A DNA stretch of 64,000 bases from Polaromonas sp. (GTDB lineage Bacteria > Pseudomonadota > Gammaproteobacteria > Burkholderiales > Burkholderiaceae_C): the NCBI RefSeq assembly GCF_030689685.1, contig NZ_JAUYEY010000052.1, positions 1 through 64,000 on the forward strand. The letters are read 5' to 3'. Within the stretch, counting starts at the first letter, position 1. Each line of letters starts with the position of its first letter. Both the position numbers and the translations under genes were made by a program. The notes beneath the pieces are model-generated. The model did not search any database, was not told the origin of the DNA, and saw only the letters and a list, made by a program, of their open reading frames with translations. Below are positions 1-64,000 of this stretch, one piece after another.

Positions 1-69
1 ATGCATCGGGGCCAGCGGGCGAGTCTGGGAAACCAGGCGGACCACGCAATCAAGGCCGGATATAAGTAA
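1..69 (+). CDS. 3' end of a gene, probably mesX (DUF1852)
   Basis: The first bases read open in one frame and end at a TAA just before the mesD gene; the last residues read NQADHAIKAGYK. The start lies outside the window. Known context: mesD-type folate-independent methionine synthases are normally paired with a DUF1852 protein (MesX) directly upstream. The identity is therefore inferred from position, because too little protein is visible to recognise the family by itself. Confidence 0.5.
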   Translation: MHRGQRASLGNQADHAIKAGYK

Positions 70-137
70 GCAGCCGACTTCTTCGCAACACGACACAAAT
101 TCTTCTTGCTACCCGGGAGGCATCCATATAAGACACC

Positions 138-1172
138 ATGACAAGAACACTTTTCAGCAGTACCATCGCCGGCAGCCTGCCCAAGCCGGCCTGGCTGTCA
201 GAGACCCAGAAACTCTGGCCGCAATGGAAGGCCGAGGGCGCTGAACTCGCGCAGGCCAAGGCCGACGCGACCCTGCTGTGGATCAAGGCCCAGGAGGACG
301 CCGGGCTTGACGTGATCGGCGACGGCGAGCAGTCGCGCCAGCATTTTGTGCATGGCTTTCTTGAACAGGTCGAAGGCATCGACTTCGAGCACAAGGTCAA
401 GATGGGCATACGCGACAACCGTTATGACGCCATGGTGCCGCAGGTGGTGGCCACGCTCAAACTCAAGGGCCGGGTGCATGCCGCAGAGGCCCAGCTACTG
501 CGCGCGCACACCGGCAAAAAGATCAAGTTCACCTTGCCCGGCCCGATGACGATTGTCGACACCGTGGCCGACCGGTTTTACGGCGACCGAGTCAAGCTCG
601 CCATGGCCTTTGCCGAGCTGCTCAACCAGGAGGCGCTGGCGCTGCAGGCCGATGGTGTGGACATCATCCAGTTCGACGAACCGGCTTTCAATGTTTACAT
701 GAAGGACGCCGCCGACTGGGGCGTGAAGGCGCTGGAGCGCGCCGCGCAGGGTCTGACCTGCACCACGGCCGTGCACATCTGCTATGGCTACGGCATCAAG
801 GCCAACGACGACTGGAAGCAGACCCTGGGCGAGGAGTGGCGCCAGTACGAGCAGGTGCTGCCGGCGCTGGCGAAAAGCAGCATCCAGCAGGTCAGCCTGG
901 AGTGTTACCACTCGCATGTGCCGCCGCACCTGATGGCGCTGCTCGAAGGCAAGGACGTGATGGTCGGCGTGATCGACGTGGCCAGCGACGAGATTGAAAC
1001 GCCCGAACAGATTGCCGACACCATCGGAAAAGCCTTGCAGTACGTGCCGAAGAACCGACTGTTGCCCTGCACCAACTGCGGTTTGGCACCCATGAACCGT
1101 GAGATCGCGTTAAGGAAACTCCAGGCATTAGCACAGGGCGCGGCGCTGGCGCGTGAACGCTATGGCGCCTGA
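138..1172 (+). CDS. mesD: Folate-independent methionine synthase of the core MetE type
   Basis: 344 residues corresponding to the catalytic C-terminal half of cobalamin-independent methionine synthase, with no N-terminal MetE domain. The zinc site is visible: H213 and C215 (VHICYG), E255 (SLECYH) and C314 (CTNCGL), and QFDEPAF at 178-184 matches the core family. MesD-type enzymes methylate homocysteine without methyltetrahydrofolate; the methyl donor of this class is not settled. It probably forms an operon with the upstream fragment. It ends overlapping or abutting the next gene, so the serine hydrolase may be co-transcribed. The alternative reading is a generic UroD/MetE-like protein. Confidence 0.75.
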   Translation: MTRTLFSSTIAGSLPKPAWLSETQKLWPQWKAEGAELAQAKADATLLWIKAQEDAGLDVIGDGEQSRQHFVHGFLEQVEGIDFEHKVKMGIRDNRYDAMVPQVVATLKLKGRVHAAEAQLLRAHTGKKIKFTLPGPMTIVDTVADRFYGDRVKLAMAFAELLNQEALALQADGVDIIQFDEPAFNVYMKDAADWGVKALERAAQGLTCTTAVHICYGYGIKANDDWKQTLGEEWRQYEQVLPALAKSSIQQVSLECYHSHVPPHLMALLEGKDVMVGVIDVASDEIETPEQIADTIGKALQYVPKNRLLPCTNCGLAPMNREIALRKLQALAQGAALARERYGA

Positions 1173-2364
1173 GATGACAGAGGCGAGCGCGCTCGAATTC
1201 GCCGCGCCTTCTGAACTGGGCCTGTGCCCTGATCGGCTGCAGCGCGTGCTGGACGTCCTGCAGTCGGAAGTGGACTGCGGCCGCCTGCCCGGTGCGGTGG
1301 CGCTGGTCGCGCGACGCGGCAAGCTCGCGCTGTTCGAAAGCGTGGGCCAGCTTGACCCGACAGCCGGCACCGTTATGCAGCGCGACGCGATTTTTCGCAT
1401 CTACTCGATGACCAAACCGCTGGTTTCGGTCGCCGTGATGATGCTGATGGAGCAGGGCAAGCTGCTGCTCAGTGACCCGGTGGCCAAACACCTGCCGGAG
1501 TTTGCCAACCAGAAGGTGGCTGTGGAGCGTGATGGCCAGGTGACGCTGGAGGACGTGATCCGGCCCGCCACGGTGCAGGACCTGCTGCGCCACACGGCCG
1601 GGCTGACGTATGAGTTTCTTGGTTCAGCGGCGGTGCAGCGGCAATATGCCGAGCTGCAAATGGGGTCGCGCGAACGCAGCAATTCGGAATTTTCGCGCAC
1701 GCTGGCAGCGCTGCCGCTGATGCACCAGCCCGGCAGCGTCTGGGAATACAGCCGCGCCACCGACGTGCTGGGCCGGCTGGTTGAGGTCGTCAGTGGGCAA
1801 ACCCTCGGCGGCTACCTGCGCGAGGAAATTTTTGCCCCGTTGGGCATGCACGAGACCGGTTTTGTCGTGGCCGTAGCCGATCAGCATCGGATCGCCGAGC
1901 CTTTTGCGCACGACCCCGATGGTGGCGTGCCCATGCGTATGCTGGACCCGCGCCGCGCCATGGCCATGGAGAGCGGGGGCGGCGGCCTGTTGTCCACCGC
2001 CATGGATTACGCGCGTTTTCTGCAGTTCATGCGCAATCGCGGGGAACTGCTGGGCACGCGGCTGCTGGGTCCGCACACCGTCGACTTCATGACGGCCGAT
2101 CACCTGGAAGGTCTTCCGTCTACCGGCGACCTGCTGCCGCCAGGCCACGGCTTCGGGCTCGGGTTTGCAGTGCGCATGGCGACGGGCGTGTCACCGGTTC
2201 CCGGATCGGTGGGCCTGTACTACTGGGGCGGCATCGCGGGCACCACCTTTTTTGTCGATCCGGCGCAGGATCTGTACGCGCTGCTGATGATCCAGGCACC
2301 GATGCAGCGCGACTATTACCGGCCGCTGTTCCGCAGCCTGGTGTACGCTGCCTTGCTGGACTAG
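1162..2364 (+). CDS. Serine beta-lactamase-family hydrolase (class C/esterase type)
   Basis: About 400 residues of the beta-lactamase/transpeptidase-like fold. The nucleophile motif S-M-T-K follows FRIY near residue 82, and a YSRA tetrad near 197 occupies the usual Y-x-N position, with Arg in place of Asn. A C-terminal HGFGLGF segment fits the third motif region. No signal peptide is seen, so a cytoplasmic esterase or peptidase is more likely than antibiotic resistance. The start is uncertain: GTG at 1153, ATG at 1162 or ATG at 1174, all overlapping or touching the mesD stop. The TAG stop lies inside the CTAG that begins the adjoining MITE-like repeat. Confidence 0.8.
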   Translation: MAPEMTEASALEFAAPSELGLCPDRLQRVLDVLQSEVDCGRLPGAVALVARRGKLALFESVGQLDPTAGTVMQRDAIFRIYSMTKPLVSVAVMMLMEQGKLLLSDPVAKHLPEFANQKVAVERDGQVTLEDVIRPATVQDLLRHTAGLTYEFLGSAAVQRQYAELQMGSRERSNSEFSRTLAALPLMHQPGSVWEYSRATDVLGRLVEVVSGQTLGGYLREEIFAPLGMHETGFVVAVADQHRIAEPFAHDPDGGVPMRMLDPRRAMAMESGGGGLLSTAMDYARFLQFMRNRGELLGTRLLGPHTVDFMTADHLEGLPSTGDLLPPGHGFGLGFAVRMATGVSPVPGSVGLYYWGGIAGTTFFVDPAQDLYALLMIQAPMQRDYYRPLFRSLVYAALLD

Positions 2365-2529
2365 GAGCCTGGGCGGCAGAAGGCGTCGAAGCGAGAAGTG
2401 GCCCCGGCGAGGACAGTTTTTGCCGGGTTTGCAGCGCCATAGCCGCAGCTATGGGGCAAAAAGCCGGTGAAAAATGGACCGTCGCGGCCGCTTTGCAGCC
2501 GACGTTCCTTCTGCCGCCCAGGCTCCTAG
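2361..2529 (+). repeat. MITE-like repeat, copy 1
   Basis: 169 bp bounded by CTAG at both ends with about 19-bp perfect terminal inverted repeats (GAGCCTGGGCGGCAGAAGG and its complement). Inside is a palindromic core around an AGCTATGGGGCAAAAAG segment. It recurs at 13971, 32373 and 61084. Here the left CTAG supplies the stop codon of the upstream hydrolase, and the right end runs into the GGAG ribosome-binding site of the next reading frame. It encodes no protein. Confidence 0.9.
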
Positions 2530-2539
2530 GAGACAAAAC

Positions 2540-2746
2540 ATGGGCCACGACCCCGGACACGGTCATTCCCACGGAGACAGCAACGCACCTGAGCCGACCG
2601 ACTGGAAACACGACGGCGTGCGTGTGATCCCGGGCGGCCAACTCGACAGCAACGTGCCATCGACCCCCGGCATGGACCGCAAGGCCGCCATCAATTTCGC
2701 ACCCACCCCCACGGCGGCATGTAAAGCGCCGGCAAAGCGGATGTGA
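2540..2746 (+). pseudogene. Truncated cupin-domain protein gene
   Basis: An ATG behind a good GGAG site opens a His-rich start (MGHDPGHGHSHGD) and continues DWKHDGVRVIPGGQLDSN to GMDRKAAINFA. This resembles the first 50 or so residues of a small cupin family in which the metal-binding barrel follows. After INFA the frame gives a short unrelated tail ending in PAKRM and stops. No barrel or His ligands follow, so most of the gene has been lost. Whether the 68-residue product is made is unknown. Confidence 0.65.
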
Positions 2747-2891
2747 GGCAGCGGTGAAGCCTGGCGCAACTGCGCAAAATTGCACACTTTTAGCCGGGCT
2801 GCGCATACTTTTACTTACGAATGTCACCGCGTCCTACATCGGCGTTTACATGAACTGGGTACAACAGAGGCTCTAACAAGGAGTACCCATC

Positions 2892-3548
2892 ATGGATACA
2901 AACAATCAAGTTCCTGCCACACCAGGCAATCAGCCTGGTTTTTCTCAGCGCATGCAGCACAGCAAGGCGCTGGTTGCCATTGCAGCCGTGCTGGGCGTCA
3001 CGGTGATGGCGCTTGCCGCCGCGCTGGTGGTCAATCGCTCCGACGCTCAGCCCGGTGGAACCGCCGCCGTGGCGCCAACGACGCAGTCGAGCACGACCAC
3101 CAAGCAGGCCAGCAACACGCCGGCGCCCGCGAAACCCGTGGTTCAACAGCGGCCTGTTGTTGTGGCCCAGGCCCCTGCGCCCAAGCCGGTGGTTTGCGCC
3201 GACTGCGGCACGGTCGAAGCGGTGACCCCCGTCCAGCGCCAGGGTCAGGTCAATGGTGTGGCCGTCGGCAACACCACGGTGGGTCTGGGCACTGTCGCCG
3301 GTGGCGTGATCGGTGGCCTGCTGGGCAACCAGGTCGGCGGCGGCAACGGCAAGACGGCCATGACGGTGCTCGGTGCCGCTGGTGGCGCCTTTGCCGGCAA
3401 CAAGATCGAGGAAAACATGAAAAAAGTCACCGTCTACCAGGTGCGCGTGCGCATGAATGATGGTTCGACCCGCAACGTCGAGGTATCCAGCGCGGTGGCG
3501 GTTGGCTCCAAGGTAATTGTTGAAGGCAACAACCTGCGCATGGCCTGA
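2892..3548 (+). CDS. Glycine-zipper 2TM domain membrane protein
   Basis: 218 residues. A single N-terminal membrane anchor spans about residues 26-47 after a polar start. A Pro/Thr/Ala-rich linker with CADCG near 103 follows, then a glycine zipper (TVAGGVIGGLLGNQVGGG, about 135-152, and GAAGGAFAGNKIEE), then a beta-rich tail. This is the layout of the SlyB/17-kDa antigen group, which lodges in the cell envelope; the exact function is unknown. A related lipoprotein with the same zipper and tail is at 28032. It is followed by a clear terminator and so is probably monocistronic. Confidence 0.8.
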   Translation: MDTNNQVPATPGNQPGFSQRMQHSKALVAIAAVLGVTVMALAAALVVNRSDAQPGGTAAVAPTTQSSTTTKQASNTPAPAKPVVQQRPVVVAQAPAPKPVVCADCGTVEAVTPVQRQGQVNGVAVGNTTVGLGTVAGGVIGGLLGNQVGGGNGKTAMTVLGAAGGAFAGNKIEENMKKVTVYQVRVRMNDGSTRNVEVSSAVAVGSKVIVEGNNLRMA

Positions 3549-3586
3549 GCCCTGCCTGCCGCAAAGGCAGACATCAATGCATGAAT

Positions 3587-3623
3587 GAAAGAGGCGTGAT
3601 GGCAAGCCATCCCGCCTCTTTTT
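3587..3623 (+). terminator. Rho-independent terminator after the glycine-zipper gene
   Basis: GAGGCG and GATGG pair with CCATC and CGCCTC around a short AAG-type loop, followed directly by TTTTT. The arm AAAGAGG also pairs into the T-run, so the hairpin could act on both strands. Confidence 0.8.
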
Positions 3624-3734
3624 GCATTTGACATGTCGGCGCCGCCACACCACAGTCGGCGCAGACTGTGCGAAGATTGTCCGCAACCCGATCCCTGCCC
3701 CGGCGGCGGACCCCGCAACCATGAAAGAAGTGTT

Positions 3735-4016
3735 ATGAAGGCCATCTGGAACGGCGCAGTCATTGCGCAAAGCGACGACATCGTGACCATCGAAGGTAAC
3801 CATTATTTTCCCGAAAGCACGCTGAACCGCGATTACGTGACCTTCAGTAACCACCACACCATGTGTGCCTGGAAAGGCCAGGCGAGCTATTACTCGCTGC
3901 TGGTCAATGGCGAGATGAATACCGATGCCGCCTGGTACTACCCCGATCCCAAGTCTGAAGCCGAAGAGATCAAAGGCCGTGTGGCTTTCTGGAAAGGCGT
4001 GAAGATCGAAGCCTGA
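3735..4016 (+). CDS. DUF427 family protein
   Basis: 93 residues beginning MKAIWNGAVIAQSDD with the typical DUF427 pattern: VTIEGNHYFP, an N-x-x-Y-V segment, CAWKGQASYYSL and a final VAFWKGVKIE. The family is a small beta-barrel of unknown reaction. The ATG at 3735 was chosen because family proteins start here; an upstream extension would translate non-conserved sequence. The universal stress gene follows 22 bases later with its own GAGGAG site, so the two probably form a pair. Confidence 0.85.
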   Translation: MKAIWNGAVIAQSDDIVTIEGNHYFPESTLNRDYVTFSNHHTMCAWKGQASYYSLLVNGEMNTDAAWYYPDPKSEAEEIKGRVAFWKGVKIEA

Positions 4017-4038
4017 TTTTTTGAGGAGACAAGCGATC

Positions 4039-4476
4039 ATGTTTAAGCACATCTTGCTGCCAGTAGACGGTTCTTCCACCTCGCTGACGGCGGTCGAGAA
4101 GGCCAGGGGCCTGGCCCAGGCTTTCGGCAGCGCTGTAACGCTGATTTACGTGATCGACCCTTACGCCTTCAGCGGTGTCGGTGCCGACTTCGCTTATGGC
4201 CAGGCGCAGTATCTGGGCGCAGCGACGACGGAAGGCAAGCTGGCGCTGGCCGGAGCGACTGAGCGGCTTGAAAGCGCGGGTATCACGGTGGCCTCGTCCA
4301 TCGTCGAAAGCCATGCCATCTATCGCGGCATCCTCGAAACCGCCAACTCGGTGGGGGCCGACCTGATCGTCATGGGGTCGCACGGCCGCCGAGGTCTCGA
4401 AAAACTCGTGCTCGGCAGCGTGGCGGCGCAGGTGCTGGCGCATGCGCACTTGCCGATTTTGATTGTTCGCGACTAA
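4039..4476 (+). CDS. Universal stress protein, UspA family
   Basis: 145 residues forming one Usp domain. It starts FKHILLPVDGS and ends in the ATP-binding signature GSHGRRGLEKLVLGSVAAQV followed by LPILIVRD. The G-x2-G-x9-G-S pattern indicates the nucleotide-binding subclass. A GAGGAG ribosome site lies 10 bases before the ATG. It is cytoplasmic; proteins of this type respond to starvation or redox stress, but the specific partner cannot be seen here. Confidence 0.9.
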   Translation: MFKHILLPVDGSSTSLTAVEKARGLAQAFGSAVTLIYVIDPYAFSGVGADFAYGQAQYLGAATTEGKLALAGATERLESAGITVASSIVESHAIYRGILETANSVGADLIVMGSHGRRGLEKLVLGSVAAQVLAHAHLPILIVRD

Positions 4477-4516
4477 GCCATTTCGCGGTTTGCTGCCTGA
4501 TACGGGCGGTTTGGGC

Positions 4517-4574
4517 ATCAAATCGGTCGCTGGCCCATAGCACGCGGGCATAAGCAGCTATTGATTTCGTAGCA
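4517..4574 (+). repeat. Short dispersed palindromic repeat (AGCTA/ATAGC family), intergenic copy
   Basis: Core elements are TGGCCCATAGC, a variable GC-rich stretch, then AGCAGCTATTGATTTCGTAGC. The same layout recurs at 12059, 18451, 20881, 26541, 44111, 51511 and 57518. The rest of the 4477-4745 gap holds a second common element (AAAAGAAAGTTACTTG and flanks, about 4645-4710) and no gene that I can support. Confidence 0.65.
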
Positions 4575-4745
4575 AAGACATCATACTGCGTCATCCGGGA
4601 CCCGACCGGGATCCACGCTCGATGACCACCGCCGTTCGGTCGAAGCAAAAGAAAGTTACTTGTCGCCAGGCACTCACCCGATCAGCGGTCGCAGGCAAAC
4701 CAAAAGGCCAGTAACCATGAAAAGATATGGGCAAAGGGCGGCTGT

Positions 4746-5501
4746 TCAATCCCTAACATCCGCCACCGGTTGGCTGCCGAAGTCCGGTTTCGCCAGGTAA
4801 GCCAGAATGCGCGCTGCGGCATCGTCGGGGGAAGTCAACTGCCCCCTGTCCTTGAGGGCGATGAAGTTGGCCTGGTCCGGAAATGCGGTGGCGTCGGCAC
4901 CGCGCAACTGGGTTTGCATATCGGTGTCGATCACGCCGGGCGCCAGCGAGCACACGGCGGCGCCGTTCGGCTTGAGCGCTTCTTCCAGCGCCACGCAACG
5001 CGTGAAGTGGTCCATGCCGGCCTTGGCGGCGCAATAAATGGATTGCGAGGCCATGGCCTTGCGGCCCAGGCCGGAAGAAATATTGAGCACCTTGCGTTGA
5101 CCGGTCCAGCTTTTGGTGGCGCGCAGGAAGGCGGCGGTGAGTTGCATGGGGGCTTCCAGCCCGACCGCCAGGCCTGTGTGCAGGTCGTCGGCGTCTGCGT
5201 CGCTCAGCGGGCCAATGCGCGGGATCATGCCGGCGTTGTTGATCAATACGGCGCTGGCAAAACCTTCGCCAGCCTGCTCGCGCAGCCATTGCTCCAACCG
5301 CGCGCTGAGGTCGACGCTCTGCGCCAGGTCTTGGGTCCATTGCAGCAGCGTGGCGCCCGCCAGTTTGGCCTGTGCGGCCAGAGTGTCGTTGGCCTTGCGC
5401 GAGATGCAAAGCAGGGTGTGGCCGGGTTTGAGCAGTTGGCGGGCCATGGCCAAACCCATGCCGCGGGAGGCGCCGGTCAGGATAAAAAGTTGGAGAGTCA
5501 T
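4746..5501 (-). CDS. Short-chain dehydrogenase/reductase
   Basis: 251 residues from MTLQLFILTGASRGMG. Classical SDR features are present: TGASRGMG for the dinucleotide, INNAG in strand 4, a catalytic Ser in NISSG and Y-x3-K in YCAAKAGM, then the PGVIDTDM segment. The pattern resembles the sepiapterin-reductase/benzil-reductase-like subgroup, which uses NADPH to reduce carbonyls; the substrate is not identifiable. An ATG seven codons upstream is possible, but the family start favours 5501. Confidence 0.85.
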   Translation of the reverse strand: MTLQLFILTGASRGMGLAMARQLLKPGHTLLCISRKANDTLAAQAKLAGATLLQWTQDLAQSVDLSARLEQWLREQAGEGFASAVLINNAGMIPRIGPLSDADADDLHTGLAVGLEAPMQLTAAFLRATKSWTGQRKVLNISSGLGRKAMASQSIYCAAKAGMDHFTRCVALEEALKPNGAAVCSLAPGVIDTDMQTQLRGADATAFPDQANFIALKDRGQLTSPDDAAARILAYLAKPDFGSQPVADVRD

Positions 5502-5551
5502 AGCCACCGATGTTACTGACAAACGGCGACCAGCATGCCGGGCTGTGGCCT

Positions 5552-6196
5552 TCAGGTCGCCACAACGATGGGAAAGTTTGCGCGCAGGCCGTCACTGCCC
5601 GCCGCAAACGGCACGGTCAGTGCCGCCCGGTCGGTCTCATCGAGCCGACGCCACAAAAAGTCGCGCGTGTTGCTGGCATCACCGGCCACATAAAGCTGGG
5701 TGGTCAGCAGTTCGCGCTGGCCAAGCTTGACCTTCACATGAATGTGCGGTGTGCGCCCGGCATAGGCGACCGGTTTGAGCGTGCGAAAGCGGTAGCGCCC
5801 GTCGGCGCCCACTGTGATGCTGCCGAAGCCCTGAAAGCGCCGGTCTGCCCGGTCGCCGTCGCCGGGGTGGTGGTAGTGGCCGGCGTGGTCGCACTGCCAG
5901 ATCTCGACCCGCGCGCCGGCCACCGGTTTGCCGGACAGATCGCTGACCCAGCCCTCAACCCAGGCAGGTTGCCCTTCAGAATAAACCAGCGCGCCGTTGC
6001 GCAGCAGGTCGGGGTCGCTGTCTTTGGGCAGGGCCACCGGGTAAAACGGACCTTCGGTTTGCGACGGGGTAGCGCGCCGGCTGGCAGCCGGCTGAGCGCG
6101 CGGGCCCAGCCACAGGGCAGGCGCTGCCACCAGGGCAGCGGCGACGGTGCGTCGGCGCAGCAGCGTGTGGGGGGAAGGGGCAGGTATTGGGCGCAT
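5552..6196 (-). CDS. Tat-exported intradiol ring-cleavage dioxygenase-like protein
   Basis: 214 residues. The N-terminus has an LLRRRTVAAALVAAPALWL segment, a twin-arginine-type signal. The mature part starts TPSQTEGPFYP and carries the protocatechuate/catechol 1,2-dioxygenase fold signature with the non-haem iron ligands: a Tyr in CDHAGHYHH, a Tyr in VAYAGR and the two His of PHIHVKV. Export and the short length place it with the periplasmic subgroup of uncertain substrate, not with catabolic PcaH or CatA. It stands alone between an SDR and rluA; no aromatic-degradation genes are near. Confidence 0.8.
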   Translation of the reverse strand: MRPIPAPSPHTLLRRRTVAAALVAAPALWLGPRAQPAASRRATPSQTEGPFYPVALPKDSDPDLLRNGALVYSEGQPAWVEGWVSDLSGKPVAGARVEIWQCDHAGHYHHPGDGDRADRRFQGFGSITVGADGRYRFRTLKPVAYAGRTPHIHVKVKLGQRELLTTQLYVAGDASNTRDFLWRRLDETDRAALTVPFAAGSDGLRANFPIVVAT

Positions 6197-6263
6197 CGAG
6201 GCTCTCCGGTGATCAGCGTGGGATGCTTCAGAAGCGCTGAAGTTCCGGTCTGACGCTGCTTTG

Positions 6264-6914
6264 TCAGAAGGGCGCGGGGTTATCGAACTGCAGGGGCTGG
6301 CCGCTGACCGGGTGCACAAAACCCAGCGCACTCGCATGCAGCAGCAGCCGAGGCGCGCGGGCCTGCACGGAATCGCTGCCGTACAGCCGGTCGCCCAAAA
6401 TGGCGTGGCCAAAGCCCTGCAGATGCACGCGCAACTGGTGCGAGCGGCCCGTCAGCGGCGCCAGTTCCAGGCGCGTGTTGTGGGCCACCGCATCGCGCCC
6501 CAGGACGCGCCAGCGGGTCTGGCTGGCTTTACCATGCGCCGCATCGATGATGCGCAGTGGGCGGCGCGGCCAGTCCACGGCGATCGGCAGGTCGATCAGG
6601 CCCCAGCCACCGGCGCCGGGCGCGTCAGCTAGCTCGCCATCGACCACCGCGACGTAGCGCTTGTCCACGCTGCGGCGCTCGAACAGCGCGCCCAGCGCCC
6701 GCTGGACAGCGATGCTGCGCGCCATCAGCAGCAGTCCCGAGGTTGCCATGTCCAGCCGGTGCACTACCAGTGCGTCGGGGTAGTGCTGCTGCACGCGCGC
6801 GCTCAGGCAGTCTTGCTTGTCCTCTCCCTTGCCGGGCACGGACAGCAGACCGGCCGGTTTGTTGAGCACCAGCAGGCTGGCGTCGGCATGGACCAGTTCA
6901 AAGTCGCGCGTCAT
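6264..6914 (-). CDS. rluA: Dual-specificity rRNA/tRNA pseudouridine synthase
   Basis: 216 residues, matching E. coli RluA in length (219). The catalytic block is VVHRLDMATSG with Asp55. NKPAGLLSVPG precedes it and LTGRSHQLRVHLQ follows, and the end LLLHASALGFVHP is typical. RluA isomerises U746 of 23S rRNA and U32 of several tRNAs. The start is at 6914 (MTRDFEL) or at ATG 6962; longer versions would run through the divergent atpE-like sequence. Confidence 0.88.
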   Translation of the reverse strand: MTRDFELVHADASLLVLNKPAGLLSVPGKGEDKQDCLSARVQQHYPDALVVHRLDMATSGLLLMARSIAVQRALGALFERRSVDKRYVAVVDGELADAPGAGGWGLIDLPIAVDWPRRPLRIIDAAHGKASQTRWRVLGRDAVAHNTRLELAPLTGRSHQLRVHLQGFGHAILGDRLYGSDSVQARAPRLLLHASALGFVHPVSGQPLQFDNPAPF

Positions 6915-7002
6915 GGCGCCATTACCTGTGAAGTCATTGTTTTGCAATGGAGAGGCCAGCATCATTGAGTCATCGAAAAGTTGACAGCCAAAGGAGAAAA
7001 TC

Positions 7003-7494
<492 letters not shown>

Positions 7495-7497
7495 GGA

Positions 7498-7640
7498 GCC
7501 CCCACGCTCGTCACTTCGCGTGCCTTCGGCGGTTCGCTGCCCCTTGCACGAAGAAGAGGGGCGCTGCGCCTGCGGCCCGGCCCTTCGACAGGCTCAGGAC
7601 TGGCCAAGGTCGGTTTCGCGGCCCTGGCTGGGTTTGTCTG
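7498..7640. repeat. GC-rich dispersed repeat (CCCCCACG family), copy at VF530
   Basis: Begins CCCCCACGCTCG, then a CACTTCG segment, a CTGCGCCTGCGGCCCGGCCC core and a CTTCGACAGGCTCAG stretch. Other copies are at 12897, 16227, 19238, 21276, 51264 and 52027. The conserved CCCCCACG edge faces the gene start at 7494. Confidence 0.75.
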
Positions 7641-7685
7641 GGCAGACCTGCGGAAAATCCTGGCGCTGCAGAAGCAGTCACTGGT

Positions 7686-7829
7686 TTATTTGTTCTTGAG
7701 CTTGCCGCGCAGGGGAACTTGCGTGACGATGGTCGGGCGCACCGCATCGGGCGAGACGGCTTTCGGGGGTGCCGTGTCCTTCTTCGGCTTCTTGACCATC
7801 TTGTCCTTGTTTTGCTGACCTTTTGCCAT
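7686..7829 (-). CDS. Small lysine-rich protein, 47 residues
   Basis: A GGAG site six bases before ATG opens MAKGQQNKDKMVKKPKKD, followed by APPKAVSPDAVRPTIVTQV and RGKLKNK. It is strongly basic with no membrane segment or Cys. The ribosome site and clean frame argue for a real small gene. The function is unknown; basic micro-proteins of this kind often bind nucleic acid, but nothing here proves it. It lies 38 bases downstream of ndh, in the same direction. Confidence 0.7.
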   Translation of the reverse strand: MAKGQQNKDKMVKKPKKDTAPPKAVSPDAVRPTIVTQVPLRGKLKNK

Positions 7830-7867
7830 GGTGTTCTCCGGTGGGTTGATGGGGATGCCGCTGATTA

Positions 7868-9175
7868 TCAGTGCAACTTGATGCGCGGGCGGTAGGTGCG
7901 GTCAATCATTTCCGACAAGGTGATCAAGGCAGTTTTCTTCCAGCCGCCCAGCGCCAGCTGGTGCTGCTTGTGCAGGGCCCAGTACATGAGCTTGGCCAGT
8001 TGCCCTTCGACAAAAAAACTGCCCTTGGTCAGGCTGCCCATCAGGCTGCCGACCGAGGAGTATTCGGACAGCGAAACCAGCGAGCCCTGGTCCCGGAACA
8101 CAAAGGGCGCTACCTTCTCACCACGCTGCAGGCGCGGCAGCGCCTTTACCAGGTACATCGCCTGCTGGTAGGCGGCCTGGGCACGCGGTGGCACCCAGGT
8201 GCCATCGGGCTGCTGGCAGGCGGCGCAGTCGCCGAAGGCGTAAATGCTGGCATCTGCAGTTTGCAGGTTGCCGTTGACGATCAGCTGGTTCAGGCGATTG
8301 GTCTCCAGCGGCTGCGCGCCGCCCAGTGTTTTCAGGAAATCCCCGGCCTTGACGCCGGCGGCCCAGACCGTGAGGCTGGACGAGATCACCTTGCCGCTGG
8401 CCATCTTGAGGCTGCTTTCGGTGACCTCGACGACTTTTTCATTGGTGTGCACCTCGATGGCGAGCTTGCGCAACTCGCGCAGCGCCGATTCGCTCAGGCG
8501 CTCGGGCAGTTGCGCCAGCAGCCGCGGCGCGGCCTCCACCAGCACGATCTGCAAATCCTTTTCCGGGTGGATGTGGTCAAAGCCGTAGTTGGCCAGCATG
8601 CGCGCCGATGCATGCAGCTCGGCGGCCAACTCCACACCGGTGGCGCCGCCGCCGACGATGGCCACCGTCAGGCGGCCGCTGCCGGCGCTGCGCGGCACGG
8701 TCTGCGCACGTATGCAAGCGTTGATCAGGCGGTCGTTGAAGCGTTTGGCGGCCTGCGGGCTGTCCAGCTTGATCGTGTGTTCGGCCGCGCCCAAGGTACC
8801 GAAGTCGTTGGTCTGGCTGCCAACGGCAATCACCAGCGTGTCGTAGCCCAGTTCCTGCGCCGGTGTGATCTCGCGGCCGGCCTCGTCATGGCTGGCGGCG
8901 AGTTGCAGGGTTTTGCTGGCGCGGTCCAGGCCTTCAAGCCGGCCGAGGCGGAACTTGAAATGGTTCCAGCGCGCCTGCGCCAGGTACTCGATTTCCTCGG
9001 CATGGGTGTCAAAGCTGCCGGCCGCCAGCTGGTGCAGCAGCGGCTTCCAGACGTGGGTGCGTGCCGCATCGACCAGCGTGATCTCGGCCAGACCTTGTTT
9101 GCCCAAATGTTTGCCAAGCTGGGTGGCCAGCGCCAGCCCGCCGGCGCCCCCTCCGACGATGACGATGCGTTGCAT
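7868..9175 (-). CDS. ndh: Type II NADH dehydrogenase
   Basis: 435 residues from MQRIVIVGGGAGGLALATQLG (FAD GxGxxG). A second Rossmann motif for NADH, TVAIVGGGATGVELAAEL, is near residue 175. TVWAAGVKA and YAFGDCAA complete the FAD contacts. The C-terminal amphipathic region (LMYWALHKQHQLALGG) is the membrane-association part of NDH-2. The enzyme passes electrons from NADH to ubiquinone without proton pumping. The start at 9175 is preferred because the nucleotide-binding strand begins there and GAGGAAAAA precedes it. Confidence 0.9.
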   Translation of the reverse strand: MQRIVIVGGGAGGLALATQLGKHLGKQGLAEITLVDAARTHVWKPLLHQLAAGSFDTHAEEIEYLAQARWNHFKFRLGRLEGLDRASKTLQLAASHDEAGREITPAQELGYDTLVIAVGSQTNDFGTLGAAEHTIKLDSPQAAKRFNDRLINACIRAQTVPRSAGSGRLTVAIVGGGATGVELAAELHASARMLANYGFDHIHPEKDLQIVLVEAAPRLLAQLPERLSESALRELRKLAIEVHTNEKVVEVTESSLKMASGKVISSSLTVWAAGVKAGDFLKTLGGAQPLETNRLNQLIVNGNLQTADASIYAFGDCAACQQPDGTWVPPRAQAAYQQAMYLVKALPRLQRGEKVAPFVFRDQGSLVSLSEYSSVGSLMGSLTKGSFFVEGQLAKLMYWALHKQHQLALGGWKKTALITLSEMIDRTYRPRIKLH

Positions 9176-9332
9176 GAGTTTTTCCTCTCCGGCCTCAAGT
9201 GGCCGGCAATGTTGTTGTGGCTCCATGGTAACTGGCGGGGAGGGCTCGGGATGACAGATCAAGCGATGAATTTGCTATGAATTCAGTAGCTGACCGCCCA
9301 CGTCCACCAAGGGCTGGAGCCCGAAAACACTC

Positions 9333-10442
9333 TCAAGAACGAGAGGTTTTGGTTTTCCGGTAATTCCACCACGGCAACATCGCCCGCAGCGACAACACCT
9401 GTCCGCTTTGCGCGCGCTCGCCGCTGTAGCCGGGCAGACCGGTCAGCGTGTTCTGCCAGGCGGCGCTTTGCAGCTCAGCCAGCAGGGCCTGGACCGGCGC
9501 CTGCGGCAGCGCGGACTTCAGGCAAACCAGGTGATAACGCTCCTGCACCAGCGGCACGAAGTCCAGGCCTTTGTCACGCGCGGCCGCTTCGATGCCGAGC
9601 CCGGCATCGGCCGCGCCACTGGCCACCGCCTGGGCCACGGCGGTGTGCGATGGCTCCTGCGTGTCGTAGCCGCGCAGGCTGCCGGCGTCCAGCCCGTCTT
9701 GCGCCAGCAGTTCATCGAGCAGCACGCGGGTACCGGTGCCTTCAGCCCGGTTGATGTAGCGCAGGCCGGGTTGCTGCATGTCGGCCAGTTGCCGGATGCG
9801 GCGCGGGTTGCCTTTGGCCACGATCAGGCCCTGGCTGCGGTGCGCAAAACCGATCAGTTTGTGTTGACCCGGCTTGAGCAGGTTGCGGTAAGTGCGCGCG
9901 GCCAGCGTGCTTGTGCCCGGCCGGTCCAGCGTGTGAAAGCCCGCCATCATGCAGCGCCCGCTGTTGAGTGCGGCAATCGCGTCCACGCTGCCCATGAAAC
10001 GGATGTCCAGGTGCAGGCGGCGCGTGGCGGCCTCGTCCCGCAGTGCGCTCAGCGCGGCGTCATGGCTGGCGTACAGGGTCAACACATGGGCGTCATCGTC
10101 GAAGGCGGTGGAAAACGCGCGTTCAATGTCGCCGCGCAAGGCCTCGATCTGCGGCGCCAGCCGGGCCTGCGCCTGGCGCTCGGCCCACAGCAGTTTTTCG
10201 CCGAATTCGGTCAGTTGTGCGCGCTGGCCCTTGTCCCAGACGATCAGCGTGCGGCCCAGCGTCTGCTCCCATTTTTTGAGCGCGCCCCAGACGTGGCGGT
10301 AGGACAGGTCGAGCGCACGCGCGGCCTTCGAGATGGAGCCCTGCTCACGCACCGCGTGCAGCAGGTCCATCAGCGGGTTGCGGATCAGCGCGTCTTTGCC
10401 GCGTTCGGGCGACAGCAGGTAGGAGAGTTCGACTTTGTGCAT
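9333..10442 (-). CDS. ModE-type HTH regulator with periplasmic-binding-like domain
   Basis: 369 residues. The N-terminal 90 residues form a ModE-like winged helix (GSISKAARALDLSYRHVWGALKKWEQ, about 34-59). The remainder is a PBP-like ligand domain (LTLYASHDAALSAL, then GTGTRVLLDELL and SHTAVAQAVASGAADAGLG). This fusion is typical of regulators of molybdate or tungstate uptake. It is divergent from the tup operon across 135 bp, so it is probably its ligand-controlled regulator and autoregulated. Ligand specificity is inferred from the neighbours. Confidence 0.8.
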   Translation of the reverse strand: MHKVELSYLLSPERGKDALIRNPLMDLLHAVREQGSISKAARALDLSYRHVWGALKKWEQTLGRTLIVWDKGQRAQLTEFGEKLLWAERQAQARLAPQIEALRGDIERAFSTAFDDDAHVLTLYASHDAALSALRDEAATRRLHLDIRFMGSVDAIAALNSGRCMMAGFHTLDRPGTSTLAARTYRNLLKPGQHKLIGFAHRSQGLIVAKGNPRRIRQLADMQQPGLRYINRAEGTGTRVLLDELLAQDGLDAGSLRGYDTQEPSHTAVAQAVASGAADAGLGIEAAARDKGLDFVPLVQERYHLVCLKSALPQAPVQALLAELQSAAWQNTLTGLPGYSGERAQSGQVLSLRAMLPWWNYRKTKTSRS

Positions 10443-10577
10443 GGCAGGGGTGGGTACTGATTATCGGTGCAGCGCCGTACGACCCTGCCGCACCTATGCA
10501 CCAGGCTTCTTAGCTCGTGATTCCCGATGGCTCCCAGGGATGTGCCCGTCTACGATAGGCCCACCTTTCCGCTTTGC

Positions 10578-11339
10578 ATGAATACCTTCTCAGACAGCGT
10601 CAGCACGGCTTTTTCGCTCATTGCCTCCTTCGATCCCCTGCTCGGCAGCATTGTGTTGCGGTCGCTGGCCGTCAGTGCCAGCGCCTGTCTGATTGCCTGT
10701 AGCGTCGGCCTGGTGCTGGGCGCCTGGCTGGGCGTGGTGCGTTTTCGCGGGCGTGGCGCGGTGCTGACGCTGCTCAACACCCTGCTGGCCTTGCCTTCGG
10801 TGGTGGTCGGGCTGGTGGTTTACCTGTTGCTGTCGCGCTCCGGCCCCCTGGGGTTTCTCGGCTGGCTGTTTTCCTTCCAGGCCATGGTGCTGGCGCAGAC
10901 CGTGCTCGTGCTGCCGGTGGTCACGGCGCTGGTGCGCCAGACCATAGAGGACGCCGACCGCCTGCACGGCGAGCAGTTTCAGTCGCTGGGCGCAGGCAAG
11001 GGCATGCGCAGCCTGCTGCTGCTCTGGGACGAGCGTTACACCCTGCTCACGGTGCTGATTGCCGCCTTTGGCCGCGCCATCTCCGAGGTCGGCGCGGTGA
11101 TGGTGGTGGGCGGCAACATCGACGGCTTCACGCGCGTGATGACGACGGCGATTGCGCTGGAGACCAGCAAGGGCGACCTGCCGCTGGCGCTGGCGCTGGG
11201 CCTGCTGCTGCTGGCTGTGGTGCTGCTGCTCAATGTGCTGATTGCGCTGGTGCGTCGCTGGCGCGAACGTCTCGATGACGACTCGCCGCCCGACGGCGTG
11301 AAGCTGCTCGCAGCGCAGCCCCAGCGAGGCGGCGAATGA
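10578..11339 (+). CDS. tupB: Tungstate ABC transporter permease
   Basis: 253 residues with about six membrane segments and the EAA loop signature before the last helices (EQFQSLGAGKGMRSLLLLWDERY, then GRAISEVGAVMVVGGNI). It is of the tungstate/molybdate permease type. ATG 10578 is favoured by a short polar start before the first helix. Gene order here is permease, ATPase, receptor, while many tup operons begin with the receptor. Its stop overlaps tupC by four bases, implying translational coupling. Confidence 0.85.
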   Translation: MNTFSDSVSTAFSLIASFDPLLGSIVLRSLAVSASACLIACSVGLVLGAWLGVVRFRGRGAVLTLLNTLLALPSVVVGLVVYLLLSRSGPLGFLGWLFSFQAMVLAQTVLVLPVVTALVRQTIEDADRLHGEQFQSLGAGKGMRSLLLLWDERYTLLTVLIAAFGRAISEVGAVMVVGGNIDGFTRVMTTAIALETSKGDLPLALALGLLLLAVVLLLNVLIALVRRWRERLDDDSPPDGVKLLAAQPQRGGE

Positions 11340-12025
11340 GCCTGCTGTTTGAACTGAAGGCAGTGGGTGTGCATTACGGCAAGGTGCAGGCACTGAAAGC
11401 CTGCGGGCTGCGCATCCAGGCGGGCGAGCGCGTCGCGCTGGTCGGCTCCAATGGCAGCGGTAAAAGCACCTTGCTGCGCACCCTGCACGGACTGGTGCGG
11501 CCCAGCACCGGCAGCCTGCAGGTCGATGCGGCGGCGCGCCAGGCGATGTTGTTCCAGCACCCCTACATGCTGCGCGCCAGTGCCCAGACCAATGTGGCGC
11601 TGGGTCTGTGGCTCAAGGGTGCGGCCTGGAAAGAGGCCAGGGTGCAGGCCTTGCGCGCGCTCGAACGTGTTGGCCTGCTGGCACTGGCGCAGCGCAACGC
11701 CAAGGCCTTGTCGGGCGGGCAGCAGCAGCGCCTGGCCCTGGCGCGCGCCTGGGCGCTGCGGCCGGATGTGCTGCTGCTCGACGAACCGACGGCCAGCCTG
11801 GACCCGGCCGCCAAACGCGAGGTCGAAGCCCTGATGGCTGAATTTGCGCAGGCCGGCATGACGCTGATCTTCAGCAGCCACAACCTCGGCCAGGTCAAAC
11901 GCCTGGCCAGCCGCGTGATGTACCTGGAGCAGGGCCGCCTGCTGGCCGACCTGCCCACCCATGATTTCTTCAACGGCCCGCTGCCGCCTGAAGCCGAATT
12001 TTTTGTCAAAGGAGAACTTGTATGA
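11336..12025 (+). CDS. tupC: Tungstate ABC transporter ATP-binding protein
   Basis: 229 residues. Walker A is VGSNGSGKST (about 38-47), followed by a Q-loop in LFQHPYML, the signature LSGGQQQRLALARAW, Walker B LLLDEPTASLD and the switch His in SSHNLG. It powers TupB. The ATG overlaps the tupB stop, and its own stop overlaps the tupA ATG (ATGA), so the three are one translation unit. Confidence 0.88.
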   Translation: MSLLFELKAVGVHYGKVQALKACGLRIQAGERVALVGSNGSGKSTLLRTLHGLVRPSTGSLQVDAAARQAMLFQHPYMLRASAQTNVALGLWLKGAAWKEARVQALRALERVGLLALAQRNAKALSGGQQQRLALARAWALRPDVLLLDEPTASLDPAAKREVEALMAEFAQAGMTLIFSSHNLGQVKRLASRVMYLEQGRLLADLPTHDFFNGPLPPEAEFFVKGELV

Positions 12026-12861
12026 ACCTCAGTCCTGTGTCCTCGCGTTTTTTCAATACTTTCAGAGCTATAGCCCTTGTCCCGCTTGCGCTGGCAGCTA
12101 CTGTTTCGATAGCGCAAACGCAGACCATCGTGATGGCTTCGACCACCTCGACCGAGCAGTCCGGCCTGTTCGGCACCTTGCTGCCGGCCTTCAAGCAGGC
12201 CAGTGGCATCGATATCAAGGTGGTGGCCCTGGGCACCGGCCAGGCCATCGACATGGGTCGCCGCGGCGATGCCGATGTGCTGTTTGTGCATGACCAGGTC
12301 GCCGAGGAAAAAGTCGTGGCCGAAGGGTTTGCCATCAAGCGTTTCCCGGTCATGTACAACGACTTCGTGCTGGTCGGCCCGGCCGCCGACCCGGCGAAAA
12401 CCAGAGGCAAGGACATCGTCGAGGCGTTGAAAAAACTCAACGCGGCCAATGCCAATTTCATCTCGCGCGGCGACAAGAGCGGCACCCACGCCGCCGAGCT
12501 GCGCTACTGGAAACACGCCGGTGTGGACAACCCGCAGTTCGCCAACTACAAAGCCTGCGGCTGCGGCATGGGCCCGGCGCTCAACATCGGCTCCTCTGCC
12601 AACGCCTATGTGCTGACCGACAGGGGCACCTGGCTCAGCTTCAAGAACCGCGGTGAGCTGGTGGTGCTGGTCGAGGGCGACACCCGCTTGTTCAACCAGT
12701 ACGGTGTGATGGTGGTCAACCCGGCCAAACACCCGAAAGTCAAGCTTGCCGAGGCACAGAAGTTTGTCGACTGGATTATTTCCCCGGCCGGCCAGGCATC
12801 GATTGCCAGCTACAAGATTGGCGGCGAGCAGCTATTCTTTCCGAACGCCCCGCGGCAGTAA
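12022..12861 (+). CDS. tupA: Tungstate-binding periplasmic protein
   Basis: 279 residues. A signal peptide covers about residues 1-32 and the mature protein starts near QTIVMASTTSTEQSGL, the oxyanion-binding TTS-T-x-x-SG motif of TupA. GDKSGTHAAE and NAYVLTDRGTW are further family blocks. It delivers tungstate to TupBC, supplying W-cofactor enzymes. Much of the hydrophobic core of the signal peptide (residues 14-31) is encoded by a copy of the dispersed AGCTA/ATAGC repeat. Confidence 0.88.
   Translation: MNLSPVSSRFFNTFRAIALVPLALAATVSIAQTQTIVMASTTSTEQSGLFGTLLPAFKQASGIDIKVVALGTGQAIDMGRRGDADVLFVHDQVAEEKVVAEGFAIKRFPVMYNDFVLVGPAADPAKTRGKDIVEALKKLNAANANFISRGDKSGTHAAELRYWKHAGVDNPQFANYKACGCGMGPALNIGSSANAYVLTDRGTWLSFKNRGELVVLVEGDTRLFNQYGVMVVNPAKHPKVKLAEAQKFVDWIISPAGQASIASYKIGGEQLFFPNAPRQ
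12059..12114. repeat. Dispersed AGCTA/ATAGC repeat inside tupA
   Basis: Shares AGCTATAGCCCTT, a GC-rich centre and CAGCTACTGTTTCGATAGC with the family. It is in frame and encodes the hydrophobic core FRAIALVPLALAATVSIA of the signal peptide. Confidence 0.55.
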
Positions 12862-12896
12862 GCAGCGCAGGGACGCCATGCAGGTGCTCCCATTCG

Positions 12897-12987
12897 AGCA
12901 GGGGCCGCAGGTCCGGCTCCGCCGGCCCGCAGGCGCAGCGGCCCCCTCGGGGGGCAGGGAGCGACACGTAGTGCGCGACCGTGGGGG
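12897..12987. repeat. GC-rich dispersed repeat, copy 3' of the AEC transporter gene
   Basis: On the minus strand it starts CCCCCACGGTCGCGCACT directly after the TAG of the transporter gene, then has the CTGCGCCTGCGGGC core. It fills most of the gap between convergent tupA and the AEC gene. No independent T-tailed terminator is seen there. Confidence 0.75.
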
Positions 12988-13893
12988 CTATCGCAACAAG
13001 CCCAGCGCAAACGGCAGGCTGACGATGCCCAGCAGGGTCGAGAGCGTGACCAGGCCGGCGACAAACGCGCCGTTGTAACCCATGCGGGCGGCCAACACGT
13101 AGCAGCTCGAGGCCGTCGGCAGCGCCGAAAACGACAGCAGCACGGTGGTCTGCACCGGTGACAGTCCGAACACCCAGGACAGGCCCAGGGCGATCAGCGG
13201 AATGAAGAAGTGGCGAATGGCCAGCAGCGACACCGCCAGGGTTTTGGCCGAGGCCAGCGAAGCGAACTGCATGCCCGCGCCGGCGGCCATCAGGCCCAGC
13301 GCCAGTGAGGCCGCGCCTATGCGCGTGACGGTGGGCTCCAGCCAGACCGGCATCTGGAAACCCAGCAGGTTGGCGGCCAGCCCGGTGGCGGTCGCAATGA
13401 TCAGCGGGTTGCGCACCAGCGCACCCCCAAAGCCGGTGTTCGCGCGCCGCGCCATGGGCCAGACCGCGCCCACGTTGAACAGCGGCACACAGACGCCGAT
13501 CAGCACCGCGATCAGCAGCAGGCCTTCGGCGCCGGCCAGGCGCTCGGCCAGCGCCAGTGCGATGAAGGAGTTGAAGCGGAAAGCGACCTGCGCACTGGCG
13601 GCGTGTTCTCGCCTGTCGATGTGTGCGCCCAACCAGGGCAGATAGGGCAGTGAGTAGGCGAGGGCGATGCCCAGCACACCCATGGTCAGCCCGGCGGCGA
13701 TCAGGCTGGAGGCGGCGCCCAGGTCCAGCGGGCTCCTGACGATGGAGTGAAACAGCAGGACCGGGAACAGGAAGTAATACACCAGGCTTTCCACCTGCTG
13801 CCAGACCGTGCGGTTCAGGGCGGTGTAACGACAGACCAGGTAACCACACAGAATCAGCGAGAAATCGGGAAAAAGAAGTTGCGCGTAGTTCAC
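12988..13893 (-). CDS. AEC family (auxin efflux carrier-type) transporter
   Basis: 301 residues, nearly all hydrophobic, with about ten predicted membrane segments in two groups. The family features ALNRTVWQQVESLVYYFLFPVLLF and NPLIIATATGLAANL are present. AEC proteins export or import small organic acids; the substrate is unknown. GTG at 13893 is taken as the start because the first helix (LLFPDFSLILCGYLV) follows at once; no strong ribosome site is visible. It is divergent from a Bug receptor gene. Confidence 0.8.
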   Translation of the reverse strand: MNYAQLLFPDFSLILCGYLVCRYTALNRTVWQQVESLVYYFLFPVLLFHSIVRSPLDLGAASSLIAAGLTMGVLGIALAYSLPYLPWLGAHIDRREHAASAQVAFRFNSFIALALAERLAGAEGLLLIAVLIGVCVPLFNVGAVWPMARRANTGFGGALVRNPLIIATATGLAANLLGFQMPVWLEPTVTRIGAASLALGLMAAGAGMQFASLASAKTLAVSLLAIRHFFIPLIALGLSWVFGLSPVQTTVLLSFSALPTASSCYVLAARMGYNGAFVAGLVTLSTLLGIVSLPFALGLLR

Positions 13894-13917
13894 CCGGTGA
13901 GAATAACGCAAGCCATG

Positions 13918-13970
13918 GGACCCTCTGCCTGACTCGCGCCGCGCATGGCGGGAGTCAGGCAGAGGGTCCC
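13918..13970. repeat. Perfect 19-bp inverted repeat in a divergent promoter region
   Basis: GGGACCCTCTGCCTGACTC at 13918-13936 and its exact complement at 13952-13970, with a 15-base spacer. There is no T-run on either side, so it does not look like a standard terminator. It abuts MITE-like copy 2. The 13894-14226 gap holds only this hairpin, the MITE-like copy and about 90 bp before the Bug gene. Confidence 0.85.
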
Positions 13971-14138
13971 CAGGAGCCTGGGCGGCAGAAGGTAGGTCGG
14001 CTGCAAAGCGGCCGCGTCGGTCCATTTTTCACCGACTTTTTGCCCCATAGCTGCGGCTATGGCGCTGCAAACCCGGCAAAAACTGTCCTCGCCGGGGCCA
14101 CTTTTCGCTTCGACGCCTTCTGCCGCCCAGACTCCTAG
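13971..14138 (-). repeat. MITE-like repeat, copy 2 (inverted relative to copy 1)
   Basis: 168 bp with the same ends; the left edge is CAGGAGCCTG instead of CTAGGAGCCTG and the right end is GACTCCTAG. The internal sequence reads as the complement of copies 1 and 4. It lies upstream of the Bug receptor gene. Confidence 0.9.
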
Positions 14139-14226
14139 GGGATTGCCCTTATGCGTTATCCACAAGAGGCAGGCACGTTGCTTGCGTTTAGGATATCCCC
14201 TGTTCTTTTTTTTAAGGAAGTTAGCC

Positions 14227-15201
14227 ATGCAACGTCGTTATCTGCTCACCCTCTCCGCGCTGACGCTGGCCACCGCCGCGGCAGGTTCGGCCTTTGCCCA
14301 GCCCTATCCCAACAAGGTCATCAAGCTGCAGGTGCCTTTTGCACCGGGCGGCACCACCGACATCGTCGCCCGCGTGATTGCCGAGCCGCTGGGCAAGGCG
14401 CTCGGTCAGAACGTCATCGTTGAAAACAAGGCCGGTGGCGGCGGCGTGGTGGGTGCACTGGAAACCGCCCGCGCCACACCGGACGGCTACTCCCTGGGCA
14501 TGGCCACCGTGTCCACCACGGCGGCCAATCCGGCCATCAATCCGAAAATCCCGTACAACACACTGACCGATTTCACGCCCATCATCAACATTGCAGCCAC
14601 GCCCAACATCATCGCGGTCCACCCGAGCTTTCCGGCGCGCAATTACAAGGAGTTCCTTGCTGAACTCAAGAAGAACCCCGGCAAGTACTCTTACGCCTCC
14701 TCAGGCACGGGCGGCATTGGCCACCTGCAGACCGAGTTGTTCAAAAGCCTGAGCGGCACCTTCATCACGCACATTCCTTACCGCGGCGCCGGCCCGGCCC
14801 TGAACGACACCGTGGCCGGCCAGGTGCAGATCATTTTTGACAACATTCCGTCGGCACTGCCCTTCATTCAGCAAAAACGCCTGATCCCCATTGTGGTGGC
14901 CGCGCCGACCCGCCTGGCGGTGTTGCCTGACGTGCCGACCTTCAAGGAAGTGGGGCTGGAGCCTGTCAACCGCATGGCCTATTACGGCATCATGGGTCCC
15001 AAGGGCCTGCCGAAAGAGGTGGTCGACAAGGTCAGCGCAGCGGCCCTCAAGGCCTTGCAGGACCCGGCGGTGCGCAAGCGCATTGAAGACACTGGCTCCA
15101 TCATCGTGGGCAACTCGCCCGAGCAGTTCGCGGCGCAGATGAAGGCTGAGTTCGAGGTCTATAAAAAGGTCGTGACCAGCGCTGGCCTCAAGCTCGACTG
15201 A
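14227..15201 (+). CDS. Bug-type tripartite tricarboxylate transporter receptor
   Basis: 324 residues. Signal peptide 1-24 ends AGSAFAQ, and the mature protein is [24 protein letters not shown], the hallmark of Bug/TctC receptors. [25 protein letters not shown] and [13 protein letters not shown] are the ligand-loop motifs. These periplasmic proteins bind carboxylates such as citrate; no tctAB membrane genes are adjacent, so this is an orphan receptor as is common in Burkholderiales. It is followed by a strong terminator. Confidence 0.9.
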
Positions 15202-15235
15202 TCAGTGCGCGGGCCCGCAGCCCGCCGCGCACGCC

Positions 15236-15273
15236 CACCCCGCAGGTCTGGTGCCTGGCGGGGTGTTTTTTTT
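15236..15273 (+). terminator. Rho-independent terminator after the Bug gene
   Basis: CACCCCGC (15236-15243) pairs with GCGGGGTG (15258-15265), followed by eight T residues. Confidence 0.9.
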
Positions 15274-15320
15274 GTGCGGTGCCCGGCTTGTTGGCTGCGC
15301 ATTTTTGTTATCGTCGCTGC

Positions 15321-16223
15321 ATGCATCCCCAGAGCCAGTCCGGCATTGACACCTTCATCGACGCCTTGTGGCTGGAAGACGGCCTGTCAAAAAACACGCT
15401 GGCGGCCTATCGGCGCGACCTCTCGCTCTACGCAGTCTGGCTAGGCGCAAAAGAGCAGGGCGGGCGGGCGCTTGATGCGACGCAGGAGAGCGACATCCAC
15501 AGCTACTTCTTGGCGCGTCACAGCGCCACCAAGGCGACCTCGGCGAACCGCCGGCTCACGGTGTTCAAGCGTTACTTTCACTGGGCGCTGCGCGAGCGCC
15601 GGATCACGGCCGACCCGACGCTCAAGCTGCAGTCGGCCAAACAGGCGCTGCGCGTGCCCAAGCGGCTGTCCGAGGCCCAGATTGAGACGCTGCTGGCCGC
15701 GCCCAGCGAAGACACGGCGCTGGGCCTGCGCGACCGCGCCATGCTGGAGCTGATGTACGCCAGCGGCCTGCGCGTGAGCGAGCTGGTCGGGCTCAAGACC
15801 TTTCACACCAGCATGAACGAGGGTGTGCTGCGCGTCACGGGAAAGGGGGAGAAGCAGCGGTTGGTTCCGTTCGGCCAGGTGGCCCGTTTGTCGATCGAGC
15901 GTTACCTTGCCGAAGCCCGACCCGAGATTTTGAAAGGCCAGCAGACAGACGATTTGTTTGTCACGGCACGCGGCAGCGGCATGAGCCGCGTGATGTTCTG
16001 GATGCTGGTCAAGAAGTACGCGCTGCACGCTGGCATCAGCTCGCCGCTGTCGCCGCACACCCTGCGCCATGCCTTTGCCACGCACCTGCTGAACCACGGT
16101 GCCGACCTGCGCGCTGTGCAAATGCTGCTGGGCCACGCCGATATTTCCACCACCACCATCTACACGCATGTAGCGCGCGAGCGCTTGAAGGCCCTGCATT
16201 CGCGGCACCATCCGCGCGGGTAA
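15321..16223 (+). CDS. xerD: Tyrosine recombinase XerD
   Basis: 300 residues, the usual Xer length. It has an N-terminal core-binding SAM-like domain (about 1-105) and a C-terminal catalytic domain with Arg in YASGLRVSEL, Lys in TGKGEKQR, HTLRHAFATHLL, the His of LLGHADIS and the nucleophile Tyr in TTIYTHV. With XerC it resolves chromosome dimers at dif. ATG 15321 matches the family start, after the terminator of the preceding gene. No dif-like site was recognised in the window. Confidence 0.9.
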   Translation: MHPQSQSGIDTFIDALWLEDGLSKNTLAAYRRDLSLYAVWLGAKEQGGRALDATQESDIHSYFLARHSATKATSANRRLTVFKRYFHWALRERRITADPTLKLQSAKQALRVPKRLSEAQIETLLAAPSEDTALGLRDRAMLELMYASGLRVSELVGLKTFHTSMNEGVLRVTGKGEKQRLVPFGQVARLSIERYLAEARPEILKGQQTDDLFVTARGSGMSRVMFWMLVKKYALHAGISSPLSPHTLRHAFATHLLNHGADLRAVQMLLGHADISTTTIYTHVARERLKALHSRHHPRG

Positions 16224-16226
16224 CGT

Positions 16227-16332
16227 GGCCCCCACGTTCGCTCACTTCGTGTAGCTCTCTGCCCCCCAGGGGGGCCGCTGCGCCTGCGGCCCGGCAAAGC
16301 CGGTTCCGCGGCCCCTGCTTGAAAGGGAGAAG
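16227..16332. repeat. GC-rich dispersed repeat, copy 3' of xerD
   Basis: Starts CCCCCACGTTCGCTCACTTC four to five bases after the xerD stop and contains the CTGCGCCTGCGGCCCGGC core. It separates convergent xerD and the cyclopropane synthase gene. Confidence 0.75.
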
Positions 16333-16341
16333 AAAGAGTGT

Positions 16342-16359
16342 TGCCGCCCAGGCTCCTAG
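16342..16359. repeat. Solo end of the MITE-like repeat
   Basis: TGCCGCCCAGGCTCCTAG equals the right terminus of the 168-170 bp element, but no internal sequence or left end is nearby. Its CTAG provides the TAG stop of the minus-strand gene that ends at 16356. Confidence 0.8.
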
Positions 16360-17636
16360 CTGCGTGGGGCGTTCGGGTACATATAGTCGCGGCGGAAGGG
16401 GTAGTGGGCTCGGGCACCCCTGTTTTTTTCGTCCTGCACCGTGTTGCACGGTCGGCTTGCAAGAATCTGATGCAGCGACAGCCACCCCTGTTCAAAACTC
16501 ATGGCACTACCGGCCAGGTACAGGCGGTAGGCGCGCAAGGTTTTTTCGGCCCGTTCGCTGTTGCCATCTGCGGCCAGCACCTGCCGTGCTTCGTCAAGCC
16601 GGGCCTCCAGCGCATCTGACCAGTCCCACAAAGTGCGGGCGTAGTGCGGACGCAGGTTTTCGGTATCGAGCATTTCCAGCCCGCTGCGTGCCATGTGGGT
16701 CAGTACCTCGCCCGCATGCAGCAATTGCCCGCCCGGAAAAATGTACTTTTCGATGAAATCACCCATGCCGGCGCCCAACTGATCAGTGTCTGGCCCGCCC
16801 GCCGTGATGCCGTGGTTCATGACCAGCCCGCCCGGCACCAGCAGCCGCATGATCTTGCTGAAATACGCCGGCATCTGGGCTCGGCCCACATGTTCAAACA
16901 TGCCGACCGAGGAAATCTTGTCGAAGGGTTGGTCTTCATCCAGATGGCGGTAGTCACGCAACTCCACGCGCACCCGGCCCTGCAGGCCTTTGGCGGCAAT
17001 CAGCGCCTGCACATGGGCATGCTGGTTTTTTGACAGCGTGATGCCGGTGGCGTCCACGCCGTAATGTTCGGCGGCCCACAGCAGCAGCCCGCCCCAGCCC
17101 GCGCCTATGTCAAGGAATCGCTCGCCCGGCTGCAGCATCAGCTTGCGGCAGATGTGGTCGAGCTTGGCTTGCTGCGCCAGCGCCAGCGTCATGGACTCAT
17201 CGCGGTAATAGGCGCAGGAGTAGACGCGGTGCGGGTCCAACCACAGCGCATAAAAATCATCGGACACGTCGTAGTGGAACTGAATCTGCTCAGCATCTTT
17301 TTCGGGCGTGTGCATCCTGAGTGATCGCATCTGGCGCTGCAAACCGGTCCACCAGCCGACGTCGCTGTGTACCGGGTTGGCTGGCAGCAGGCTGGCCGCC
17401 ACCGCCATCACGTCGCGCATGCGGCCTTCGATGTGCAGCTTGCCTTCGACAAATTCTTCGGCGAGTGCGCCGATTTGGCCGGCGCGCATGCGGGTCAGGC
17501 TGGACCAGTGTGAAAACGACATTTTCACCGGCGCATCTGGCGCGCCCAGCAACGGGCCTTCAGGCAACTGCAGGGACGCCAGCGCTGGCAGGTCTACAAG
17601 CAGGGACTCAAGCTGTGGAACGAGATGCCGGATCAT
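16356..17636 (-). CDS. cfa: Cyclopropane-fatty-acyl-phospholipid synthase family methyltransferase
   Basis: 426 residues. An N-terminal lipid-binding region is followed by a SAM methyltransferase domain: FHYDVSDDFYALWLD, LDIGAGWGGLLLWAAEHYG (SAM loop, about 174-193), GITLSKNQ and MFEHVG, then GMGDFIEKYIFPGG. The enzyme adds a methylene group from SAM to unsaturated acyl chains in membrane lipids. The C-terminal tail after EQGWLSLHQ (about 40 residues, RPCNTVQDEKNRG to PNAPRS) ends inside the solo repeat end, so the original stop may have been replaced. Confidence 0.88.
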   Translation of the reverse strand: MIRHLVPQLESLLVDLPALASLQLPEGPLLGAPDAPVKMSFSHWSSLTRMRAGQIGALAEEFVEGKLHIEGRMRDVMAVAASLLPANPVHSDVGWWTGLQRQMRSLRMHTPEKDAEQIQFHYDVSDDFYALWLDPHRVYSCAYYRDESMTLALAQQAKLDHICRKLMLQPGERFLDIGAGWGGLLLWAAEHYGVDATGITLSKNQHAHVQALIAAKGLQGRVRVELRDYRHLDEDQPFDKISSVGMFEHVGRAQMPAYFSKIMRLLVPGGLVMNHGITAGGPDTDQLGAGMGDFIEKYIFPGGQLLHAGEVLTHMARSGLEMLDTENLRPHYARTLWDWSDALEARLDEARQVLAADGNSERAEKTLRAYRLYLAGSAMSFEQGWLSLHQILASRPCNTVQDEKNRGARAHYPFRRDYMYPNAPRS

Positions 17637-17770
17637 GGGCTAACTCCTGTTCAATGTTTTGGTCGGTATCGCCTTGAAAGTCTAGTCCTTACGCGCTAAT
17701 TTGTCAGGCCACCCGTCGGTTGCCAGGTGTCACCGGTCCAGCTTCCGGCGGCGCCGCGCCGGTCGGGTTT

Positions 17771-18586
17771 TCAAATGCCAAGCAGCGCCAGCTCGGCCTC
17801 GTCAAACCCTGCCGCCCGGCGCGCGTCCAGGTTAAACGGCCCCTTGAGCCGGGGTGCGCCGTAGGCTGCGGCCAGTTTGGAATACGTACGGATCGGGTCT
17901 AGCCCGCGTTCGCTGCACAGGTGGCGGTACCAATGGTTGCCGATGGCGACATGGCCGATTTCATCGCGCAGGATGATGTCGAGGATGCCGACTGCCGCCA
18001 GCGCATCGGGCGTTGCTACCTTGCGCAGCTTGGCCTGCATGGCCGGCGTGGCGTCCAGGCCGCGCGCCTCCAGCGTGCGCGGTACCAGCGCCATGCGCGC
18101 CAGCACGTCGCCAGCGGTTTTGTGGGTCATGTCCCAGAGGCCGGTGTGCGCAGGAAAGTCGCCGTAGTCATAACCCATGGCCTGCAATTGCGTGCGCAGC
18201 AGGCTGAAGTGTTGCGCCTCTTCGGTCGCCACGCGCAGCCAGTCCAGGTAGTAGTCCCGCGGCATGCCGTCAAAACGCCAGGCCGCGTCCAGCGCGAGGT
18301 TGATCGCGTTGAACTCGATGTGGGTCACCGCATGTATCAGGGCGGCCAGACCCGCCGGGGTGTACGCAGAGCGTTTGGGCACGTCCAGGTGGGAGCGCAG
18401 TTCCGGCCGCGCTGGGCAACCGGGCAGGCCAGCAGGCGCAGCGATATGAAGCTGATTTGCTATCGAAAGCGTAGCTGCGTGCGCATACAGGGTATGGGCT
18501 AGCAGCACTTTTTGCTGTGGATCCGGTTGCAGCAGTGCCGCCAGGGCCTGCTGGCGCAGTTCGGGTGATGGACTGGGCAGGGTCAT
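17771..18586 (-). CDS. DUF455 ferritin-like protein
   Basis: 271 residues. The ferritin-like four-helix core carries E and H metal ligands in THIEFNAINLALDAAW, RVATEEAQHFSLL and LRDEIGHVAIGNHWY. DUF455 proteins are thought to be di-iron proteins; some are compared with MiaE, the tRNA hydroxylase, but the reaction here is not established. Residues 28-45 (LLAHTLYAHAATLSIANQ) are encoded by a dispersed AGCTA/ATAGC repeat. The start at 18586 is chosen over 18637, as upstream residues look non-native. Confidence 0.8.
   Translation of the reverse strand: MTLPSPSPELRQQALAALLQPDPQQKVLLAHTLYAHAATLSIANQLHIAAPAGLPGCPARPELRSHLDVPKRSAYTPAGLAALIHAVTHIEFNAINLALDAAWRFDGMPRDYYLDWLRVATEEAQHFSLLRTQLQAMGYDYGDFPAHTGLWDMTHKTAGDVLARMALVPRTLEARGLDATPAMQAKLRKVATPDALAAVGILDIILRDEIGHVAIGNHWYRHLCSERGLDPIRTYSKLAAAYGAPRLKGPFNLDARRAAGFDEAELALLGI
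18451..18505. repeat. Dispersed AGCTA/ATAGC repeat inside the DUF455 gene
   Basis: On the minus strand: CTAGCCCATACCCTG, a short centre, then GCAGCTACGCTTTCGATAGC. In frame with the gene. Confidence 0.6.
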
Positions 18587-18663
18587 GTCTGGATTGTCCG
18601 CCAAAGACGGGGGCCTCTTTACAATGGACCGATCCAAAGATAAGGCAACACAGAGGAAATACG

Positions 18664-19188
18664 ATGGCGATTTACCAACTCGATGAACTGGCCCCGAAGA
18701 TGCATGAGACGGCCTGGGTGGCCGACAGCGCGCAGGTGATTGGCGATGTGGAACTGGCCGAAGGTGTGAGCGTCTGGTTCGGAACCGTGATACGCGGCGA
18801 CTCCGGGACCCTGCGCATTGGCCGTGGCTCCAATATTCAGGACGCTTGCGTGCTGCATGCCGACCTCGGTGTGCCTCTGACGATTGGCGAAAACGTCTCT
18901 GTCGGCCACCAGGTCATGCTGCACGGCTGCACCATCGGCGACGGCTCGCTGATCGGTATTGGTGCAGTGGTGCTCAACAACGCGAAGATCGGCAAAAACT
19001 GTTTGGTCGGTGCGGGCTCGCTGGTGACCGAGGGCAAGGAGTTCCCCGACGGCTCCATGATCCTGGGCAGCCCGGCCAAGGTGGTGCGCCAGTTGTCCCC
19101 GGAGCAGATCGAGGGTTTAAAAATGATCGCCCATCACTATCTGGAGAATGCCAGCCGCTACAAGGCGGGATTCAAGAAGATCGCCTGA
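18664..19188 (+). CDS. Gamma-class carbonic anhydrase family protein
   Basis: 174 residues forming a left-handed beta-helix of hexapeptide repeats. The three zinc-type His ligands are at H65 (VLHADLG), H82 (VGHQVM) and H87 (LHGCT). The YrdA/PaaY subgroup has this short form without the acidic loop of active Cam, so activity as a carbonic anhydrase is uncertain. A GAGG site precedes ATG 18664. It is divergent from the DUF455 gene. Confidence 0.88.
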   Translation: MAIYQLDELAPKMHETAWVADSAQVIGDVELAEGVSVWFGTVIRGDSGTLRIGRGSNIQDACVLHADLGVPLTIGENVSVGHQVMLHGCTIGDGSLIGIGAVVLNNAKIGKNCLVGAGSLVTEGKEFPDGSMILGSPAKVVRQLSPEQIEGLKMIAHHYLENASRYKAGFKKIA

Positions 19189-19237
19189 GCACCCACATGA
19201 CCACTCCCAACACCCGACCGTCGCAAACCACCTACAA

Positions 19238-19413
19238 GCCAGCCGGGGCCGCGGGTCCGGCTTTGCCGGCCCGCAGGCGCAGCGCCCCCGAGGAGCTGGA
19301 GCCTGCGGCTCCAAACCTGGCTGCCCAGGTTTGGACGGGCGACAGAAGCGAAGCCTCTGGCGAGCGGCGGCCTGCAAGGCCTCGCGCAGTACACGAAGTG
19401 ACAAGCGTGGGGG
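19238..19413. repeat. GC-rich dispersed repeat, long copy upstream of hslO
   Basis: About 175 bp: the GCCGGCCCGCAGGCGCAGC core, a CTGGAGCCTGCGGCTCCA hairpin, a GACAGAAGCGAAGCCTC stretch and an ACTTCGTGT-complement edge ending CGTGGGGG five bases before the hslO ATG. The region between the carbonic anhydrase gene and hslO holds nothing else. Confidence 0.75.
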
Positions 19414-19417
19414 CCTA

Positions 19418-20389
19418 ATGTCCTCTGAATTGCATAAATTTATTTTCGACGGCCTGCCGGTGCGCGGCATGCTGGTGCGCCTGACCGACGCCTGGCAGGA
19501 AATCCTCAAGCGCCGCGAGGCCGGCGGCGGCTACCCGCCCGCAGTCCTGCAACTGCTGGGCGAAATGACAGCGGCCGGCGCGCTGATGCAGAGCAGTATC
19601 AGCTTCAATGGCGCGCTGGTGCTGCAGATCTTTGGCGACGGGCCGGTCAAGCTGGCCGTGGTCGAGGTGCAGCCCGACCTGAGCCTGCGCGCGACCGCAA
19701 CGGTGACCGGCGAGGTACTGCCCGGCGACACCTTGAGCCGTCTCGTCAACGTCAACAACCAGGGGCGCTGTGCCATCACGCTGGACCCGAAAGACAAGCT
19801 GCCGGGCCGCCAGCCCTACCAGGGCGTGGTGCCGCTGTTCGGCGATCAGCACGAAAAGATCGAAAATCTGGCCGAGGTGCTGGAGCACTACATGCTGCAA
19901 AGCGAGCAGCTCGACACCAAACTGATCCTGGCCGCCGACGGCCAGGTGGCGGCGGGCCTGCTGATCCAGCGCCTGCCGGTCAAGGGCGAGGGCAACCTGG
20001 AAAGCCAGCGCGACCGCGACGCCGACGAGGACCAGATTGGCCGCAACGAGGACTACAAGCGCATTGCCATGCTGGCCGGCACACTCAAGCGCGAGGAGTT
20101 GCTGGCCCTGGACGCCGACACGCTGCTGCATCGCCTGTTCTGGGAAGAAAAAGTCACGCGCTTTGTGCCCAGCACGCCGGTCTTTGCCTGCAGTTGTTCG
20201 CAGGAGCGCGTCAGCAGCATGCTGCGCAGCCTGGGCACGGACGAGGTCGAGGGCATCATCGCCGAGCAGGGACGCATCGATGTGGGTTGCGAGTTCTGCG
20301 GCGCACAGTACGGCTTTGACCCGGTCGATGCCGCGCAGATCTTCACCAACCCGGCAGGGCAGTTGCCACCGGCGCCGACGGTGCAGTGA
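19418..20389 (+). CDS. hslO: Redox-regulated chaperone Hsp33
   Basis: 323 residues. The C-terminal zinc switch is complete: C258-x-C260 (ACSCSQ) and C291-x2-C294 (CEFC). The N-terminal folded domain has GGGYPPAVLQLLGEMTAA and GYQ-type family blocks. Under oxidative unfolding Hsp33 releases zinc, forms disulfides and holds client proteins. No ribosome-binding site lies between the repeat edge and ATG except the GGGGG of the repeat itself, so the repeat may contribute to initiation. Confidence 0.92.
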   Translation: MSSELHKFIFDGLPVRGMLVRLTDAWQEILKRREAGGGYPPAVLQLLGEMTAAGALMQSSISFNGALVLQIFGDGPVKLAVVEVQPDLSLRATATVTGEVLPGDTLSRLVNVNNQGRCAITLDPKDKLPGRQPYQGVVPLFGDQHEKIENLAEVLEHYMLQSEQLDTKLILAADGQVAAGLLIQRLPVKGEGNLESQRDRDADEDQIGRNEDYKRIAMLAGTLKREELLALDADTLLHRLFWEEKVTRFVPSTPVFACSCSQERVSSMLRSLGTDEVEGIIAEQGRIDVGCEFCGAQYGFDPVDAAQIFTNPAGQLPPAPTVQ

Positions 20390-20902
20390 TCAGGGCGTCA
20401 CAGTCCGCGCGGCCAGCAGGTCACTGAGCAGGCGGCGCTCGCATTGCGGGTCGCTGCAGTTGTCGCAGGCCCAGATCCAGCGCGCACGGCTGGCATTTCC
20501 CTCCGCCGCCATGCCGGCGCCGGGCAGCCAGGCCGGCAGCGCAGACAAAGCGCTGCGCAGCCGCTCAGCGCCTTGGCCGTACACCACTTGGTAGTTGACA
20601 CCGGATTCCGCCAATGTGTCGCGCAGCGCGCGGTCAACGGCTTGCTGCACGTCCGCTGAAGCGGGAGGCACCGGAAGATCCAGACCCATCAGCAGCGTCG
20701 TGCGCGCAGACGGGTGTTGACGGTGAAGGGGCAGCGCCGGGTTGTCGTCAATGGTGAACAAAGGGGAGGGGTGTTCGCCACCCGACAAAGCTTTTGCCAG
20801 CTCTACGGTCAGTTGTGTCTTGCCGGTGCCTGGCGCGCCCAGCAGGCGGATGCGTACCGGCGTGGCTGCCCCATTTTTCAATGAAATAGGCCTCCAGCCC
20901 AT
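20390..20902 (-). CDS. Small P-loop ATP-binding protein, function unknown
   Basis: 170 residues with Walker A LLGAPGTGKTQLT near 20-32 and a likely Walker B or switch region TLLMGLDLPVP. A C-terminal cluster CDNCSDPQCERR suggests a metal site. This resembles small adenylate-kinase-like or AAA-type proteins, but no named family is recognised. The first 11 residues (MGWRPISLKNG) come from a dispersed repeat, so the native start could differ. It is convergent with hslO, with one base between the stops. Confidence 0.65.
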   Translation of the reverse strand: MGWRPISLKNGAATPVRIRLLGAPGTGKTQLTVELAKALSGGEHPSPLFTIDDNPALPLHRQHPSARTTLLMGLDLPVPPASADVQQAVDRALRDTLAESGVNYQVVYGQGAERLRSALSALPAWLPGAGMAAEGNASRARWIWACDNCSDPQCERRLLSDLLAARTVTP

Positions 20903-20937
20903 AGCAGGTGGACGTAAACAGCTATCAAAACCATAGT
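20881..20937. repeat. Dispersed AGCTA/ATAGC repeat at the 5' end of the P-loop gene
   Basis: GGCCTCCAGCCCATAGCAGG, then ACAGCTATCAAAACCATAG. It contains the ATG assigned to the P-loop gene. Confidence 0.75.
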
Positions 20938-20975
20938 GAGGTCAACTGCATCCAAAGGGCGCAGCCGGCGCGGGA

Positions 20976-21251
20976 TCAGGGGGTGATCTGCACAAAAATT
21001 TCATTGGGCTTGACCATGCCCAGCTCCTCGCGCGCTTTTTCCTCGACCATCTCCAGGCCTTCGCGCAGGTCCTTGACCTCGGCCGAGAGACGCGCATTGG
21101 CGGCTTCGGCCTTGGCGTTCAAGGCCGCCTGCTCGCTGAGCCGGCGCTGCATCTCGTTGACGCTGGGAAGGCTGCCCCGGCCTATCCAGAGTTGTGCATG
21201 CACGATGACGAGCAGCACAATCAGGAGGACGGGGACGACGCGCGAGCCCAT
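20976..21251 (-). CDS. ftsB: Cell division protein FtsB
   Basis: 91 residues: a single membrane segment (VVPVLLIVLLVIVHAQLW, about 5-22), a coiled coil (about 30-75, MQRRLSEQAALNAKAEAANA and following) and the EELGMVKPNEIFVQI end typical of DivIC/FtsB. It bridges FtsQ and FtsL in the divisome. The position directly downstream of eno is the standard gammaproteobacterial and betaproteobacterial arrangement. Confidence 0.9.
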   Translation of the reverse strand: MGSRVVPVLLIVLLVIVHAQLWIGRGSLPSVNEMQRRLSEQAALNAKAEAANARLSAEVKDLREGLEMVEEKAREELGMVKPNEIFVQITP

Positions 21252-21275
21252 TGCCTATGCTTGTGGATGTTTCGC

Positions 21276-21352
21276 CGCCGGGCCGTCCCAAGGCGAAACG
21301 CGGCCTCCTCGGGGGGCAGCGAACGACACGAAGTGCGCGAGCGTGGGGGTCA
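21276..21352. repeat. GC-rich dispersed repeat between eno and ftsB
   Basis: On the minus strand it begins CCCCCACGCTCGCGCACTTC two to three bases after the eno stop. It would sit in the eno-ftsB transcript. Confidence 0.75.
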
Positions 21353-21353
21353 T

Positions 21354-22640
<1,287 letters not shown>

Positions 22641-22675
22641 TTATGTGATCTCTCTTTAATTTGAATCTTCTTTTC

Positions 22676-22735
22676 ACTCCCTCCCCGAGCGGGGAGGGAC
22701 GGGGAGGGGCGAATTTGGCCACCCCAAAGGGAGGG
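22676..22735. repeat. GGGAGAGGG-type repeat between DUF1330 and eno
   Basis: CACTCCCTCCCCGAGCGGGG and GGGACGGGGAGGGG form a hairpin, followed by CCAAAGGGAGGG. It is related to the copies at 51445, 54151 and 60171. Confidence 0.55.
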
Positions 22736-22737
22736 CG

Positions 22738-23034
22738 TCAGCCCATCCCTTCGACCAGCACCATATTGAAAAACTCGGTGGTGCCTGCACGTTTGGCGCG
22801 CGCGGCACGGTACATCTCGTCGTCGTAGAAGGTCTTGGCCTTGTCATAGCTGGGAAAGCGCAGCATCGCAACCCGCGCTGGCTGCCAGTTACCTTCCAGC
22901 GCCTCAAACTTGCCGCCACGCACAAGGTATTCACCGCCGGCGGCCGCCACTGCAGCGGGCGCAGCCGCCATGTACTGCTTGTACTGCTCGGGGTCGGTGA
23001 TCTTCATGTCGACGATGATGTAGGCGGGTGTCAT
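22738..23034 (-). CDS. DUF1330 family protein
   Basis: 98 residues of the dimeric alpha-beta barrel type: AYIIVDMKITDPEQYKQY, GGEYLVRGGKFEALEG, RVAMLRFPSYDKAKTFYDD. The family has a ferredoxin-like fold and no assigned reaction. The start at MTPAYI (23034) matches the family. It lies between kdsA and eno and is probably co-transcribed. Confidence 0.85.
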   Translation of the reverse strand: MTPAYIIVDMKITDPEQYKQYMAAAPAAVAAAGGEYLVRGGKFEALEGNWQPARVAMLRFPSYDKAKTFYDDEMYRAARAKRAGTTEFFNMVLVEGMG

Positions 23035-23070
23035 GGGTCGTCCCTGCATGTTGGTGGTTGCAGGCCGGGT

Positions 23071-23927
23071 TCAGGCCTGGAAGTTGTCTTCGAGGTAGCC
23101 GTTTTTCTTGGTCACGCGGTCGAGCTCGAGCAGCGTTTCCAGCAAGGCCTTCATGTGTTTGAGCGGCACGGCGTTGGGGCCGTCGCTCATGGCATTGGCC
23201 GGGTCCGGATGGGTCTCCATGAAGAGGCCGGCAATGCCGACCGCGACCGCCGCGCGGGCCAGCACCGGTACCATCTCGCGCATGCCGCCGCTGCTGGTAC
23301 CGTTGCCGCCTGGCAACTGCACAGAATGCGTGGCGTCAAACACCACCGGTGCGCCGGTCTCGCGCATGATGGCCAGGCTGCGCATGTCGGAGACCAGGTT
23401 GTTGTAGCCAAAACTCGCGCCGCGTTCGCAGGCCATGAAGCTGTCTTCATCGAGGCCTTTTTCACGCGCGGCGGCACGCGCTTTGGCTATGACGTTTTTC
23501 ATGTCGCCCGGCGCGAGGAACTGGCCCTTCTTGATGTTGACCGGCTTGCCCGATTGCGCCACCGCATGGATGAAGTCGGTCTGGCGGCACAAAAAGGCCG
23601 GTGTCTGCAACACGTCCACCACCGAGGCTACCGTGGTGATCTCGGCCTCGGAATGCACATCGGTCAGGATGGGCAGGCCCAGCTCGCGCTTGACCTTGGC
23701 CAGGATTTCCAGCCCCTTGTCCATGCCAGGGCCCCGAAAACTGGTGCCGCTCGAGCGATTGGCCTTGTCGTAGCTTGACTTGAAGATGAAAGGGATGCCC
23801 AGCGAGGCCGTGATTTCCTTGAGTGCGCCGGCGGTGTCCATCTGCAATTGCTCGGACTCGACGACGCAAGGGCCCGCAATCAGGAAGAAGGGCTGGTCTA
23901 GCCCGATTGTGAAATTGCAAAGTTTCA

Positions 23928-23928
<1 letters not shown>
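23071..23928 (-). CDS. kdsA: 3-deoxy-D-manno-octulosonate 8-phosphate synthase
   Basis: 285 residues. GPCVVESEQ near 19-27, [42 protein letters not shown] and [15 protein letters not shown] are the KDO8P synthase blocks. It condenses phosphoenolpyruvate with arabinose 5-phosphate in LPS inner-core synthesis. Its ATG overlaps the pyrG TGA by one base (TGATG), indicating coupled translation; this pairing with pyrG and eno is conserved. Confidence 0.95.
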
Positions 23929-25637
<1,709 letters not shown>

Positions 25638-25711
25638 TTATACGGGTGAGTCTGCGGCTGTCCCTGTCTTGCCGGCAAAGTCAGGGAAGAAACTGGGATA
25701 CATTGCGGAGC

Positions 25712-26971
25712 ATGACGAAGCAAGCAAACCATCAGGCCACAGTCGATGGCGGTGATCTGGCTGGCAAACACATTGTGCTGGGCCTGTCCGGAGGCATCGC
25801 CTGCTACAAGGCGGCCGAGTTGTGCCGCGCGTTGATCAAGGCCGAAGCCAGCGTGCAGGTGGTGATGACCCAAGCGGCCGAACAATTCATCACCGCTGTG
25901 ACCCTGCAGGCGCTCAGCGGCCGGCCGGTGTTCACCAGCCAGTGGGACAGCCGCCCGGCCGCTGGCATCGACAACAGCATGGCGCACATCAACCTGAGCC
26001 GCGAAGCCGATGCCATCCTGATCGCACCCTGCAGCGCCGACTTCATGGCCAAGCTGCTGCATGGCCGCGCCGACGATCTGCTGAGCCTGATGTGCCTGGC
26101 GCGACCGCTGGCCACGGTGCCGCTGCTGATTGCCCCGGCCATGAACCGCGAGATGTGGGCGCACCCGGCGACGCAGCGCAACATGGCGCAACTGTCGGCT
26201 GATGGTGCAACCATCCTGGGTGTGGGCTCGGGCTTTCAGGCCTGCGGTGAAACCGGCGACGGCCGCATGCTGGAGCCGCCCGAGCTGCTGGATGACATCA
26301 TCGCTTTCTTCCAGCCCAAGCTGCTGGTTGGCCAGAAGCTGCTGGTGACGGCCGGGCCGACCTACGAAGCGCTGGACCCGGTACGCGGTATCACCAACCT
26401 GTCGAGCGGAAAGATGGGCTTTGCCATCGCCCGCGCTGCCCACGAGGCGGGTGCAGAGGTCACGCTGGTCGCTGGGCCGGTGAGCCTGCCAACACCGCGC
26501 GGTGTCACGCGCATCGACGTGCGTTCAGCACAAAACATGCTTGAAGCCGTTATGCAGCAGGCGCCAGCAGCTACTGTTTTCATAGCAACGGCGGCTGTGG
26601 CCGACTGGCGCCCGGCCAGCAGCTCCGAGCGCAAGATCAAGAAAGACGGCTCGGGCCAGCCGCCGCAGCTGGCGTTTACCGAGAACACCGACATTCTGGC
26701 GACGGTGGCGCAATCGCCGCGTGCCCGGTCGGGCGAGTTGTTCTGCGTCGGTTTTGCCGCCGAAAGCCACGACCTGGAAGACAACGCGCAGGCCAAGCGC
26801 AAGCGCAAGGGCGTGCCGCTGCTGGTGGGCAATATCGGCCCAGCCACGTTTGGCCGTGACGACAATGCCCTGCTGCTGGTCGATGCCCAGGGCAGCCGCG
26901 AGCTGGCGCATGCTTCCAAGCTGTCGCTGGCCCGTCAATTGGTGGCGGATATTGCCGCCCGTTTGCCCTGA
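25712..26971 (+). CDS. coaBC: Bifunctional phosphopantothenoylcysteine decarboxylase/synthetase
   Basis: 419 residues. The CoaC flavoprotein half has KHIVLGLSGGIACYKAAEL, the catalytic His in MAHINLSR and APAMNREMW. The CoaB half has VTAGPTYEALDPVRGITNLSSGKMG and AAVADWRP, then ENTDIL. It makes 4'-phosphopantetheine from phosphopantothenate for coenzyme A. The segment before AAVADWRP (QQAPAATVFIA) falls on a dispersed repeat copy. It is followed by a frameshifted gene and dut in the same direction. Confidence 0.94.
   Translation: MTKQANHQATVDGGDLAGKHIVLGLSGGIACYKAAELCRALIKAEASVQVVMTQAAEQFITAVTLQALSGRPVFTSQWDSRPAAGIDNSMAHINLSREADAILIAPCSADFMAKLLHGRADDLLSLMCLARPLATVPLLIAPAMNREMWAHPATQRNMAQLSADGATILGVGSGFQACGETGDGRMLEPPELLDDIIAFFQPKLLVGQKLLVTAGPTYEALDPVRGITNLSSGKMGFAIARAAHEAGAEVTLVAGPVSLPTPRGVTRIDVRSAQNMLEAVMQQAPAATVFIATAAVADWRPASSSERKIKKDGSGQPPQLAFTENTDILATVAQSPRARSGELFCVGFAAESHDLEDNAQAKRKRKGVPLLVGNIGPATFGRDDNALLLVDAQGSRELAHASKLSLARQLVADIAARLP
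26541..26590. repeat. Possible dispersed AGCTA/ATAGC repeat inside coaBC
   Basis: Matches AGCCGTTATGCAGCAGGCG and then AGCAGCTACTGTTTTCATAGC. This is the weakest of the in-gene copies, because the encoded residues are also compatible with normal CoaB sequence. Confidence 0.4.
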
Positions 26972-26984
26972 AGCCCCATCCTCA

Positions 26985-27393
26985 ATGAACCGGATACCTG
27001 ACACCCCGCCGGACGGCGACTTCGCACGCTACGTCGAGCAACGGGGTTCCAAATCTGCTGCTGCGGCCCTGGCGCGCGAGTCCGGTGCGGTGGTCCCGTC
27101 TGGCAAGCTTGAGGGCAACGCGGCTGCGAGCGCCCCGCTTTCCCCCGGAGTCTGCGGAGATACCCAAGGGTCTGTCGGTCTGGTCCGTGGTGCGATGGGC
27201 GCTGCTGGCCTGGATCGCCCTTCACATCCTCGAAGTATTTTTCCTGCGCGCCGGCATGTTGAGCTTGCCCCTGTTCCTGCTGGTGGCTGGCTGGGTGCTG
27301 TACCGGTTCAAACAGCCCTCGCGCGGTGCGGCGGGCGATACCCTGCGCCGCCTGGCCGAGCGCGTCGTCAAAGAATTTAATCAACGGAAGTGA
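26985..27393 (+). pseudogene. Small membrane protein gene with an apparent frameshift
   Basis: ATG 26985 opens MNRIPDTPPDGDFARYVEQ, a start that continues as low-complexity Ala/Ser/Gly sequence. The conserved-looking remainder is in another frame: PPESAEIPKGLSVWSVVRWALLA, one or two membrane segments (WIALHILEVFFL and [14 protein letters not shown]) and the end [15 protein letters not shown] at 27393. The change of frame lies between about 27050 and 27150. Either the gene is broken, the sequence has an indel error, or the 102-residue frame starting at 27085 is the true gene. Function unknown; position between coaBC and dut. Confidence 0.55.
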
Positions 27394-27394
27394 C

Positions 27395-27841
27395 ATGAAA
27401 ATCGACGTCAGGATTCTCGACGACAGGCTGCGGGACAACTTGCCCGCCTATGCAACACCGGGAAGTGCCGGGCTCGACCTGCGCGCGTGCCTGGACGCAC
27501 CCCTGACCCTGCAGCCCAACGCCTGGCAACTGGTCCCGACAGGCATTGCCATCTATCTTCAGGACCCCGGCTATGCCGCCCTGATCCTGCCGCGCTCTGG
27601 CCTGGGGCACAAACACGGCATCGTGCTGGGCAACCTGGTCGGGCTGATTGACAGCGATTACCAGGGGCAGCTGATGGTGAGCGCCTGGAACCGCAGCGAT
27701 GTTGCCTTCACCATCGAACCGATGGAACGTATCGCGCAACTGGTGATTGTTCCGGTGATGCAAGCCGAGTTTAATGTGGTGGAAGCTTTTGCTGCCAGTG
27801 AGCGCGGCGAAGGCGGCTACGGCTCCACCGGCAAGGCCTGA
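27395..27841 (+). CDS. dut: dUTP diphosphatase
   Basis: 148 residues with all five dUTPase motifs: [39 protein letters not shown] and [11 protein letters not shown]. It removes dUTP and provides dUMP for thymidylate synthesis as a trimer. The ATG follows two bases after the TGA of the preceding frame, so it is translationally linked to the coaBC group. The 27842-28031 gap shows no further gene. Confidence 0.95.
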
Positions 27842-28031
27842 GCGGCAGCCAGCGTCGGCGTTTTCCTACATCGTTGAAGAGCGGCTTCCCACGCCCGGAC
27901 AGCTTGGGTCCCCACCGCTACGCTTGGGCAACGGGCCTGTAATAAGACATGTCCTGAGCAAAGGGGGTGCTGTCCGTAGACAGACTTCCTTCAGCGGCTC
28001 TGGCAGTTTTTAATTTACAGGAGATTTTCTC

Positions 28032-28535
28032 ATGAACACATCCCGTTTCTTCACGATCACTTCCGCTGTGGTGCTGGTCGCCGGTTTGGCCGCTTGCGCT
28101 GCGCCTATGAGCCAGCAGCCCGTCGCGACTTATCCCCAGCAGACGCAGACTTACCCGACCCAGGCGCCGCAGGGCAACTATGTCGAGTATGGCCGTGTCA
28201 ACAACGTTGAGGTCCTCCGTACCCAAGAACAGGCCAGGACCGGCGGTTTGGGCGCAGTGATCGGTGGCGTGGCCGGTGCGGTCGTGGGCCGCCAGATCGG
28301 CGGCGGCAGCGGACGGGATATTGCCACGGTGGCCGGTGCCGTCGGTGGTGCGGTTGCCGGTAATGCTATCGAGAAAAACCGCAACGCTGCCAACGCCCCG
28401 GTCAATCAAACTTACCGCGTTTCGGTGCAGATGGACAATGGCACCATGCGTGCCTATGACGTTCCTTCATACGGCGAATTGCGGATCGGCGATCGCGTGA
28501 AGGTCGAGAACAACCAGCTTTTTCGCATCATGTAA
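28032..28535 (+). CDS. Glycine-zipper outer membrane lipoprotein
   Basis: 167 residues. Lipoprotein signal with lipobox LAAC (Cys22), a Gln/Pro/Tyr-rich linker, a glycine zipper (LGAVIGGVAGAVVGRQIGGG, then AGAVGGAVAGNAIEKN) and a beta tail (YRVSVQMDNGTMRAYDV...VKVENNQLF). It is of the SlyB/17-kDa type; such lipoproteins stabilise the envelope and are often induced by cation stress. It is a paralogue of the anchored protein at 2892, sharing zipper and tail. A strong terminator follows. Confidence 0.88.
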   Translation: MNTSRFFTITSAVVLVAGLAACAAPMSQQPVATYPQQTQTYPTQAPQGNYVEYGRVNNVEVLRTQEQARTGGLGAVIGGVAGAVVGRQIGGGSGRDIATVAGAVGGAVAGNAIEKNRNAANAPVNQTYRVSVQMDNGTMRAYDVPSYGELRIGDRVKVENNQLFRIM

Positions 28536-28551
28536 TGTCGGGGCGTACATG

Positions 28552-28587
28552 AAAAAACCGGCAGCCGCGAGGCCTGCCGGTTTTTTT
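28552..28587. terminator. Bidirectional rho-independent terminator
   Basis: AAAAAACCGGCAG pairs with CTGCCGGTTTTTTT. It serves the lipoprotein gene and the convergent slyD-like gene. Confidence 0.92.
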
Positions 28588-28601
28588 AGGCCTGACGTTT
28601 T

Positions 28602-29135
28602 TCAGTGCAAGGTGTTGCCGCCCGGACCAGCGGACGCCATCGACTCCAACTTGAAGAAGCCGGTCCCCATCGAGCCCTGTCCGATTTCCTCCTCGGTGGC
28701 TTCACGCACGGATTCGACCTTCAGACTCAGGCGGATCGCAATGCCGGCCAGTGGGTGGTTGCCGTCGAGCACCACATGTTCGGGATAAATCTCGGTGACC
28801 GTGTAGATCAGCTCGGGTTTGATGTCGGGGCTGCAGCCGACAGGCAGGGCGGCACCGTCAAATGTCATGCCTTCTTCCAGTTCTGCGGGAAACAGCTTGC
28901 GCGGCTCCAGGAAAACGCGGTTTTCGTCGTAGTCGCCAAAAGCGTCCTCGGGCTCCAGGTGCAGATCCAGCGCGTCTCCTGCGTCATGGCCCTGCAGGCG
29001 CTCTTCAACTTTTACCAGCAGGTCGTCGCCACCCAGCAGAAACTCCACCGGCTCATCGAGTTCGTCAAGTACTTCGCCCAATGTATCTTTCAGCGTCCAG
29101 GTCAGGGCAACAACGCATTGCGGGGTGATTTTCAT
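28602..29135 (-). CDS. FKBP-type peptidyl-prolyl isomerase, SlyD-like
   Basis: 177 residues. FKBP core segments ALTWTLKDTLGEVLDE, EFLLGGDDLLVKVEERLQGHDAGD and EPEDAFGDYDENRV flank an insert-in-flap domain (about 70-130), as in SlyD, with HPLAGIAIRLSLKVESVREA at the end. There is no His-rich metal tail. It catalyses prolyl isomerisation and acts as a chaperone in the cytoplasm. It is divergent from the roxA-like gene across 14 bases. Confidence 0.88.
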   Translation of the reverse strand: MKITPQCVVALTWTLKDTLGEVLDELDEPVEFLLGGDDLLVKVEERLQGHDAGDALDLHLEPEDAFGDYDENRVFLEPRKLFPAELEEGMTFDGAALPVGCSPDIKPELIYTVTEIYPEHVVLDGNHPLAGIAIRLSLKVESVREATEEEIGQGSMGTGFFKLESMASAGPGGNTLH

Positions 29136-29149
29136 CCGACAATTGTCCC

Positions 29150-30334
29150 ATGGATGTCACTTTAGCCCTTCCCCTGCTCGGCGGTCTCACGCCGCAGCAA
29201 TTCATGCGCCGCCACTGGCAAAAAAAGCCGTTACTGGTGCGTCAGGCCATCCCCGGATTCAGGCCGTTGCTCGACCGCGCATCGCTTTTCCGACTGGCCG
29301 GACAGGCGCAGGTAGAGTCGCGTTTGGTGCAGCAGCAGACCAAAGGCTGGCGCATGAAACAGGGACCGTTCGGGCCGCGCGGCCTGCCAGCCCTGTCGGC
29401 ACCCGCCTGGACGCTGTTGGTTCAGGGTGTGGACCTGCATGATGCGCGCGCACATGCATTGCTGCAAAACTTCCGTTTTATCCCCGATGCCCGGCTCGAT
29501 GACTTGATGATCTCCTTTGCCACGCCAGGCGGGGGCGTGGGTCCGCACTTCGATAGCTACGACGTTTTTTTGCTGCAGGCCAGTGGTCGGCGCCGCTGGA
29601 AGATCGGCAAGCAGAAAGACCTGAGCCTGCAGGAAGGGGCGCCTCTGAAAATCCTGCAGAACTTCGAACCGGAACAGGAGTTCGTGCTGGAGGCCGGTGA
29701 CATGCTGTACCTGCCGCCGCGCTACGCGCACGATGGTCTGGCCGAACCCTGTGTCGGCGCAGATGGCAAGGCGCAGGACTGCATGACCTACTCCATTGGG
29801 TTTCGCGCGCCAGGCCGCAGCGAACTGGCGGGCGAACTTCTGCAACGGCTGGCTGATTTTGACGGCGATGCTCATACCGGCGCTGCCCCGCATCTGTACA
29901 CGGACCGCGCCCAGGCGGCAACCGCCACACCGGCGGCCTTGCCGTCCGGCCTGCTTGAATTTGCGCAGCAGGCTTTGCACCATGCACTGAAAGATCCGCT
30001 GGCGCTGGCCTGTGTGTTGGGCGAGTACCTGACCGAGCCCAAGGCTTCGGTGTGGTTTGACGAGCCGGTCGGCCCTTGGGACACGGGTCATCCAGGCGGG
30101 CTCAGCCTGGATCCGCGCAGCCGCATGATGTACGACACCCACCATGTGTTCCTCAACGGTGAGAGTTATCAGGCAGGGGGCGCAGATGCCGCGCTGATGC
30201 GCCGCCTCGCGGACCAGCGCAGTCTGTCGGCCGCCGACTTGCGCAAAGCCAGCGAGTCTGCGCTGGCCTTGCTGGCGGACTGGTATGAGGCTGGCTGGCT
30301 CAGGCGCCGGCCTGAGAGCGACCGTTGCATGTAA
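29150..30334 (+). CDS. roxA: JmjC/cupin ribosomal protein uL16 arginine hydroxylase-like
   Basis: 394 residues. The Fe(II) site is H-x-D in GPHFDSYDVFLLQASGRRRW and a His in LPPRYAHDGLA; the N-terminal block LTPQQFMRRHWQKKPLLVRQA is the ROXA (YcfD) signature. A C-terminal winged-helix-like region follows. Known members hydroxylate an arginine of ribosomal protein uL16 using 2-oxoglutarate and oxygen. The next gene starts a few bases downstream and may be co-expressed. Confidence 0.85.
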   Translation: MDVTLALPLLGGLTPQQFMRRHWQKKPLLVRQAIPGFRPLLDRASLFRLAGQAQVESRLVQQQTKGWRMKQGPFGPRGLPALSAPAWTLLVQGVDLHDARAHALLQNFRFIPDARLDDLMISFATPGGGVGPHFDSYDVFLLQASGRRRWKIGKQKDLSLQEGAPLKILQNFEPEQEFVLEAGDMLYLPPRYAHDGLAEPCVGADGKAQDCMTYSIGFRAPGRSELAGELLQRLADFDGDAHTGAAPHLYTDRAQAATATPAALPSGLLEFAQQALHHALKDPLALACVLGEYLTEPKASVWFDEPVGPWDTGHPGGLSLDPRSRMMYDTHHVFLNGESYQAGGADAALMRRLADQRSLSAADLRKASESALALLADWYEAGWLRRRPESDRCM

Positions 30335-30336
30335 AA

Positions 30337-30867
30337 ATGTCAACAACAAACGGGGGCCAAGCCATGGGCAGCGATCAATTTCCTGTGCCGCCTTCGCCGC
30401 TTTTACAAGGGCGCTTCGAAGGCCGTTCCGAGTTCGCTGAATTGGTTCGTCATGCCTTTGTGGTCGCGGCCGAGCAGGGTTGGCGTGAAATCATTGTGTG
30501 CGACGCTAATTTCGAAGACTGGCCACTCGGCGAGCGTGTTGTGGCGAAGGCGCTCAACGACTGGTCGGCATCGGGCCGCAAGTTGACCATGCTGGCCCAG
30601 AACTACGATGAGGTCATCCGGCGGCATGCGCGTTTTGTCACCTGGCGGCGCACCTGGTCGCACATCGTTGACTGCCGTGGCCATGCGTCAGGCGAACTGC
30701 CCAGCGTTTTCTGGAGCCCCGGCTGGGCGTTTGAGCGGCTGGACCTGGCCCACAGCACCGGTGTTGCCGGCTCCGAAGCGGGCCGGCGGATTGCATTGAA
30801 GGAGCGCCTGGCCGAGAAACTTCTACGGAGTAGCCCAACTTTTGCGGCGACCACGCTGGGCATTTAA
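30337..30867 (+). CDS. Conserved-looking protein of unknown function
   Basis: About 176 residues from MSTTNGGQAMG; a shorter start at 30364 is possible. A folded part contains FAELVRHAFVVAAEQGWREIIVCDANFEDWPLGERVVAKALNDW and NYDEVIRRHARFVTWRRTWSHIVDCR. This alpha/beta pattern resembles a phosphodiesterase or Rossmann half-domain but no catalytic motif is recognised. It follows the roxA-like gene within three bases. The IS element begins 33 bases after the stop. Confidence 0.7.
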   Translation: MSTTNGGQAMGSDQFPVPPSPLLQGRFEGRSEFAELVRHAFVVAAEQGWREIIVCDANFEDWPLGERVVAKALNDWSASGRKLTMLAQNYDEVIRRHARFVTWRRTWSHIVDCRGHASGELPSVFWSPGWAFERLDLAHSTGVAGSEAGRRIALKERLAEKLLRSSPTFAATTLGI

Positions 30868-30900
30868 ACGGCTTTTTTTTTGCATCCGGCTTGTTGCTAG

Positions 30901-32372
30901 TATTACTGCGTCATAAATTTAATTTTCAACTTACCCACTTGCAATGAGGGCAGTGCCCCAGAGCGCTTGCGAGTGCGGCGCTCAAGTGCAGGCGCAGCGT
31001 CGTGATCGAGTCCGCTACGTGACGCTGCGTGCGCTGGACTTCCCCGAGGGATGTAATCTTCGGGAACGGCAGGCACTTGGCGTTGGGCGAAGTTTTTTTT
31101 ACTGCTGACAGCTGTGCCAGCTCTGAGTCGCTCGGCCATCAGGAACCCGTAGGCCGCGATGCTCAGCGTGGCGTGATGGTGAAACCCGCGCCAGCCCCTT
31201 CCCTCATAGTGGCCCAGCCCGAACTCTTGCTTCAAGTCTTGGTAGTCGCGCTCGATGCGCCAGCGCATCTTGGCAACGAACACCATTTGCTCCAGGGTGG
31301 CCCCACTTGGCGCGGTGGTCAGGAAGTACTTTGTTGGCTCGGCCTCGCCATCGGGCCACTCGATCAGCAGCCACTCTTCGCCTCGCATCTGCGTGCCTTG
31401 ATAGTCCCGATGCGCAGGACGAACCCGCACCCCGGCGAAACGCGAAGACAGCTCGCTATTGCTGCCCTCGCGCCAAGTGACGGTGCGCCAGGCTTGCGCT
31501 GGCAAGGCCATGGCCAGTGCCTTCACTGCCACCGGCTTATTGCCGGGCTCCCGGCGCAGCCGTGTAGGTTTTGCGCCGCGCCCAACCCAGGCTTTGGGCG
31601 GCAGCGGCGCAGTCCCCGGCGCCCACACCGTGGTGGCCGGGGCGGATGCCGACCGCGTAGAGTAGCCCCAACTCCGTGATGCCATCGCGAAAGGCGGTTT
31701 CATCGCCATAACCCGCGTCTGCCAGCACCACGCCCATGGGGACGCCCGCAGCGACTGCCTGGCGCATCTGGGCCTGGGCGATCTCGGGCTTGGTGGCGAA
31801 CGCTTGTGTCTCGGGAATCCCGCCTGCCTTGCGCCGCACCGGATCAGCGGCCCAGTCTTTGGGAAGGTAGAGCTGGTAGGCTATTGGGATGCTGCCTTGC
31901 GCGCTTGCCAATGACAGGCTGACGGCCACCTGGCAATTGTCTTGCTTGCCCAGTTGACCGCAATACTGGCGGGCCACGCCCACAGAGTGTTTACCCTTCT
32001 TGGGAAAGCCCGTGTCGTCGATGATCCAGTAGCAGCCGCTATCGAGCCCCAGCGTCGGCATGACCCAATCGCGCACGCCGGCCAGCACGGCCCGGTCCGA
32101 CCAGTCGGACTTGGCAACAAAATGATGCAGCGCTTGGTGCCGTGCGCTGGCGTGCAGGGGATCAATGCGCGCGGCCATGGGCTCTACGCTTTTGCGTGAC
32201 AAGGGCAGCATCAGGCCAGTGCAATACCCACTGAGTCCCGCGTGTCGGTCAGCATGACCGAGTCCTTGGGACAAATGAGCAATGTACTGACTGAACTCTT
32301 TGGAGATGTCCATCATGCCTCCAGCTAGGATTTCTGATGGCAATAGTATACTGATTCTATGACACAGTAAGA
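30901..32372 (-). mobile_element. IS701-family insertion sequence, 1,472 bp
   Basis: Imperfect terminal inverted repeats read TATTACTGCGTCATAAAT at the left and TCTTACTGTGTCATAGAA as the complement of the right end. Both sides are flanked by CTAG (30897-30900 and 32373-32376), a 4-bp target duplication that fits the YTAR preference known for IS701. The right CTAG is also the first four bases of MITE-like copy 3. The only gene is the frameshifted transposase. Confidence 0.88.
30903..32316 (-). pseudogene. IS701-family DDE transposase, frameshifted
   Basis: Start MMDISKEFSQYIAHLSQGLGHADR. The DDE residues are visible: D in WIIDDTGFPKKG, D in VVLADAGYG and E in RWRIERDYQDLKQEFGLGHYEG. Near 31640 the coding passes from one frame (ending LLYAVGIRPG) to the next (TTVWAPGTAPLPPK). 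Both halves together give a full-length protein of about 450 residues, so one indel inactivates it. A programmed frameshift is not known for this family. Confidence 0.85.
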
Positions 32373-32542
32373 CTAGAAGCCTGGGCGGCAGAAGGAACGT
32401 CGGCTGCAAAGCGGCCGCAGCGGTCCATTTTTCACCGGCTTTTTGCCCCATAGCTACGGCTATGAGGCTGCAAACCCGGCAAAAACTGTCCTCGCCGGGG
32501 CCGATTTTCGCTCTCGACGCCCCAAGCCCGACAGGCTCCTAG
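32373..32542 (-). repeat. MITE-like repeat, copy 3 (inverted relative to copy 1)
   Basis: 170 bp, left end CTAGAAGCCTGGGCGGC, right end diverged (CCCAAGCCCGACAGGCTCCTAG). Its left CTAG was used as the target of the IS701 element. Confidence 0.88.
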
Positions 32543-34786
<2,244 letters not shown>

Positions 34787-34887
34787 AGATGCTACCCATT
34801 TAGCAGTTGCTCAAGCACGCACAAGCTCGGCAGTGTGCCCTCGCCGTGACAGCGGGCGACATCAGGTTCGCGAAGTACCCGAACCGG

Positions 34888-37800
34888 CTACCACCGAAAT
34901 CTGAACGGACGGTATTCATCGTTTCCAAGATAAGCATTCTTCAGACTCGTTACCTGCAATTCAAGGATGTCGAACGGTGCGCGCATCTTGTCACGCCAAC
35001 GCACCGCACGATGCCATTGCTTGTGAAAAACCTGAACCAGCTTATGGCGCGAAGCGGCGCGTAAACGCCCCTCCTTATCAAGCTCGATGGCGAAGCCTCT
35101 GCCCAGCATGCCCAGTACCACCCGATCACCGAATGGCGCTCGATACTCTTCGATCAGGTCGAAAACAAGGCTCCCCTGATCCCGCTCTGTACCGTGAATG
35201 ATTCCGAAGTAAGGGTCCAGGCCGGCACGTATGACAGCTCGCCAGACTTCACCGTACAGCATGCCGTAGATATAGTTGACCGAGCTGTTAACGGCATCTG
35301 TCGCATGGCGTGTGTGGCGCCCGGGAAACGACAACGCAGCAGGAATGAGGGCAGCAAACGAAGACCAATACTTTGCCGCAGCACGGCCTTCGTGCCCCAT
35401 GCCAGAGGCGCGTGCGGCCAGGGTAGCTGGATCAAGGCCATCAAGCGTATCGGCGATGCCGCGAATATCGTCGGCGCATCCTGTCAGTTTTTTATACATC
35501 GCGTCATCGGTGCGTTTGCGATAGCGGGCGAAATACTTCAATACGGAAGCCTGGTTAGCAACTTTGGCGGCAAGCATGCTCAGCCCCACTTTAAGAATGT
35601 CCGGGTCGTTCCTGCGCAAGACCTGCAACCTCCTCAGATTCGAGCGAGTGCCCTGGACCGGTTGGGCAATCGCCGCAGGTATACCCACCAAGGGGTTAAA
35701 GACCAGCGGAATACCGTTGTCGCACAGACGCATCGTCAGGTCGGCAGAAAGGCCAATCCCCTTACCCTCAAGGTAGGCCATCGTCAGCTCGGAAATCGCC
35801 AGGCGAAAGATCTCGTTCTTGCGCCGTCGCACCACCAGGTCATCGCCATTGACCGTGACGAAACAACCGCTCGTCATCACGTGCAATCTCCCGTCGATGA
35901 CCAGGACATCCGGGTCACTTGCCTGATCGGCGTTCTCGCCGTTTGAACCGGGCAATGATGCAAGGGCCAAGGGCGCGGCGTCTGGCTGGCCCGAAGTCTG
36001 CCCCGTCTGAGCTGAAGTGAACTCGACGACAACACGCGACGTACGCTCTATCGGGTAAGCACCCGTCAAGACAGCGACTTCTGCAGCGGTTCGGAATTGA
36101 CGCGCAGCAGCATCAGCCATATCAGGCAGAAATTTTTCGCGCGACGCCCACGCTGTGGCAATGCTGGAATCAACTGCAAACCGCTCGCCAACCAGGACAT
36201 CGACAGCGGCATCCAGCTCCTGTAGCTGGGTCAGAATGCCTGGCGCGTTGTCGATCAGAAAATAATTTCGAAAACCTCGAACCCGCGAATTCATGCCCAT
36301 GATGGCCTGGTATTGCCCCATCGACGTTGACTTGAGAGAGGCAATTTCTTCAACAATCTTGCTGACAGCCTGGATGGTCCCCGCCATCTTTTGTGGCGGT
36401 ATGCAAACGTCCGTCAATCCAATCTCAAAGCCAAGAAACACAATGCCCTCTTCAACAGGGCAGTAGTGAGTCTTGGCCGGTTTGAGGGCCAGCCGCAGGA
36501 CATCCTGGAGGAATTCAGTCATCATGCGCAGCGCAGCCTGCGCCTCTGCCTCGGAGTTGCAGAGCACGACATAGTCGTCGGCATACCGTACAAACGTTAT
36601 CGCTGCTTGCTCAAACTCCTTGTCCAATTGGTCGAGATAAATATTGGCCAAGAGCGGCGAAATCGAATCGCCTTGAGAGATACCCAACTCGGAAGGAAGA
36701 ATGTCCATGAAGTCAATGACATCTGCCAACAGCCATTGCCGGATCAATTGAATCAGGTCGCGATCACCAACCACGTCACCCACCAATCTCAGAAGGATGT
36801 CATGGTCAATGCTGTCGAAGCATTTACGGATGTCCGCCGTCACCGCCCACCGCTTTCCCGCACTGATTGCAGAGCGCGCCATTGCAACGGCGTGATGGGC
36901 ACCACGACCGGGCCGGTAAGCAAAGCTGAACGGGCTGAATCGCGCCTCAAACAGCGGCTCGATGAGCTGCAGGCAAGCGGCCTGCACCACGCGGTCACGA
37001 ACGCAAGCGATTTTTATGACCCGAAAGTCGCCGTCAGGCTTGGGCAGGCGTGCGGTTCGCAAGGGGCGGCTGCGGTAGCGTCCTTGATCCAGCTCCAGCG
37101 CCAGTTGCTGGAGTTCGACATCCAGCGTAACCCCGAACTGCTCAATGGTGATCTGGTCACAACCCTGAGAGTGACGTTTGTGTGCCTTGACTCGAAACCA
37201 GCCGGCGTAGAGCGTTTCCTTCATGCATAGCTTGCGGTACAGGTCGGTATTTTTCGGAGCCTGTGACTCGTTAGCCGCGAGGGCAGACGAGAACTGTTTT
37301 ACCGGCGTCAAACGCAGTTGCTTTAGCGCCTGCCGACGAAAGCCCTGAGCCAAAGAGTCATTGGTTTCACGGGGCCGCACAAGCGCTGTGACGGCTTTAT
37401 GACTGGCGCCGGAGCGCACCCAGACTTGCCCGGGTTTCAAGTCCCGAATGCGCTTGCGCTCAGTTTCGTCAAGCCACGCCGTCTTGGTATCGTCCGGCAA
37501 GTCACCGATGGGGCCGGCTACCCAGCAATCGGCGTCGGCTGCAAGCCAGCTTCGCGCAGCGGCAGGCAGCGGCTGCGCGGCGGAAAATGCGAACAGCCCG
37601 ACCTGTTTCGCATCCACCTCACCAGTCGCCAGCGACAGGGGGCAGGCCGTCGGGAAACCATACAGAAGAATGGGCGAATGCCGCATCGCTTCGCCCTGTG
37701 GTTTGTCACTGTTAGCGGAAAGCAGCGCATCTATAAGCATCGCATCAACCATCCACGAGACGATTTGATGCTCCAGCCGCTCAAAATGAGAACCAGGCAA

Positions 37801-38394
37801 CTCAATCCAGACGGTTGCACCGTGCGTCAGCGCGTGGCTCAAGTCGCTGCAATTGTTGCCTTCTGACAGCGCCCAGACGGCCGGGAAACGCAAGGCCCAC
37901 TCCAGTAATTCGACAAGGCGATCAATTTCTTCGGCCATGGTTTGATTGCGGCGTAGCAGGTGCGATGTCTCTGGGCGTCTAAGGCTGCGAACCAAAGCTG
38001 CCAGTCCAACACTGCCCTGGTCCGCCAGGCGATACGCCATCTCGACAACGGTGTCGATGGTCGCCCCCGAAACAGGTGCCACCACCAGGTTGACGGAACT
38101 TTCAAGAAAACCGCGCAAGGCGGGTTTCATACCCGTCGAACGCTTGAAGCGAAACAATGCCGTGGGCCGTCGCCGGTTGGCAAGGTCGCACCAAAGCATC
38201 GACCCCTTGTGCAGATTACCCTTGTTTTTTTCCATCAATAACGATGCGAGATTGCCTTGATAGTCCACTATGACCAGCGCCTGATCACGCTGCCTGGCGT
38301 GCAGAATGCGGCGCAATGCGAGGTCGGCCGCGTTCTGCACGCGGCCGAGTATCAGAAGAGGCCGTGGGCGCTCACGGTTGGAATTTTTTCTCAT
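34888..38394 (-). CDS. Pseudo-ATPase/reverse transcriptase/Cas1 triple-domain fusion
   Basis: 1,168 residues from ATG 38394 (GTTGGCGAGAATC before it); upstream ATGs at 38409 and 38430 are possible. Residues 10-345 follow the VirD4/HerA layout (PLLILG, then ALVIVDYQGNLASLL at 39-53, DLSHALTHGATVWIELPGS, and LKPGQVWVRSG), but the Walker A slot reads GRVQNAAD and the Walker B slot reads LLYGFP, so it should not hydrolyse ATP. About 383-738 is a reverse transcriptase of the group-II-intron/CRISPR type (TADIRKCFDSIDH with D521; GISQGDSISPLLANIYLD; FVRYADDYVVLC, YADD 604-607). About 830-1158 is Cas1 (VIDGRLHVMTSG, E1002 in GHEGRAAAKYW, H1067 in FGIIHG, E1082 in DLIEEYR). No intron RNA, array or cas2 adjoins. 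Follows the 140-residue gene with overlap. Confidence 0.9.
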   Translation of the reverse strand: MRKNSNRERPRPLLILGRVQNAADLALRRILHARQRDQALVIVDYQGNLASLLMEKNKGNLHKGSMLWCDLANRRRPTALFRFKRSTGMKPALRGFLESSVNLVVAPVSGATIDTVVEMAYRLADQGSVGLAALVRSLRRPETSHLLRRNQTMAEEIDRLVELLEWALRFPAVWALSEGNNCSDLSHALTHGATVWIELPGSHFERLEHQIVSWMVDAMLIDALLSANSDKPQGEAMRHSPILLYGFPTACPLSLATGEVDAKQVGLFAFSAAQPLPAAARSWLAADADCWVAGPIGDLPDDTKTAWLDETERKRIRDLKPGQVWVRSGASHKAVTALVRPRETNDSLAQGFRRQALKQLRLTPVKQFSSALAANESQAPKNTDLYRKLCMKETLYAGWFRVKAHKRHSQGCDQITIEQFGVTLDVELQQLALELDQGRYRSRPLRTARLPKPDGDFRVIKIACVRDRVVQAACLQLIEPLFEARFSPFSFAYRPGRGAHHAVAMARSAISAGKRWAVTADIRKCFDSIDHDILLRLVGDVVGDRDLIQLIRQWLLADVIDFMDILPSELGISQGDSISPLLANIYLDQLDKEFEQAAITFVRYADDYVVLCNSEAEAQAALRMMTEFLQDVLRLALKPAKTHYCPVEEGIVFLGFEIGLTDVCIPPQKMAGTIQAVSKIVEEIASLKSTSMGQYQAIMGMNSRVRGFRNYFLIDNAPGILTQLQELDAAVDVLVGERFAVDSSIATAWASREKFLPDMADAAARQFRTAAEVAVLTGAYPIERTSRVVVEFTSAQTGQTSGQPDAAPLALASLPGSNGENADQASDPDVLVIDGRLHVMTSGCFVTVNGDDLVVRRRKNEIFRLAISELTMAYLEGKGIGLSADLTMRLCDNGIPLVFNPLVGIPAAIAQPVQGTRSNLRRLQVLRRNDPDILKVGLSMLAAKVANQASVLKYFARYRKRTDDAMYKKLTGCADDIRGIADTLDGLDPATLAARASGMGHEGRAAAKYWSSFAALIPAALSFPGRHTRHATDAVNSSVNYIYGMLYGEVWRAVIRAGLDPYFGIIHGTERDQGSLVFDLIEEYRAPFGDRVVLGMLGRGFAIELDKEGRLRAASRHKLVQVFHKQWHRAVRWRDKMRAPFDILELQVTSLKNAYLGNDEYRPFRFRW

Positions 38395-38794
38395 GATTCT
38401 CGCCAACATCTGGCATCGTAGGCGTGGCATCCAGACCAGCAGGGCTTGCTACCACAGCGTTTGGCCTGCCGCGCATCGCCTCAAGGCGCTGGCGACTATA
38501 CAAATAGTAATCCGGCCAACTGAGAAACAACTCGATTTCCTGGAAGCCAAGCATGAGCCCGTCAGCCATTGCCTTGCACACAAGACGATGTTTTTTGGGG
38601 GCGAAATCAGGCACCCGCCAGTGGGTAGCCCCCCTTTTTTCTTCAAAATCCAGCGGTGAAAGCTGATCAATGATGTGCTGTAGGCTGGCGACTCGATTTT
38701 TGAGCGTATTGAGCAAGTCATGCGCCGCCCGTCGGTTAAGGACGAAGCCTTCTTCCAATTGAAATTGGACACCGGTCATAAAACAATGTGCCAT
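38372..38794 (-). CDS. Unknown 140-residue protein coupled to the RT-Cas1 gene
   Basis: The AAGGAG site before ATG 38794 is the best in this locus. The protein starts MAHCFMTGVQFQLEEGFVLNRR, continues with a helical region AHDLLNTLKNRVASLQHIIDQ, then KKHRLVCKAMADGL and IELFLSWPDYYLYSRQRLEAMRG, and has a disordered acidic tail. No family is recognised; similar small proteins may exist on integrative elements, but I cannot confirm that. Its last 23 bases overlap the RT-Cas1 start, so the two are co-translated and probably work together. Confidence 0.8.
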   Translation of the reverse strand: MAHCFMTGVQFQLEEGFVLNRRAAHDLLNTLKNRVASLQHIIDQLSPLDFEEKRGATHWRVPDFAPKKHRLVCKAMADGLMLGFQEIELFLSWPDYYLYSRQRLEAMRGRPNAVVASPAGLDATPTMPDVGENHEKKFQP

Positions 38795-38811
38795 GGTGTT
38801 TGCTCCTTAAA

Positions 38812-38825
38812 AATTGCTAGCAATT
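38812..38825. promoter_or_regulatory. Perfect 14-bp palindrome between divergent genes
   Basis: AATTGCTAGCAATT is its own complement. It lies 18 bases upstream of the 140-residue gene's ATG, in the 208-bp spacer shared with the ATPase gene. It could be an operator for a dimeric regulator controlling both directions; no regulator of the usual HTH type is encoded in the cluster except the H-NS-like protein. Confidence 0.5.
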
Positions 38826-39002
38826 AACTACTTGGAACTAAAAGAATTGCACCATCAAACCCTAGCGCTCCACAACGGCTGCGTTTCACAGATTTGGTGC
38901 TCTCACATGGCCAAAAGGGTGCTGTCATGGTGCCGCCCACCACTGCAAAAACAGGTGGCAGCAATCACCGAATATCTGCACAATCAGAGCCGGGGGACAA
39001 CC

Positions 39003-41120
39003 ATGGGTATAGAGAATCCATTCAACGTTGATGCGGCCTTGGTATCTGAGCATGAGCTTGCACAATTGACTCCGCACGGGGGCGCCGCCATACGGGCGTT
39101 CTGCGGGCTTGACGGTTCGGCAACGGATTGGGAGGAGCGCGGCGTTTGCGTGCTCAAAGCCCGAAAGGGCTTTGGCAAAACTCATCTGCTCGCGGCCCGC
39201 AGCCGGAACCACAGAAGCAGCAGCACTGCAACCCACACCATTTTTTATCCCCAAGGCGGACGCCAACGCATTTTGTTTGATGCTCTGAGCAGCCTGCACG
39301 TCGTCGTTCCACGGTGGCTGCAAGGACGGGAAGCTGCATCGGCCTGGATTTATATTTGGCAGTTATCTGTCTTGGGTCTTTTGGTCTGGATAACCGAATC
39401 ACGTTCGGCCACGCTACGCGGGTACGCAGACTGGTTCGGCAGTCTTGAGTCGTTGGACCAAATTCAAAAGCTAAATAACTCCGGTACCGCAGCAGGTGGG
39501 CAACCCAGCGTCATGCTGACATGGTTCATGGGTCGCATACTTGAACGCATGCCGGTCGATGACTACACGCTTGGGATGGACCAGTTAAAGCAAGGCCTCT
39601 ACCACGGCAACAGCGATTGGGCGATTGCGATCACCGCAAGCATTGCGAGCCGCGACAAGACCCGGATTGTGATGTATCTGGACGCACCTGATGAACTCGT
39701 TGAGCTCAACCCACCCAACCTGTGGAGAAACGTCCAGCAAGGCCTTCTTTTGGCGGTGTGGAAATTTTCCAAGAGTAGTATCTGGAGCCATGTGCTCAAT
39801 ATCTATGCGTCGGTACGCAGCGAGGCCTTCGGCTCCGGCCAGGACCACCCTGACATAGCGCTTGCGATGGGACTTGTGATGCCGCTCGCCTACAGCCGTG
39901 ACGACCTGGAGGCCATGCTTAACGACAGGATTAAACAAGCCGACGCTTCACAATTGACGCTTCCGCTGCAAGAAGGGCAAAAGCCCGTATACGCGCTGTG
40001 TGGCTTCAGTGATGTGACACATGACAACCGGGACGCGCACGATGGTGGGCGCTACACCGAAGACGTGTTTGACTCCATCTTGCGGCACACCCGGTTCGTA
40101 CCACGGGAGGTGATCGGCATAGGCGGAGCCATTTACGCAATCCTTGGCGTGCGAAGTTTCGAAACCGTAAGAGACGCCGTCAACACCAAAGCCAGCAGCG
40201 ACATCGCCTACGCAATCACCCATTCATTTTTAGGGTGGATCGATGCACAGCACGGACGCTTCGCCGCGTCGCTGCCCAAAGAAGTCATAGACCGGAAAAC
40301 AATGGGCGAACTGGCCGCAAAGTTCGGCCAGGACGGCCCCAGGATGATCAAATTTTTTGTCCAGCATGGTCTTGTCGGTATTGCAGAGCCTTTACCGCAC
40401 AGACATCGCCATTACTATCTACAGCGCTTTGCATTTGACGAAGTGCATGGAAATGAAGACGCCAGCTCGGTTAACAAAGATTACTTCTTTCTGCACCCGG
40501 CCTTCAAACAGTGGATTTTGTCCTTGCCAGAACAGTTGACGCAATCGTTTGAGCGCCTTCAGATTGGCGTCATTGGCAACCTAAAACCTTATGAGGCCAA
40601 ACCTCCGCATGTGCGGCTTGGCGTGGTGCGAGAGCAAATCACGCTCAAGCTACGAACAAGCCGAAGAATGTCGACCACCGAAAAAGGTGCCGATTCAGAT
40701 CCGCTCAAGTTTCTTTATGTTGTGCTGTGGGCCTGCCGCGAGCTGAAGCAAACGCGCATCAACCTCAGCGAACTGCGGGAAGTATGGGCCAAACTTCGTG
40801 GGATTGAACGAATCAAAGCGGCGCTGGATGTCTCCTTGCCGAGTCGAGTCGATTCGCTAGCCTTGAAGGTTCGTGATTGGGCAAAGAAAATCAACCAGGA
40901 CAAAGATATTCGCAAGCTACAGCAGATATTACGTGGTACTCGCAGCACACCCACTGGCAATAAAAAACAAAGGCCCGGCACACCGATACATCCGTTTATT
41001 TCAGTCACCGCACGCAGCAACATGGGCGCACAAGTTGAAGTGTGGCTTCCTCATCTTCCGCTCAATGAACTGGATTGGGATGAAGCCATGTACTCACTGG
41101 CTGGCTTCGGAAACAAATGA
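39003..41120 (+). CDS. Large P-loop NTPase divergent from RT-Cas1
   Basis: 705 residues from MGIENPFNVDAALVSEHELA, with GGGGGAC before the ATG; an in-frame ATG at 38907 is less likely. Walker A is KARKGFGKTHLL (53-62 region), Walker B RIVMYLDAPDE (221-231), and a following NIYASVRSEAF has an Arg in the sensor position. PLAYSRDDLEAMLNDRI near 294 fits AAA/STAND-type lids, and the C-terminal 250 residues look helical with possible winged-helix parts. This resembles P-loop proteins found in defence islands, but no named family is assigned. Active motifs contrast with the dead N-domain of the divergent fusion; it may supply the ATPase activity. Confidence 0.8.
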   Translation: MGIENPFNVDAALVSEHELAQLTPHGGAAIRAFCGLDGSATDWEERGVCVLKARKGFGKTHLLAARSRNHRSSSTATHTIFYPQGGRQRILFDALSSLHVVVPRWLQGREAASAWIYIWQLSVLGLLVWITESRSATLRGYADWFGSLESLDQIQKLNNSGTAAGGQPSVMLTWFMGRILERMPVDDYTLGMDQLKQGLYHGNSDWAIAITASIASRDKTRIVMYLDAPDELVELNPPNLWRNVQQGLLLAVWKFSKSSIWSHVLNIYASVRSEAFGSGQDHPDIALAMGLVMPLAYSRDDLEAMLNDRIKQADASQLTLPLQEGQKPVYALCGFSDVTHDNRDAHDGGRYTEDVFDSILRHTRFVPREVIGIGGAIYAILGVRSFETVRDAVNTKASSDIAYAITHSFLGWIDAQHGRFAASLPKEVIDRKTMGELAAKFGQDGPRMIKFFVQHGLVGIAEPLPHRHRHYYLQRFAFDEVHGNEDASSVNKDYFFLHPAFKQWILSLPEQLTQSFERLQIGVIGNLKPYEAKPPHVRLGVVREQITLKLRTSRRMSTTEKGADSDPLKFLYVVLWACRELKQTRINLSELREVWAKLRGIERIKAALDVSLPSRVDSLALKVRDWAKKINQDKDIRKLQQILRGTRSTPTGNKKQRPGTPIHPFISVTARSNMGAQVEVWLPHLPLNELDWDEAMYSLAGFGNK

Positions 41121-41306
41121 TAAAAAAGAATGTGGATTGAACATAAAGTGTTTGCCCTCCAACCTCTAGAAAATAGAAGAATTTAATATTCAAGAAAAAT
41201 TTTTAGCACTTATTTCGCACTTATCTACTTGCATACAAATTAGATTAGCAATACACTTTCGTACATCTTATTTTCTGAAAAATATTACATCGGAAATTAT
41301 TAATTT

Positions 41307-41663
41307 ATGCCTACCACCATTGAGCTGCAACAACAAATCAATCAAGCTGAAGCCAAGGTCAATGAGTTACGCGAAAAACTAACTCAGCAGCAAAATGTCG
41401 AACGTGTACAAGCTATTGCATCAGCGAAAGAGCTTATTAAAACGTACCAACTTTCTGCAACCGATTTGGGATTTGCTGCAAAAAAACCCACGCCCAGCGT
41501 GAAACGCGCAAGGATTGACAAGGGCGTGGCCATAGCGCCGAAATATGCAGACCCTTCTACGGGAAAAACCTGGTCCGGTCGCGGCAAAGCCCCAGCATGG
41601 CTAATAACCTATTTATCTGCTGGTCACAGCAAACAAGATTATTTAATTTCAAATAAGCAATAA
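41307..41663 (+). CDS. H-NS family nucleoid protein
   Basis: 118 residues. An N-terminal coiled coil for oligomerisation (IELQQQINQAEAKVNELREKL, about 4-40), a linker, and the C-terminal DNA-binding block YADPSTGKTWSGRGKAPAWL with the H-NS core TWSGRGKAP. Such proteins coat AT-rich foreign DNA and silence it. It sits in an AT-rich stretch between the ATPase and the VapD-like gene, typical of xenogeneic silencers carried by mobile islands. No convincing ribosome site is seen. Confidence 0.88.
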   Translation: MPTTIELQQQINQAEAKVNELREKLTQQQNVERVQAIASAKELIKTYQLSATDLGFAAKKPTPSVKRARIDKGVAIAPKYADPSTGKTWSGRGKAPAWLITYLSAGHSKQDYLISNKQ

Positions 41664-41682
41664 CGCCTACTTACTGCTGGCA

Positions 41683-41710
41683 TTACATTGAGTGATGTGT
41701 ATTATATAAT
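41683..41710 (+). promoter_or_regulatory. Sigma-70-type promoter of the VapD-like gene
   Basis: TTACAT at 41683-41688, a 16-base spacer, and a perfect TATAAT at 41705-41710, followed by a leader of about 30 bases to the ATG at 41747. The AT-rich surroundings make H-NS control plausible. Confidence 0.55.
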
Positions 41711-41746
41711 CTACATATATACATAAACAGCCTGAAAGAAAAAATC

Positions 41747-42208
41747 ATGGCTCGCTGCCTTATTGTTTTTGACCTTGACACTGAATTGCTGAAAGTCAAC
41801 TACCACAACAATAGTTGGAATAATGGTTACGGTGATATCCGGAAAGTTCTCAACAAACACCGCTTCAACAATATTCAGGGAACCGTGTACTTGAGCGAAC
41901 GTGGTGTTCGCCAAGCTCACGGAACGATTGCACTTCAAGAAATTGCCATCAGGTTTTCTTGGTTCGATAAGTGCGTGTCGAATGTCCAGTTCTATGATTT
42001 AGCTGATGACTTCAATGCGCAGTTCATCATTGATGGAATCACACAGGCAAGATTGGCTTTTGATCGCCGGATTACTGAATTGCGGCAGCAATTGATCAGT
42101 GTGGGTTTGCCATTGGACAAGGTGGATGAGATCATCGGCAAACAAACCTTCTCCTTGGAAAATTCCACCCAAGGCAATCCGCATCCCGCCATTGGTGGGC
42201 AGTCGTAA
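41747..42208 (+). CDS. VapD-like (Cas2-fold) ribonuclease family protein
   Basis: 153 residues. The first 95 match VapD: CLIVFDLDTELLKVNYHN, WNNGYGDIRKVLNKHRF, IQGTVYL, and WFDKCVSNVQFYDL. VapD has a Cas2-like ferredoxin fold and is an RNase in Helicobacter. The Asp of FDLDT is kept. The C-terminal 55 residues (RRITELRQQLISVGLPLDKVDEIIG...) are an extra helical tail. It may be a VapD-type toxin, or a partner taking the Cas2 place beside the RT-Cas1 fusion; the second is inference from location 3.4 kb away. Confidence 0.8.
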   Translation: MARCLIVFDLDTELLKVNYHNNSWNNGYGDIRKVLNKHRFNNIQGTVYLSERGVRQAHGTIALQEIAIRFSWFDKCVSNVQFYDLADDFNAQFIIDGITQARLAFDRRITELRQQLISVGLPLDKVDEIIGKQTFSLENSTQGNPHPAIGGQS

Positions 42209-42724
42209 GTTTACATTGCATTTACGATCAAGATTATGTAAACCGTTGATTTTATTGGTGATTTTGTTTTGTCAAAATTCAACTATTGCCTGAAACTCTT
42301 TATATTTCAAGGCACTGCTGAATGATTGGAATGGTGTCGAAAACCCCGGATTCGACAGCCTTCTGCCTCCCGCATTCGACACGCTTGCAAGTCGTTGAAA
42401 ACAAAGCGGTTTTATACCCGGCAAAACCGTCATTCAGGCCAGTTGTCGAAAATCGACGTACGCATTGCCCGCCAGCCAACGCCGGTGACCTGAGTTCAGG
42501 GTGATCTCATGCCACTTTGTCGATTGCGCACAGGGTTTTGAGCCTGGAAATGGTGTTTTGACGGGCTGTGGCCGCAATCCGTCCGCCAAAAGCGTGACCC
42601 GACTGAGAACAAAGGCCCTTCAAGGGCCTTTGTTCTTGCATCACCAAGAATATTTCACTAGAAAGCATTGCGTTTCTTATAAAGAATATTCACAATCTAT
42701 TAAAACTTTGACTAATCAAACGCT
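42209..42724. other. 516-bp AT-rich intergenic region with clustered inverted repeats
   Basis: No gene is supported. It holds GTTTACAT (42209-42216) facing ATGTAAAC (42236-42243), and four copies of TGTCGAA in both orientations at 42335, 42351, 42375 and 42444; the first pair forms TGTCGAA-N9-TTCGACA. A strong hairpin lies at 42607. It could be an operator array, an attachment region or an island junction; I cannot tell which. Confidence 0.55.
42607..42635. terminator. Strong 13-bp perfect hairpin
   Basis: GAACAAAGGCCCT pairs exactly with AGGGCCTTTGTTC around a TCA loop, followed by a weak T-rich tail (TTGC). Likely terminates transcription before the toxin-antitoxin module. Confidence 0.65.
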
Positions 42725-43198
42725 ATGAACACCCCCACCATAGACACTTCGATGGCCAGACGCTTGGTCGAGGCCTCTGCGATCCGCAGCGCATCCATCA
42801 TTGGCCAGCCTGGCGGCTGGTCCGTGGTCTTGAAGATGGGCTCGCAAGAGCGGCCTCTTGGGGCGCAGCGCAGTGACAAACCGCGCACCTGGCGCAGCCT
42901 GGACCGCGCCGTGGCCTACCTCAAGGACGAGCTGCACATTGCCCGCTTTGACCTTCTGGATGCCACCAACCACTCCAAGGCGACGCTTTTAGTGGGCAAG
43001 TCTCGCGTAGATGCCTCCGAGCGGCTGCGTCAGGCACATGAGGCGGCCGGACACGACAAGTGGTTTCGTGGGCAAGTGGAACTAGCGATCAAGGACGCAG
43101 ACGCACCGGATGTGCAGTGGGTGTCGGCGGCTGACGCCAAAGCCAGCTGGAAACAAAAACGGGCTGAGTTGGTCAGGCGCGCAGGGAGCGCCGCTTGA
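42725..43198 (+). CDS. Antitoxin partner of the ParE/RelE-type toxin
   Basis: 157 residues. An N-terminal region (ASIIGQPGGWSVVLKMGSQERPL...TWRSLDRAVAYLKDELHI) resembles a plasmid-type KfrB/regulatory fold. The C-terminal half, ERLRQAHEAAGHDKWFRGQVELAIKD followed by VQWVSAADAKASWKQKRAEL, has the pattern of antitoxin toxin-binding tails. The toxin gene overlaps its stop. Longer than usual ParD/RelB antitoxins, so it may be a two-domain form. No strong ribosome site is visible. Confidence 0.75.
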   Translation: MNTPTIDTSMARRLVEASAIRSASIIGQPGGWSVVLKMGSQERPLGAQRSDKPRTWRSLDRAVAYLKDELHIARFDLLDATNHSKATLLVGKSRVDASERLRQAHEAAGHDKWFRGQVELAIKDADAPDVQWVSAADAKASWKQKRAELVRRAGSAA

Positions 43199-43470
43199 CG
43201 CTGGTGTGGTTGAAGCGAGCCATCAACGACCGCGACGCCCAGCTCGACTACATCGCGCAGGACAATCCGCTAGCCGCTATCACCCAGGGTGACCGGATTG
43301 CTGAACAGGTTGACACCCTTCTGCAACACCCCCAAATGGGACGCCCAGGGCGCAAGCAAGGCACCCGTGAGCTGGTCATCAGCCGCACGCCGTTCATTGT
43401 GGTGTACCGCCTCAAAAGTAAACGCATTGAGCTTCTGCGTCTGCTGCATGGCGCACAACAGTGGCCGTGA
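43195..43470 (+). CDS. ParE/RelE-superfamily toxin
   Basis: 91 residues: VWLKRAINDRDAQLDYIAQDNPLAAI, then RIAEQVDTLLQHPQMGRPGRKQGTREL, VISRTPFIVVYRL and IELLRLLHGAQQWP, the full family pattern. It starts with TTG overlapping the antitoxin stop (TTGA), with GGGAG seven bases ahead. RelE-fold toxins cleave mRNA at the ribosome and ParE-fold toxins poison gyrase; the sequence fits the ParE/YafQ branch but the target is not decided. A terminator follows. Confidence 0.88.
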   Translation: MTLVWLKRAINDRDAQLDYIAQDNPLAAITQGDRIAEQVDTLLQHPQMGRPGRKQGTRELVISRTPFIVVYRLKSKRIELLRLLHGAQQWP

Positions 43471-43543
43471 GCGACTATGCATGAGGGCGTTTTCAGCGCT
43501 TTCTTAACTCGCAGCTTAATATTTTGCCCGCAAGCCAGTGCTT

Positions 43544-43566
43544 AGGGCCCGAACGGGCCCTTATTT
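43544..43566 (+). terminator. Terminator of the toxin-antitoxin operon
   Basis: AGGGCCCG and CGGGCCCT form the stem around AA, followed by TATTTTT. It overlaps the last codons of the convergent oxidoreductase gene. Confidence 0.85.
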
Positions 43567-44682
43567 TTGCAGCATCTCACTGACGCATTGCGCCACCGCC
43601 AGTGAACTGGTCAGGCCTGGCGATTCGATGCCGAACAGGTTGACCAGCCCGCGGATGCCATGCGTTTGCTGTCCCTGGATCACAAAGTCGCTGGCCGGCG
43701 CACCGGGTGGCTGGATCTTGGGCCGTATGCCGGCATAACCTGGCGCCAATGCGCCGTCGGCCAGGCCCGGCCAGTACTTGCGAACTTCGGCATAAAATGC
43801 GTCGCCGCGCGCTGCATCGACCCGCAGGTCGTCGGGGGAATCGACCCACTGCACGTCGGGGCCAAATTTGGCCTGACCACCGAGGTCAAGGGTCAGGTGC
43901 ACACCCAGGCCGGCCAGGTGCGAAGCTGGTTCGGGCACTGGGTAAATCAAGCGGCTGAAGGGCGAGCGGCCGGACAGGGTGAAGTAGTTGCCCTTGGCGT
44001 AAAAAGCCGGCGGCACAAAAGACGCATTCAGCCCGGCGAAACGCGCGGCGAGTGCCGGTGCCAGCAGCCCGGCCGCATTGACGACAGTCTTGGCTTGCAG
44101 CTCGGTGCCATCTTTTGCTATCAAAGTAATAGCTGCCCGCGCACAACTGGCATGGGCCAGGGTCGAATTCAATACCACAACACCGCCTGCGTTCTCAAGG
44201 TCGCCCTGCAGCGACAATATCAGCGCGTGGCTGTCGACGATGCCGGTGCTGGGCGAGTAAACGGCGGCCACGCAGGCCAGTTGCGGTTCCATCGCCTGCG
44301 CCTGTGCTTGTGTGAGTAGCACCAGGTCGTTGACGCCATTGGCGGCAGCCTTGGCGATGATGCCGGGCAACTCAGCGGCCTGCGCATCGCTGGTAGCGAC
44401 GATCAGCTTGCCGCAGCGCTGGTGGCCGATGCCGCGTTCGGCGCAGTAGTCGTAGAGCATTTGTTTGCCCTGTACACAAAGCCGCGCCTTCAGCGAACCC
44501 TGCGCGTAATAGATACCGGCGTGAATGACCTCGCTGTTGCGCGAGCTGGTGCCGGTGCCGATGGCGTTGGCAGCCTCCAGCACCATCACCTCCCGGCCCT
44601 GCAGCGCCAACGCGCGCGCCACCGCCAGGCCGACCACTCCGGCGCCAATAACGACGCAATCGACGCAATCGACCTGGTCCAC
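43561..44682 (-). CDS. FAD-dependent oxidoreductase, L-2-hydroxyglutarate dehydrogenase type
   Basis: 373 residues. FAD motif [20 protein letters not shown] (10-29), [18 protein letters not shown], which is the L2HGDH/LhgO signature, and a C-terminal [10 protein letters not shown] and [13 protein letters not shown]. It would oxidise L-2-hydroxyglutarate or a related 2-hydroxy acid, passing electrons to quinone or oxygen. Residues 175-191 ([17 protein letters not shown]) are encoded by a dispersed repeat. The amidohydrolase gene lies three bases upstream on the same strand. Confidence 0.82.
44111..44162. repeat. Dispersed AGCTA/ATAGC repeat inside the oxidoreductase gene
   Basis: On the minus strand: CCCTGGCCCATGCCAG, a GCGCGGGC centre and AGCTATTACTTTGATAGCAAA. 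It aligns well with the intergenic copy at 4517 and is in frame. Confidence 0.65.
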
Positions 44683-44685
44683 GGC

Positions 44686-45540
44686 TCAGGTGCGCAGGCT
44701 GCGCGGATCGGTCGCCAACAGCAGTTGCACCAGCGACTGCAGACTGCTTTTCAAAGGCGCAAAACCGTCGTTTATTTCCAGCGTCTCCTCGCTCATATAA
44801 AGCTTGCGGTTGATCTCAAGCTGGATGCTGTGGCGCTGCTGCTGCGGCGCGCCGTAGCGGCGCACCAGTTCCACACCCTTGTACGGGTGGTTGTAGGCGA
44901 CGCTGTAGCCCAGGCCGCGCAGGTGCTCACAGACCAGGCGCGACAGCGGCGCGGCGGCGGTGGAACCATCGCGGTCGCCGACCACGAAGTCGGCATGCGC
45001 CTCACCCGGAAAATCCGTGGCGTTGCTGGAGGCGATGGCCGGCATCGAGTGGCAGTTGATGTGAATGCTGTAGCCGTGCCGCGCATGCGCGTCGGCAATG
45101 GCTTGCGCCACCGCCGCGTGGTAGGGCTGCCAGCAGTTGGCGATACGCGCCTGCACCTCGGCCACGCCGAGCTTGCGCTGGTAGATCGAAAGGCCGTCAT
45201 CCGTGGTGCGCCAGATCAAGCCCTTGCCCAGGCGCACCTTGCCAAGCACCTTCTCGTCGCTGGAGACGGGGCCGGGCCAGTCTTCATCAAGCAAGCTGAC
45301 ATCGACTTCAGTGGTGTCGCGGTTGGCGTCCAGGTAGCTGCGCGGAAAAAACGCCTCGACCCAGCCCACGCCCAGCGCCGGCGCAAAGTCGTAGAGCTTG
45401 TCGACATGGGTGTCTTCGGCGCGCCGCAGAACCGGCAGATCACAGGCGTAGGCAAAGTCCTTGGGATAGGCCGTGCCACTGTGCGGGGAGTCAAGCACCA
45501 GCGCCGTAGCGCCGGGCAGGTAACGAACAGATGAAGTCAT
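44686..45540 (-). CDS. N-formylglutamate amidohydrolase family protein
   Basis: 284 residues. ALVLDSPHSGTAYP near 12-25, FPRSYLDANRDTTEVD, INCHSMPAI and NHPYKGVELVRRYG are the family zinc and substrate motifs; HSIQLEINRKLYM closes the domain. The reaction is hydrolysis of N-formyl-L-glutamate to formate and glutamate at the end of one histidine degradation route; no hut genes are near. The start at 45540 (MTSSVRYL) is preferred. Likely an operon with the oxidoreductase. Confidence 0.85.
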   Translation of the reverse strand: MTSSVRYLPGATALVLDSPHSGTAYPKDFAYACDLPVLRRAEDTHVDKLYDFAPALGVGWVEAFFPRSYLDANRDTTEVDVSLLDEDWPGPVSSDEKVLGKVRLGKGLIWRTTDDGLSIYQRKLGVAEVQARIANCWQPYHAAVAQAIADAHARHGYSIHINCHSMPAIASSNATDFPGEAHADFVVGDRDGSTAAAPLSRLVCEHLRGLGYSVAYNHPYKGVELVRRYGAPQQQRHSIQLEINRKLYMSEETLEINDGFAPLKSSLQSLVQLLLATDPRSLRT

Positions 45541-45698
45541 AACTTTGATTGTGCCCCCGCAGCCTCGGCAAAGGCAGTCAGGGCTTCGGGAGAGTGGCGC
45601 ATGGTATCTATCTATTTTTAAGATGATTATCAAATTTAATGTATTGGAAATTACGATAAAAATACAACCATCGACATTTCCAACACCCCCATTCAGTC

Positions 45699-46151
45699 AT
45701 GAGCCTCCAGAAGTCCGTCAAAGAACGCTTTTTTCACGCCCTCGGTTTCGAGGTGCTCGCCATTGCCATTTGCGCGCCCCTGGGCGCCTGGCTACTCGGT
45801 TATTCGCTGGCCCACATGGGCCTGCTGACCCTGATGATTTCGTTGATCGCCATGCTCTGGAACATGGTGTTCAACGCCGTGTTTGACGGCGCCCAGCGCC
45901 GCATGGGTTTCCGGCGCACCCTGGCGGCGCGCGCCGTTCATTCGGTGATTTTCGAGCTTGGCCTGCTCCTGGTCGTGGTGCCGCTAGCCGCCTGGTGGCT
46001 GGACATCGGACTGTGGGAAGCCTTTGTGCTGGACATTGGCATCGTGCTGTTTTTCCTGCCCTACACCTTTGCCTTCAATTGGAGCTACGACCACCTGCGC
46101 GCCATCGTTGTGGCCAGGTCTGTGCGCAAGAAAGCGCTGGCCGCCGCCTGA
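45699..46151 (+). CDS. PACE-family (AceI-type) efflux protein
   Basis: 150 residues with four membrane helices in two bacterial transmembrane pair repeats: RFFHALGFEVLAIAI with Glu18 in helix 1 (the conserved PACE acid), WNMVFNAVFDGAQRRMG, and the second repeat RAVHSVIFELGLLLVVVPLAAWWL, FNWSYDHLR. PACE proteins export chlorhexidine or short diamines with protons. It stands alone; the upstream 158 bp is AT-rich and likely holds its promoter. Confidence 0.88.
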   Translation: MSLQKSVKERFFHALGFEVLAIAICAPLGAWLLGYSLAHMGLLTLMISLIAMLWNMVFNAVFDGAQRRMGFRRTLAARAVHSVIFELGLLLVVVPLAAWWLDIGLWEAFVLDIGIVLFFLPYTFAFNWSYDHLRAIVVARSVRKKALAAA

Positions 46152-46158
46152 AGCGGGT

Positions 46159-46974
46159 TCAGCCGGCCGGGCTGCGGTCCAGCATCAGCTCGCTGGAGTG
46201 CGCGAGTTCAAAACGCCCGCTGACGGCCGCATGGTCCCAGCGCTCGACCCAGCATGAGGGCTGGCCCGGTTCATGGCGCAACAGGTTGACCGAGTTGGGC
46301 GCCTCTTGCCGCACCCGCGATGACAGCGCCGTGCCGGCCTGCACACACCAGATGCGCCGGTCCAGACCCGCAAGCCGGGACGACATCTCGCAAACATAGG
46401 GCAGGTGGATGTGGCCGCCCATCACGATGTCGGCCCCGGCAGCGGCCCACGCGCGCACTGCCGGCTCCCAGCCGCGCAGGCGGTCATGTTCGTCTTCGGC
46501 GCGCAGCACCATCACCGGCTGGTGCACCACCACCACGCGCAACTGGGCGGGCCCGGCTTGCTGCAACTCGGCCGCCACGCGCTCCACCTGGGCGGCGGAC
46601 ACCTCGCCGTTTTTATGCCGCCAGCGCCGCGTGGTCTTGACACCGATCACGCGCATGGCTGACGTCTGCAGGCCGGTCTCGATCAACGGGCCGAAGGCGC
46701 GCAGGTAGGCCGCATACGGGCTGACGGCGCGCTGCCAGAGATTGAACAAGGGGATGTCATGGTTACCCGGCAGCGACAGCATGGCCGGTATGGCTAACCG
46801 GTCGCAAAACGCCCGCGCAGCATCAAACTGTTCGGGCCGCGCGCGCTGCGTGATGTCGCCCGACAACACCAGCAGGTCGGGCTGCGCGGCATGCGCGAGT
46901 TGCACCAGGGCCTCGGCCACGGTCGGCTGTACTGTCCCGAAATGCGGGTCGGAAATCTGCAGCAAAACGCTCAT
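46159..46974 (-). CDS. Calcineurin-like metallophosphoesterase
   Basis: 271 residues. Metal motifs in order: D-x-H in QISDPHFG, GD in LSGDITQ, GNHD in LPGNHDIPLF, H in VVHQP and G-H-x-H in MGGHIHLPY. The class hydrolyses phosphodiesters, often cyclic nucleotides (CpdA-like) or lipid precursors; the exact substrate is unknown. The start at 46974 (MSVLLQISD) is the natural family start. Downstream of the lipid kinase gene with 55 bases between. Confidence 0.85.
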   Translation of the reverse strand: MSVLLQISDPHFGTVQPTVAEALVQLAHAAQPDLLVLSGDITQRARPEQFDAARAFCDRLAIPAMLSLPGNHDIPLFNLWQRAVSPYAAYLRAFGPLIETGLQTSAMRVIGVKTTRRWRHKNGEVSAAQVERVAAELQQAGPAQLRVVVVHQPVMVLRAEDEHDRLRGWEPAVRAWAAAGADIVMGGHIHLPYVCEMSSRLAGLDRRIWCVQAGTALSSRVRQEAPNSVNLLRHEPGQPSCWVERWDHAAVSGRFELAHSSELMLDRSPAG

Positions 46975-47029
46975 CAGAAAACCTCCGCGCTGCGCGCTGC
47001 GGTATTCGCCTTGGGAACGGCCTGGCGGC

Positions 47030-48001
47030 TCATGCCACCTCCACCCGGTCTGCCGGCGCGGGCACCAGCAGTAGCAAAGGCTGGGCTGCGATCTCGAACA
47101 CCAGGGGCGGGCGCATCCAGGCGATCTCGCCATCGGTCGCCACCTTGATGCGCTTGAGGCCGCGTGGCGTGACGGTCAGGCGGCGGAAAGAAAAGCTGTC
47201 GATGTTCTCGGCCTCCCCGAGCTGCCCCAGCAAACCGCGCATCAGCAAGCCGAACAAGGCCAGCGTGCCAATGGGCCGCACCACGATGGCGGCCAGTTGG
47301 CCTTGCTCCACCGCCTGGGTTTGCTCCGCGTCAATACCGACCCGCGAAAGTTGCAAATGGTTGTTACCGACAAACAGCGTGGGCGTGCGCAGGGCCACGG
47401 CCTTTCCGCCGGATTCGATCTGCAGGTGCAATTGCTTGCGGCTTTGCAGCACGGTGGCGATGCCGGATAGGAAAGCTACCAGACGGCTGCGTCCGAGTTG
47501 AGCCTTCCAGGCCTCCCTGTCCTCCAGCAACTGCGGGTACAGGCCCAGGCTGGCGTTGACCAGGAACAGCCGGCCATTGACCTGGCCAGCCTGCACAGCT
47601 TCCATGCTGGCGCCCAGCAGGGCACGCGTGGCGGCGGCCGTGTCCTGCGGAATCCCGTGCACCCGGCCGAAATAGTTGAAGGTTCCCTGGGGCAAGACGC
47701 CAAAGGGGCAGCCGCTGGGCAGCACCACACTGGCCACCGCATTGATGGTGCCGTCGCCGCCGGCCGCCACCACCACGCCCTGGCGTGACTGCGCAAGCTC
47801 GACGGCGCGGCGTGCCACCGCGTTGATGCGCGCCGGATCGTCGATCAGCAAAAATTCGAACTCGCGCCCGCCCTCCGCAAACACCCTGGCGATCAGCGCC
47901 TGCTGCTCGTCGCTGTTGTGCCGGCCGGAGCCCGCATTAAGAACAACAAAAAAAGGGCCGCAGCGTGCGGCGTTGTCGGGGGAGGCATCAGGCAGGGACA
48001 T
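47030..48001 (-). CDS. Diacylglycerol/lipid kinase family protein
   Basis: 323 residues. FFVVLNAGSGRHN (N-term), the nucleotide loop VVAAGGDGTINAVAS near 82-96, GTFNYFGRVHGIP and the C-terminal DGEIAWMRPPLVFE. This is the YegS/DagK family, phosphorylating lipid or sphingoid substrates with ATP at the membrane. It may form an operon with the metallophosphoesterase. Confidence 0.85.
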   Translation of the reverse strand: MSLPDASPDNAARCGPFFVVLNAGSGRHNSDEQQALIARVFAEGGREFEFLLIDDPARINAVARRAVELAQSRQGVVVAAGGDGTINAVASVVLPSGCPFGVLPQGTFNYFGRVHGIPQDTAAATRALLGASMEAVQAGQVNGRLFLVNASLGLYPQLLEDREAWKAQLGRSRLVAFLSGIATVLQSRKQLHLQIESGGKAVALRTPTLFVGNNHLQLSRVGIDAEQTQAVEQGQLAAIVVRPIGTLALFGLLMRGLLGQLGEAENIDSFSFRRLTVTPRGLKRIKVATDGEIAWMRPPLVFEIAAQPLLLLVPAPADRVEVA

Positions 48002-48095
48002 GCCCAAAGCATAGCGCCGCAGGCCGCCGGGTCTGTCAGCCAACAGCCCTTTCCGTCCTGCGGTGCCGCGCGTCGCAATGCTTGGACGCAGGCGC

Positions 48096-48797
48096 CTATT
48101 TCATCTGCACCGAGCCGGAGACATTGACCAGCACCATGCTTTTGCCGGCTTCAACCGGGATTGGCGACGAGTCGGCGGCCTTGGCTTCCATCGCCATCAT
48201 GCGCGGACGGATCGGCCCCTGGTCGTTGGCATTGATCGCGACTTCACGCAGGGTGAAGCTGCTGAAACCAAAACTGCGCGAAACCTCGGTGGCTTTGGCC
48301 TTGAAGCTTTCAATCGCCTGCGCCTGGGCCTGGCCTTCCACCTGCGCGCGCTGCTCACGGCTCAGCGCAAAGCCGACATTGCCCAGTGTCAGGGTCTGGA
48401 TTTTTCCGGCCGTGGACGTGATGCGCTGGAAGTCCTTGCCTTCGAGCACCAGCTCGGTCCGGCCCTGCCAGCCGCTGATCTTGCCGTCCTTGTTGTAACG
48501 CGGGTAGAGGCTGAAGTTGCCGGTGCGCACGTCCATCAGCCCGGGTTGGGCTGACTTTTTGGCTTCAAGCAGCGCGGCATCGAGTGCTGCCTTCAATTGG
48601 TTCTGGACGGTGGCGGCGTCGCTGCCGTCGCGCGAAGTGCTCATCATGATAGACAGCAGGTCCTGCTGCACCTCGACGGAACCGCTGGCCGAGAGCTGAG
48701 CCACGTTCTGCAGCGGCGGCTGGATGGCCTGGGCCCAGAGGCCCGTGTTGCCCATCGCCAGAAGACAGGCGGCCATGATTTGCTTGTTATTTTTCAA
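48096..48797 (-). CDS. SIMPL (DUF541) periplasmic protein
   Basis: 233 residues. Signal peptide 1-22 ends LWAQA; the mature protein has LSASGSVEVQQDLLSIMMST, TGNFSLYPRYNKDGKISGWQG and a final beta segment VNVSGSVQMK, the SIMPL pattern. Related proteins take part in oxidative-stress or outer-membrane assemblies; a precise role is unknown. It is divergent from the response regulator across 268 bp. Confidence 0.88.
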   Translation of the reverse strand: MKNNKQIMAACLLAMGNTGLWAQAIQPPLQNVAQLSASGSVEVQQDLLSIMMSTSRDGSDAATVQNQLKAALDAALLEAKKSAQPGLMDVRTGNFSLYPRYNKDGKISGWQGRTELVLEGKDFQRITSTAGKIQTLTLGNVGFALSREQRAQVEGQAQAQAIESFKAKATEVSRSFGFSSFTLREVAINANDQGPIRPRMMAMEAKAADSSPIPVEAGKSMVLVNVSGSVQMK

Positions 48798-49065
48798 TGT
48801 ATTCTTTCAAAGTTGAATAGACGCCCTGCAGGCAGGAGCCCGGAGCGGAAGCGGGACGATAACCGGCATTTTCCGACGCCTTTGTCAGCATCGGCCTCTA
48901 TCTGCAGTCATCCTGCAGTGCATTCATGCTCTGGCGTCCCTATCTGCCTGTTGTCGGGCATGATTGCAGTCGAAAGTTCTGTAACAGTGTGTCAAAGTGG
49001 CGGGAATTTGAAGATTCGACGTTTTTAACCGACAAAATGGCTCTGTTACAAATTACGATGACACC

Positions 49066-49803
49066 ATGACACAAGCAAGCAACACTCCCCGCGCTGACAA
49101 GATCCTGATTCTTGACGACGATGTCCGCATCCGCGACCTGCTGCGCCGCTACTTGACGCAAGAAGGCTTTGAAGTGATTTTGGCGGAAGACAGCAAGGCC
49201 CTGAACCGCATCATGATGCGGGACGCCGTGGACCTGATCGTGCTGGACCTGATGATGCCCGGCGAAGACGGCCTGTCAATCTGCCGGCGCCTGCGCGCTG
49301 CCAATGACCGCACCCCCATCATCATGCTGACCGCCAAGGGGGAAGACGTGGACCGCATCGTTGGCCTGGAAGTCGGTGCCGACGATTACCTGTCCAAGCC
49401 CTTCAATCCGCGCGAACTGCTGGCGCGCATCCACGCCGTGCTGCGCCGCCGTCCGGCCATCGAGGTGCCTGGCGCGCCGTCGAGCGAGCAGGAGGTCGTC
49501 AGCTTCGGGGCCTTTGTTTTCGACATGGGCTTGCGCACGCTGCAGAAAAATGGCGAAGAACTGCCGCTGACCACCGGTGAATTCGCCATGCTGAAAACCC
49601 TGGTGCGCCATCCGCGCCAGCCCCTGTCTCGCGAAAAGCTGGCCCAGCTGGCGCGCGGCCGCGAGTTCGAACCTTTCGACCGCAGCCTGGACGTGCAGGT
49701 CTCGCGCCTGCGCAAGCTGATCGAAACCGATGCCGCCGTGCCGCGTTATATCCAGACGGTCTGGGGCATTGGTTATGTGTTTGTGCCGGACGGCACCAAC
49801 TGA
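49066..49803 (+). CDS. ompR: OmpR-family response regulator
   Basis: 245 residues. Receiver domain: acidic pair in LILDDDVRIRDLL, phospho-Asp in IVLDLMMPGEDG, MLTAKGEDVD and the Lys in LSKPFNPRELLARI. The C-terminal winged helix (about 140-240) has LTTGEFAMLKTLVRHP, LDVQVSRLRKLIE and YIQTVWGIGYVFVP. It matches OmpR most closely. The upstream gap has TGTAACA and TGTTACA, a possible inverted control site. The kinase gene follows. Confidence 0.9.
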   Translation: MTQASNTPRADKILILDDDVRIRDLLRRYLTQEGFEVILAEDSKALNRIMMRDAVDLIVLDLMMPGEDGLSICRRLRAANDRTPIIMLTAKGEDVDRIVGLEVGADDYLSKPFNPRELLARIHAVLRRRPAIEVPGAPSSEQEVVSFGAFVFDMGLRTLQKNGEELPLTTGEFAMLKTLVRHPRQPLSREKLAQLARGREFEPFDRSLDVQVSRLRKLIETDAAVPRYIQTVWGIGYVFVPDGTN

Positions 49804-49886
49804 CAGGCCCGCGCCCTGACCACCCGTCCACGGCTCCTTCAGCTTCGCTGACGCCGCGTCTCCTGCCAGACTTCCCCTCCATTCCC

Positions 49887-51263
49887 ATGCAAGGCACCAG
49901 TCCCGCGATTCTGGAAACTGCCCCGGCCCCCCTGGAGATGCGCCCACGCGTCGGCCTGAGCTTGTTCTGGCGCACTTTTTTCTTTCTGGCGCTGCTGCTG
50001 ATCGGCTGCATCGTGGCCTGGCTGCAGACTTTCCGGGCGCTGGAGTTCGAGCCACGCGCCGTACAAAGTGCACAGCAACTCGCCTCGCTGGTCAACCTGA
50101 GCCGCGCGGCGCTTAAATACTCGGACTCCATCACGCGTGTCTGGCTGATCAAAACCCTGGCGGACGAAGAAGGCGTGCGTATCTCGCCGCGCGAGCCCCG
50201 CGACAAATACGAGCTGTTTGTCAACGACCCTTTCGGCGAGCGTATCGGCGATGAACTCACCACCCGCATGGGCCCTGGCACGGTGGTGGCCAAATCCGTT
50301 AATGGCGTGGCAGGCCTTTGGGTCGGCTTTACCATCGACGGCGACTCCTACTGGCTGCTGACCGACCCTTCTCGCCTGGGCCCCATGCAGGGTGGCACCT
50401 GGCTGATCTGGCTTGTCACAGCGGCCATTTTGTCGCTGGTCGGCGCGGCGCTGATCGCACGGCTGATCAACCGGCCACTCAAGCAACTGTCGTTTGCGGC
50501 AAGCCGCATGCGTGATGGCGACTTTGATGCCAGCCTGCTCGACGAGCAAGTGGCGACCAGCGAGATCCGCGAGGTCAACATTGGCTTCAACCGCATGGCC
50601 GAGCAGCTCTCCAAGATCGAGGAAGACCGGGTCATCATGCTGGCCGGTATTTCACACGACTTGCGCACGCCGCTGGCACGCCTGCGCCTGGAAACAGAAA
50701 TGAGCGTGGCAGACCCCGAGGCGCGCGCCCACATGGCGGCCGACATCTCCCAGCTCGACGCCATCATCGACAAGTTTCTGGACTACGCCCGGCCCGATCC
50801 GCCGCAACTGACGCCGCTCTCGCTCAACGCCATCATTGATGCGGCGGTGTATGCGGTGGCCGAATACACCGACATGCGCGTCAGCGTCACCTTGTCCGGT
50901 CCCATCACGGTGCTGGCCGACGAGGTGGAGTTGTCGCGCGTGATCGCCAACCTGCTGGAAAACGCCAGGCGCTACGGCAAAACACCGGAAACCGGCATCG
51001 CGATGGTGGACATCGCCGCCAAAGAACGCGACCAGTGGGTGCTGATCAAGGTGCGCGACCACGGCACCGGGGTGGCGCCGCATGCGCTGAACAACCTGAC
51101 CAAACCGTTTTTTCGCGGGGACGCCGCCCGTACCGCCGCCACCGGCGCCGGCCTGGGTCTGGCAATTGTCGAGAAAACCCTGCACCGCATGGGCGGCGTG
51201 TTTGCGCTGGCGAACACCGGCTCGGGCGGGCTGGCGGCGCATATCAAACTCCGGCGAGGTTGA
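49887..51263 (+). CDS. EnvZ-type sensor histidine kinase
   Basis: 458 residues. Two membrane segments (FFFLALLLIGCIVAWLQTF, about 31-49, and LIWLVTAAILSLVGAALIARL, about 172-192) enclose a periplasmic domain. A HAMP domain is followed by the H-box GISHDLRTPLARLR, as in EnvZ, then VIANLLENARRYG (N-box), a DHGTGV-type G1 box and GAGLGLAIVEK. It should phosphorylate the adjacent OmpR; signals are probably osmotic or envelope stress, by analogy. A GC-rich repeat starts at the base after the stop. Confidence 0.9.
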   Translation: MQGTSPAILETAPAPLEMRPRVGLSLFWRTFFFLALLLIGCIVAWLQTFRALEFEPRAVQSAQQLASLVNLSRAALKYSDSITRVWLIKTLADEEGVRISPREPRDKYELFVNDPFGERIGDELTTRMGPGTVVAKSVNGVAGLWVGFTIDGDSYWLLTDPSRLGPMQGGTWLIWLVTAAILSLVGAALIARLINRPLKQLSFAASRMRDGDFDASLLDEQVATSEIREVNIGFNRMAEQLSKIEEDRVIMLAGISHDLRTPLARLRLETEMSVADPEARAHMAADISQLDAIIDKFLDYARPDPPQLTPLSLNAIIDAAVYAVAEYTDMRVSVTLSGPITVLADEVELSRVIANLLENARRYGKTPETGIAMVDIAAKERDQWVLIKVRDHGTGVAPHALNNLTKPFFRGDAARTAATGAGLGLAIVEKTLHRMGGVFALANTGSGGLAAHIKLRRG

Positions 51264-51484
51264 CCCCCACGGTCGCTCACTGCGTGTAGCTGCGTGCACC
51301 TTGCACGCCGCCGCTCGCCAGAGGCTTCGCTTCTGTTGCCTGTCCAAACCTGCTCAAGCAGGTTCGGAGCCGCAGGCACCAGCCCCGAGGGGGCCGCTGC
51401 GCCTGCGGCCCCGGCTGGTGAGGAGGCACAGCCCACTCTATCTTGCCCCCTCTCCCTCTGGGAGAGGGTTGGGGTGAGGGCCGG
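51264..51484. repeat. Repeat block after the sensor kinase: GC-rich copy plus GGGAGAGGG-type copy
   Basis: CCCCCACGGTCGCTCACTGC begins right after the TGA, then GACAGG- and AGGCTTCGCTTCTG-type segments and CTGCGCCTGCGGCCCCGGC (to about 51424). A second family follows at 51445-51484 (CCCCCTCTCCCTCTGGGAG, AGGGTTGGGGTGAGGG). No gene between 51264 and 51554. Confidence 0.75.
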
Positions 51485-51510
51485 CAGTCCGGCGCAGCGC
51501 CTGATTCATG

Positions 51511-51570
51511 ATGAAATCGGCCTCCAGCCCATACCCAGAAAGGGCGAGAAGCTATTAAAATAATAGCGCC
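51511..51570. repeat. Dispersed AGCTA/ATAGC repeat overlapping the 3' end of ispF
   Basis: ATCGGCCTCCAGCCCATACC, AAGGGCGAG, then AAGCTATTAAAATAATAGC. Its right end supplies the last codons and the TAA of ispF. Confidence 0.75.
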
Positions 51571-52190
51571 ACAGCCCGCGCCTCCATGCTCAGGCCCTGC
51601 CCCACCGGGCCGAGTTTCTCGGCGGTTTTGGCTTTCACGTTGACACGCGACAGGTCCAGGCCCAGCGCGTCGGCCAGGCACTGGCGCATCGCCGGGATGT
51701 AGGCGGCCAGTTTGGGCGCCTGCGCAATCACGGTGCTGTCGATGTTGCCTATGCGCAGCCCGCGTTCGGTCAGCAGGCGGCTGGTTTCGCGCAGCAGGGC
51801 TACCGAATCTGCGCCCTTGAAGCGCGCATCGGTGTCCGGGAAATGGCTGCCGATGTCACCCAGGCCGGCCGCGCCCAGCAGTGCGTCGATGACGGCGTGG
51901 ATCAGCAGGTCAGCATCCGAGTGGCCGAGCAAGCCGGTGCTGTGCGGCACCGTCACGCCGCCGATGATCAGCTTGCGGCCGGGCACCAGCGCATGGGTGT
52001 CCCAGCCTTCGCCGATCCGAAATGGTGCCCCCACGCTCCCCACTTCGTGTGCCTCCGGCGTTTCGCTGCCCCCTGCACGAGGAAGAGAGGCGCTGCGCCT
52101 GCGGCCCGGCCCTTCGACCGGCTCAGGATAGACCAAGGCTGGCTCTGCGGCCCCGGTTGGTGAAGAGTCAGAGGGATTCGCGGCTGTCAT
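51555..52190 (-). CDS. ispF: 2-C-methyl-D-erythritol 2,4-cyclodiphosphate synthase with repeat-derived N-terminus
   Basis: The catalytic part begins [18 protein letters not shown] (zinc Asp and His in GWDTHAL) and continues [21 protein letters not shown] and [17 protein letters not shown]. From ATG 52190 the first 50 or so residues ([19 protein letters not shown] and following) are the translation of the GC-rich repeat, absent from normal IspF. A GTG at 52034, inside the repeat edge and in frame, would give an almost normal-length protein. The end AVALLF is shaped by another repeat. Makes the cyclic diphosphate of the MEP isoprenoid route, next to ispD. Confidence 0.9.
52027..52170. repeat. 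GC-rich dispersed repeat between ispD and ispF
   Basis: On the plus strand CCCCCACGCTCCCCACTTCG, then CTGCGCCTGCGGCCCGGCCC and CTTCGACCGGCTCAGGATAG, nearly the same as the copy at 7498. It occupies the ispF start region and touches the ispD stop at 52168. Confidence 0.8.
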
Positions 52191-52980
52191 CAGATAAAAC
52201 TTTCTGCGGAGTTTTGGTCGCAACAGGTTTGCGGGCCCGTGTTTTCGGCGCAGTCCGGCTTTTGATCAGCGCTTCAGCGAGCACAAAGTCTTCCGGGTAG
52301 GTCACCTTGAAGTTGTGCGCACTGCCGCGCACCAGTTTTGGCGCCAGACCAGCGGCTTCCATCGCGCTGGCTTCGTCGGTGACGGCTTCGCCCAGGGTGA
52401 CGGCCATCTTCAGTGCCTGCGTCAGCGCGCCCAGGCGGAACATCTGCGGCGTTTGCGCCAGCCATTTCTCCTCACGCGAAACTGTCGCCACCACTCTGCC
52501 GTCCCGGCCAAGCTTGAGCGTGTCGGGAACCGGCTGCGCCAGCAGGCCGCCGACCGGATCGCTGTGGCAGGCATCCATGAGCTGGTCAATCTGTGCGGCG
52601 GTGACCAGGCAACGCGCGGCATCGTGCACCAGCACCCAGTCATCGGCTGCAGCCCCGCGTATCGCCAGTTGTGCGAGTCCACCCAGCACGCTGGCGGCGC
52701 GGTTGTCACCGCCACAGGGCGCGACCTCCACGCCGGCAGGCGCCTGCCCTTCCAGAAACGAATCACCGGGCGCCACCACCACCAGGCAGGACGCGATGCG
52801 CGGCACGTCGGCAAAGGCCTTCAGCGTATGCATCACCATGGGCATCCCGGCAAGCGGCTGGTACTGTTTCGGCAACGACGCGTTCTGCGCGCCATCCCCG
52901 ACAGCCCGCGTGCCCTGCCCCGCACACGGGATCAGCGCAAAAAAACGCGGAATCAGGGATTTCGGAGCTTGAAGCGTCAT
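52168..52980 (-). CDS. ispD: 2-C-methyl-D-erythritol 4-phosphate cytidylyltransferase
   Basis: 270 residues. Nucleotide-binding [47 protein letters not shown] and [13 protein letters not shown], all IspD blocks. The C-terminus has a basic extra tail ([20 protein letters not shown] and onward) of about 30 residues, longer than usual, which runs up to the repeat. It transfers CMP from CTP to methylerythritol phosphate. Operon with ispF. Confidence 0.93.
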
Positions 52981-53106
52981 GGGCTGATCATAGATTCTAA
53001 AATCAGGCCATCAAAGCGCGTCACACCCCATTCCAGCCGGTTTGGGGTGTTTCGCTTTTGTCCGGCCTTTTTGCACGGTCTTTTTGTCACCTTTTGCGAC
53101 TGTTTC

Positions 53107-56100
53107 ATGGATTTACCCAAACTGCTTCCCGGCAAACGCTACACGCTGCCCCAGCCCACCGGCTCGGCGGACGCCCTGCTGCTGGCACAGCTAGGACTGA
53201 AGGAAAAAACTGCCGGCCGGCTGACCGCCATCGTCACTTCGGACGCGATCACGGCTCAGCGTTTGATCGATGAGATGGCATTTTTTGCGCCTGAGCTGCG
53301 CTGCGCCTTGTTCCCCGACTGGGAAACCCTGCCCTACGACACCTTCTCGCCGCACCAGGACCTGATCAGCGAGCGGCTGGCCACGCTGTGGCGCCTGCAT
53401 GCCTCTGGTGGCCAGCGCGACAGGGACAGCGGCGTCGATCTGGTGATCGTGCCGGCCACCACCGCGCTGTACCGGCTGGCGCCGCCGGCTTTCCTGGCCG
53501 GGTACACCTTTCATTTCAAGGTCAAGCAAAAGCTCGACGAGGCAAAACTCAAAAGCCAACTGACCCTGGCCGGCTACAGCCACGTGACCCAGGTGGTGAG
53601 CCCCGGCGAATACGCGGTGCGGGGCGGGCTGATCGATCTGTTCCCCATGGGCTCGCCCGTGCCCTACCGGGTGGACCTGTTCGACGACGAGATCGACTCG
53701 ATACGCACCTTTGACCCGGACAGCCAGCGCAGCCTCTACCCGGTGCCCGAGGTGCGGCTGCTGCCAGGGCGCGAGTTTCCGATGGATGACGCTGCCCGCG
53801 CCCGGTTCAGAAACCGCTGGCGCGAACTGCTGGAAGGCGACCCGACCAAGAGCCGCATCTACAAGGACATCGGCAACGGCGTGGCCACCGCCGGCATCGA
53901 GTACTACCTGCCGCTGTTTTTCGAGGACACCGCGACGGTGTTCGACTACCTGGGCACTGAAGCCACGGTGGTGCTGCACGGCGACCTGGAGCCGGCCTTC
54001 CAGCGTTTCTGGCAGGATACCAAAGACCGTTACCGGCTGGTGAAAGACGCGCCGGATCGCCCGGCGCTGCCGCCGGAGGCGCTGTTCCTGAGTACCGAGC
54101 AGTTTTATGCGCGCGCTAACGACTATGCGCAACTGGCGTTGAAAGCGGGTCGCCCTCACCCTAGCCCTCTCCCAAAGGGAGAGGGGATTAACGGGGAGCT
54201 ACCCCCTCCGCAAGCGGAAGTGGGGATCAAAGCGGAGTTACTCCCTCTCCCGCTGGGAGAGGGCGGGGGTGAGGGCTCCCCCTACGCCGAGTTCAACTCA
54301 CTACCTCCCCTATCCGTGGTGCGCGGCGCCGAAGACCCGCTGGCCCGACTCAAGGCGCACATCCGTAACACGCCGCAGCGTGTGCTGCTGCTGGCCGAGA
54401 GCGATGGCCGGCGCGAAAGCCTTCTCGATTTCCTGCGCGCCAGCAGCCTGAGCCCGCCGGCCTTCGATTCACTGGAGGACTTCCAGACCAGCCCGGAAAA
54501 ACTCGGCATCGCGACAGCGGCGCTGAACATCGGCTTTAGCTGGCTGGCCGGCGACATCAACTTCGTCACCGAGACCGAGCTGTTTGCGGCCGGCACGGTG
54601 ACCAGGCGGCGCAACAGGATGCAGGAGCAGGTCAGCGATGTCGAAGCGCTGATCAAGGACCTGTCAGAGCTCAATGTCGGCGACCCGGTGGTGCACAGCG
54701 CGCACGGTATTGGCCGCTACAAAGGCCTGGTCAACATGAACCTGGGCCAGGGCATCACCGAGTTTTTGCACCTGCAGTACGCCGACGACGCCACCCTTTA
54801 TGTGCCGGTCAGCCAGTTGCAGCAGATCAGCCGCTACACCGGCGTCAGCGCGGATGAAGCGCCGCTGCACCGACTGGGCAGCGGCCAGTGGGAGAAAGCC
54901 AAACGCAAGGCCGCCGAACAGGTGCGCGACTCGGCCGCCGAGCTGCTGAACATTTACGCACGCCGCGCCGCGCGTGAAGGCCACGCCTTTCGTTATTCGC
55001 CCGACGACTACGAAAGTTTTGCCAACGATTTCGGCTTTGAAGAAACCGCCGACCAGCGCGCTGCCATCCACGCCGTGATCCAAGACATGATCAGCCCGCG
55101 CCCGATGGACCGGCTGGTCTGCGGCGATGTCGGCTTCGGCAAGACCGAAGTCGCGCTGCGTGCCGCCTTCATCGCCATCACCGGCGGCAAGCAGGTGGCC
55201 CTGCTGGCGCCCACCACCTTGCTGGCCGAGCAGCACTACCAGACGCTGGTGGACCGTTTTGCCAAATGGCCGGTCAAGGTGGCCGAGATGAGCCGCTTCC
55301 GCTCCGGCAAAGAGATCACCGCCGCCATCAAGGGCCTTGCCGACGGCAGCATAGACATCGTCGTCGGCACCCACAAGCTGCTGAGCCAGGACGTGAAGTT
55401 CCAGCGCCTGGGCCTGCTCATCATTGATGAGGAACACCGTTTTGGCGTGCGCCACAAAGAGGCCATGAAGGCGATGCGCGCCGAGGTGGATGTGCTCACG
55501 CTGACCGCCACACCGATCCCGCGCACCCTGGGCATGGCCCTCGAAGGTCTGCGCGATCTGAGCGTGATTGCCACCGCGCCGCAGCGGCGCCTGGCCATCA
55601 AGACCTTTGTGCGCAGCGAAAGCAATGGCGTGATCCGCGAAGCCGTGCTGCGCGAGCTCAAACGTGGCGGTCAGGTGTACTTTCTGCACAACGAGGTCGA
55701 GACCATACAGAACCGACGCGAAAAACTTGAAGCCCTGCTGCCGGAAGCCCGTATTGCCGTGGCGCACGGCCAGATGCCGGAGCGCGAGCTGGAAAAAGTC
55801 ATGAAAGACTTTGTCGCCCAGCGCTACAACCTGCTGCTGTGCTCGACCATCATCGAAACCGGTATTGATGTGCCCACAGCCAACACCATTGTCATGAGCC
55901 GTGCCGACAAGTTCGGCCTGGCCCAGTTGCACCAGCTTCGTGGCCGGGTCGGCCGCAGCCACCACCAGGCCTATGCCTACCTGATGGTGCCCGACATTGA
56001 AGGCCTGACCAAACAGGCCAGCCAGCGGCTCGAAGCCATCCAGCAGATGGAAGAACTCGGTTCGGGCTTTTACCTGGCCATGCACGACCTGGAAATTCGC

Positions 56101-56712
56101 GGCACCGGCGAAGTGCTGGGTGAAAACCAGAGCGGCAACATGATGGAGATCGGTTTTCAGCTCTACAACGAGATGCTCAACGAGGCCGTGGCTTCGCTCA
56201 AAGCCGGGCGCGAGCCGGATCTGCTGGCGCCGCTCAATGTCAGCACCGAGATTAACCTGCACGCCCCCGCTTTGCTGCCCAGCGACTACTGCGGCGATGT
56301 GCACCTGCGCCTGTCCTTCTACAAAAAACTGGCCACGGCCAAAACCACAGCCCAGATCGATGCCCTGCTGGAAGAAATTGTGGACCGTTTCGGTAAGCTG
56401 CCAACGCAGGCGCAAACCCTGGTTGACGTGCACCGGCTGCGGGTGATCGCCAAGCCTTACGGCGTGGTCAAGGTGGATGCCGCGCCCACGCTGATCAACA
56501 TCACCTTCAAAAAGGACCCGCCCATCGACCCGATGGCCATCATGCATTTGATTCAGAAGAACAAACACATCAAGCTGGCCGGCAACGACAAGCTGCGCAT
56601 CGAACGCGAACTCAAGGAACCCAAGGACCGGGCGCAGATGGTGCGCGATGTCTTGAAGAGTTTGGGAACGCCAAATAATTCAGACACCAAGGCAACAACG
56701 CTTGAAATATAG
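53107..56712 (+). CDS. mfd: Transcription-repair coupling factor with a repeat-encoded insertion
   Basis: 1,201 residues. UvrB-homology N-terminal part (about 1-340), RNA polymerase-binding domain (about 540-600; VGDPVVHSAHGIGRYKGL), RecG-like translocase with Walker A CGDVGFGKTEVALRAAF and DEEH in LLIIDEEHRFG, motif VI QLRGRVGRS, and a TRCF C-terminal domain. It removes stalled RNA polymerase and recruits UvrA. Residues about 349-394 (RPHPSPLPKGEGINGE...) are the translation of a hairpin repeat in frame, inside an inter-domain region; native sequence resumes at PYAEF. ATG 53107 is the family start; the same frame stays open upstream, opposite ispD. Confidence 0.95.
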   Translation: MDLPKLLPGKRYTLPQPTGSADALLLAQLGLKEKTAGRLTAIVTSDAITAQRLIDEMAFFAPELRCALFPDWETLPYDTFSPHQDLISERLATLWRLHASGGQRDRDSGVDLVIVPATTALYRLAPPAFLAGYTFHFKVKQKLDEAKLKSQLTLAGYSHVTQVVSPGEYAVRGGLIDLFPMGSPVPYRVDLFDDEIDSIRTFDPDSQRSLYPVPEVRLLPGREFPMDDAARARFRNRWRELLEGDPTKSRIYKDIGNGVATAGIEYYLPLFFEDTATVFDYLGTEATVVLHGDLEPAFQRFWQDTKDRYRLVKDAPDRPALPPEALFLSTEQFYARANDYAQLALKAGRPHPSPLPKGEGINGELPPPQAEVGIKAELLPLPLGEGGGEGSPYAEFNSLPPLSVVRGAEDPLARLKAHIRNTPQRVLLLAESDGRRESLLDFLRASSLSPPAFDSLEDFQTSPEKLGIATAALNIGFSWLAGDINFVTETELFAAGTVTRRRNRMQEQVSDVEALIKDLSELNVGDPVVHSAHGIGRYKGLVNMNLGQGITEFLHLQYADDATLYVPVSQLQQISRYTGVSADEAPLHRLGSGQWEKAKRKAAEQVRDSAAELLNIYARRAAREGHAFRYSPDDYESFANDFGFEETADQRAAIHAVIQDMISPRPMDRLVCGDVGFGKTEVALRAAFIAITGGKQVALLAPTTLLAEQHYQTLVDRFAKWPVKVAEMSRFRSGKEITAAIKGLADGSIDIVVGTHKLLSQDVKFQRLGLLIIDEEHRFGVRHKEAMKAMRAEVDVLTLTATPIPRTLGMALEGLRDLSVIATAPQRRLAIKTFVRSESNGVIREAVLRELKRGGQVYFLHNEVETIQNRREKLEALLPEARIAVAHGQMPERELEKVMKDFVAQRYNLLLCSTIIETGIDVPTANTIVMSRADKFGLAQLHQLRGRVGRSHHQAYAYLMVPDIEGLTKQASQRLEAIQQMEELGSGFYLAMHDLEIRGTGEVLGENQSGNMMEIGFQLYNEMLNEAVASLKAGREPDLLAPLNVSTEINLHAPALLPSDYCGDVHLRLSFYKKLATAKTTAQIDALLEEIVDRFGKLPTQAQTLVDVHRLRVIAKPYGVVKVDAAPTLINITFKKDPPIDPMAIMHLIQKNKHIKLAGNDKLRIERELKEPKDRAQMVRDVLKSLGTPNNSDTKATTLEI
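54151..54285. repeat. GGGAGAGGG-type repeat inserted in frame in mfd
   Basis: Two inverted halves: CCTCACCCTAGCCCTCTCCC, AAAGGGAGAGGGG, a centre, then CCCTCTCCCGCTGGGAGAGG and GGGGGTGAGGG. The length is a multiple of three and no stop arises in the mfd frame. Related copies: 22676, 51445, 60171. Confidence 0.88.
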
Positions 56713-56759
56713 GTTTTAAAAACTTATAATTGCCTATGTAATTTTTTGGGGGTAGATTC

Positions 56760-57023
56760 ATGGCACAAGTCACAATTTACGTCAAGGAAAGCGCCTTGGA
56801 GGCTGCAAAAATCGCCGCATCAAGGGCAAAAATCTCCGTTAGCCAGTGGTTTGCGCAGTTTGCTGAAGCGCAAGAGCAAAAACAAAAACAAAGTTGGCCT
56901 GAGTTTTTTGCCGAGGTTGATCAGCTTCTACTTCGGGAGCCTGAGGCTTTGGATGGCTGGAACGAGCTTTTGAAAGACCGCTACACCGGGCTTGGTGTTG
57001 ATGCGCCTCGGGAATCGTTTTGA
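56760..57023 (+). CDS. Antitoxin partner of a VapC-type toxin
   Basis: 87 residues. A ribbon-helix-helix-like start AQVTIYVKESALEAAKIAASRA and ISVSQWFAQFAEAQEQ, then an acidic helical tail (SWPEFFAEVDQLLLREPEAL...) for toxin binding. It follows mfd by 47 bases in an AT-richer stretch with a TTTAAAAACTTATAATTG promoter-like sequence. The toxin gene overlaps its stop by four bases. Confidence 0.8.
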   Translation: MAQVTIYVKESALEAAKIAASRAKISVSQWFAQFAEAQEQKQKQSWPEFFAEVDQLLLREPEALDGWNELLKDRYTGLGVDAPRESF

Positions 57024-57418
57024 AATACCTGCTCGACACCGACACATTGATCTACGTGTTCAAGCGTGCGGGCAATTGCCTTGAGCGCCTGGAGAACGAG
57101 CATGACAGCGATATAGCCACCAGCACGATCAATTTATTTGAACTTGAATTTGGCATGGCAAAGTCGTCAAACCAAACACTGATGGCACGTTATGTATCCG
57201 CCATCAGCGGCCGCTATGCCGTGCTTGGCTTTGATCTTGCAGCCAGCCAGCAAGCAGGCAGGGTCCGCGCGCATCTTCAAGCCAGCGGTTCACCAATAGG
57301 TCCCTATGACGTGCTGATCGCGGGCATCGCATTAACCAATAACCTGACGGTGGTGACTCGCAACGTGCGCGAGTTCTCAAGGGTGCCCCAACTGAAAGTC
57401 GAGAACTGGTATGACTGA
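57020..57418 (+). CDS. vapC: PIN-domain toxin, VapC family
   Basis: 132 residues. PIN acidic residues: D in YLLDTDTLIYVF, E in INLFELEFGMA, D in GPYDVLIAGIAL and the following N/T-rich VVTRNVREFSRV block. VapC toxins are tRNA or rRNA endoribonucleases blocked by their antitoxin. The start is TTG (TTGA overlap with the antitoxin stop), as in the other toxin gene at 43195. Confidence 0.9.
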   Translation: MKYLLDTDTLIYVFKRAGNCLERLENEHDSDIATSTINLFELEFGMAKSSNQTLMARYVSAISGRYAVLGFDLAASQQAGRVRAHLQASGSPIGPYDVLIAGIALTNNLTVVTRNVREFSRVPQLKVENWYD

Positions 57419-57521
57419 CAACGCCCCTGCATTGCATGACGCGCCAGCAGATGGACACATCGCCATCAAACTCCAGCGCGACAAGCATGGCCAGTTTTTC
57501 CCCAAAAGATCAGTCAAATAG
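57411..57521 (+). CDS. Possible 36-residue small protein after vapC
   Basis: ATG 57411 overlaps the vapC end by eight bases and opens MTDNAPALHDAPADGHIAIK, then LQRDKHGQFFPKRSVK. It has no recognised domain and no separate ribosome site. It may be a real micro-gene in the operon or the tail of a lost gene. Confidence 0.4.
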   Translation: MTDNAPALHDAPADGHIAIKLQRDKHGQFFPKRSVK

Positions 57522-57570
57522 GGCTCTGGCCCTTTCTGCTACTGCGTTAGCAGCTCAAAACCATAGTACC
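57518..57570. repeat. Dispersed AGCTA/ATAGC repeat upstream of serB
   Basis: ATAGGGCTCTGGCCCTTTCTGC, then CGTTAGCAGCTCAAAACCATAG, a diverged copy that ends six bases before the serB ATG. Confidence 0.55.
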
Positions 57571-57575
57571 CAAGC

Positions 57576-58286
57576 ATGACTCCGACTGAAACTTCCCCCG
57601 GCCTCGTTGCCAACCTCGCCACGCCTGACCTCAAGCTCAGCGACTTCAAGCTGATTGCCTTCGACATGGACTCGACGCTGATCAACATCGAGTGTGTCGA
57701 CGAAATTGCCGATGCCGCCGGCCGCAAGGCCGAGGTGTCGGCCATCACCGAAGCAGCCATGCGCGGTGAAATTTCCGACTACAAGGAAAGCTTGCGCCGG
57801 CGCGTGGCGCTGCTCAAGGGCGTCAGCGTCGACAGCATGGACGAGGTCTACCACCAGCGGCTCAAGCTCAACCCCGGCGCCGCCGAGCTCGTACATGCCT
57901 GCAAGGCGGCGGGCCTGAAGGTGCTGCTGGTCAGCGGGGGCTTCACCTTTTTCACCGACCGTGTGCGTGACGAACTTGGCATCGACTACACGCGTTCGAA
58001 CGTGCTGGAAGTCGAGGACGGCCTGCTGACCGGCCGCATGGTGGGCCAGTCCTGGGGCGACATCTGCGACGGCGAGGAAAAGAAAAAGATGCTGCTGGAA
58101 ACCTGCGCCATGCTGGGCATCACGCCGGCACAGGCGATTGCCATGGGCGACGGCGCCAACGACTTGCCAATGATGAGCGTGGCTGGCCTGTCGGTGGCCT
58201 ACCACGCCAAGCCGGCCGTGCGCGCGCAGGCCATGGTCGCCATCAACGAAGGCGGGCTGGACCGGCTGCTGGAAGTGCTCGCCTAA
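57576..58286 (+). CDS. serB: Phosphoserine phosphatase
   Basis: 236 residues. HAD motif I FDMDSTLINIECVDEIA (Asp nucleophile), motif II VSGGFTFF, Lys region EEKKKMLL and motif III AMGDGANDLPMM. Final step of serine synthesis. It lacks the N-terminal ACT-like domain of the long SerB form. The ABC exporter gene begins three bases after its stop, so the two form an operon. Confidence 0.93.
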   Translation: MTPTETSPGLVANLATPDLKLSDFKLIAFDMDSTLINIECVDEIADAAGRKAEVSAITEAAMRGEISDYKESLRRRVALLKGVSVDSMDEVYHQRLKLNPGAAELVHACKAAGLKVLLVSGGFTFFTDRVRDELGIDYTRSNVLEVEDGLLTGRMVGQSWGDICDGEEKKKMLLETCAMLGITPAQAIAMGDGANDLPMMSVAGLSVAYHAKPAVRAQAMVAINEGGLDRLLEVLA

Positions 58287-58289
58287 GCA

Positions 58290-60146
58290 ATGATCCTGCT
58301 CAAGCGTTTCGAGAAACTGCTGCACGCCTATCCCGACGCGGAGCCGGTGTTGCCGCCCAAGGGCTTCATCGCCTTCATCTGGGCCGCCTCGCAAGGCGCG
58401 CGCGGCTACATCCTGCTGCTGGCCGGCCTGTCGGCGACCATGGCGATCTTCGACGCCCTGCTGTTCGCCATGCTGGGGCGCATCGTGGACTGGCTGACCG
58501 TCACCCCGCCTGCAAACTTCTGGCAGGAGCGCGGCCCCGTGCTGGCGTTGCTGCTGGTCATCGTGCTGGCCAGCGTGGTCGTGGTGGCGCTGCAGACCAT
58601 CGTCAAGCACCAGACCCTGGCCATCAACTTCCCGATGCGCCTGCGCTGGAACTTTCACCGGCTGATGCTGGGCCAGAGCCTGTCTTTCTACCAAGACGAA
58701 TTTGCCGGGCGCCTGACCACCAAGGTCATGCAGACCGCGCTGGCCGTGCGCGACACGCTGTTTGTCATGGCCGACGTGCTGGTGACCATGGGCGCCTATG
58801 TGGTGACCATGACGCTGCTGGCCGGCTCCTTCGACATGAAGCTGGTGCTGCCCTTCATGGTCTGGCTGGCGCTCTACATGCTGTCGCTGGCCTACTTCGT
58901 GCCGCGCCTGGGCAAGATCGGCAAGCAGCAAGCCGATGCACGTTCGTTGATGACGGGCCGCATCACCGATGCCTACACCAACATCGCCACCGTCAAGCTG
59001 TTCTCGCACACGCATCGCGAGGCCGGTTTTGCACGCGCCGCCATGCTGGACTTCATGAAGACCGGGCATCGGCAGATGCGGCTGGTCAGCCTGTTCGAGA
59101 TCGTCAATCACGCGCTGAGCATGGGCCTGATCATCGGCATGGCCGGCACCTCACTGTGGCTGTGGTCCCAAGGCTCGGTCGGCGCAGGGGCGGTGGCGGC
59201 GGCCACGGCGATGGCACTGCGCCTGCAGGGCATGTCGCACTGGATCATGTGGGAAACCACCAGCTTGTTCGAAAGCGTGGGCACGGTGCAGGACGGCATC
59301 AACACGCTGTCGCGCGCACGCACCGTCGTCGATGCGCCAAACGCCCGAACGCTCGACGTGCCGCGCGGCGAGATTTGTTTCGAGCAGGTGGAATTCAACT
59401 ACAGCGCCAGCGGCCCGCGCGTGATAGCCGGCTTGACGCTGACGGTGCGGCCCGGTGAGAAGATTGGCCTGATCGGGCGCTCCGGCGCCGGCAAGTCCAC
59501 GCTGGTCAATCTGCTGCTGCGCTTTCATGACCTCTGCGGAGGCCGCATCCTGATCGACGGCCAGGACATCGCCACAGTCACGCAGGACAGCCTGCGCAGC
59601 CACATCGGCATGGTCACGCAAGACACCTCGCTGCTGCACCGCTCGGTGCGCGACAACATTGCTTACAGCCGGCCCGGCGCGACCGACGACGATGTGCGGC
59701 AGGCGGCATGCCGCGCCGAAGCCGACGCTTTCATCGCCCACCTGAGCGACCCACACGGCCGCACCGGCTACGACGCGCATGTGGGCGAACGGGGCGTCAA
59801 GCTCTCAGGCGGGCAGCGCCAGCGCATCGCAATTGCGCGCGTGATGCTCAAGGACGCGCCGATTTTGTTGCTTGACGAAGCCACCAGCGCGCTCGACTCC
59901 GAGGTCGAGGTCGCCATCCAGAGCAGCCTGGACACGCTGATGCAGGGCAAGACCGTGATCGCGATTGCGCACCGCCTCTCGACCATTGCCGCGATGGACC
60001 GCCTGATCGTGCTGGACCAGGGCCGTATCGTGGAAGAGGGAGACCACCGCAGCCTGCTGGCCAGCGGCGGCCTGTACGCACGGCTGTGGGCGCACCAGAG
60101 CGGCGGCTTCCTGGCAGAAAGTGTTGAGGAAAAGGAAGCGGTCTGA
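58290..60146 (+). CDS. ABC exporter with fused membrane and ATPase domains
   Basis: 618 residues. A type IV ABC exporter: six membrane helices (about 35-320), then the ATPase with Walker A GLIGRSGAGKSTLVNLLL, signature LSGGQRQRIAIARVMLKDAP, Walker B ILLLDEATSALDSE and switch His in IAHRLSTIAAMD. Works as a homodimer or heterodimer exporting lipids, peptides or drugs (MsbA/LmrA type); substrate unknown. Its promoter appears shared with serB. Confidence 0.88.
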   Translation: MILLKRFEKLLHAYPDAEPVLPPKGFIAFIWAASQGARGYILLLAGLSATMAIFDALLFAMLGRIVDWLTVTPPANFWQERGPVLALLLVIVLASVVVVALQTIVKHQTLAINFPMRLRWNFHRLMLGQSLSFYQDEFAGRLTTKVMQTALAVRDTLFVMADVLVTMGAYVVTMTLLAGSFDMKLVLPFMVWLALYMLSLAYFVPRLGKIGKQQADARSLMTGRITDAYTNIATVKLFSHTHREAGFARAAMLDFMKTGHRQMRLVSLFEIVNHALSMGLIIGMAGTSLWLWSQGSVGAGAVAAATAMALRLQGMSHWIMWETTSLFESVGTVQDGINTLSRARTVVDAPNARTLDVPRGEICFEQVEFNYSASGPRVIAGLTLTVRPGEKIGLIGRSGAGKSTLVNLLLRFHDLCGGRILIDGQDIATVTQDSLRSHIGMVTQDTSLLHRSVRDNIAYSRPGATDDDVRQAACRAEADAFIAHLSDPHGRTGYDAHVGERGVKLSGGQRQRIAIARVMLKDAPILLLDEATSALDSEVEVAIQSSLDTLMQGKTVIAIAHRLSTIAAMDRLIVLDQGRIVEEGDHRSLLASGGLYARLWAHQSGGFLAESVEEKEAV

Positions 60147-60170
60147 GCCAGTTGCCACCAGTGATTTGGA

Positions 60171-60229
60171 TGGCTCTCACCCGCGCCCTTGGGGAGACGG
60201 GTGGGGTGGGGTGGGGTGAGGGATTAGAG
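60171..60229. repeat. GGGTG-rich repeat with tandem GGGGT units
   Basis: CTCTCACCCGCGCCCTTGGG is followed by GGGTGGGGTGGGGTGGGGTG and AGGG. It is a degenerate copy of the GGGAGAGGG family expanded to several G-runs, capable of forming a G-quadruplex on the plus strand. Lies between the exporter and the convergent receiver gene. Confidence 0.6.
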
Positions 60230-60308
60230 CGTTCCGACTGTCATGAGTTTTGAAATGCTCAATAAAGTCAATTTTCTTATCGATTTCTGAGTCAAAAGAG
60301 CCAGAGGC

Positions 60309-60704
60309 TCAGATCTGCCGTTCAGGTTGATTTTTGCTGGTTTCTGCAATGCAGTAGGCAAAAAATTCGTCGAGCTCGTTGGACTTGTCGAACACCGCGT
60401 CGGCGCCCAGCGCCAGACTGCGTTCCCGAATAGCGGCGGTTGCGTAGTTTGTCAGCACCACCACTTTTTGGTACGGTTCACGCTGCTGGCAACCCGCCAG
60501 CACACCCATGCCGCTGCCTTCCTGAAGAAACATGTCCACAACCGCCAATTGCCACTGCCCATCGTGCACGGTCAGCCAGCGCGTGGCATCGGCCTCGGTC
60601 GCAGCGTGGCCAACCACCTTGACCATGGCGATTTCCGTCAGCGTCTCGATCAGATTCTCAAGAATTGTCTGGTTGTCTTCGACAAGGTAAGTGATGAGTG
60701 CCAT
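60309..60704 (-). CDS. Single-domain response regulator
   Basis: 131 residues with a receiver domain only: acidic pair in YLVEDNQTILENL, phospho-Asp57 in LAVVDMFLQEGSG, T in VVVLTNYA and Lys in AVFDKSNELDEF. No output domain, so it acts through protein contacts, as CheY-like or phosphorelay proteins do. No kinase gene adjoins; its partner is elsewhere. The small gene at 60759 lies upstream on the same strand. Confidence 0.85.
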   Translation of the reverse strand: MALITYLVEDNQTILENLIETLTEIAMVKVVGHAATEADATRWLTVHDGQWQLAVVDMFLQEGSGMGVLAGCQQREPYQKVVVLTNYATAAIRERSLALGADAVFDKSNELDEFFAYCIAETSKNQPERQI

Positions 60705-60758
60705 GAGGTATCCAATCTTTTTTTATCAACACATTGCTTGCCGAATTGACAGGCTTTT

Positions 60759-60962
60759 TTAATTGGGGAGCGCCGCGCACTGCTCGAAGTGAGCAGCCTT
60801 CAATCTCGCATGGGCTGCATCCAGCGCCTCAAACGCCGCGTCAATCGCCGCCTGGTTGCGAACCGGTGCGCGCAGCAGCATGTCGTAAGTGGCACGCAGA
60901 AAGTCGTAGTCAGCCAGCGCAACCGTGGGCCGTAGAGTGGATGTGATGACGTGTGCCTGCAT
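60759..60962 (-). CDS. Small helical protein, paralogue A
   Basis: 67 residues: a short N-terminal MQAHVITSTLRPTVA then two helices ALADYDFLRATYDMLLRAP and AIDAAFEALDAAHARLKAAH. It shares the spacing LADYD-x-x-RA-x-Y...AP...A-x-x-A...D-x-AH-x-R-x-K with the protein at 61292. Function unknown. It has a GGAG-type site (CCGGAGAC) before the ATG. Only MITE-like copy 4 and about 120 bp lie between the two paralogues. Confidence 0.7.
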   Translation of the reverse strand: MQAHVITSTLRPTVALADYDFLRATYDMLLRAPVRNQAAIDAAFEALDAAHARLKAAHFEQCAALPN

Positions 60963-61083
60963 GTGCGTCTCCGGTTAATCTCCTGAAGGGCGAGCATTGC
61001 GCCACCCAACATATTTTTAGTTTGCGAACGCTTGTTTGCTGGCGCCATAGGCCAACTCAAGCTATGCGTGTCGGAGATTGCCT

Positions 61084-61252
61084 CTAGGAGCCTGGGCGGC
61101 AGAAGGCGTCGAAGCGAGAAGTGGCCCCGGCGAAGACAGTTTTTGCCGGGTTTGCAGCCTCATAGCCGTAGCTATGGGGCAAAAAGCCCGTGAAAAATGG
61201 ACCGTCGCGGCCGCTTTGCAGCCGACGTTCCTTCTGCCGCCCAGGCTCCTAG
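61084..61252 (+). repeat. MITE-like repeat, copy 4
   Basis: 169 bp with CTAG at both ends and terminal repeats identical to copy 1; the interior differs from copy 1 at only a few positions (for example GCGAAGACAG instead of GCGAGGACAG). It lies between the two paralogous small genes. Confidence 0.92.
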
Positions 61253-61291
61253 CAGCCTGAAAAACCATGCAAGCGGCGCCGGCAAGACCGC

Positions 61292-61492
61292 TTACAAGGG
61301 CCGCAGATGAGTGGGGGCGTCATGGTCGCCCATGGCCTGCTTGAAGCGGGTATGGGCTTCGTCCATGGCCACCATGGCAGCGTTGACGGCTTTGTCATCC
61401 GGCGGGGCCATGCTTAAAAACTTCATGTAGTCGGCGCGCGCCTCGTCATAGTCGGCCAGCGCTTGTTGGGCATCGGGCATGTTGGCGCGCAT
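61292..61492 (-). CDS. Small helical protein, paralogue B
   Basis: 66 residues: MRANMPDAQQALADYDEARADYMKFL, then APPDDKAVNAAMVAMDEAH, TRFKQAMGDHDAPTHLRPL. It is a two-helix protein aligned with the one at 60759, suggesting a tandem duplication now separated by the MITE-like element. Function unknown. Confidence 0.7.
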   Translation of the reverse strand: MRANMPDAQQALADYDEARADYMKFLSMAPPDDKAVNAAMVAMDEAHTRFKQAMGDHDAPTHLRPL

Positions 61493-61507
61493 GGCGGCAG
61501 TACAGTA

Positions 61508-61678
61508 CTAGAGCGCAGGTTGAACCATGCCAGGGTCTTCCGGTCGCGCCAGAGGCGGCACCGGGCCCAGGTCGGGCTCGACCGGCAGTTCAGCCGGGTT
61601 GTGAGCTGGCTTGCCGCCAGGCGGAGCAGAGAGACCGTCGCCGGGCTCAGTGAAGCGGGTGGGCAGGGCGGCGCTCAT
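61508..61678 (-). CDS. Small proline-rich protein, 56 residues
   Basis: Opens MSAALPTRFTEPGDGLSAPP and continues GGKPAHNPAELPVEPDLGPV, then PPLARPEDPGMVQPAL. It is disordered, acidic and Pro-rich, with no domain. The frame is clean and lies in a run of small same-strand genes; repeated EPD-GPVPP motifs are the kind seen in stress-related micro-proteins, but this is weak evidence. Confidence 0.55.
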   Translation of the reverse strand: MSAALPTRFTEPGDGLSAPPGGKPAHNPAELPVEPDLGPVPPLARPEDPGMVQPAL

Positions 61679-61682
61679 GGAC

Positions 61683-61892
61683 TCAAATCACCGCGATCAA
61701 GGCCGGGGTCGGCAGATCTGCGGTCACCAGCGCCGCAGCCGCAGCCACGCTGACCGATACCGCAGACGCATAGGCAAGCACGGCCGGCACCCAGGGGTGA
61801 AGTCGCTGCCGCAACGAATGCCGCGAAGGCGCAGACAGCGCGCTGTCAACAGTTGTTGAGGAAATACCGAGATCGGATGCGGGTATGGTCAT
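61683..61892 (-). CDS. Small membrane protein, unknown
   Basis: 69 residues from MTIPASDLGISSTTVDSAL with one or two membrane segments (WVPAVLAYASAVSVSVAAAAALV, about 39-61). GAGG lies before ATG 61892. No family is recognised. It ends four bases before the next small gene on the same strand. Confidence 0.5.
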   Translation of the reverse strand: MTIPASDLGISSTTVDSALSAPSRHSLRQRLHPWVPAVLAYASAVSVSVAAAAALVTADLPTPALIAVI

Positions 61893-62034
61893 GAACAAAG
61901 CCTCTGAAGATAACCTCATGGTGCCTTGCAAGGCGTCAAACAGCCATAGGCCAAGGCGAGTTGCTGATGTCGGCGACAACCGACAAGCGCTCTACCTTTA
62001 ACCCTGACACGCCGGTTGCAGCCGTCGTTGCGCG

Positions 62035-62658
62035 CTAAAACTTGGGGATACGCAGGGTTTTGCTCAGCATCAGCGTGCCGGACAGGACAAACAGCAGGGC
62101 TAAGGGATGCAGCATCCACGGCCCCAGTTGCCACACGCCGCCATAAAGCTGCTCACCGAGGTTACCTTGCCAGGCGGCAAAGGCCAATATCGCCGTCAGC
62201 AACACACTGGTGGGGATGGGTGTTCCCTCGAAATAGGCCACCTTGGCAGCGCCCTGCGAGAGTGTCTCGGCGGTGACGTTGTAGCGCGCCAGCCGGCTAA
62301 CGCCGCAGCACACAAAATAAATCAACGCGATCCAGTCCCAGCCGCCGCGCATGCCGGCCGCAAAGGCCAGCGCTGCAGGCGCCACGCCGAAGGAGATGAT
62401 ATCGGCCAGCGAGTCAAGCTCGCGCCCGAGTGCCGAATGCTGGTTGCGCCAGCGCGCCACGCGGCCGTCGAGCACATCAAAAATAAAGGCGGCAGGCGCC
62501 ATGATGGCCGCAGCATAGAAAAAGAACTTCAGCCCTTCCACGGCATACAACATGGCCAGAAAAACGCCTGCAACGCCGCAAGCGGCGTTGCAAAGCGTCA
62601 AGAAGTCCGCCAGGTGAAAACCCCGCAGCATGGAAAAGTGTTTGGGCTGTTCGGTCAC
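62035..62658 (-). CDS. pssA: CDP-diacylglycerol-serine O-phosphatidyltransferase
   Basis: About 207 residues with several membrane helices and the CDP-alcohol phosphotransferase motif D-G-x2-A-R-x8-G-x3-D-x3-D in FDVLDGRVARWRNQHSALGRELDSLAD. This is the membrane (type II) PssA, making phosphatidylserine, precursor of phosphatidylethanolamine. The start is GTG 62658 or ATG 62631; neither has a strong ribosome site. Confidence 0.8.
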   Translation of the reverse strand: MTEQPKHFSMLRGFHLADFLTLCNAACGVAGVFLAMLYAVEGLKFFFYAAAIMAPAAFIFDVLDGRVARWRNQHSALGRELDSLADIISFGVAPAALAFAAGMRGGWDWIALIYFVCCGVSRLARYNVTAETLSQGAAKVAYFEGTPIPTSVLLTAILAFAAWQGNLGEQLYGGVWQLGPWMLHPLALLFVLSGTLMLSKTLRIPKF

Positions 62659-62707
62659 AGGTGCGGGATTTGGTTGAAGCTGCTCAACGGCAATCCGTCG
62701 TGGGCGA

Positions 62708-63187
62708 TTATTTCGCCGGCGCCGGCATGATGAGCACCGGGGCATTGGTCTTGGGCTCAATGCGCACCGACGTGGCGCCCGCCGGGACCACCACGGTCTC
62801 TACCTCGCGAATCACACCGCCGCCAGCCACACTGCCTTGCGTGTTGCCATAACCCATGACGCGCGCCTCACAGGCGGTGCGGTCTTCGCCGGTCAACACT
62901 TCACAGCGCTGGCGGGCATTGGCTTCAAACTGCGAGCCGCTGTTGTTGAGCTTGCCACTGCGTTTTTCAGCGGCAGCGTTGTTGGTCTCGCGCAGGCATG
63001 TCGCCTGGTCCTGTTGGGTACGCCCGGTCATGCAGGCCTCACGCTCCTTCTGGGCATTGCCGGAAGCGTCGATGCCGGTGGTTCCGGTGGCGGTAATCGG
63101 CACCTGCGCCACCGCGACGCCGGAAACCATCAACAGGGACAGGCCCATGCCGGCTAATACGCGGGGGAATTTTGAAAAGGTGTTCAT
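62708..63187 (-). CDS. Secreted small protein with Cys pairs
   Basis: 159 residues. Signal peptide 1-27 (LAGMGLSLLMVSGVAVAQ), then KEREACMTGRTQQDQATCLRE and ARQRCEVLTGEDRTACEARVMG, two C-x10-C pairs likely to form disulfides in the periplasm, then a Val-rich beta tail (VIREVETVVVPAGATSVRI). AGCTTGAGC precedes the ATG. The family is common in Burkholderiales, function unknown. Confidence 0.75.
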   Translation of the reverse strand: MNTFSKFPRVLAGMGLSLLMVSGVAVAQVPITATGTTGIDASGNAQKEREACMTGRTQQDQATCLRETNNAAAEKRSGKLNNSGSQFEANARQRCEVLTGEDRTACEARVMGYGNTQGSVAGGGVIREVETVVVPAGATSVRIEPKTNAPVLIMPAPAK

Positions 63188-63339
63188 GCTCAAGCTCCTT
63201 GGCCATTTAAAGATGCTTGAGTCTAGGAAGGCAGCGCAGCCGGGCATTGAGAGCATTCATCGCCGCTGCGGGGGTTCAGGCACCCGACCCCCTGTAGGAC
63301 AGGTCTTTCACAGGCAAAGCGGCGCCGTGCCGGAGAGAT

Positions 63340-64000
63340 TCAGGACAGTTTGGCGGGCCGGCTTTCGCCGGGCATGGTGAAGGAGTCCTCCCACTTGACG
63401 GCAAACCGGTCCGGCTTTTCCCGTATCATGAAGGAGCTGGTGCCGTCAGGGCTGAAGCTGGCGCTCTGGCTTGTCCCCCGCGTCTCGGTTGCGGCGGCCT
63501 GCTTGTCCTTGATCTCCGCCATGGCCGCCGCCTTGGCGGCTCGGACTTTTTCACTGGTGAAATCGTCCAGCGCCGCATGAAAGCTGCTGTCACCGCCGCG
63601 GGTTTCTACATGATCACGCTCAATGATCTCGGCCTCGCCGAGGAAGGCTGTGCGCATCGCGCCACCCGAAGGCAAGCTGCTGCTGCGCACCGTGGTGTAG
63701 CCAATGCCGCATTCCAGCAGCAGGCCTTCCTTCATGTCACGCTGGACCTTGGTCAGACCGCGTTTGCCCGGCACATCCACGCAGCCAACCACCTTGCCGT
63801 CCAGCGTGCTCACCACAAAAGTGCAATAGACGCCATCGAGCAGCTCATGCCAGTGCTGGTCCTTGTTTTCGGGTCGGTCCTTGGTGCTTGGAATGGTAAA
63901 GCGCATCACCGGCACCTTGACCATCACGGCGTGGTCGGGAAAAGCCGTGCGCAGCCATTTCCACACGTCCAGCTCTTCGCTGGTCACCAGTCCCCTGGCA
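63340..64000 (-). CDS. DUF2726-like protein, N-terminus beyond the window
   Basis: At least 220 residues in a frame still open at the window edge. LVTSEELDVWKWLRTAFPDH, VMVKVPVMRFTIP, YCTFVVSTLDGKVVGCVDV and KEGLLLECGIGYTTVR follow the DUF2726 (restriction-endonuclease-like) layout, although the usual DxxRxxxDF block is replaced by LLDGVYCTFVVS. The C-terminal 80 residues are low-complexity and Ala/Lys-rich. A GTG at 63987 could be the start, but the gene probably begins outside. Confidence 0.6.
   Translation of the reverse strand, partial: ARGLVTSEELDVWKWLRTAFPDHAVMVKVPVMRFTIPSTKDRPENKDQHWHELLDGVYCTFVVSTLDGKVVGCVDVPGKRGLTKVQRDMKEGLLLECGIGYTTVRSSSLPSGGAMRTAFLGEAEIIERDHVETRGGDSSFHAALDDFTSEKVRAAKAAAMAEIKDKQAAATETRGTSQSASFSPDGTSSFMIREKPDRFAVKWEDSFTMPGESRPAKLS

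Follow-up and report, generated by a model that had tools for sequence, protein, structure and literature searches.

What does a reverse transcriptase-Cas1 fusion do when it carries an unfamiliar N-terminal domain and has no CRISPR array beside it? The question is raised by a gene in a 64,000-nucleotide stretch of Polaromonas sp. DNA (hereafter the window), in which a first-pass annotation had read a conjugative coupling-protein-like pseudo-ATPase fused to a reverse transcriptase (RT) and Cas1. RT-Cas1 is tied to CRISPR in the literature consulted, and a selected copy without an adjoining array or cas2 would suggest that its chemistry has been reused. An array-less RT-Cas1 with a new N-terminal domain (NTD) would offer a direct test case for RT-Cas1 action without CRISPR.

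The three-domain gene and its copies

The three domains do lie in one gene, as the annotation had it. The open reading frame contains no internal stops; residues 463-670 matched Pfam RVT_1 (E 3.6e-39), residues 405-737 matched NCBIfam group_II_RT_mat at 287 bits (below the model cut-off of 300), and residues 849-1133 matched the Cas1 family PF01867 (E 6.6e-54). A small gene lies directly upstream in all six loci with upstream sequence, and Met13 is the likelier start because the two genes then overlap by exactly 23 nt in four of the six. Counted from the first ATG, GRVQNAAD (G29-D36) occupies the Walker A place of the NTD and LLYGFP (L255-P260) the Walker B place. Both Walker motifs are absent, as originally described for the window gene, from every copy that covers those stretches. 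The YADD of the RT and the Cas1 residues first listed as E1002/H1067/E1082 were also located, the latter being the residues of the table numbered from Met13. This E/H/E set is kept in all six copies having the domain, and a C-terminal FRFRW is found in all six copies reaching the gene end. Both RT and Cas1 are predicted to be active.

Table 1. Features of the fusion locus in the window (residue numbers count from the first ATG)
Feature	Position	Strand	Remarks
NTD-RT-Cas1 fusion gene	34888..38394	-	from likely start, Met13 of the 1180-aa ORF 34888-38430
N-terminal domain (NTD), aa 13-395	37246..38394	-	putatively degenerate P-loop-like; profile comparison with TraD, purifying selection
Group II intron-type reverse transcriptase (RT), aa 397-740	36211..37242	-	YADD 616-619
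Cas1 domain, aa 849-1180	34891..35886	-	E1014/H1079/E1094
Small upstream gene P0002, 140 aa	38372..38794	-	no known family; overlaps fusion start by 23 nt
Divergent P-loop ATPase P0003	38817..41120	+	likely start ATG 39003; weakly Sll1717-like
H-NS-like protein P0004	41307..41663	+	PF00816, E 1.2e-14
VapD-family protein P0005	41747..42208	+	not a clear Cas2; NCBIfam VapD 50.8 bits, cut-off 100
Island, about 8.8 kb	34787..43560	.	its two flanking genes adjoin in relatives without the island
Conserved non-coding DNA	42221..42575	.	iterated TGTCGA(A/T) in both orientations; 18-nt direct repeat, 24-bp spacing

We found seven copies of the fusion, with a shared architecture, in six betaproteobacterial genomes. 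Four are complete, two are cut by contig ends and one (L039, in G035) has a frame broken within the RT; its pieces were compared separately and left unrepaired. Every copy has the NTD and RT in one frame, and the L006 copy is missing the N-terminal part of the NTD. Because the full three-part frame recurs in a paralogue on a second contig of the host genome (74% identical), in G1182 (78%) and in L005 (66%), the fusion is neither a chance nor a mis-joined frame. The NTD gave dN/dS values of 0.129-0.202 (five pairs), indicating purifying selection. The corresponding values were 0.06-0.17 for the RT (four pairs; the fifth saturated), 0.04-0.09 for Cas1 (three pairs; one further pair saturated and one without the domain) and 0.22-0.42 for the linker. 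Together, the seven copies and the dN/dS values rule out a chance frame, a pseudogene and a separate N-terminal gene. In both the RT tree and the Cas1 tree the fusions make up a single separate clade (100/99 and 98/97, respectively). Searches with the NTD returned the host genome (G000) as sole match among 399 genomes of the order and 369 of the class, and gave no matches among plasmids, phages and viral contigs. A literature search found no description of such a fusion, in agreement with the annotator, who had known of none. We regard NTD-RT-Cas1 with a pseudo-ATPase-like N-terminal domain as a new variant of RT-Cas1, whose function we can only infer.

Origin of the N-terminal domain

The N-terminal partner already known for RT-Cas1 is Cas6 (accessible portion of PMC6013744; PDB 7kft), which favours reading the NTD as a diverged Cas6 and the gene as another Cas6-RT-Cas1. 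Against a 15-sequence Cas6 profile, however, the NTD scored 16.0, which is the shuffle mean and was equalled by 47 of 100 shuffles; a two-sequence Cas6 profile gave 12.5, with 81 of 100 shuffles as high. No Cas6 model of Pfam, NCBIfam or PADLOC matched the NTD at E ≤ 10, and the best match of the Cas6-RT-Cas1 structure 7kft to the fusion spans RT residues 441-669. The chance-level profile score and the absence of model matches rule out a recognisable Cas6, so that a Cas6 origin is very improbable and the first-pass view that the domain is something else holds.

We then compared the NTD with coupling proteins, numbering its residues from Met13. The NTD profile scored 33.5 against ten TraD-type coupling proteins, and none of 1000 column shuffles scored as high. 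GRVQNAAD faced the TraD Walker A and VIVDYQGNLA the strand that follows it; ten leave-one-out runs scored 29.0-34.7, and the register was unchanged in all of them. The alignment covers 72 columns and extends beyond the P-loop, and one run gave 203 collinear columns (8-226 to 17-245). TraD was the top scorer among the type IV secretion ATPase families tried, with seven TraG/VirD4-type proteins at 23.1 and two VirB4 proteins at 17.2; the reversed NTD scored 22.1 against TraD. A set of 55 mixed coupling proteins (some duplicates) gave 28.8, with one of 100 shuffles as high, and a mixed coupling-protein alignment came first among 12 family alignments (22.8; others up to 21.4). Four coupling-protein groups scored 26.8, 19.7, 15.6 and 25.7, the last (TraG) out of register. 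Three TraG-like proteins gave 18.2 and the same three plus the ten TraD proteins 30.1, in sets from which a motif filter had left out five TrwB-like and most TraG-like sequences. Single NTDs scored 29.7, 28.9, 24.5, 20.8, 33.2, 14.4 (L006) and 19.9 against TraD. Among 175 single proteins compared with the NTD the best score was 23.8, and F TraD ranked fourth at 21.9.

By normal profile standards the TraD match is below significance (hhalign probability 15%). Of 387 other proteins, not in the coupling-protein set, 12 also scored at least 33.5 against the TraD profile: eleven with a Walker A motif, and a VirB4 in which the search pattern missed the motif. A Rossmann-like flavoprotein scored 31.3. 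The C-terminal half of the NTD (170-350) gave no signal with coupling proteins (12.5; 77 of 100 shuffles as high). Family searches with the NTD returned no PDB sequence at E ≤ 10, no PHROG at E ≤ 1 and only chance-level Pfam matches, and an AlphaFold2 model from four NTD sequences had a pLDDT of 42.3. The high scores outside the coupling-protein set, the silent C-terminal half and the family searches, with the low TraG and VirB4 scores, make it quite possible, though not what we expect, that the NTD is a new alpha/beta domain with a Rossmann-like or generic P-loop-like start, in which case its match to TraD would be generic and coupling proteins unrelated to it. The extension of the TraD alignment past the P-loop, the rank of TraD among the ATPases and the result of the 1000 shuffles argue against such a domain.

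The sequence comparisons support the view that the NTD is a degenerate P-loop NTPase in origin. A specific kinship with coupling proteins or HerA is weakly indicated, because TraD is matched equally well by other P-loop proteins and almost as well by a Rossmann-like one, and because the C-terminal half is silent. The first-pass annotation had the domain following the coupling-protein/HerA fold strand by strand, an interpretation that the profile comparisons support in part: they favour a P-loop origin, with a TraD match above shuffles, and leave the assignment to that family in particular tentative.

Arrays, neighbouring genes and the island

No CRISPR array was found near the fusion in any of the seven loci (5.4 to 64 kb examined per locus, in draft genomes). 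Six loci extend beyond the fusion stop codon, and in each a further gene follows within about 230 bp; none of these resembles cas2 (judged by eye, except for the L006 gene), whereas cas2 is directly downstream in all eight RT/cas1 plasmid loci used for comparison. G025 and G152, in the same family, encode RT-Cas1 without the NTD, and there arrays lie nearby. As the genomes with the fusion are drafts split into many contigs, an array may lie farther from it. No type III or VI effector genes were noticed in the ORF tables, from which chosen neighbours were scanned with family models. Since no array was found beside it, the fusion may turn RNA into DNA outside ordinary CRISPR memory.

Alternatively, the protein could serve ordinary CRISPR adaptation in trans, delivering RNA-derived spacers to an array elsewhere with the help of that system's Cas2, the NTD being an accessory. 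The catalytic residues are kept and other RT-Cas1 fusions are part of type III or VI-A CRISPR loci (accessible portions of PMC5513706 and PMC6753606), as such a role would have it. The host genome, moreover, encodes a type I-C Cas1 (PADLOC Cas1c, E 1e-151) with an array, on a contig other than the fusion's, and this array is perhaps the target there. We nevertheless consider adaptation in trans unlikely: neither array nor cas2 adjoins the fusion in the DNA examined, its Cas1 is distant from the host I-C Cas1 in the Cas1 tree, and a search of the host genome with the fusion returned, besides the two fusions, a single stand-alone RT and a single stand-alone Cas1.

The neighbouring genes differ among loci. 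The small upstream protein matched no family above cut-off, neither it nor the divergent ATPase matched a PADLOC family, and the AlphaFold2 model of the small protein had a pLDDT of 40.9. The divergent ATPase scored 29.8 bits against NCBIfam ATPase_Sll1717 (cut-off 75); a counterpart 70% identical occupies the same place in L007 and is absent from the other loci compared. In L037 and L053 the divergent neighbour is a gene of 274-328 aa, and in L006 it is a weakly SprT-like protease gene with a 578-aa ORF; the protease gene is also begun in L005. A counterpart of the H-NS-like gene, 68% identical, adjoins the paralogue L037. The VapD-family neighbour was considered as the missing Cas2. It matched the PADLOC Cas2 model (E 3.5e-7), but VapD fits better, and it was set aside in that role as lying beside one copy only, with no counterpart in the other fusion loci compared, and as nearest to plasmid VapD proteins (about 50% identical).

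The left-flank gene of the island was present in 29 loci, 11 of which also have the right flank, within 85 bp in 7; the middle part of the island matched nothing in any of the 29. Counterparts of the conserved non-coding element, both 72% identical, occur in L053 (over about 340 bp) and L037 (over 120 bp); five TGTCGA sites fall within 251 bp, where 0.13 would be expected. A structured RNA is not supported here: no consistent fold was found, structures differed between copies (folding z-scores -0.12, -2.46 and -1.35 on one strand; -0.75, 0.33 and -0.49 on the other), and an Rfam search of the window gave no match.

We next considered the possibility that the island is a mobile element, moved by Cas1 in the way a casposase moves a casposon, the RT aiding replication or retro-insertion and the non-coding element forming one end. 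Comparison with relatives shows the island to be an insertion, its distribution is patchy, and two contigs of one genome carry the fusion; similarity among the window, L037 and L053 stops a few bases from the fusion stop codon, and the iterated TGTCGA sites resemble transposase-binding ends. However, no matching motif was seen at the opposite end, and a non-systematic search found no target-site duplications or terminal inverted repeats. The position of the element also varies: the window, L037 and L053 have it at the far end, L039 has it next to the small gene, and L005 has no match to it. The window island continues beyond it with a toxin-antitoxin pair, and no clean boundary emerged when an empty site was sought for L053. 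Mobility of this kind seems quite unlikely.

A proposed role and comparison with known systems

RT-Cas1 proteins can accept RNA as an integration substrate (accessible portions of PMC11014452 and PMC5513706). The explanation we tentatively prefer, with slightly less than even confidence, is that a rare RT-Cas1 lineage has departed from the ordinary CRISPR setting as an RT-integrase in a variable island, its pseudo-ATPase NTD holding nucleic acid. The RT would make cDNA from captured RNA, or extend or tail a primer on it, and Cas1 would join the RT-made end to target DNA, one candidate target being the iterated TGTCGA element. The NTD would most likely be a dead P-loop NTPase domain, of the superfamily containing coupling proteins, in which ATP hydrolysis was lost; it could act as a nucleic-acid-binding or oligomerising platform, taking the place that Cas6 or Cas2 has in known complexes. 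Defence against mobile elements would be the most likely role of the island, the divergent gene acting as its exchangeable effector.

An unlikely reading takes the protein as a Cas2-less, array-less RT-integrase outside CRISPR: RNA would be captured and copied, and the resulting cDNA would go into a fixed non-CRISPR acceptor, with a dead DNA-motor domain as nucleic-acid clamp. The acceptor might be the TGTCGA element; the genes between it and the RT-Cas1 operon differ by copy. If true, it would constitute a retro-integration system different from CRISPR adaptation and from casposons alike. Both the three-part protein and its partner are of a size that allows expression and assay.

Among known systems, the VapD/Cas2 family is represented by the VapD-family neighbour, which matches VapD and, weakly, Cas2, but is closest to plasmid VapD and present at one fusion copy only. 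Casposons, which carry PolB (accessible portion of PMC9939771), and solo Cas1 resemble the fusion in that its Cas1 lies in an island without an adjoining array; here, in contrast, Cas1 is fused to an RT, terminal repeats were not found in a non-exhaustive search, and no PolB gene was noticed among the neighbours. TraD/TrwB-type coupling proteins share weak profile similarity with the NTD, in register at the P-loop region, and differ in having the Walker motifs; inspection of ORF translations near the fusion showed no evident T4SS or relaxase genes. The Cas6-RT-Cas1 proteins of the Marinomonas branch (PDB 7kft) likewise have three parts, with an extra N-terminal domain ahead of RT-Cas1, though the present NTD lacks Cas6 similarity. 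The type III and VI-A RT-Cas1 proteins share the group II-type RT N-terminal to Cas1, the YADD and the Cas1 E/H/E; in the DNA examined the fusion loci differ from theirs in having no adjoining cas2 or array, and the fusion itself has an extra 380-aa NTD and its own RT and Cas1 branches.

Architecture, start and selection of the fusion gene

The first-pass annotation had placed three domains in one gene, and a single open frame does carry an N-terminal domain (NTD), a reverse transcriptase (RT) and Cas1. The RT and Cas1 domains match known families (table), and database profile searches returned no family match above chance for the first 395 residues. Catalytic residues are conserved: the claimed YADD motif is present in the RT, and the Cas1 residues first given as E1002, H1067 and E1082 are those of the tabulated triad once the count begins at the first ATG of the ORF, the numbering used here unless stated, and not at Met13, the likely start. 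A small gene, P0002, lies directly 5' of the fusion in all six loci with upstream DNA, sharing 23 nt with it in four and lying 2 and 11 nt away in the other two. This arrangement supports Met13 as the start and suggests that the two genes are translationally coupled.

Features of the fusion gene, its loci and comparison loci
Feature	Position	Remark
Fusion ORF	window 34888-38430, minus strand	1180 codons
GRVQNAAD motif	aa 29-36	NTD
LLYGFP motif	aa 255-260	NTD
RT domain, RVT_1	aa 463-670	E 3.6e-39
RT domain, NCBIfam group_II_RT_mat	aa 405-737	
YADD motif	aa 616-619	RT
Cas1 domain	aa 849-1133	E 6.6e-54
Cas1 triad	E1014, H1079, E1094	
Conserved non-coding element	window 42221-42575; L053 9672-10013; L037 15780-16010; L039 8544-8700	placed differently around RT-Cas1 operon
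Putative IS4-type transposase gene	window 30903-32451	frames 31537-32451 and 30903-31709
Toxin-antitoxin genes	window 42725-43470; L037 10319-10741; L005 8590-9266	
Gene downstream of fusion	L006 3158-3766; L005 13523-13796	weakly SprT-like in L006
578-aa ORF	L006 3741-5474	no Pfam family
RT-Cas1 gene, CRISPR array and 638-aa fusion gene	L040 (G025:C7) 7225-11385 and 12557-14868	RT-Cas1 without NTD
284-aa and 189-aa ORFs	L038 (G000:C2) 7687-9148	

Pairwise dN/dS was computed on the window gene, L037 (second copy in the same genome), L053 (copy in G1182, same genus) and two further loci, L007 and L005. Ratios were 0.129-0.202 for the NTD (five pairs), 0.059-0.169 for the RT and 0.042-0.087 for Cas1 (unsaturated pairs), and 0.22-0.42 for the linker (731-836 from Met13). 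The NTD values therefore indicate that this domain is a functioning part of the protein.

Ancestry of the N-terminal domain

Neither profile searches nor comparison with Cas6 profiles supported the NTD as a Cas6. The earlier reading was of a VirD4/HerA-like domain without Walker residues. Compared with a profile built from ten TraD-type sequences, the NTD profile scored 33.5, with residues 9-81 (from Met13) opposite the P-loop region; taken as a lone comparison, this corresponds to E 0.0018, at a probability of 15%. No column shuffle reached this score (0/100, then 0/900 further; best 32.4), and leave-one-out scores were 29.0-34.7 in a constant register. The 33.5 is a best score picked from trials against about eight sets of coupling-protein targets; against 55 mixed coupling proteins the NTD scored 28.8 (1/100 shuffles as high), collinear over 203 columns (8-226). 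True relatives score higher (TraG-TraD 233.7; VirB4-TraD 51.9), and of 387 proteins that do not belong to the coupling-protein set, 12 also reach 33.5 against TraD. Walker A is present in eleven of these, the remaining one being a VirB4 that the motif pattern overlooked; a Rossmann-like flavoprotein scored 31.3. Predicted structure models were too poor to inform on the fold. Together, these comparisons make descent from a P-loop NTPase most likely, with catalytic residues most likely lost in all copies, but a coupling-protein origin is our best single guess and not a result.

Copies, island and neighbouring genes

The fusion is present in seven copies in six genomes. Four are complete (window, L037, L053, L005), L006 and L007 are truncated by contig ends, and L039, in G035, has a frame broken within the RT. 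L037, on contig C85, is 74% identical to the window copy. L005, L006 and L007 came from a scan of 84,980 species' genomes that detects close relatives only. Some part of the fusion matches in 160 of 399 genomes searched from the family; among the matches listed, only those in the source genome (two copies), G324 (counted as L007) and G035 begin within residues 1-100, the others being mainly to RT or Cas1. With the NTD profile, 399 genomes of the order and 369 of the class yielded the source genome only, and NTD searches of plasmids, phages and viral contigs found none.

The left-flank gene, fadH-like from its sequence, matches to near window 34777 and in relatives is followed by the gene starting at 43561. 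Among 29 loci that carry the left flank, 11 also have the right one, seven with no more than 85 bp between the two, and the island's middle is matched in none of the 29; we therefore infer that the window's lineage has gained an insertion of about 8.8 kb. A transposase-like gene outside it lies in two overlapping frames and so looks broken.

The conserved element has no fixed position relative to genes. Window 42221-42562 is ~72% identical to the L053 element, and a 120-bp part matches L037 15780-15898. Five TGTCGA(A/T) sites lie in window 42325-42575, where their frequency elsewhere in the window predicts 0.13; L053 has five sites and L037 three, and L039 has three immediately 5' of its small gene (Poisson estimates, regions picked after inspection). 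The window element also contains an 18-nt direct repeat spaced at 24 bp. Folding gave no consistent RNA structure, and no plasmid matched. Among 61 genomes, clear matches occur in the source genome (two places) and G1182, whose fusion copy (78% identical) was found this way; one other matched over 25 bp only. The element looks like iterated protein-binding DNA.

Downstream neighbours are a putative flavin oxidoreductase-like gene ~100 bp past the fusion (window), a putative PIN-domain-like gene (L037), both read from sequence, a large convergent gene (L053), an opposite-strand gene ~230 bp away (L039), and one shared gene in L005 and L006, weakly SprT-like in L006 (17.8 bits, cut-off 25.6). 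In L006 this gene overlaps the 578-aa ORF; no such gene was noticed after the fusion in the window, L037, L053 and L039. The divergent neighbour is the P-loop ATPase P0003 in the window and L007, and a gene of 274-328 aa matching no Pfam family in L037 and L053. H-NS-like genes occur in the window and L037 loci, and window neighbour P0005 is VapD-like. Toxin-antitoxin genes border three loci, with a ParE toxin (Pfam) in the window and putative PIN/VapC-like toxins in L037 and L005. A defence role is a guess from island context.

Relation to CRISPR adaptation modules

A search for 16-mers in at least three copies, 45-95 nt apart, found no CRISPR array in the 64-kb window, L037 (about 20 kb either side), L053, L005, L006, L007 or L039. 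The same search does pick up arrays close to RT-Cas1 genes in G025 and G152, and one adjoining the type I-C Cas1 of the source genome. No cas2 was noticed directly after the fusion in the six loci that extend past it. Among plasmids, eight loci carrying both RT and cas1 were compared (from the best twelve matches, leaving out two near-duplicates, one without Cas1 and one further row); cas2 directly follows cas1 in all eight, and RT and cas1 are separate genes in three. In that type I-C row, two ORFs preceding the Cas4-like and Cas1 genes appear foreign.

In an RT tree of 46 rows, all seven fusion RTs group together (100/99), separately from eight of the ten CRISPR RTs; the branch sits closest to two long branches, and its placement is unsure. 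In a Cas1 tree of 20 rows, the six fusion Cas1s likewise group together (98/97), adjoining the Arcobacter type III-B RT-Cas1 (99/97; long branch). The fusion probably descends from an RT-Cas1 adaptation module. It would perform chemistry related to that of known RT-Cas1 proteins, on some acceptor, with the NTD as a clamp or scaffold.

The portions consulted of PMC5513706, PMC6013744 and PMC8934634 describe RT, RT-Cas1 and Cas6-RT-Cas1. As the first-pass annotation had supposed, no other domain of the NTD kind on RT-Cas1 appears there, by term search in PMC5541045 and PMC6753606, or in the abstract openings read from the open literature. In G025, a 714-aa RT-Cas1 stands beside a large array and a 638-aa gene in which Csx16 is joined to an endonuclease domain and a CARF domain of Card1-like type, with a PP2C-like gene before it; the ORFs inspected in the 20 kb showed no Cas10-type gene. 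RT-Cas1 proteins of G025 and G152, from the same family, lack the NTD and have arrays nearby, whereas the fusion loci, with no array found, carry the NTD.
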